From positions 1 to 21,677 of the IMG/VR virus record IMGVR_UViG_3300046000_010637: a stretch of 21,677 bases of DNA; one strand, given 5' to 3'. The notes beneath the pieces were generated by a model. The model was not told where the DNA came from, did not search any database, and worked only from the letters and a program-made list of their open reading frames with translations. This stretch comes from a virus. Made by a program: the position numbers and the translations under genes. This document shows, in pieces, positions 1-21,677 of this stretch (position 1 is the stretch's first letter; every line of letters begins with the position of its first letter).

Positions 1-1063
1 ACATAAAGTATTCATAACCATCAAAATTCGTGATTATATAATTAATTTGAGTGGTTAATTCAGCTTTACTTGAACTATAAGTTGGTGAATCAATAGATAA
101 ACTATCTATAGCATTACTTGATGATTGTATTAAACCTACTTTATAGTAAAAATTTTCTAAACGAGTATGTGCAGATGAAAAATAAACAAAATTTTCATAG
201 TCACTATAATCAACACTAATGTTAACTTCTTTTCTAGCTAATAAATTACTTAATTGATTAAATGAACTAGTTAAATCTGTACCTACTAAAGTTTCATAGC
301 TAAAATCGGTACCCGCTTCTCCACTTTCTTGTGTTACTTGAATACTGTAGTTTGGACCTTTAATAAATTGAAAGTCATCAGGTACAAATGTAATTTCAGG
401 GAAAATAACATTATATGCTTGTGGGGTAGAAATTTCTTCTACTACCCATAAAGTAGTTTTTAAATCAAATTGTGGAGGTAATGGCTCGTATAATTTAATT
501 AAAACTGAAGGTTCAATTTCAGTTGTTGTATCTAATTTAATATTATTAGCTATTACTTGTTGATCATTACCAAAGTTAAGTAAGAAATCAACAAAATAAT
601 CTGCTAATTCTCTATTTTGAATAAAATCATTACTTGAGGTAATAATTAAATCAGGGGGAATTACATTACTTTTTAATCTAACTTCAGTTCTATCAGAACT
701 AATTTCACTAATATAGTAATTATTATCTACATCTGAGAATAATAGTTTTCTATAAAAATTGTAAGTTGAATAGAAAGCACCATAGTCATATCCAATATCT
801 TCTAAATTTCTATCTGGGTAAAGAAGGGTATCACCATTAATAACAGAAAAATCTGTTACAACAGCTACTCTTTCACCTGAACCACTTAAAGGATAAAGTA
901 AATTTTTACTATCATCATAAGCATAATATTCTATATAATCTGTAGATGCAGTAAAAGCAGTATCTAATCTTGAAGAAGAAATTAATATATTATCCTGTTC
1001 AGTATACTGTTGGAATTCAAATGTAGTTGGATCTACTTGGTTTATAATAATGTTTTGTTCCAT
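1..1063 (-). CDS. Large putative virion/baseplate protein, C-terminus cut by window edge
   Basis: The first 354 residues of an open frame are visible; it starts at 1063 (MEQNIIINQVDPTTFEFQQY) and runs off the left edge. The start lies 5 bases after the stop of the 169-aa gene, in the same direction as the gp25/gp6-like baseplate genes, so it should belong to the same late transcript. The visible part is rich in Ser, Thr, Tyr and Asn with alternating hydrophobic residues, as expected for beta-rich phage structural proteins. No signal peptide or membrane segment is seen. I do not recognise a family. A baseplate or tail-fibre-attachment role is inferred from position only. Confidence 0.75.
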   Translation of the reverse strand, partial: MEQNIIINQVDPTTFEFQQYTEQDNILISSSRLDTAFTASTDYIEYYAYDDSKNLLYPLSGSGERVAVVTDFSVINGDTLLYPDRNLEDIGYDYGAFYSTYNFYRKLLFSDVDNNYYISEISSDRTEVRLKSNVIPPDLIITSSNDFIQNRELADYFVDFLLNFGNDQQVIANNIKLDTTTEIEPSVLIKLYEPLPPQFDLKTTLWVVEEISTPQAYNVIFPEITFVPDDFQFIKGPNYSIQVTQESGEAGTDFSYETLVGTDLTSSFNQLSNLLARKEVNISVDYSDYENFVYFSSAHTRLENFYYKVGLIQSSSNAIDSLSIDSPTYSSSKAELTTQINYIITNFDGYEYFM

Positions 1064-1068
1064 ATTAT

Positions 1069-1578
1069 CTATACTACTTGAGATGTTGGGTTTGATGGGT
1101 TATTACCTACTACTGTTGTATTAGTTGTATTAACCGCTGGGTTTGAGTTTACTTCTTTTAATATGTTATTATATTCACTAGTTCCTGATAGATTAGTTAC
1201 ATCTACATCATCAACGTTTATTCCTAGAGGTCTACCAACTAATGCTTCTGCTTTTTCAATTTGTGCTTGAAGTAAATCTTTTCTTAATTGTGCAATTTCA
1301 TTTTGTAATGCTTGTATTTCAGCATTATCACCTTCAAAATTAATATAATCACCACTAGTTATTACTAAATATTCATGAGAATTAGTTGCCCCAAAAGCAG
1401 GAATTTCATAAAATAATTCATTATAATATTCGAAAAATTGATTGACAGTAATAGTAGTAGCAAGCTGTTCATTAACAGACATAACCCCTAATTGATTAAA
1501 TTTAGTATCAATTATTCTAGGATATTCTGATTTTGAATATACTTTTTTTATTAAATCTATTCTTTGTTCTGTCGCCAT
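1069..1578 (-). CDS. Unknown protein of the baseplate operon, 169 aa
   Basis: The start codon overlaps the stop of the 387-aa gene by one base (TAATG), so translation is probably coupled. Residues about 84-112 form a likely coiled coil (alternating Leu/Ile/Ala with Glu/Lys/Gln, around EIAQLRKDLLQAQIEKAEAL). The last 40 residues are low-complexity Asn/Thr/Ser and probably flexible. This is consistent with a small oligomeric virion or assembly protein, but no family is recognised. Confidence 0.7.
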   Translation of the reverse strand: MATEQRIDLIKKVYSKSEYPRIIDTKFNQLGVMSVNEQLATTITVNQFFEYYNELFYEIPAFGATNSHEYLVITSGDYINFEGDNAEIQALQNEIAQLRKDLLQAQIEKAEALVGRPLGINVDDVDVTNLSGTSEYNNILKEVNSNPAVNTTNTTVVGNNPSNPTSQVV

Positions 1579-2741
1579 TATCCATTAACTACTTTAAAGT
1601 AATAATTTTCATCTAAAACAAGTGTATTATCATCTACTATAGTTTTTACTAATATACTATAGTATCTTTCGGGCTCCAACCCATTCATATAAACAGTAAA
1701 GTAACTTCCACTTGCATCACAGCTTATTTGAGTAAATGTAGTATCAAAATCAACTACAAATTCATTAGTATCTAAATCCTTTATAGCATAGTAAGATGAA
1801 GATGGTAAAGCATAGTTTTTAGTATATGCTGAAGCTGTTTCAAATGTTCTAACTGGAAATTGTGGACGACAGTTTAATCTAAATTGATTAATACTTTCAC
1901 TATAAAATACCCCAGGATTGTTTTCTAATGCTACAAATAATTGTGGGGTATAGATTACAAATAAAGAACCGGTTTCATATGAATAATCTCTCCACTTAAT
2001 TTCTAATTGTGGGGGATAAATTGTATTTGTGTCTACTGAATAGTAACTTAATTGAGGGGTTAAAGCTGTTGATTGTTGAAATTCTAATGAACTAGTCCAT
2101 TTAACAATAAATCCTTCATTATGAATATCAAATAAACCACTTGCTAAATTTTTTGAAGATGAATACCATACTTTTACAGCATTAGTTACATCAACATTTA
2201 AATCTTTATCACTTCTTAAACTAAAGGATTGTGTTGATCTTAAATTGTTCATTCCAGGATAACCTGAAGCTGTGTACCAAGTACCACCACCAGCATTACT
2301 ACTTCCAGAAAAAGAACTTGATACTAATGGAGGTAAACCTCCAGTATTCCAAGGATTAGATCCTGAATAACTTTGATATTTCCAACTTACACCTGTAGTA
2401 TTTTGTTGAATATCAGCAAATTGACCTGAACCATTATTCCATGAACCTGAAATAGGATATACTTCTATTGTTGAATCAATAATAACGTTTGTAGCTTTTG
2501 CTACATAAGATTTTAAACTAGCTGATATTGCTAATGATTGAGTTACTGCGGCAATACTATCAATTACATTATTAATTTGATTTTGATCAAATTTAATTAA
2601 CGATCTTGCTACCCTAGCTGTTGGGTTTAAATCTGTAACGTAATTAGCAACATCTAAAATAGGATCTAACCCAGTATTCATTGCTGGATAAGCACTATAT
2701 ATAGCTGCGTCTTGTGAAGGGAATAATTTATATACTGCCAT
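1578..2741 (-). CDS. Structural protein with DNRLRE-like N-terminal domain, 387 aa
   Basis: The first 230 residues resemble DNRLRE-type beta-sandwich domains: an opening FPSQDAAIYSAYP...NTG..P.LDV, then RSLIKFD at about 46-52, then a strand-rich stretch ending in DVTNAVKVWYSS, where DNRLRE domains typically have a V(T/A)..V..W segment. The remainder is beta-rich with a fibronectin-like feel (PERYYSILVKT near the C-terminus). Such proteins occur in tails of uncultured phages and in secreted surface proteins. The gene follows the gp6-like gene with a 2-base gap and precedes two further structural-looking genes, so a baseplate-peripheral or fibre-connector role is inferred. The domain call comes from pattern recognition only. 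Confidence 0.7.
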   Translation of the reverse strand: MAVYKLFPSQDAAIYSAYPAMNTGLDPILDVANYVTDLNPTARVARSLIKFDQNQINNVIDSIAAVTQSLAISASLKSYVAKATNVIIDSTIEVYPISGSWNNGSGQFADIQQNTTGVSWKYQSYSGSNPWNTGGLPPLVSSSFSGSSNAGGGTWYTASGYPGMNNLRSTQSFSLRSDKDLNVDVTNAVKVWYSSSKNLASGLFDIHNEGFIVKWTSSLEFQQSTALTPQLSYYSVDTNTIYPPQLEIKWRDYSYETGSLFVIYTPQLFVALENNPGVFYSESINQFRLNCRPQFPVRTFETASAYTKNYALPSSSYYAIKDLDTNEFVVDFDTTFTQISCDASGSYFTVYMNGLEPERYYSILVKTIVDDNTLVLDENYYFKVVNG

Positions 2742-2743
2742 AA

Positions 2744-4588
2744 TTATAAGTTTACTACTCTACCTTTAATATCAGTGTTTGGGTATTTTAATTCAAAAAT
2801 ACTAGGATCGAGTGATGGAAAAATTGTACCGTTTTGATTTGCTCCATTCATATCATAAGCCCATTCTGAATATCCAGATGTTGTTCCTGCTTTATTTGTG
2901 ATAGTTACAGATTTAACTGTTTGTACCCCATCAATTGCATCTAACATAACATATAAATCTGGGACTATAATTGGTTGGTTGATTTGCCATCTATTTGTAC
3001 TAAAATAAACTTGTAAAGCTTGAATACATTTTTGTAATACCTCGTTATTATTAAAGTTTGGATAGGTAATTATTTGAAAATCTACAGCAAAATTAATTAT
3101 AAATGCATCTTTAATACTAATAGTATCTCCAATCATTCTATATTGGTTAATATAAGTTCTTATATTATTTTTTAAAGCAGTAGATGCCGTAACTAATTTA
3201 TTATTTATATCATATGTTAAAACATATAAATCTAATGTAGTTGTTGGTTCTAATGCAGATGGTTTTTGTGTAAAAGCTTTAGCTACAACACCATATTTTG
3301 AAGGTAAACTTAATGCTCTAACTAAGTAATCATCAGCAGTTACGTTTCTTAATTGTGTTGCAAAGTTAGAAATTGAATTTTGTCTAATTTCTTCAATTGA
3401 ATCTCCATCTTGTCCCCCATTTGCAGGTCTTGGATTATTAACTGCTATTGAATTAAATACAAAATTAGAAGTAACAGGATCTAAACCACCTTTTTGGAAT
3501 TTTATTGTTGAAGTATTAGTAATATTATTAATAGTATTAGCTAACACATTTGATCTAACACCACCTCCAGTATAATATCTTATAGTTAAAGTAGTATTAG
3601 TTGGTGAAACCCCATAAGTATTTGTGAAAATAAAGTTAGTTGGGCTGTAAGCAGTTGTTAACTTATTTTGTTCAAATGGTAAACCTAAACCTACATTAAA
3701 TGGATTTGGGGTTATATCTTCACTTGTTGTTAATGGGTTACCAGAACCAAATTGGATTTGTAGTTGGGTAGTTGATAAAAATCTAGTAGCAAATCTATTT
3801 TGTACTTGTTTTAATTGTAAAATATAAGGTGTATCTAATTCAGCATTATTATTTGGATCATTAACGTTAGTATTTTTAATACCATCGTATACCATTTCTT
3901 GAGCTAAATAATCAACTTCGTACCATTTATTTCCATCACTATCTGTTATATCAGCAATACCCGCTATATTAGAATCTTCAAGAACTATGGTAGCAAATTC
4001 TTGTGGTGCACCAAAACTATATTGTAATTGATTTATTGTACCTGAAAATGCTTGTCTTGTTTTCTTTAATAGGAAGAAGACAGGTTCATTATTTGAAACT
4101 TGAGCCACACTAATTTCAGTTGGATCAAGAGAATTTGATACTGTAAAATCAATTGGAGATTCAGTTGTAAAATTAATTGGTGCTCCTGCGGATGTAGCTA
4201 ATTGAGTATTTGAATCTATGTATAAAGCATAATCATAATCAGGAACATAGATACTAGCAGATAATTTAGCTGGAACTTGTTGATAAAAATCAACTGTAGT
4301 TGTAGCTAAACCTGTTACTCTAGGTTTGTACCCGTACATATATGCTAAATCGTATAAGTTATCATACTGTCTAGCGTATTGAAGAAATGTTTCTTGAACT
4401 TGATTATCAAGATAAAAAGATAAAACGTCACCAACATAAGCTGCTTGTTCCATAAACATCATACCAGGAGATGTTTCAGAGAAATCGGTGTAAGTTGTTG
4501 GGAAGTAAGTCTGTGAGTAGTTGATTAATTGACTTCTATACTCAGAGAAATCTTTATTTATATAGTTTATATTTCTTCTAATAGCCAT
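2744..4588 (-). CDS. Baseplate wedge protein, T4 gp6 / baseplate J-like
   Basis: The 614-aa protein has the look of the T4 gp6 wedge family, which forms the ring around the baseplate hub. The N-terminus (INYINKDFSEYRSQLINYSQ), the segment DFSETSPGMMFMEQAAYVGDVLSFYLDNQVQE at about 36-67 and the following YARQYDNLYDLAYMYGYKPR are hallmarks of this family. In the middle, NPRPANGGQDGDSIEEIRQN and the following DDYLVRALSLPSKYGVVAKA match the baseplate-J core. T4 gp6 has 660 residues, so the length fits. The start overlaps the gp25-like stop by one base, and gp25-gp6 adjacency is conserved in T4-type phages. Confidence 0.93.
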   Translation of the reverse strand: MAIRRNINYINKDFSEYRSQLINYSQTYFPTTYTDFSETSPGMMFMEQAAYVGDVLSFYLDNQVQETFLQYARQYDNLYDLAYMYGYKPRVTGLATTTVDFYQQVPAKLSASIYVPDYDYALYIDSNTQLATSAGAPINFTTESPIDFTVSNSLDPTEISVAQVSNNEPVFFLLKKTRQAFSGTINQLQYSFGAPQEFATIVLEDSNIAGIADITDSDGNKWYEVDYLAQEMVYDGIKNTNVNDPNNNAELDTPYILQLKQVQNRFATRFLSTTQLQIQFGSGNPLTTSEDITPNPFNVGLGLPFEQNKLTTAYSPTNFIFTNTYGVSPTNTTLTIRYYTGGGVRSNVLANTINNITNTSTIKFQKGGLDPVTSNFVFNSIAVNNPRPANGGQDGDSIEEIRQNSISNFATQLRNVTADDYLVRALSLPSKYGVVAKAFTQKPSALEPTTTLDLYVLTYDINNKLVTASTALKNNIRTYINQYRMIGDTISIKDAFIINFAVDFQIITYPNFNNNEVLQKCIQALQVYFSTNRWQINQPIIVPDLYVMLDAIDGVQTVKSVTITNKAGTTSGYSEWAYDMNGANQNGTIFPSLDPSIFELKYPNTDIKGRVVNL

Positions 4589-5004
4589 TAGTTAAAATTT
4601 AGGATTAATTCGTCTTCAATACCAGTATTATTAATGAAATAATATACTTCAACTGTAATAATATTGTTATCTATATCATATGTGCTTTGTAATACTTTTA
4701 ATTCTTTAAGGGTAACTTGAGGAAATTCTCTACTAATTTTAGCTTGAATATCTTCTTGAAGGAATTCTAAGGTATTACTAGCAATTTGCTCAAATATAAA
4801 TCTTCTTAATCCACCCCCAAATTCAGGATTTCCTGGTCTTTCTCCAGGATTAGTTAAGAAATAATTAATTAAATTATTCTTTACTGCTTGTGATGTTAAA
4901 TAATTAGGAGTAAATACCCCACCCGCTGAAAATGGAAGATCAACACCGATACCAACTCTGGCTCTAGTGTCATTGGGTGCTATTTGTACTGCTCCAAATG
5001 CCAT
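4588..5004 (-). CDS. Baseplate wedge protein, gp25 (GPW/gp25 family)
   Basis: The 138-aa protein carries the family signature at residues about 52-70: NPGERPGNPEFGGGLRRFIF, followed by a helix and an amphipathic C-terminal beta hairpin. The Glu-Pro-Arg-type core motif appears here as GERPGNPEFG. T4 gp25 is 132 aa. In contractile tails, gp25 links the inner baseplate to the sheath and helps trigger contraction. The one-base overlaps with both neighbours support a tight operon. Confidence 0.95.
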   Translation of the reverse strand: MAFGAVQIAPNDTRARVGIGVDLPFSAGGVFTPNYLTSQAVKNNLINYFLTNPGERPGNPEFGGGLRRFIFEQIASNTLEFLQEDIQAKISREFPQVTLKELKVLQSTYDIDNNIITVEVYYFINNTGIEDELILNFN

Positions 5005-5366
5005 TATATACCACCTTTCATTAAGCCCATAATCATATCCATCCCAACATCTCCTACAGGTAAACTACTATTTGGAGAAGCTGTATCTACAGATGTGATT
5101 TGTAGTGGTTGTGCAAATGATTTTGAGTTAAATTGAGCTGCAGTTTCACCTAAAATATTTCTGTAAGCATCTCTCATATCCTCTTTTGCTTGAGGATTTA
5201 ATGGAGTTGGAGTTTGGATTGGAGAATGAATAGGTTCATATCTCGCATGTTCTGTTACAACTTGTTTTGGAGACTTAATTGCTTCTAATAAGATGTCTTT
5301 AAGTTCTTCTTGAATAGCTTCGCGTACTGCGTCTTTTACTATTGATTTTAATTCACTTAATTTCAT
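5004..5366 (-). CDS. Unknown 120-aa protein, first gene of the distal baseplate unit
   Basis: The N-terminal 32 residues are a strongly amphipathic, probably coiled-coil helix (LSELKSIVKDAVREAIQEEL...). A Pro/Gln/Thr-rich linker follows at about 45-60, and the C-terminus is Gly/Met-rich (GDVGMDMIMGLMKGGI). The gene is preceded 16 nt upstream by the putative late-promoter motif at 5383-5392. It overlaps the gp25-like gene by one base. The position suggests a baseplate or assembly accessory protein. No family is recognised. Confidence 0.75.
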   Translation of the reverse strand: MKLSELKSIVKDAVREAIQEELKDILLEAIKSPKQVVTEHARYEPIHSPIQTPTPLNPQAKEDMRDAYRNILGETAAQFNSKSFAQPLQITSVDTASPNSSLPVGDVGMDMIMGLMKGGI

Positions 5367-5382
5367 ATTGGTATTGTGTTTG

Positions 5383-5392
5383 TTATAAATAT
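5383..5392 (-). promoter_or_regulatory. Putative late promoter ATATTTATAA (unit starting at the 120-aa gene)
   Basis: The coding strand reads ATATTTATAAC and ends 16 nt before the start of the 120-aa gene. It is identical to motifs at 8559-8568, 11134-11143 and 16562-16571. It falls just after the stop of the 499-aa gene and would start transcription of the gp25/gp6 group. Promoter function is inferred from recurrence and position. Confidence 0.6.
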
Positions 5393-5396
5393 TATA

Positions 5397-6896
5397 TTAA
5401 TTTGCTTTTAAATTATTATTTCGAATATAGAACGCTAATTCGTCAATTAAGATTTGTGGTTGAGCACTAAATGATGGTTCTCCTTTTAATACTATAACAC
5501 CTGATGAATCAGCAGCAGTTGCATATCTTCTATATAGATCTCCAACTTTACTTTTTTGATCTACTACTACATCCATTTTAAACCCATTTACAAATTGTAA
5601 TGTTGGAGCTTCTTCTTCTGAAGTAACGGTTAATGCTAATAATTCGGCATTAATTTCTTCCATTGGTATTTGACCATCAGAACAATTTTCAATAAGTAAG
5701 TCTATTTTTTTAAGATACCTTAAAATTATAATTAAACATATAATTAAAAATATTAAGGCAATTATTAAAGCTTTTCTAAGTTCTTTTTGGATATTTTCTA
5801 AATCTTTAAATAAATCTTCTATACCCTGCAATTTGGCAAGTAAACTATAAGGTACACCGGTACCAGGAGGAGTAGCAACTGGAAAAGGTAATGAAGAGAT
5901 TGCTATTTTTCCGGATTTAAATTGTATACTTAAATATAAAAATATGGCGGCTAATACGGTGTTTAATATAATAACACCGTATATTTGATTAAGTTGTCGA
6001 ACAATAGAATTACGACGAGCTATACACGCTCTTAACAAAGCATTATTAGGACATTTATATTGTTTAGCATCGGCTTGTGCTAATTTGGTTATACCAAATA
6101 ATATAAATAACCCAATAGCTAGTGGTAAAAGTTTATTTTGAACAATACTTGCAAATTTTAATACTCTATTTTTTAATGCAACTATAGTTTTTTCTACAAC
6201 ACTTAAAGCTATATTTGCTGCTTTTTCAGCAGCACCATTCATTTCTTTTTTAATTTTTTCTGCTTCTATTTGAGCAGCTTCCTTTATATTTATTAAACCT
6301 TTAATAGGTAAGTTTTGTGGTACCTCGTTAGCTCCAGTTAAAATTTGTTGAGTATCAGGAGCATAATTATCCATTTCAAATAATAGAAATGGTTTTACTA
6401 ATACTTTATTACCTAATGCTGGGATAACAGGAACACCAAATCTAAATGTAAATTCTCCTTTTGCATCTGATTTGAGAAATTTTTCTGGTGCTTTACTATC
6501 GTATTTAAATACTTGTTTTTTAGTAATTATAGTTTCCTTTTGTCCTTTATCATTAACTATATTTTCTTTTACATCTACAGTTTCAGGTATCATTGGAAAC
6601 AATGATATTTCAGGAGTGATTTTTACACCCTGAATTGGTAGGTTTGTTTGTTTATCGTAAACTCTTCCAGTTGTTGAAAAAGTTTGGATAACAGGAACAT
6701 ATTGTTTTAATGTATTAAGATATTCTTTAGCAGAAAAATTCTTAACTCTATTTCTAACATCTTCAACTGTAACTCCAGGAGGTAGAGCCCCACTAGCCTG
6801 TGCCTTTGCTGCTTCTGCTTTAGCTACTAAATCCTTACCTTTAGGGGATTGAAGAAAGACATTAGCTAAATCTAATAATGCTTTTTGATCTATCAT
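5397..6896 (-). CDS. Baseplate-operon protein with CarboxypepD_reg-like domain and three membrane segments, 499 aa
   Basis: Order of parts: helical N-terminus (1-60); a transthyretin-like regulatory domain from about residue 71 (TFSTTGRVYDKQTNLPIQGVKI, then SDAKGEFTFRF at 143-153); a charged helix at 205-250; then three strongly hydrophobic segments at about 256-273, 306-325 and 376-394. Between TM1 and TM2 is a Cys/Arg-rich loop (C282, C291). The hydrophilic C-terminal 100 residues follow TM3. The gene sits between the gp5-like spike and the gp25 group, on what looks like one late transcript. True membrane segments are unusual for a baseplate protein. Possibilities include a virion protein that inserts into the host membrane at ejection, a baseplate assembly factor acting at the membrane, or hydrophobic segments buried in an assembly. 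I do not recognise the full-length family. Confidence 0.8.
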   Translation of the reverse strand: MIDQKALLDLANVFLQSPKGKDLVAKAEAAKAQASGALPPGVTVEDVRNRVKNFSAKEYLNTLKQYVPVIQTFSTTGRVYDKQTNLPIQGVKITPEISLFPMIPETVDVKENIVNDKGQKETIITKKQVFKYDSKAPEKFLKSDAKGEFTFRFGVPVIPALGNKVLVKPFLLFEMDNYAPDTQQILTGANEVPQNLPIKGLINIKEAAQIEAEKIKKEMNGAAEKAANIALSVVEKTIVALKNRVLKFASIVQNKLLPLAIGLFILFGITKLAQADAKQYKCPNNALLRACIARRNSIVRQLNQIYGVIILNTVLAAIFLYLSIQFKSGKIAISSLPFPVATPPGTGVPYSLLAKLQGIEDLFKDLENIQKELRKALIIALIFLIICLIIILRYLKKIDLLIENCSDGQIPMEEINAELLALTVTSEEEAPTLQFVNGFKMDVVVDQKSKVGDLYRRYATAADSSGVIVLKGEPSFSAQPQILIDELAFYIRNNNLKAN

Positions 6897-6897
6897 A

Positions 6898-8196
6898 TTA
6901 AGCTAATTTTACTTTTCGTGACACTAAATTTGGAATTTGATTCTGAATGTTAGTTATAGAATCTTTCATTAAATAAGCAACAGCAGGAGTAGCGTTTAAT
7001 GATGGTTCTTTATTTAAAGCATCAGCTAACTGCATTAAACTATTTAATAATGATGAAAATTGATCCATAAATGCATCTCCTAATACTGCGGATTGAGCAG
7101 CATTAACTTGACCTATAGAAACATTACCTGAATTGGAAAGTATACTAACATTCCCATTTTGAGATTTTATACCAACATCTTCTATAGCTTCTAAAACTAT
7201 TGATTTTTTAGATGATAATAAAATACTATCTGAAGTAGTATTAAATAATAATCGACCTGAATTTAATATTACTTGGGGTTGATTAAATGATTTAGGAGAT
7301 ATTGGAGCTTTAGAAATTACAGCAGAAAAAGGTATTGTAGATGTTTCACCTTCAACTTTTTTAGCTACTGCTACATCTATTGGAATTTGTTGGTCTGATG
7401 TTAAATATGCAGATGATAAATCTGTATTTATATCTTCAGTTACAGGAACCCAACCATCAGTTTGTGATGCCGCAGGTTGACCATTTCTTAAAATAGTAAT
7501 TGGATTACCATTTGCTCCACTTTTAGACCAATTATTTGTTATTTCAGCTGTTACATTTGAAGTAGCTCCTAAACGAATACTATTTCCAAATCTACCTTCA
7601 AATATATTATCACCTGCAAAAGGTAAAATAGGATGAATATTTGGTTTTTCAATAAAAGTACCACCACTATTACCATTTAAATTAAGTGTTAGTGGTTGAG
7701 TTGATTGTTTTTGAACGTTTCCTGCTGTTATATCAAATACAGATTTTTGCATTGATGGAGCAGAAGTATTATAGGGTGCATAATTATCTGGAAATGCATT
7801 GTGATGTTGACTATTCCAAAGACCTATAGGATTTAAATAGTAATAATCACCATTACCACTAATCTGTGTTTTTTCCTGGTTAGGTAAAAAGAATAGTAAT
7901 ACAAATTCGTTAACTAGAGGATAATTTTTTAAAAAGGGTAATAAAGGTCTTGCAAATGATCCCTTAGTATTATTTTTCGTTTGGGCACTAGGTGCAGCTT
8001 CAGTTAATTGAAATTTAATAGTTCCAATACCTGACCATCCTCCTACAGATGTAAAATACTCAGAATTTGAATTTAAAACAACACCAATAACCCTAGCACT
8101 AATTACACTATTAGATAGTGAATCAAGAGCACTAAGGGCAGATGAGTTAGATGATGAAGAACCACCTGAAATTGCAGCAACACCAGTCTTAAGCAT
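6898..8196 (-). CDS. Baseplate hub / central spike protein, gp5-like
   Basis: The 432-aa protein begins with a Gly/Ser-rich leader, then an OB-fold-like region (about 31-110: ISARVIGVVLN...IGTIKFQL...RPLLPFLKNYPLVNEFVLLF). Next is EGRFGNSIRLGATS at about 200-213, a segment typical of gp5-type spikes of T4-like marine phages. Residues about 305-362 show short strand repeats (LNSGRLLFNT, SILLSSKKSIVLEA, VGIKSQNGNVSILSNSGNVSIG), the pattern of the VgrG/gp5 trimeric beta-helix needle. No lysozyme domain is apparent, unlike T4 gp5 itself. It overlaps the upstream 116-aa gene by TAATG. Confidence 0.82.
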   Translation of the reverse strand: MLKTGVAAISGGSSSSNSSALSALDSLSNSVISARVIGVVLNSNSEYFTSVGGWSGIGTIKFQLTEAAPSAQTKNNTKGSFARPLLPFLKNYPLVNEFVLLFFLPNQEKTQISGNGDYYYLNPIGLWNSQHHNAFPDNYAPYNTSAPSMQKSVFDITAGNVQKQSTQPLTLNLNGNSGGTFIEKPNIHPILPFAGDNIFEGRFGNSIRLGATSNVTAEITNNWSKSGANGNPITILRNGQPAASQTDGWVPVTEDINTDLSSAYLTSDQQIPIDVAVAKKVEGETSTIPFSAVISKAPISPKSFNQPQVILNSGRLLFNTTSDSILLSSKKSIVLEAIEDVGIKSQNGNVSILSNSGNVSIGQVNAAQSAVLGDAFMDQFSSLLNSLMQLADALNKEPSLNATPAVAYLMKDSITNIQNQIPNLVSRKVKLA

Positions 8197-8546
8197 TATT
8201 TATCTTTATTTTCTTTAAAATCATTATTTAATTTATCTAACTCAGCCATTAGTTGTTCTTTTTCAATTTCACTAATACCTGATGAATCATTGCTAGTACT
8301 TGTATTAAGCGCACGTTGTACTATAGTAGCCATTTTAATTAATTGTTCATCGTTACGAACACCAATTTCTAGATATTCTTTTATAAGTGGTACAATTAAA
8401 GTGGCGTCTCCAATATCAGCAATTAATGGTTTTAATTCCGATATTAGACCCGAGATTTGTTTTTCTTTTCGTTTTTGATTGTCGTAGATTTCTCCTAGAA
8501 TGTCGGAAAAGCTTTTTTTACCGAATATAATACTATCTAATCCCAT
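8196..8546 (-). CDS. Unknown 116-aa protein, first gene of the spike unit
   Basis: Mostly helical and charged, with no membrane segment. The C-terminal third is a likely coiled coil (EIEKEQLMAELDKLNNDFKENKDK). The ATATTTATAA motif ends 12 nt upstream, and the stop overlaps the start of the spike gene. The context suggests a small baseplate hub or assembly protein. No family is recognised. An ATG at 8551-8553 is in another frame; the start at 8546 is the in-frame one. Confidence 0.72.
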   Translation of the reverse strand: MGLDSIIFGKKSFSDILGEIYDNQKRKEKQISGLISELKPLIADIGDATLIVPLIKEYLEIGVRNDEQLIKMATIVQRALNTSTSNDSSGISEIEKEQLMAELDKLNNDFKENKDK

Positions 8547-8558
8547 AATACATTTTTG

Positions 8559-8568
8559 TTATAAATAT
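8559..8568 (-). promoter_or_regulatory. Putative late promoter ATATTTATAA (spike unit)
   Basis: The coding strand reads ATATTTATAACAAA, 12 nt before the 116-aa gene, in the 37-base gap after the sigma factor gene. It is the same motif as at 5383, 11134 and 16562. Function is inferred. Confidence 0.6.
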
Positions 8569-8583
8569 GGATATAGAAAAGAT

Positions 8584-9297
8584 TTAAAATTTACACCACC
8601 CGTTTTCTAAATAAAAGATATATTGTTTTTTAAATATATCATATAATTGATCCGCTATTTTGGTAATTTTGGGGGTTTTAACATCTATAATTTCTCTTAT
8701 ATAAATGTAAAGTGCTTTTTTATTAAAAATTTCTATAGTCTCCTTGTTTCTAAATAATTCTAAAATTGCATCCGCTATTTGAGCATCATTCTTTTTAGGA
8801 AACAATTCAAATATATTTTCGGTAACATAATCTACATATAAATCTATATATTTAGATAAATCATCTTTTACCTCATTTTCATTTTCATCCATACTATATG
8901 AATGAGTAGATCCTTCATTAGTTAAAACTTCAATATCTAATTTTTGGATTTTTTTACTGTAGTTTTTAGTGTTGTATAATATTAACCAACGTTTAACTAT
9001 GGTACCAAAGTATGAATATGCTTTAGCTCCCCTGGTTGGGTCAAATAAATGCATTTTTGATAGTAAGAATGTAATTATCTCATGTTGAAGATGTTCTAAA
9101 TTCTCTACTTCAGTATGGTAGAATTTAAAAGTATGAATAATATTTTGAGTAAGCTTAAAGAAGGGGTAATGTATCTCTTCTTCATATATCTTACTTCGTT
9201 TTACTGAACATTTTTCATTATTATATCTTACAATAGCTAATTCAGTGTCGTGGGTAAAGTAATTTTTGCTTTTAGGATTTCTGGTTTTTTTGATCAT
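8584..9297 (-). CDS. Late-transcription sigma factor, T4 gp55-like
   Basis: The 237-aa protein has a sigma-70 region 2-like core at about 45-110: a helix EEIHYPFFKLTQNIIHTFKF, then LEHLQHEIITFLLSKMHLFDP, then TRGAKAYSYFGTIVKRWLI. This is the pattern (FDP..G..AYSYFGTI.KR) seen in gp55-type late sigma factors of T4-like phages. No region 4 is visible, as in T4 gp55. It is longer than T4 gp55 (185 aa) because of N- and C-terminal extensions. The role would be to direct host RNA polymerase to phage late promoters. It is coupled to the 91-aa gene (one-base overlap) and lies directly before the late spike unit. Confidence 0.82.
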   Translation of the reverse strand: MIKKTRNPKSKNYFTHDTELAIVRYNNEKCSVKRSKIYEEEIHYPFFKLTQNIIHTFKFYHTEVENLEHLQHEIITFLLSKMHLFDPTRGAKAYSYFGTIVKRWLILYNTKNYSKKIQKLDIEVLTNEGSTHSYSMDENENEVKDDLSKYIDLYVDYVTENIFELFPKKNDAQIADAILELFRNKETIEIFNKKALYIYIREIIDVKTPKITKIADQLYDIFKKQYIFYLENGWCKF

Positions 9298-9572
9298 TAG
9301 TTAATTTTAAAACGTGATATACTTTTTTGTATAACCTTTATTTGTTCAAAAAACCAACCAATTTCATCATCACTATTAAACAAACCTTTATCATCAATTT
9401 GCTTAAGGCGTTTATCAGCGGCATCAATTTCGTCCCCAAATTCTTTAACGAAGTCACTATATTTAGATATAAGATCTTCTAGCTTTTCAGCTTTCCTTAA
9501 AAGGTTAAAGGTCGTGTATCCTAAGATAACGACCAATATTCCTAATATTATTGTAATAATTTCTAGTGTCAT
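9297..9572 (-). CDS. Small membrane-anchored protein, 91 aa
   Basis: Residues about 4-24 (EIITIILGILVVILGYTTFNL) form one membrane helix at the N-terminus, followed by a charged, probably coiled-coil cytoplasmic or periplasmic tail (LRKAEKLEDLISKYSDFVKE...). The start overlaps the HD gene stop by ATGA and the stop overlaps the sigma gene start. The function is unknown. Confidence 0.75.
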   Translation of the reverse strand: MTLEIITIILGILVVILGYTTFNLLRKAEKLEDLISKYSDFVKEFGDEIDAADKRLKQIDDKGLFNSDDEIGWFFEQIKVIQKSISRFKIN

Positions 9573-10348
9573 AAACTATCTAACATGCTTTTTAGTCCTG
9601 GGCTTGATACTGAGTTGAGTGCTTTGGATTTAGTACTTTTGTTTGTTGATAATGTATAATTACTTTTTTGCTGGGACACGGAATTTTTAACATCTCCTCT
9701 TAATTTAGGTAACCATTCCACTTCAAATTCAATTCTGGCAGCCATTAAATCAGCTTGGTGTAAGATAAATGGAAGTGATGTACGAGGTTTTTGTTCAACA
9801 CCCCACCCCATTAAATACTTTTTATTGGCATCATCATATAAACCATCATGTGTCTGAATGGCAACCATTTCATTAAATGAATATTGGATACCATGTGATT
9901 GAAGTAAAAATAAGCTACGGTCTGGAACAGATGCAAATGCTAATTTGGTATTAAACATATAGTCTTCACCTAATTTATCTTTTCTCCATTGATCAGTTTG
10001 AGGTATATAAGCATCATTTTCTTCATCTCCTAATTTACCTAGGTCATGATTAATAGCTGCAAATACTAATTCTTCCTGGGTGAATGTAGACATATCTGCT
10101 CCAAATCCTTCCCAAACAGCTGATAGTGCTAAGGCACCACGAACTACTCTATTAACATGATCTACATATCCTCCTGGGAATGCACTATGATATTCTTTTT
10201 TATGAGCCGCAGGCATTAAAATAACACGGTCTTCATATTTTTTATAGAATTCAAGTAATTTTTGTTTCCTATCTCCAGTAATGTAAGTTTCAATATTGGA
10301 GTTAAATTCGATCCAATTAGCTTGGAGTTTTTCTGCTGTTAGTTGCAT
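9569..10348 (-). CDS. HD-domain metal-dependent phosphohydrolase
   Basis: The 259-aa protein carries an HD superfamily active-site layout: YHSAFPGGYVDHVNRV at about 53-68 (first metal His), INHDLGKLGDE at about 99-109 (His101-Asp102 plus Lys105), His167-Asp168 in THDG, and a late HQAD at 197-200 supplying the last Asp. HD enzymes hydrolyse phosphate esters of nucleotides or nucleic acids; related genes in T4-like phages are usually annotated as nucleotide phosphohydrolases. The substrate cannot be told from sequence. The C-terminal 40 residues are Ser/Lys-rich and probably disordered. The start context is AAAATAGGTTATG, a motif shared with several other genes here. Confidence 0.88.
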   Translation of the reverse strand: MQLTAEKLQANWIEFNSNIETYITGDRKQKLLEFYKKYEDRVILMPAAHKKEYHSAFPGGYVDHVNRVVRGALALSAVWEGFGADMSTFTQEELVFAAINHDLGKLGDEENDAYIPQTDQWRKDKLGEDYMFNTKLAFASVPDRSLFLLQSHGIQYSFNEMVAIQTHDGLYDDANKKYLMGWGVEQKPRTSLPFILHQADLMAARIEFEVEWLPKLRGDVKNSVSQQKSNYTLSTNKSTKSKALNSVSSPGLKSMLDSL

Positions 10349-10369
10349 AACCTATTTTATTTAAATTTA

Positions 10370-10564
10370 TTATCTATTAATTTCGTTTGGTGTAGTTGGT
10401 TCGTTATCGATTGCGGATTTGATTTCCTCAATTTCTTCCATGCCTTCTTCAATTCTTAATTTAAATTGCGAAATAGGTTGAGCCGTATTTACCATGTATC
10501 TTAAGGTAGCAAATGTACCTTCTAATTTTTCTAATCTTTTCGTAATGTATTCTCGATTTTTCAT
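10370..10564 (-). CDS. Unknown small helical protein, 64 aa
   Basis: I place the start at 10564 (MKNREYITKRLEKLEG...), where the context TTTAATTATG matches neighbouring gene starts. An upstream in-frame ATG at 10597 would add 11 hydrophobic residues (MVYPVLNINLI) and is less likely. The protein is a charged helix throughout and ends in an Asn/Pro-rich tail. A host-like promoter lies at 10661-10691 upstream. The function is unknown. Confidence 0.65.
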   Translation of the reverse strand: MKNREYITKRLEKLEGTFATLRYMVNTAQPISQFKLRIEEGMEEIEEIKSAIDNEPTTPNEINR

Positions 10565-10660
10565 AATTAAATTTATGTTTAAAACAGGGTATACCATATA
10601 CCCCTTGTTGCCTCTATTTCCCTACCCTTTTCATTCCCATTTTTCCAAAACCCTGTAATT

Positions 10661-10691
10661 CAAAGTTACGGAAAATAAGTTAAATAGCCAA
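10661..10691 (-). promoter_or_regulatory. Bacteroidota-type promoter upstream of the HD/sigma operon
   Basis: The coding strand shows TTG (10691-10689), 20 bases, then TAACTTTG (10668-10661). This exactly fits the known Bacteroidota -7 consensus TAnnTTTG with a TTG near -33. It would start a transcript through the 64-aa gene, the HD protein, the 91-aa membrane protein and the gp55-like sigma factor. The TTG lies inside the end of the 146-aa gene. Confidence 0.6.
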
Positions 10692-11120
10692 GTTATTTTT
10701 AAAAGCTTCTTTAAGTTTTTTTATTTTTAATAGTTGGGCGCATCTTTCATATTCCTCTGTACTCTCAAAATATTGAAGAGCTTGATCTAGAGTAGTAATA
10801 AAGGGTTCCATTTTAAAATCAAGCAAGGCATTTAAATGGTATTTATTATTTAAATCAATTTGACTTATATAATGCCATGCTCTATTGTAAACGGTAAACA
10901 TTGAAGCATTCTTTGTAGTTTCCACATCATAACTAGGATGTTCTTTCTTCAAGAATTTATCTAATTTTTGGTGAAATATTGAATGATTTGCAATTAATTT
11001 AGTGAACATGCCAATTTTAGTAAAGGGGTCTTCTTTGAGAAGAGTTGCATTTTGTTCAATTTCTTCCTTTACTTTCGGGTGGTGATCAAATAAATCAAAT
11101 ATTTTATTTTTATTTACCAT
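10680..11120 (-). CDS. Unknown protein, 146 aa, with a late-type promoter
   Basis: Soluble, Lys-rich, largely helical protein (MVNKNKIFDLFDHHPKVKEE...). No motif or family is recognised. The ATATTTATAA motif ends 13 nt upstream, so it is predicted to be expressed late, perhaps as a virion or morphogenesis protein. It is not overlapped by its neighbours. Confidence 0.75.
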   Translation of the reverse strand: MVNKNKIFDLFDHHPKVKEEIEQNATLLKEDPFTKIGMFTKLIANHSIFHQKLDKFLKKEHPSYDVETTKNASMFTVYNRAWHYISQIDLNNKYHLNALLDFKMEPFITTLDQALQYFESTEEYERCAQLLKIKKLKEAFKNNLAI

Positions 11121-11133
11121 AGGGGGTAATTTA

Positions 11134-11143
11134 TTATAAATAT
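11134..11143 (-). promoter_or_regulatory. Putative late promoter ATATTTATAA (146-aa gene)
   Basis: The coding strand reads ATATTTATAATAAA, 13 nt before the start at 11120 and immediately after the stop of the 85-aa gene. Same motif as at 5383, 8559 and 16562. Confidence 0.58.
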
Positions 11144-11144
11144 A

Positions 11145-11402
11145 TTATAAATCCAAACCATCTAATTCTAAATCATCCAATTCGGTTTCTATCTCCTTTT
11201 TTATTGTAATCAAATTATCATATTCAGATACAATATCAATTTTCGCAGGATTTTCTGGGTGATATTTCCATAATTCTTCCATTACTGTAGATACTGAAAT
11301 TAAATCATTAATTAAATCAGCTTTTAAATTTTCTTTAATTGCTTCTTGATTTTCTTCATCAAAATCTCTTTGATTCATTCTAAATGTTTCTTTGTAAGAC
11401 AT
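11145..11402 (-). CDS. Unknown acidic protein, 85 aa
   Basis: Very acidic helical protein (MSYKETFRMNQRDFDEENQE..., ending ELDDLELDGLDL). No motif is recognised. It starts 4 bases after the methyltransferase stop with an AAAATTATG start context, so it is likely co-transcribed with that gene. Confidence 0.7.
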   Translation of the reverse strand: MSYKETFRMNQRDFDEENQEAIKENLKADLINDLISVSTVMEELWKYHPENPAKIDIVSEYDNLITIKKEIETELDDLELDGLDL

Positions 11403-11406
11403 AATT

Positions 11407-12156
11407 TTAGTTTTTAGTTATTATTTTTTTAAATTTTAATTGATAGGAATTAACATATGGTCTACCACCACTTTCTTCATCATAAATGTCTACAAATTCA
11501 GTTATTTCATGAAGATGATATTTAATACTTTTTATAAAAAACTCAGGGTTTATCATTTGTGATATATCTTTAACTTCAACAATCTCAAACCCATTTTTAC
11601 TAGCTACTTCTTTAACTCTATCCATAGTTTGAGGGTAATATTTAAAAAAGTTTTCAAATTGTTCTCTGTTTGCAACTTTCTTTTCATTATCACATATATC
11701 AAACCATTCCTTTATAAATAAAATTCCACCGTCTACTAATACTTTATTTGCATTTTTAAATGTATTCTCAATATCAGAATAAAATAAAGTTTCCAAGCAA
11801 AAACAATGAGTCATATTACGACCTGTATATGTTTCCATATTCTCTAATTTAAAAATATTAGTTGGAAAATTTAATTGAGATGCTTTTACACATTCCTCAC
11901 TATTTGAAATCCCCTCAGCATAGCAAATTTGATTTAATTTATTAACAAAAAATCCTGTACCACAACCAAAATCTACTACTTTAGATTGCTCATTAACTCC
12001 ACTTTCCTTAATTAAATAATCCGCAAATTCATCCCCACTTTGACCAATAAATCCAGCATGATAAAAGGGAACTTCATCTACGTGACCAAATAAATCTTTA
12101 GATTGGAGTTCATAATATTCTTTTTCAGTTTTCCAAGGATATTCTTTCTTCAACAT
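11407..12156 (-). CDS. SAM-dependent class I methyltransferase
   Basis: The 249-aa protein has motif I VVDFGCGTGFFVNKL at about 60-74 (SAM-binding Gly loop), a following acidic/Ser strand (AEGISNSEECVKASQ at 80-94), LENMETY at about 104-110, and a post-core DGGILFIKEWFD typical of Methyltransf_11/UbiE-like enzymes. The sequence does not show whether the target is a nucleic acid, protein, sugar or small molecule. DNA-methylase (D/N)PP(Y/F) motifs are not seen, so a base methylase is less likely. Neighbours are the T5orf172 protein and unknowns. Confidence 0.85.
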   Translation of the reverse strand: MLKKEYPWKTEKEYYELQSKDLFGHVDEVPFYHAGFIGQSGDEFADYLIKESGVNEQSKVVDFGCGTGFFVNKLNQICYAEGISNSEECVKASQLNFPTNIFKLENMETYTGRNMTHCFCLETLFYSDIENTFKNANKVLVDGGILFIKEWFDICDNEKKVANREQFENFFKYYPQTMDRVKEVASKNGFEIVEVKDISQMINPEFFIKSIKYHLHEITEFVDIYDEESGGRPYVNSYQLKFKKIITKN

Positions 12157-12165
12157 AATTTTAAT

Positions 12166-12175
12166 TTTTAAATAT
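12166..12175 (-). promoter_or_regulatory. Degenerate late-motif candidate ATATTTAAAA
   Basis: One mismatch to ATATTTATAA, ending 9 nt before the methyltransferase start and overlapping the T5orf172 gene end. This region is very AT-rich, so it may be chance. Confidence 0.2.
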
Positions 12176-12638
12176 AATTTTTACCTATTTTTTCTATTAC
12201 TTCTTTTGCTTCTTCTAATTCAATTTGAAAAAACTCTCTCTGTGAATTAACGCGATATTTTTCTAATGCATGATGTACTTCACCTTCCATTTGTTCACCG
12301 TTAAAACAACGGAAAGCCCATATAGCTTCGTATGGTAATGCCACACCCGTAGCAGCAGAAATTTGTTTTGCTCGTTCATCTGGGGTTAACTTGGTATAAC
12401 CTATTTTTAAAATCCCTGGTTGGGTTGGATTTGATAAAATATAAACCCATTGATCCCCTTCACCACGATTCGAAAATTTATTTCTCCTTCTAGCTGTAAA
12501 ATAAGTAACATCTTCCCAACCATCACCTTGTTTTGCAGGTGTAATTGTAAAATATTCTGCATTTTTTACACTTTGGTCTAAGAAATTTTCTTTTAAAGGA
12601 ATAAATTCTTGTGCTTCTTCTGTAGTTATCCTTCTCAT
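12168..12638 (-). CDS. T5orf172 (GIY-YIG superfamily) domain protein, 156 aa
   Basis: Residues about 64-138 match the T5orf172 pattern: WVYILSNPTQPGILKIGYTK (GIY-YIG equivalents in VYI and KIGYT), then TPDERAKQISAATG with the conserved Arg, an acidic residue in GEVHHALEKYRV, and a final REFFQ. The family is related to GIY-YIG endonucleases, but many members have no proven nuclease activity. The N-terminal 60 residues are specific to this protein. It overlaps the 182-aa gene by one base. It could be a phage nuclease acting on host or competitor DNA, or a mobile-type accessory gene. Confidence 0.85.
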   Translation of the reverse strand: MRRITTEEAQEFIPLKENFLDQSVKNAEYFTITPAKQGDGWEDVTYFTARRRNKFSNRGEGDQWVYILSNPTQPGILKIGYTKLTPDERAKQISAATGVALPYEAIWAFRCFNGEQMEGEVHHALEKYRVNSQREFFQIELEEAKEVIEKIGKNYI

Positions 12639-13186
12639 TATCTTATAGAATAATAAATAATATCAGGGTGATTTATCACATACATCCCATCAACATCCGT
12701 ATTATTAATATCAAAATTTGTAATAATATTATTGTCTATCATTTGTTGTAATTCTTGAGGGTGATAAACTTCATTACTAAAAACATATTCTTTATCTAAT
12801 TTCCCATTTTTATATTGATCACAAAAATGACCGTTTTCCCTAGGAGAAAAATTATAAGTAGCAACTACTTTATTTTCTAAATCATAACGATATTCATCAA
12901 ACTCATTTTTTCCTTCAATATCATATCTAACATAAAGTGATTCAAAATCATAATGATCAATGTGTGGTGATTTAAGATATTTTAAAATAGCTTCATCTTT
13001 ATCTTTAGCTGAAATGAATAAATAAATAGATTCAACTTCACCCTTACAAAATCTTATACCTCCAATTTGGGTAGTAAATTTTATATCCCAAAATATTATA
13101 TAATCCTCTGGCAATTGAGGTATTAAAATCTCAGTAATAAATTCACTAGTAAATTTTATACCATTATCTGTTAATACTCTTCCCAT
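12638..13186 (-). CDS. Unknown protein, 182 aa
   Basis: Soluble, Asp/Tyr/Ile-rich protein with no signal peptide or membrane segment. It contains a short stretch with MORN-like appearance (YRYDLENKVVATYNFSPREN...YKNGKLDKEYVF), but the repeats are too few to call. It is coupled by TAATG to both the lipoprotein and the T5orf172 gene. The function is unknown. Confidence 0.72.
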   Translation of the reverse strand: MGRVLTDNGIKFTSEFITEILIPQLPEDYIIFWDIKFTTQIGGIRFCKGEVESIYLFISAKDKDEAILKYLKSPHIDHYDFESLYVRYDIEGKNEFDEYRYDLENKVVATYNFSPRENGHFCDQYKNGKLDKEYVFSNEVYHPQELQQMIDNNIITNFDINNTDVDGMYVINHPDIIYYSIR

Positions 13187-13833
13187 TATTCAAATATTAT
13201 TTTAAATTCTTTTTCTACTGATCTACTTTCCCCTGTATCTGTATTAAAAATAGTTTTAACAAATACTTTAGCTGTATCTCCTATCATTTCATTGTCAAGA
13301 TACATTTGTTGTTTTGGTGTATAGTTATACTTACTTCTAGTTCCAATTAAGGTTGATGAGTAAGGACAATCCATACATTGGTGACGATTAATTTGGTAAC
13401 CTGCTATATTCATTGGTGGGTGAATATTCGCCATATTTGGTATAGTATACGTTAAATTTCCAATTGGAATCGGGGTATTGAAACCACCCCCAGTAAAATA
13501 ACCTAACACGCTATATAACGGTACTGTAAATTGAATATTATTAATCCAAACCCAATAGTTAGAATCAAAAATAGTTTCTACCAATGGTACTCCATTAACA
13601 ACATATTTAGGATCTAATTGGTCAATATTTCCTTTAATAGTAAAATATCTTAAACCATTATAAGGAACATGCCAGTATCCATTTGCATCTTGATATCTTC
13701 CAGGAGATACTGCAGGATCAATTTCAAAAAACGTATCACAAGAACCATCAATACAAGGATATGGGTTCGGTAACTCATCTGGGCTACACGCCCAGAAGAG
13801 ACTTACTATACTAAGGAATAATATCTTTTTCAT
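13186..13833 (-). CDS. Phage-encoded lipoprotein, 215 aa
   Basis: The N-terminus MKKILFLSIVSLFWAC is a lipoprotein signal peptide: two Lys, a hydrophobic core, and a lipobox-like FWAC with Cys16 as the acylated residue. SPDELPNPYPC follows; acidic residues soon after the Cys resemble Bacteroidota surface-export signals. The mature part is beta-rich and holds a Cys pair (CMDC at about 153-156). It lies between the DUF932-like and 182-aa genes with one-base overlaps, away from the structural genes. A role at the host envelope, such as superinfection exclusion, is inferred. No family is recognised. Confidence 0.8.
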   Translation of the reverse strand: MKKILFLSIVSLFWACSPDELPNPYPCIDGSCDTFFEIDPAVSPGRYQDANGYWHVPYNGLRYFTIKGNIDQLDPKYVVNGVPLVETIFDSNYWVWINNIQFTVPLYSVLGYFTGGGFNTPIPIGNLTYTIPNMANIHPPMNIAGYQINRHQCMDCPYSSTLIGTRSKYNYTPKQQMYLDNEMIGDTAKVFVKTIFNTDTGESRSVEKEFKIIFE

Positions 13834-14636
13834 TATGCTACTAATTCTAAGGCCTTGTTAAACATCGCTTTATTTAAATCTAAATCTTGCTTGAAGTTTT
13901 TAATTTTACGAGCTTGACGAACTCTACCTCTTATTGTAAGGTATGAAAAATTACCTTCCATAATATTCTCTTGAACGCGGTTAAATACTTCCCACAAACC
14001 ATTTCCATAATCTTGATTACGTTGTGGTTGTAAAACTTGCTCAATTGCAACTTCTCCAAAGGTATTATCTGTACCTTCAACTCTTAATTCAAGTAATGAT
14101 TTAGCTAAATCTAAAATTTGCTCTTCACCTAACTGAATCTCTTTCATTTTATTCATAGATTCAACTGTTAATGGTAAAGATTCAACGATTGAACGAATAG
14201 TTGATTGTAAAGCATCAAAATCATAACCCATATGACGAACTTTAAAATCTGCGAATTGCTCTGTAGCAACTACTAAACCATTTTCACAAATCATACGGAA
14301 TAAACCTGGAGTAAATGTAAATGAATTTTTACCATCATGAGAATTGGTAAGTAAAATTTGAGGGAAAACTTGGTCACCATCGGCACCATTAATTACTACA
14401 TCTGGATTTCTGAACACTACTAAGTGTTTTTGGAAACCAATATTTTTACGAGCTTTAACCTCTTTAGCATCAACAACACCCCAACCTAAAGTTTCCATAT
14501 CAGAAATTACTTTATCAGTTGAAATATGTGAATACTTTTCAGATACACCTGATGCACCTGTTTGAGTAAAAATACTTGGAGCTAATGATCTTAACTCATT
14601 TGAACTTTTGAATTCTGTGTTTTGTAAATTTAGCAT
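13833..14636 (-). CDS. DUF932 family protein
   Basis: The 267-aa protein resembles the phage/plasmid DUF932 family: ISTDKVISDMETLGWGVVDAKEVKARK...GFQKHLVVFRNPD in the first 90 residues, a central NSHDGKNSFTFTPGLFRMICENGLVV at about 98-125, and a C-terminal NRVQENIMEGNFSY. Members are widespread in phages and conjugative plasmids; the biochemical role is not established. It has its own promoter (14686-14716) and the start context AATAAAGGTTATG. It heads the run of overlapping genes down to the T5orf172 gene, with the methyltransferase close behind. Confidence 0.85.
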   Translation of the reverse strand: MLNLQNTEFKSSNELRSLAPSIFTQTGASGVSEKYSHISTDKVISDMETLGWGVVDAKEVKARKNIGFQKHLVVFRNPDVVINGADGDQVFPQILLTNSHDGKNSFTFTPGLFRMICENGLVVATEQFADFKVRHMGYDFDALQSTIRSIVESLPLTVESMNKMKEIQLGEEQILDLAKSLLELRVEGTDNTFGEVAIEQVLQPQRNQDYGNGLWEVFNRVQENIMEGNFSYLTIRGRVRQARKIKNFKQDLDLNKAMFNKALELVA

Positions 14637-14669
14637 AACCTTTATTTTTTAAATTTTAATTAAACGCTC

Positions 14670-14684
14670 GAACCTTTCGAACAC
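14670..14684 (-). promoter_or_regulatory. TTCGA direct repeats in the DUF932 leader (possible operator)
   Basis: The coding strand reads TTCGAAAGGTTCGA, two TTCGA units 9 bases apart, just after the -7 box. An almost identical stretch lies in the same place before the 91-aa gene (15038-15054). Conservation in both leaders suggests a transcription-start or operator element. Confidence 0.35.
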
Positions 14685-14685
14685 G

Positions 14686-14716
14686 TAAATATACGAACAA
14701 TTTCACCGGAAGCCAA
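14686..14716 (-). promoter_or_regulatory. Promoter of DUF932 operon (TTG-N20-TATATTTA)
   Basis: TTG (14716-14714), 20 bases ending TTCG, then TATATTTA (14693-14686). It shares the spacing and TTCG extension with four other sites in the window. The -33 TTG coincides with the loop of the terminator hairpin at 14704-14726. Confidence 0.65.
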
Positions 14717-14726
14717 GCCTCCTGTG
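14704..14726 (-). terminator. Hairpin after the 91-aa gene
   Basis: CACAGGAGGC-TTG-GCTTCCGGTG: a stem of up to 10 bp with one G-U pair and one mismatch, and a 3-base loop. No good U run follows (AAATTG), so termination may be weaker than at the copy at 15074-15096. Confidence 0.5.
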
Positions 14727-14734
14727 CATTACTT

Positions 14735-15010
14735 TTAGATTTTTTCTAATAAACTTGGTGTAACTGTAAAATTACCTGAACCATTAATTTCTTTAACTTT
14801 TATGTTAACACCATTAATTTTGGTAACATTAAATATTCTTGAAGCGGCAATCTTTCTATGGTTAATCTTAACAGTATCTCCTACTCTTAAAGCAGATTTT
14901 ACATCGTGAGAAACCTCAGATTTTCTAATTGAAACAGCATTAACAATAGCTTTTAATTCTGATTGATTTGAATTTTTAATAAATTCTAATACTTCGTTTA
15001 AATTTGTCAT
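14735..15010 (-). CDS. Small basic protein with SH3-like C-terminus, 91 aa
   Basis: The N-terminal half is a helix pair (LNEVLEFIKNSNQSELKAIVNAVSIRKSEV). The C-terminal half reads as a small beta-barrel of KOW/SH3 type (RVGDTVKINHRKIAASRIFNVTKINGVNIKV). Similar two-part small proteins occur in many phages without known function. It has its own terminator and promoter on both sides, and so is a free-standing transcription unit. Start context AATAAAGGTTATG. Confidence 0.75.
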   Translation of the reverse strand: MTNLNEVLEFIKNSNQSELKAIVNAVSIRKSEVSHDVKSALRVGDTVKINHRKIAASRIFNVTKINGVNIKVKEINGSGNFTVTPSLLEKI

Positions 15011-15055
15011 AACCTTTATTTTTTATTTATTTAACTTTCGAACCTTTCGAACACA

Positions 15056-15086
15056 TAAATGTACGAACAAAAACACCGGAAGCCAA
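15056..15086 (-). promoter_or_regulatory. Promoter of the 91-aa gene (TTG-N20-TACATTTA)
   Basis: TTG (15086-15084), 20 bases ending GTTCG, then TACATTTA (15063-15056). It is nearly identical to the DUF932 promoter. The -33 TTG again lies in the loop of the overlapping terminator hairpin. Confidence 0.65.
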
Positions 15087-15096
15087 GCCTCCGGTG
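15074..15096 (-). terminator. Rho-independent terminator of the tail-fibre unit
   Basis: CACCGGAGGC-TTG-GCTTCCGGTG forms a 10-bp stem (one G-U pair) with a 3-base loop, followed on the coding strand by TTTTTG. It lies just after the 331-aa tail-fibre gene stop. Confidence 0.75.
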
Positions 15097-15122
15097 CATT
15101 ATTTTTAATTTATTTTTTTAGA

Positions 15123-16118
15123 TTATCCTGCCTGAGTCAACGTAATAATAGTTGAAGGAATTGCAGGTATATTACCAGAAGCTGTATATGAAGAAGCTGT
15201 AATCTCAACCTCATCAGATTGCCATACTACTTCTAAAAAATCTGAGGTTTCTAAAGATACTAAGTAATTCCATGCTGCTAAATATTTACCTCCTGGGCCT
15301 CCTGATGCTTTTGTAATTTGTATATCACCAGCAGTATCGGGCATATTTGCTCCATTTTTCTTTAACCAAATGAAAACATTACTTGTACCATTATTTGATT
15401 TATTAAACTGAGTAGAAAACTGAACATTATAAGTTCCTGGATGTCCAACCGTTAATCTAGATTGGCTGACAACAGAAACACCATTTGCCACATCTAAATT
15501 TTCAAAAACCATAGAATGTGATGTATTTGGTATTGGGTTATATTGAGATTGAGTTGAATAAAAACTTCCATAATACCCATAACTTGAAGTTGTAACAAAG
15601 GATCCGGTATCATATGAAGTTAAAATATCACCACCATTTAAAGTTCCTGATCCTGTTATGTTTATTGAACCTGTAATTGTTTGGTTTCCTATAAAAATAT
15701 TTGAACCCGTAGTTGCTAAAGAGCTTGTATTAAACCCAAGAGCATAAGAAGCAGTTGTAGTATATGATGAAGTTAAAGCATAAGACGAACTTATTGATGT
15801 TGATGCACTCAAAGCATAAGATGCACTCAAAGCGTAAGATGAACTTACTGAATAAGACGAACTTAGAGCATATGAGCTACTTACAGAATAAGATGAAGAA
15901 TTAGCTATTAAAGCATAAGAAGAAGTTCCCGATAATGAACCTGTAAAACTAGTGGCGTTAACAGTATTAAAGGTAGCATCTAACCCAAGATTAAGAATCC
16001 CTTGACCTAAGTTAGTTACTGTAATTTGGTCTGTATCACCTCCTTGAACAATTGGTAGTACATTTGAACCCGTTGCTATTGAAGCTGATGGTAATTGTGT
16101 TATTTTTGTGTTTGCCAT
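15123..16118 (-). CDS. Tail-fibre/adhesin-like protein with YAL/S hexapeptide repeats
   Basis: The 331-aa protein starts MANTKITQLPSASIATGSNV, a virion-attachment type N-terminus common in phage fibre proteins of uncultured aquatic phages. Residues about 66-127 are about ten Ser/Ala/Tyr hexapeptides (SSYALS, SSYSVS, ASYALS). A beta-helix-like stretch follows (GNQTITGSINITGSGTL). The C-terminal 150 residues (from about 180: QSQYNPIPNTSHSMVFENLD) resemble a TNF/C1q-like jelly-roll receptor-binding head, as in many phage fibre tips. It follows the 139-aa gene by 12 bases and is closed by a terminator at 15074-15096. Role: host-surface binding. Confidence 0.8.
   Translation of the reverse strand: MANTKITQLPSASIATGSNVLPIVQGGDTDQITVTNLGQGILNLGLDATFNTVNATSFTGSLSGTSSYALIANSSSYSVSSSYALSSSYSVSSSYALSASYALSASTSISSSYALTSSYTTTASYALGFNTSSLATTGSNIFIGNQTITGSINITGSGTLNGGDILTSYDTGSFVTTSSYGYYGSFYSTQSQYNPIPNTSHSMVFENLDVANGVSVVSQSRLTVGHPGTYNVQFSTQFNKSNNGTSNVFIWLKKNGANMPDTAGDIQITKASGGPGGKYLAAWNYLVSLETSDFLEVVWQSDEVEITASSYTASGNIPAIPSTIITLTQAG
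15738..15923 (-). repeat. Tandem 18-bp coding repeats (hexapeptide array)
   Basis: About ten units of 18 bp encoding [SA]SY[AS][LV]S-type hexapeptides within the tail-fibre gene; synonymous and first-position changes separate the units. Such arrays can lengthen or shorten by slippage or recombination, altering fibre length. Confidence 0.75.
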
Positions 16119-16130
16119 TTTTTATTTTAT

Positions 16131-16550
16131 TTATCTGATTAAATTATTTCCATTTTCTGTCATTAAAAAATCTCCATTTTCGGCTATCAAAAATTGAATC
16201 CCAGATGAAGTAACACCTAAGCTAATACCACCTGTTCCTCTAAAAAAGCTTCCACTAAGTGCAATTGTTTCATCAGGTTCAAAATTAAAAGATCCTCCAC
16301 CAACACCAACACAAACAGAGGCAATATAAGATGAAGTAACTAATGATATAACATTATTAAAATTTGAAAAAAATCCTAAAGTATTAGTAGCAGAAGAAGA
16401 ATCATAGAAACCAATTCCATTACGAACAGTTTCTATGGTAAAATAAGCTACTTGGTCATTAGGAGAAATTATATCAAATGTGTAATTGCCCGAAATTTCT
16501 TCACATGGAGTTCCTGCTCCATAGAGTTGTTCAGCGGTGTATGATGCCAT
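16131..16550 (-). CDS. Tail-fibre-associated unknown protein, 139 aa
   Basis: Beta-rich, Gly/Ser/Asn-rich protein (MASYTAEQLYGAGTPCEEIS...) with no signal peptide. The C-terminus carries a short internal repeat (IAENGDFLMTENGNNLI). It is the first gene of the fibre unit, 11 nt after the ATATTTATAA motif, and is followed by the 331-aa fibre. A fibre subunit or tip protein is inferred. Confidence 0.7.
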   Translation of the reverse strand: MASYTAEQLYGAGTPCEEISGNYTFDIISPNDQVAYFTIETVRNGIGFYDSSSATNTLGFFSNFNNVISLVTSSYIASVCVGVGGGSFNFEPDETIALSGSFFRGTGGISLGVTSSGIQFLIAENGDFLMTENGNNLIR

Positions 16551-16561
16551 ATTCTATTTTA

Positions 16562-16571
16562 TTATAAATAT
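16562..16571 (-). promoter_or_regulatory. Putative late promoter ATATTTATAA (tail-fibre unit)
   Basis: The coding strand reads ATATTTATAATAAAA, 11 nt before the start at 16550, in the divergent gap between the fibre unit and the plus-strand operon. Same motif as at 5383, 8559 and 11134. Confidence 0.62.
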
Positions 16572-16648
16572 ATGGAAAAAAACGACCTTTTCCTTTTTAC
16601 ATACCTCAATATATCTATCCGTATATATCAGATATCTTATAAAACAGG

Positions 16649-16679
16649 TTGGAATCCTAAATTAATATTCGTATATTAG
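16649..16679 (+). promoter_or_regulatory. Promoter of the plus-strand operon (TTG-N20-TATATTAG)
   Basis: TTG (16649-16651), 20 bases ending ATTCG, then TATATTAG (16672-16679). It matches the four minus-strand promoters in spacing, in the G after TTG and in the TTCG extension. The start of the first gene is 23 bases downstream. Confidence 0.65.
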
Positions 16680-16702
16680 GGTATAATTAAAAAAACAAGT
16701 AT

Positions 16703-16903
16703 TTGGAAAATACAGGTAAAGAAACAGCAGATTACATTGACAGACATGTAGTAGAAGCAATGGTGGAAGTAGCTAAACAAAAAATGTATAGTGAGGAAGA
16801 AGTTATATCTATAGCAAAACAGGCTTTTGTACTTGGAAAAGATTTTGGATTAATAGGTACATTTAAAGAATGGTTTGATACAGTTAAAAAGAAATCAAAA
16901 TGA
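16703..16903 (+). CDS. Unknown small protein with TTG start, 66 aa
   Basis: No ATG is available near the N-terminus; an in-frame stop lies at 16688-16690 and the first plausible start is TTG at 16703 (ENTGKETADYIDRHVVEAMV...). The protein is helical with a Lys-rich end (FKEWFDTVKKKSK). Proteins with a YSEEEV...FKEWF pattern like this recur in phage genomes without a known role. The stop overlaps the next start by ATGA. Confidence 0.65.
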   Translation: MENTGKETADYIDRHVVEAMVEVAKQKMYSEEEVISIAKQAFVLGKDFGLIGTFKEWFDTVKKKSK

Positions 16904-17193
16904 ATAAAGTAATACAATTATTAGATGATAAACTTTCGGATCACATTTGGGATCCCAAAGTAATTGTTGTATATTCCTCTAGTGGATGTGGGATGTGTAC
17001 GATATTGAAACCAAAATTATACCACGTAAACGAGGAATATAAGGTAGTAATAGTAGATAGTTCGAGACATTTTAACTCAAACAAATTTTACCCAACCGAA
17101 CTACTATGGTTCCCTACCATAGCATATTTTGAAAATGGAGTTTATATAAAAGATATTAACAAAACAGAAATAGAAGAAGGATTATGGAACTAA
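16900..17193 (+). CDS. Thioredoxin/glutaredoxin-like protein
   Basis: The 97-aa protein has a redox CGMC motif (Cys30-Cys33) after a central strand KVIVVYSSSG, and the conserved cis-Pro in FPTIAYFENG (Pro72), followed by the last strands. The length and layout fit a minimal thioredoxin fold. Phage-coded members often serve ribonucleotide reductase or another thiol reductant role; no reductase is in the window. It overlaps the next gene by 10 bases. Confidence 0.85.
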   Translation: MNKVIQLLDDKLSDHIWDPKVIVVYSSSGCGMCTILKPKLYHVNEEYKVVIVDSSRHFNSNKFYPTELLWFPTIAYFENGVYIKDINKTEIEEGLWN

Positions 17194-17615
17194 TTTATTT
17201 TATATTGGGGATGCTGACAGTGCTATGGATGAATTCTACATACCAGACATTCCAGACCAATAAAACAAATAAGGATATTCAGGGTAAGCTGGATATAATG
17301 GATAATTACATAACGGAAACGAGTAAAGAGTATTTTAAACAGTGGGATAATGCAATGGAATCTATGGCGAAGGTCTCTGTTAAGCTAGAGACGATTCAAG
17401 AGCAATTAGATGCCGAGGATCTACACACCACATTAGATAATATTGGTGCCGATATAAATCGTTTGAGTGAGATAACAAAACAAACGAATGATAAACTAGC
17501 GTTTACAAATACATCGGCCGATAAGAACTTCAATAAAACATTTAACGATATACAAGCGCTACGTAATGCACTGAATAAAATGGGTCAAGATCCTAATCTA
17601 ATGAGCCAATACTAA
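17184..17615 (+). CDS. Membrane-anchored coiled-coil protein, 143 aa
   Basis: Residues about 2-17 (ELIYFILGMLTVLWMN) form one N-terminal membrane helix without a cleavable site. The rest is a long charged helix with heptad-like spacing (IQGKLDIMDNYITETS..., TIQEQLDAEDLHTTLDNIGADINRLSEI). The architecture resembles i-spanin or a membrane scaffold, but no lysis genes are adjacent and no family is recognised. It is the last gene of the plus-strand operon. Confidence 0.75.
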   Translation: MELIYFILGMLTVLWMNSTYQTFQTNKTNKDIQGKLDIMDNYITETSKEYFKQWDNAMESMAKVSVKLETIQEQLDAEDLHTTLDNIGADINRLSEITKQTNDKLAFTNTSADKNFNKTFNDIQALRNALNKMGQDPNLMSQY

Positions 17616-17718
17616 CCACACAACACAACAAGTATATATCCCATCGATGCCAAAAAAGTTTTGAAAAAAAGAATTTTGCCATTTGTTATATTTAAAATAA
17701 TTGGTCAAAGATGGAAAA

Positions 17719-17739
17719 GAGCCCCCTTTATGGGGGCTT
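17719..17739 (+). terminator. GC-rich terminator hairpin after the plus-strand operon
   Basis: AGCCCCC (17720-17726), loop TTTAT, GGGGGCT (17732-17738), extendable by a G-U pair. The following plus-strand U tract is weak (TGGTATT), while the opposite strand has TCTTTTCC after it, so it may work in both directions between the convergent units. Confidence 0.6.
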
Positions 17740-17902
17740 GGTATTACTTGAATATAAGTATATACTAATCGGGGTGTAAAGATCGTCCGAACGATAAGTG
17801 TTGGTCCACATCCTTTCTCTCACGCATACACGCTATATGGACACCAACGCGTATGGGCATAACTACGTAATAATATATACCGCCGTACGCATAAATACCC
17901 TA

Positions 17903-17958
17903 GTACATAAGTACGGGGTAAGGGGTACATAAGTACACAGGCAGGGGTACCTAAGTAC
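17903..17958. repeat. Three 22-bp-spaced iteron-like repeats, GTACMTAAGTAC
   Basis: Copies at 17903-17914 (GTACATAAGTAC), 17925-17936 (identical) and 17947-17958 (GTACCTAAGTAC). Starts are exactly 22 bases apart, about two helical turns, and spacers are G-rich (for example GGGGTAAGGG). Each unit is an imperfect dyad with GTAC at both ends. This is the form of iterons or a cooperative protein-binding array. No gene overlaps it. Confidence 0.65.
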
Positions 17959-17989
17959 CCCCACATTATAACTTTATGTATACAGCAAT

Positions 17990-18157
17990 TTAACCTACCA
18001 ATGAGGCAGATATGGTATGGCGGGTTGATTTAATGGCTGGGTAATAGGTACCTCCACCCACGCGAATGTATTTTCTGGTATCAACCAATTTATTATCCAC
18101 CTCTTGACCCACGAATCTCAAATACGATTCACCGTTTAATTTCAATTTTGTTATCAT
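17990..18157 (-). CDS. Unknown small protein, 55 aa
   Basis: The open frame from ATG 18157 reads MITKLKLNGESYLRFVGQEV... and ends TISASLVG. The start has the AATTAAGGTTATG context seen in four other genes and a strong promoter (18200-18230) 43 bases upstream, which makes it likely real despite its size. Basic, strand-rich, no membrane segment. Unknown function. Confidence 0.6.
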   Translation of the reverse strand: MITKLKLNGESYLRFVGQEVDNKLVDTRKYIRVGGGTYYPAIKSTRHTISASLVG

Positions 18158-18199
18158 AACCTTAATTTAATTTACGTATCGCTTAATTGCTCAACGTGG

Positions 18200-18230
18200 T
18201 AAATGTACGAACAATACCTCGGGTATCCAA
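18200..18230 (-). promoter_or_regulatory. Promoter of the 55-aa gene (TTG-N20-TACATTTA)
   Basis: TTG (18230-18228), 20 bases ending TTGTTCG, then TACATTTA (18207-18200). The spacer holds a small hairpin ATACC-CGA-GGTAT. Confidence 0.65.
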
Positions 18231-18242
18231 GTGGGTTGCCAA

Positions 18243-18425
18243 TTACTTTTTAGTAATGGCGTACCAAAACATTGCCCCAAATGCTAGAGCTACTAAGGCA
18301 TGTACGGGGTAGATCATAGCTTGTAATAATAACCAGAACATAAATTTAATAGCGTATGTTATTGCTGTTACCCCACCGATGAAGGCTAGTATAACGAACC
18401 AGGTAATTTGATTTTCCTCACTCAT
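18243..18425 (-). CDS. Small membrane protein, 60 aa
   Basis: Two hydrophobic segments: about 8-32 (TWFVILAFIGGVTAITYAIK with MFWLLL) and about 37-57 (MIYPVHALVALAFGAMFWYA). Ends ITKK. It follows the 66-aa gene by 12 bases, so it is likely co-transcribed from the promoter at 18661-18691. Unknown function. Confidence 0.65.
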   Translation of the reverse strand: MSEENQITWFVILAFIGGVTAITYAIKFMFWLLLQAMIYPVHALVALAFGAMFWYAITKK

Positions 18426-18437
18426 AACGTTAACGTA

Positions 18438-18638
18438 TTAAAAGAACAATGCGTTCCAAGTTATATATGATGGTTGTTTGCTTATAACGTTACCTGGTTT
18501 ACCGTACGCGGCAACACTTCTAACGGTACAAACATTACCACATTCACTCACTGCAACCAATTCACTACGTAATGTAGCTGAATGGTTATCACTAAATACT
18601 CTACCAATAGCACCTCTTAATTCATCTAATTTGCTCAT
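18438..18638 (-). CDS. Unknown small protein, 66 aa
   Basis: Soluble protein (MSKLDELRGAIGRVFSDNHS...) with two Cys (SECGNVC). Start context AATTAAGGTTATG and a promoter 23 bases upstream support expression. The opposite strand has an open frame here that I regard as a shadow. Confidence 0.6.
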   Translation of the reverse strand: MSKLDELRGAIGRVFSDNHSATLRSELVAVSECGNVCTVRSVAAYGKPGNVISKQPSYITWNALFF

Positions 18639-18660
18639 AACCTTAATTTTTAATTACGGG

Positions 18661-18691
18661 TAAATATACGAACGCTCCCTCGGGTAGCCAA
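18661..18691 (-). promoter_or_regulatory. Promoter of the 66-aa/60-aa gene pair (TTG-N20-TATATTTA)
   Basis: TTG (18691-18689), 20 bases ending GTTCG, then TATATTTA (18668-18661), about 23 bases before the start at 18638. Confidence 0.65.
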
Positions 18692-18705
18692 CCCCCTCCA
18701 CACAA

Positions 18706-18735
18706 GCGGTTATGAGAGGGTATGAGCGGTTATGA
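18706..18735. repeat. Three tandem 10-bp repeats upstream of a promoter
   Basis: On the minus strand: TCATAACCGC, TCATACCCTC, TCATAACCGC, contiguous. The array starts 15 bases upstream of the -33 TTG of the promoter at 18661-18691. A period of one helical turn on the promoter-upstream face suggests an activator or repressor site. Confidence 0.45.
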
Positions 18736-19021
18736 ACCACACGGGCATTGGAGTATCCCCCATTGGCACCCTGGCCCGTTGTTAATAATTCAATATTTCA
18801 AAGATGTTCACCGTGGCGGAATGTGAATAATGCAATTCTACATATATATTTTAAAGAGTTGTGAAAATGGTTTGGAGACGATATGAATGGGTTAATGTGG
18901 AGTGAACCCAACACCATCCATACCCCTCCATCTTGTCATATACACTATGTAGAACAGTACCCAATCAGGTTACCACAGTACCCTAATGTCATATTAACAC
19001 ATAACAGGTCACACGTTGCGG
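18736..19021. other. Gene-free stretch, nearly 290 bp
   Basis: Only very short frames occur (15 codons or fewer on the minus strand from ATG). Base composition is less AT-rich than in the structural block. No repeat or strong hairpin was recognised by eye; it could hold regulatory DNA or a decayed gene. Confidence 0.4.
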
Positions 19022-19129
19022 TTAGGACAGTAACCAACTAAACAATGTATACCATCCCCAAGCAGCACACAACGAGATTATACCCATTATGATCCACACT
19101 ACGGCTTTAGTATAATCACGTTTAAACAT
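19022..19129 (-). CDS. Tiny membrane protein, 35 aa
   Basis: MFKRDYTKAVVWIIMGIISL... ending TLFSWLLS: a basic N-terminus then one membrane helix (about 9-32). The start overlaps the stop of the 49-aa gene as TAATG, the same coupling used throughout this genome, which supports translation. Function unknown; small phage membrane peptides are often host-takeover or lysis-timing factors, but nothing here decides that. Confidence 0.45.
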   Translation of the reverse strand: MFKRDYTKAVVWIIMGIISLCAAWGWYTLFSWLLS

Positions 19130-19278
19130 TACACGCGAGATGATTTACCGTTATAAGCATCCGCCTTACTAAAGCGTGTTGATGATTGGTTTGTAGCGGT
19201 TTTAACCGTTACTTGCTTGCGTACAGACAACCATTCCATTAGTTGTGTGTAATTCGATTTTGCAGTGTTTTTAGACAT
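19129..19278 (-). CDS. Small basic protein, 49 aa
   Basis: MSKNTAKSNYTQLMEWLSVR... ending SSRV. Rich in Lys, Thr and Ser, no membrane segment. It starts 15 bases after the 76-aa gene with an AAATTATG start context. Unknown. Confidence 0.5.
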   Translation of the reverse strand: MSKNTAKSNYTQLMEWLSVRKQVTVKTATNQSSTRFSKADAYNGKSSRV

Positions 19279-19293
19279 AATTTGACCGTTTAT

Positions 19294-19524
19294 TTAATTA
19301 TTATTTGTTTGTTTATAATATGTTACCTCGTCGCCTGTTTGCTCCATTGCATCCTTATCCTCGTTAACGTACATCGATTTCTTATCCCACGTTCCATTCA
19401 TCATTAAATTCAGTTTATCCATCTGTTTCGTTTGCAGTAAATGATTAATCGTATCCTGCATTACAATGACTGTCGCCCCCGTATTATCCATCTCGTTCGT
19501 TACTGAATTATCTCCACTATCCAT
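19294..19524 (-). CDS. Unknown acidic protein, 76 aa
   Basis: Met/Asp/Asn-rich protein (MDSGDNSVTNEMDNTGATVI...). The start overlaps the end of the 81-aa gene by 8 bases. Last member of an overlapping run of small genes from 20595. No motif. Confidence 0.6.
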   Translation of the reverse strand: MDSGDNSVTNEMDNTGATVIVMQDTINHLLQTKQMDKLNLMMNGTWDKKSMYVNEDKDAMEQTGDEVTYYKQTNNN

Positions 19525-19762
19525 TTTGCTCCTGTTTAAAGTACTCGTTTAAATGTTTATCCCAATCAGCGTTAATATCCTTCAATTTCATACCCAGTTC
19601 AATCAACATATCACTTGAATAGAAACCAGTTATACTCTCCAATGGCCAGAAGTTATAATAACCATCTACATCAACCATAAAGCAACCTATCAATTTATTA
19701 TTTGATATTGCCCTAACATCCATTGTACCGTTCTGTTCCTTATCTACCTTGAGTATTTCCAT
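19517..19762 (-). CDS. Unknown protein, 81 aa
   Basis: Soluble alpha/beta-looking protein (MEILKVDKEQNGTMDVRAIS...). One base separates it from the 61-aa gene. No family recognised. Confidence 0.65.
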   Translation of the reverse strand: MEILKVDKEQNGTMDVRAISNNKLIGCFMVDVDGYYNFWPLESITGFYSSDMLIELGMKLKDINADWDKHLNEYFKQEQNG

Positions 19763-19763
19763 A

Positions 19764-19949
19764 CTATCTAATTTTAAGCGCCCACACTCGTCTTAACTTA
19801 ATACTATTATCGTGTTTAAACCTACCATAATACTTGTATACCACAATGTGAGTCCATTTAGTTGTTTCCCACGTTGTAAAATCTATAGTATCCTCAATCA
19901 TGATTGTATAACCAATCCATCTTGCTATGTTGTATAAAAATGATCTCAT
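19764..19949 (-). CDS. Unknown basic protein, 61 aa
   Basis: Aromatic and basic (MRSFLYNIARWIGYTIMIED..., ending RRVWALKIR). It overlaps the stop of the 74-aa gene by 4 bases. The N-terminal helix is amphipathic rather than a clear membrane segment. Confidence 0.55.
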   Translation of the reverse strand: MRSFLYNIARWIGYTIMIEDTIDFTTWETTKWTHIVVYKYYGRFKHDNSIKLRRVWALKIR

Positions 19950-20170
19950 AACCCGTTTTGTTGTTTATATTCGTTTAACATATCTTGATCTGAATAACCA
20001 AACCACCGTTCGGCATTATCTTGAGTATCCACCTTACGTAACCAAAGAGCAAATCCAATAGCAAATTTATCTGCTATTTTTTCACATTCATGTGAGTCAT
20101 GAGACAAATTATTGAACATGTCTGCTGGATCAAAATAATCTAAATTGTTAAATTGCTCTTTTAATGTCAT
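19946..20170 (-). CDS. Unknown small phage protein, 74 aa
   Basis: Helical protein with a central KFAIGFALWLRKV and a C-terminal YSDQDMLNEYKQQNGL. Small proteins with this 'FA.GFA.W ... L..YK...GL' layout are common in phages and Bacteroidota mobile DNA, with no assigned function. One base after the 83-aa gene. Confidence 0.65.
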   Translation of the reverse strand: MTLKEQFNNLDYFDPADMFNNLSHDSHECEKIADKFAIGFALWLRKVDTQDNAERWFGYSDQDMLNEYKQQNGL

Positions 20171-20171
20171 A

Positions 20172-20423
20172 CTACTCTAATATTTCAAATACATGCCACA
20201 CATAACTTCCATCCTGAAATGTAGCAATATACTTACTGTTAAACTCTTCAATTTCCCAACCCGTACCTATGATATTAAAGTTACGTTCAACTAGCTGCTC
20301 GCTAATATCAACTAAAGCCCAAATCCATGGTCTACCGTTTTGAAGTTGTACCGTAAGTATCTCTGCTTTATCTGGCATAGTCACTATAGTGTCTACCTCG
20401 TATTTATAAATTACTTTACTCAT
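20172..20423 (-). CDS. Small conserved protein with KYE/IWALVD motifs, 83 aa
   Basis: Pattern IYKYEVDTIVTMPDKAEILT, then VQLQNGRPWIWALVD, GTGWEI, YIATFQDGSYVWHVFE. I recognise this layout from a widespread family of small phage and bacterial proteins (possibly DUF7352; number from memory, unverified). Function unknown. The start overlaps the end of the 59-aa gene by 8 bases. Confidence 0.75.
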   Translation of the reverse strand: MSKVIYKYEVDTIVTMPDKAEILTVQLQNGRPWIWALVDISEQLVERNFNIIGTGWEIEEFNSKYIATFQDGSYVWHVFEILE

Positions 20424-20595
20424 TGTCTATTATTTTTAAACTTGGACCCCATTTTAATTGATTAACAATCCGATTTTCCATCGTTACCCAATCTTGTGTT
20501 TTAATTATGAATTTAAATTGTTTAATATCAAAATCTCTCGTTTCATCTATACATTCGTATGTTTTACCTCGGTATTTAAATTGGTATTTATTCAT
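20416..20595 (-). CDS. Unknown small protein, 59 aa
   Basis: Frame from ATG 20595: MNKYQFKYRGKTYECIDETR... ending SLKIIDNE, with stop TAA at 20416-20418 overlapping the next start by 8 bases. Lys/Ile-rich alpha/beta protein. A larger open frame on the opposite strand has no start context or homology pattern; the minus-strand reading fits the operon. Confidence 0.6.
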   Translation of the reverse strand: MNKYQFKYRGKTYECIDETRDFDIKQFKFIIKTQDWVTMENRIVNQLKWGPSLKIIDNE

Positions 20596-20645
20596 GTTTG
20601 TATATACGGATTAAGATGGTGGGGTGTGTTAATAAAAAGGCTTGT

Positions 20646-20843
20646 TTATTTATTTCTATTTACGAGAAACACTATTCCTATTACGGCTAGAACCCCTAAT
20701 ATAATCAATAATGGAATCCATAATGGAGCAGTTACCCACCACCATGACCAATCAATGTAATTAGTTAATTTTAATACTAAGAATATTAGAAACAATATCG
20801 TTCCTAATCCTAAACCGTTGCTTGAATTACTTGTATTTGCCAT
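20646..20843 (-). CDS. Small two-helix membrane protein, 65 aa
   Basis: Two membrane segments: about 13-28 (GTILFLIFLVLKLTNY) and about 40-60 (LWIPLLIILGVLAVIGIVFL), joined by the Trp-rich IDWSWWWVTAPLWIP. This W.WWW..P.W.P layout is common in phage genomes, sometimes labelled 'transmembrane Fragile-X-F protein'. Role unknown. One base after the 79-aa gene. Confidence 0.75.
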   Translation of the reverse strand: MANTSNSSNGLGLGTILFLIFLVLKLTNYIDWSWWWVTAPLWIPLLIILGVLAVIGIVFLVNRNK

Positions 20844-20844
20844 G

Positions 20845-21084
20845 TTATACTACTTTCATTAATTTAATATATTGAACATCTTTTCTACCTAATAATTTAC
20901 CTATCGCTTGGCCTAACCAATTATTCTTAACTAACACAACAGCGTAGTTTGTATTTATTTGTTCTGCTTGTTCTACTGTTAGGAATTGTTCTCTAACTAA
21001 GGCATTAACAATAGCCTCTTTAGCATTGTTGTAATTCTCTAAATCCTGTGTTAACTCTAAATCTGTTGTTGAATAACTTGCCAT
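20845..21084 (-). CDS. Unknown protein, 79 aa
   Basis: I choose the start at 21084 (MASYSTTDLELTQDLENYNN...) because it has the AAAATTATG context and follows the stop of the 99-aa gene by 4 bases; the longer frame to 21168 would overlap that gene heavily. Helical, ends GRKDVQYIKLMKVV. No motif. Confidence 0.65.
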   Translation of the reverse strand: MASYSTTDLELTQDLENYNNAKEAIVNALVREQFLTVEQAEQINTNYAVVLVKNNWLGQAIGKLLGRKDVQYIKLMKVV

Positions 21085-21088
21085 AATT

Positions 21089-21388
21089 TTAGTTGTTATT
21101 TGAATAATATATTTTATATAACTCGTCTTCTTTCTTACCACAATCATTACATTGAACTCCTCGTCCAACAGTGTTTAATAATTGATCGTATGTAGTCAAA
21201 TCGTCTAATTCCTTCATCTCATCATCTGTTAGATCGGTTCGCTCTAAATTATCCCACCAATTGGCTCTACCCCATTTATCAATTAATGCTTCCGCTTCGG
21301 GTATTGGAATTGTCATTGCTATAAACCCGTAATAACAATCCGCTTTGTCCTCACCGCAATGATGACATCTGTCTATTTTACTCTCCAT
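21089..21388 (-). CDS. Small zinc-ribbon-like protein, 99 aa
   Basis: Two Cys pairs: CHHC at about 8-11 and CNDC at about 79-82, plus Cys18. Such spacing suggests a zinc ribbon or zinc knuckle closing the two ends around an acidic middle (LTDDEMKELDDLTTYDQL). The start overlaps the stop of the partial gene to its right by 11 bases. Function unknown. Confidence 0.65.
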   Translation of the reverse strand: MESKIDRCHHCGEDKADCYYGFIAMTIPIPEAEALIDKWGRANWWDNLERTDLTDDEMKELDDLTTYDQLLNTVGRGVQCNDCGKKEDELYKIYYSNNN

Positions 21389-21677
21389 ATGATAAGATAT
21401 AATCGGTTGTTGCTTTTATATTCTCATTTTCATTGTTATCATACCCACCTGCAAAAAATACTGAGTGGTTATATGATTCGTTTATTCTAAATTTTAATGC
21501 TTCGATTGTTGTTTCTTCTAAATCAAATTGACCTTCGAATCCATAACATGAACAGTGCGAACCGTGTACCTCATATAATTTACCATCTTTACCTCTAAAT
21601 AAGAAGAATGATGATGAATCACAACCCCAAGAACCAACTGATTCGTAACCGATTAATATTTCTAAATCGTCTACTAT
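21378..21677 (-). CDS. Conserved phage protein with HGSHCSCYGFE motif, N-terminus cut by window edge
   Basis: Open frame from the right edge to stop TAA at 21378-21380 (99 residues). It reads DDLEILIGYESVGSWGCDSS..., then LYEVHGSHCSCYGFEGQFDL, EETTIEALK. Proteins with this SHCSCYG(F/L)E core occur in many phages; no function is established. The Cys/His cluster suggests metal binding. Confidence 0.7.
   Translation of the reverse strand: MVDDLEILIGYESVGSWGCDSSSFFLFRGKDGKLYEVHGSHCSCYGFEGQFDLEETTIEALKFRINESYNHSVFFAGGYDNNENENIKATTDYILSYGE

Follow-up and report, generated by a model that had tools for sequence, protein, structure and literature searches.

The octamer TATTTATA, which precedes virion and tail genes, is very probably the late-promoter core of a large family of T4-like Bacteroidota phages (Immutovirus and its uncultured marine relatives), where it is most likely read by the host RNA polymerase carrying a phage-encoded gp55-like sigma factor. 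The window analysed here is an entire IMG/VR record of 21,677 bases, and the same element was followed in its relatives and in the complete genome (160 kb) of Flavobacterium phage immuto.

The exact 10-mer ATATTTATAA occurs four times in the window, always on the minus (coding) strand, at positions 5383-5392, 8559-8568, 11134-11143 and 16562-16571, with gaps of 16, 12, 13 and 11 nt, respectively, to the ATGs at 5366, 8546, 11120 and 16550. These values reproduce the preliminary description, which had placed the 10-mer 11, 12, 13 and 16 nt before the same starts. The description had also reported YAAA after three of the four copies; the tetramer is present, but directly 3′ of all four (TAAA, TAAA, CAAA and CAAA). 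The elements and the genes around them are as follows.

16558..16571, minus strand: predicted late-promoter element ATATTTATAATAAA of the fibre-type ORF at 16550, with 11 nt between the 10-mer and the ATG; kept in 6 of 7 distinct orthologue upstream sequences
11130..11143, minus strand: predicted late-promoter element ATATTTATAATAAA, 13 nt before the ORF at 11120 (146 aa, no assigned function)
8584..9297, minus strand: putative gp55-like late sigma factor, 237 aa, with a sigma-2 domain at about residues 15-118 and a helical C-terminal extension at about residues 145-231
8555..8568, minus strand: predicted late-promoter element ATATTTATAACAAA, 12 nt before the ORF at 8546
8196..8546, minus strand: 116-aa ORF with the late element at its head, orthologue of immuto 78906
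5379..5392, minus strand: predicted late-promoter element ATATTTATAACAAA, 16 nt before the ORF at 5366
5004..5366, minus strand: 120-aa ORF with the late element at its head, upstream of the baseplate wedge genes; its place matches immuto 81525
4588..5004, minus strand: gp25-like baseplate wedge subunit (phrog_261, E 2e-17), in the unit with the 5392 site at its head
2744..4588, minus strand: gp6-like baseplate wedge subunit (phrog_219, E 1.5e-12)

The ORF at 8546 is the first gene after the gp55-like gene and heads a probable baseplate/tail unit, while the ORF at 5366 heads the baseplate wedge unit (gp25-like and gp6-like). The count of the 10-mer alone is marginal in this AT-rich window, with four copies found against 1.16 expected and four or more in 4 of 100 shuffles; taken alone, it might reflect an AT-rich word recurring by chance in gaps of similar composition. 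The significance of the motif lies in its position and not in its copy number, because all four copies (40 of 40 motif bases non-coding) are intergenic and fall within the 589 bases, about 3.5%, of the left 16.7 kb that do not encode protein.

For each window gene, the distinct upstream sequences of its orthologues were searched for the exact octamer within 35 nt. In the window clade, TATTTATA is present in 82 of 107 distinct upstream sequences of the headed genes compared with 0 of 318 at other gene starts, and in the immuto (Immutovirus) clade the corresponding figures are 87 of 110 and 0 of 457. Conservation is complete before the 5366 orthologues of the window clade (28/28; immuto clade 34/46, or 46/46 within one mismatch), and high before the orthologues of 8546 (39/44 in the window clade, 53/64 in the immuto clade) and 16550 (6/7, window clade). 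Before the 11120 orthologues it is lower, the window clade having 9 exact sites in 28 upstream sequences and 17 within one mismatch. The octamer was absent within this distance before the orthologues of every other window gene tested in the window clade. Among the orthologue upstream sequences the octamer is constant while the flanks and the spacing differ, and the 28 viral records that contain the 14-mer carry their matches almost wholly on one strand per record, with no match to a reversed-pattern control. These comparisons point to a real and strongly conserved element, predicted from sequence to be the late promoter of a little-described phage family.

Immuto has 30 coding-strand copies of TATTTATA, of which 24 are intergenic, in a genome with only 5.3% non-coding DNA; dinucleotide-shuffled gaps contain 2.6 on average and never more than 6. 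The two virion regions, which hold 27% of the non-coding DNA, account for 17 of the 24 intergenic copies (p 1e-5), and the genes headed by the octamer include those for the terminase, portal gp20, tail sheath, tail completion, hub, tape measure and baseplate proteins. Seven sites lie outside the virion regions, one of them at the head of a run leading to chitinase and holin genes. Several sites are directly 3′ of intrinsic terminators, as expected if RNA starts there. An exact site is missing before some late genes, including that of the immuto major capsid protein (126896), and these genes may be served by read-through or by a degenerate site. The pattern seen in immuto recurs in two near-complete relatives and in six contigs of the window clade. 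The footprinting and the complete-genome statistics together exclude chance recurrence, the probability of which is negligible in the face of such conservation.

Around the sigma gene, immuto and the window also share their gene order: a hydrolase gene and one for a small protein come first, then sigma, the 8546 orthologue, genes for two large proteins, the positional counterpart of 5366, and the gp25-like and gp6-like genes. Immuto resembles the window in the element, in this gene order and in having two promoter classes, and differs in that its sigma is 44% identical to that of the window and in having either A or C immediately before the octamer, a position that in the window clade is almost always A.

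The T4 late promoter is the octamer TATAAATA, read by gp55 with gp33 and gp45. The element described here differs from it only in the two central bases, AA being replaced by TT, with T, A and T (positions 1-3) and A, T and A (positions 6-8) kept. In full, the consensus reads [A/C]TATTTATA and continues into A-rich sequence, AAYAAA in the window clade; no position other than the octamer, the A or C preceding it and this A-rich sequence is informative. Alignments of 50 and of 40 sites contained no strongly informative position between -45 and -15 where a -35 element would lie. The T4 octamer extends from -13 to -6 and gp55 has pockets that take A-12, A-9 and A-8 (PMC7892883), so that in T4 numbering the substituted positions are -10 and -9.

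As TATTTATA and TATAAATA are exact reverse complements, the preliminary description had raised the idea of a flipped element, with the factor reading the T4 octamer from the other strand. Because this octamer is almost a palindrome, however, the difference from T4 amounts to the AA to TT change at the centre, for which two substitutions are enough. The element has a fixed polarity: in the coding direction of the immuto gaps, TATTTATA is found 24 times (shuffled mean 2.6) against 7 for TATAAATA (mean 3.5, maximum 11), and the T4-type octamer is not clearly enriched. The flanks are likewise polar and point toward the gene, with A or C before and AAYAAA after, and the sigma-2 tyrosine that reads the non-template strand (Y96) is kept. 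A true orientation flip is not supported by these observations and is extremely improbable; a change of central-base specificity is simpler than a backwards reading of the element.

A second, host-sigma-like promoter class, TTGG-N19-TAYATTTA, is present four times in the window. The label 'early' for this class is taken from gene content and promoter type.

14686..14695, minus strand: predicted early-class element CGTATATTTA of the DUF932 ORF (14636), preceded at about 19 nt by TTGG; the same class precedes the immuto DUF932 gene
15056..15065, minus strand: predicted early-class element CGTACATTTA, before the ORF at 15010
18200..18209, minus strand: predicted early-class element CGTACATTTA, before the ORF at 18157
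18661..18670, minus strand: predicted early-class element CGTATATTTA, before the ORF at 18638

The corresponding element of immuto, GTTG-N19-TATATTTAGGTA, is present in about 17 copies, most of which precede DUF932 or small genes of early type, and its distribution in this genome is opposite to that of the late element (Fisher p 2e-5). A motif equally common inside genes or before early genes had been named beforehand as evidence against a late promoter; with 24 of 30 immuto copies intergenic and the early element distributed oppositely, this is not the pattern found. Both in the window clade and in complete immuto, the motif lies before virion and tail genes and not before early-class genes, which is the behaviour anticipated for a late promoter and from which we infer promoter activity and late timing.

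The Bacteroidota sigmaA box is TAnnTTTG and occupies -12 to -5 in F. psychrophilum (PMC9723704). The phage early class resembles the sigmaA promoters (TTTG/TTG ... TAnnTTTG; PMC9723704), and the late element, like them, begins with TA and is AT-rich around -7, but it has no -33 box and reads TATTTATA. The late element could accordingly be a host promoter, recognised by sigmaA through its -7 box or by an alternative sigma, with the gp55-like gene a mere neighbour. Its octamer departs from TAnnTTTG at only two specified positions, the F. psychrophilum box position fits the sites that lie close to the ATG (PMC9723704), and a clearly host-like class serves other genes of the same phages. Yet it is in that early class that the TTG/-33 partner is present, and at the late element it is missing. 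The late element, moreover, is found mainly before late genes of phages that carry the sigma-2 family in question, and was not found before the genes of phage Mel-JY01, the gp55-like protein of which is more distant. Recognition by a host sigma is consequently unlikely, and recognition by the gp55-like protein is the favoured reading.

The spacing from octamer to ATG ranges from 3 to 25 nt among orthologues with the octamer unchanged. In most 81525 orthologues of the immuto clade the octamer is 3 nt from the ATG, and in several window-clade orthologues of 5366 it is 5 nt away. With T4 geometry, a spacing of 5 nt would produce a leaderless mRNA, while a spacing of 3 nt would need a start 1-2 nt closer, near the position of the host box (-12 to -5). 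The leaders are therefore predicted to be 0-20 nt long and some late mRNAs to be nearly leaderless; in F. psychrophilum only 5.5% of mRNAs are leaderless (PMC9723704). Some of the 3-nt spacings fit a T4-like start distance poorly, which counts against the late-promoter reading.

The variable spacing also bears on whether the motif acts in the mRNA, as an AU-rich 5′-leader enhancer that substitutes for the Shine-Dalgarno sequence in Bacteroidota. Flavobacteria have no Shine-Dalgarno sequence and favour A at -14 to -11, -6 and -3 (PMC6847099), and the motifs often end 11-16 nt before the ATG, as such a signal might. A translation signal is nevertheless hard to reconcile with an octamer that stays unchanged over spacings of 3 to 25 nt, that in its exact form is present at none of hundreds of other starts in the same genomes, and that serves largely one gene class, often after a terminator. 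This explanation is very unlikely.

The preliminary description had noted a gp55-like gene in the window, and a probable gp55-like sigma-2 gene does lie beside the motif, as it does in the relatives examined. A profile of T4 gp55 (phrog_234) has the orthologous gene as its sole match in the six-frame translated immuto genome (E 0.008) and matches one relative with E 0.013, while Sigma70_r2 matches 17 of 67 family members, weakly (best E 0.006). An AlphaFold model (pLDDT 78.7) has confident sigma-2 helices and a helical extension that is confident in part. In Foldseek searches mostly sigma factors were matched, with weak E-values; full-length sigmas aligned weakly, and the viral fold matches are sigma factors. 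The gp55-like assignment is thus likely, with a sequence homology to T4 gp55 that is weak (E about 0.01). Searches of the PDB with profiles from the alignments that did not contain T4 gp55 (A1, A3 and A4) gave no gp55 match. One PDB profile search did match gp55 (E 1e-46), but its alignment included the T4 gp55 sequence itself and the result, being circular, was rejected; an earlier AlphaFold model from a shallow alignment (pLDDT 58.8) was set aside. The window protein has 359 confirmed relatives in viral contigs, and at least 600 surround the immuto version. Its matches among named phages are immuto (44% identity), Mel-JY01 and one uncultured record; for the Mel-JY01 sigma no relatives were found in viral contigs.

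T4 gp55 Y97 stacks on the flipped adenine A-12 (PMC7892883). In an FD-anchored ungapped alignment, Y96 of the family aligns with this residue and is invariant in 67 of 67 members. The T4 residues of the -9/-8 pockets, N13, H95 and T99, align with D/E17, Y/F94 and G/Q98, respectively, and these changes are what a change in central-base specificity would be expected to look like.

The family protein is about 50 residues longer than T4 gp55, and its helical C-terminal extension of about 90 residues is absent from the T4 protein. The T4 C-terminal clamp-binding epitope (...LDFLYEAND) was found in no member of the family, the C-terminus of which is a different and longer helical segment. An identity of the extension with sigma-4 or gp33 received no support from hhalign.

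T4 late transcription is the model for the coupling of gene expression to DNA replication through the sliding clamp. In T4, gp45, gp44 and gp33 are present, whereas none was detected in immuto, where the DNA polymerase is of family A; immuto and two relatives have a family A and no family B polymerase. Profiles for gp45 and gp44 found the T4 proteins but gave no convincing match in immuto or the two near-complete relatives, and the gp33 profile (phrog_254) matched T4 gp33 as its sole hit and nothing in immuto or the relatives, gp33 being small and fast-evolving. The apparent absence of a clamp from these three phages is suggestive only, because the gp45 profile likewise gave no match in Mel-JY01, a phage with gp44 and PolB. 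A further proposal is that a one-piece late sigma, combining a gp55-type sigma-2 with a C-terminal flap- or DNA-binding domain, would drive the rewired TATTTATA without a T4-type clamp and give largely leaderless virion mRNAs; this is conceivable but doubtful.

In the mechanism that we propose, host RNA polymerase with the phage gp55-like sigma-2 protein (8584-9297) would recognise the octamer on the non-template strand as a -10-like element and start transcription about 4-6 nt downstream of it. The late mRNAs would have leaders of about 0-20 nt without a Shine-Dalgarno sequence, and the early genes would be transcribed from the separate host-sigma-like promoter class. Like the T4 late promoter, the element is a single 8-bp -10-like sequence without a -35 element, located before virion genes and paired with a sigma-2 type factor; it differs from T4 in having TT and not AA at the centre and an ATG as near as 3-5 nt. 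The late promoters of KVP40, 44RR, S-PM2 and Aeh1, predicted in silico, also consist of one conserved octamer (PMC2988020), but the T4 centre is kept there, Aeh1 varying only at -13/-12 (PMC2988020), and is changed here. In the literature searched, with most subscription journals outside its scope, no description of TATTTATA as a phage late promoter, or of immuto promoters, was found, and a paper on Baltic Flavobacterium phages names neither immuto nor promoters (PMC7077304).

The late octamers cited for T4-related phages keep the T4 centre, and TATTTATA would represent a variant of the T4 late system in which the single-element design is kept and two central bases are changed, in an abundant and mostly uncultured family of marine flavobacterial phages. 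The lineage has a family A polymerase and no detectable clamp system of the T4 type, and its probable sigma factor is extended at the C-terminus. Why nature shows no fused late sigma is a question raised by Geiduschek and Kassavetis (PMC2988020), and the gp55-like protein is a concrete candidate with which to address it. The motif marks predicted late transcription units on many metagenomic contigs and aids the correction of start codons.

The gp55-like putative late sigma factor carries a helical C-terminal extension that matched no known domain in sequence. Within it, an almost invariant KKALYIYIRE segment is followed by a TP...LT helix, a helix-turn-helix-like arrangement.

Residues about 145-231 of 8584-9297, minus strand: helical C-terminal extension of the sigma factor
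9569-10348, minus strand: hydrolase-like gene (phrog_5889)
12168-12638, minus strand: ORF akin to phage families of homing-endonuclease type and to uncharacterised ones (phrog_16524, phrog_18411)
14686-14695, 15056-15065, 18200-18209 and 18661-18670, minus strand: putative host-like promoters, TTGG-N19-TAYATTTA

The hydrolase-like gene, two genes upstream of the sigma gene, is kept in both the window and the related Flavobacterium phage vB_FspM_immuto, where its counterpart is annotated as a phosphohydrolase. For comparison with the ORF at 12168-12638, immuto bears a T5orf172-domain gene close to its sigma gene. The TTGG-N19-TAYATTTA class, a second promoter class that is also common to immuto, precedes early-type ORFs in the window (a DUF932 ORF among them), with leaders ending in AAGGTT-ATG.

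In the 74474-74579 stretch of immuto, the late element (the inferred late promoter) at 74567 falls within annotated gene immuto26A_145, a short way ahead of the ATG at 74579; this gene has probably been annotated with a start that lies too far upstream.

Pre-gene gaps of Microcystis phage Mel-JY01 (138785-179471) contain classic Bacteroidota-type promoters (TTG...TAAGTTTG, TATATTTG), and its true host may therefore be a Bacteroidota bacterium from the culture, not Microcystis.
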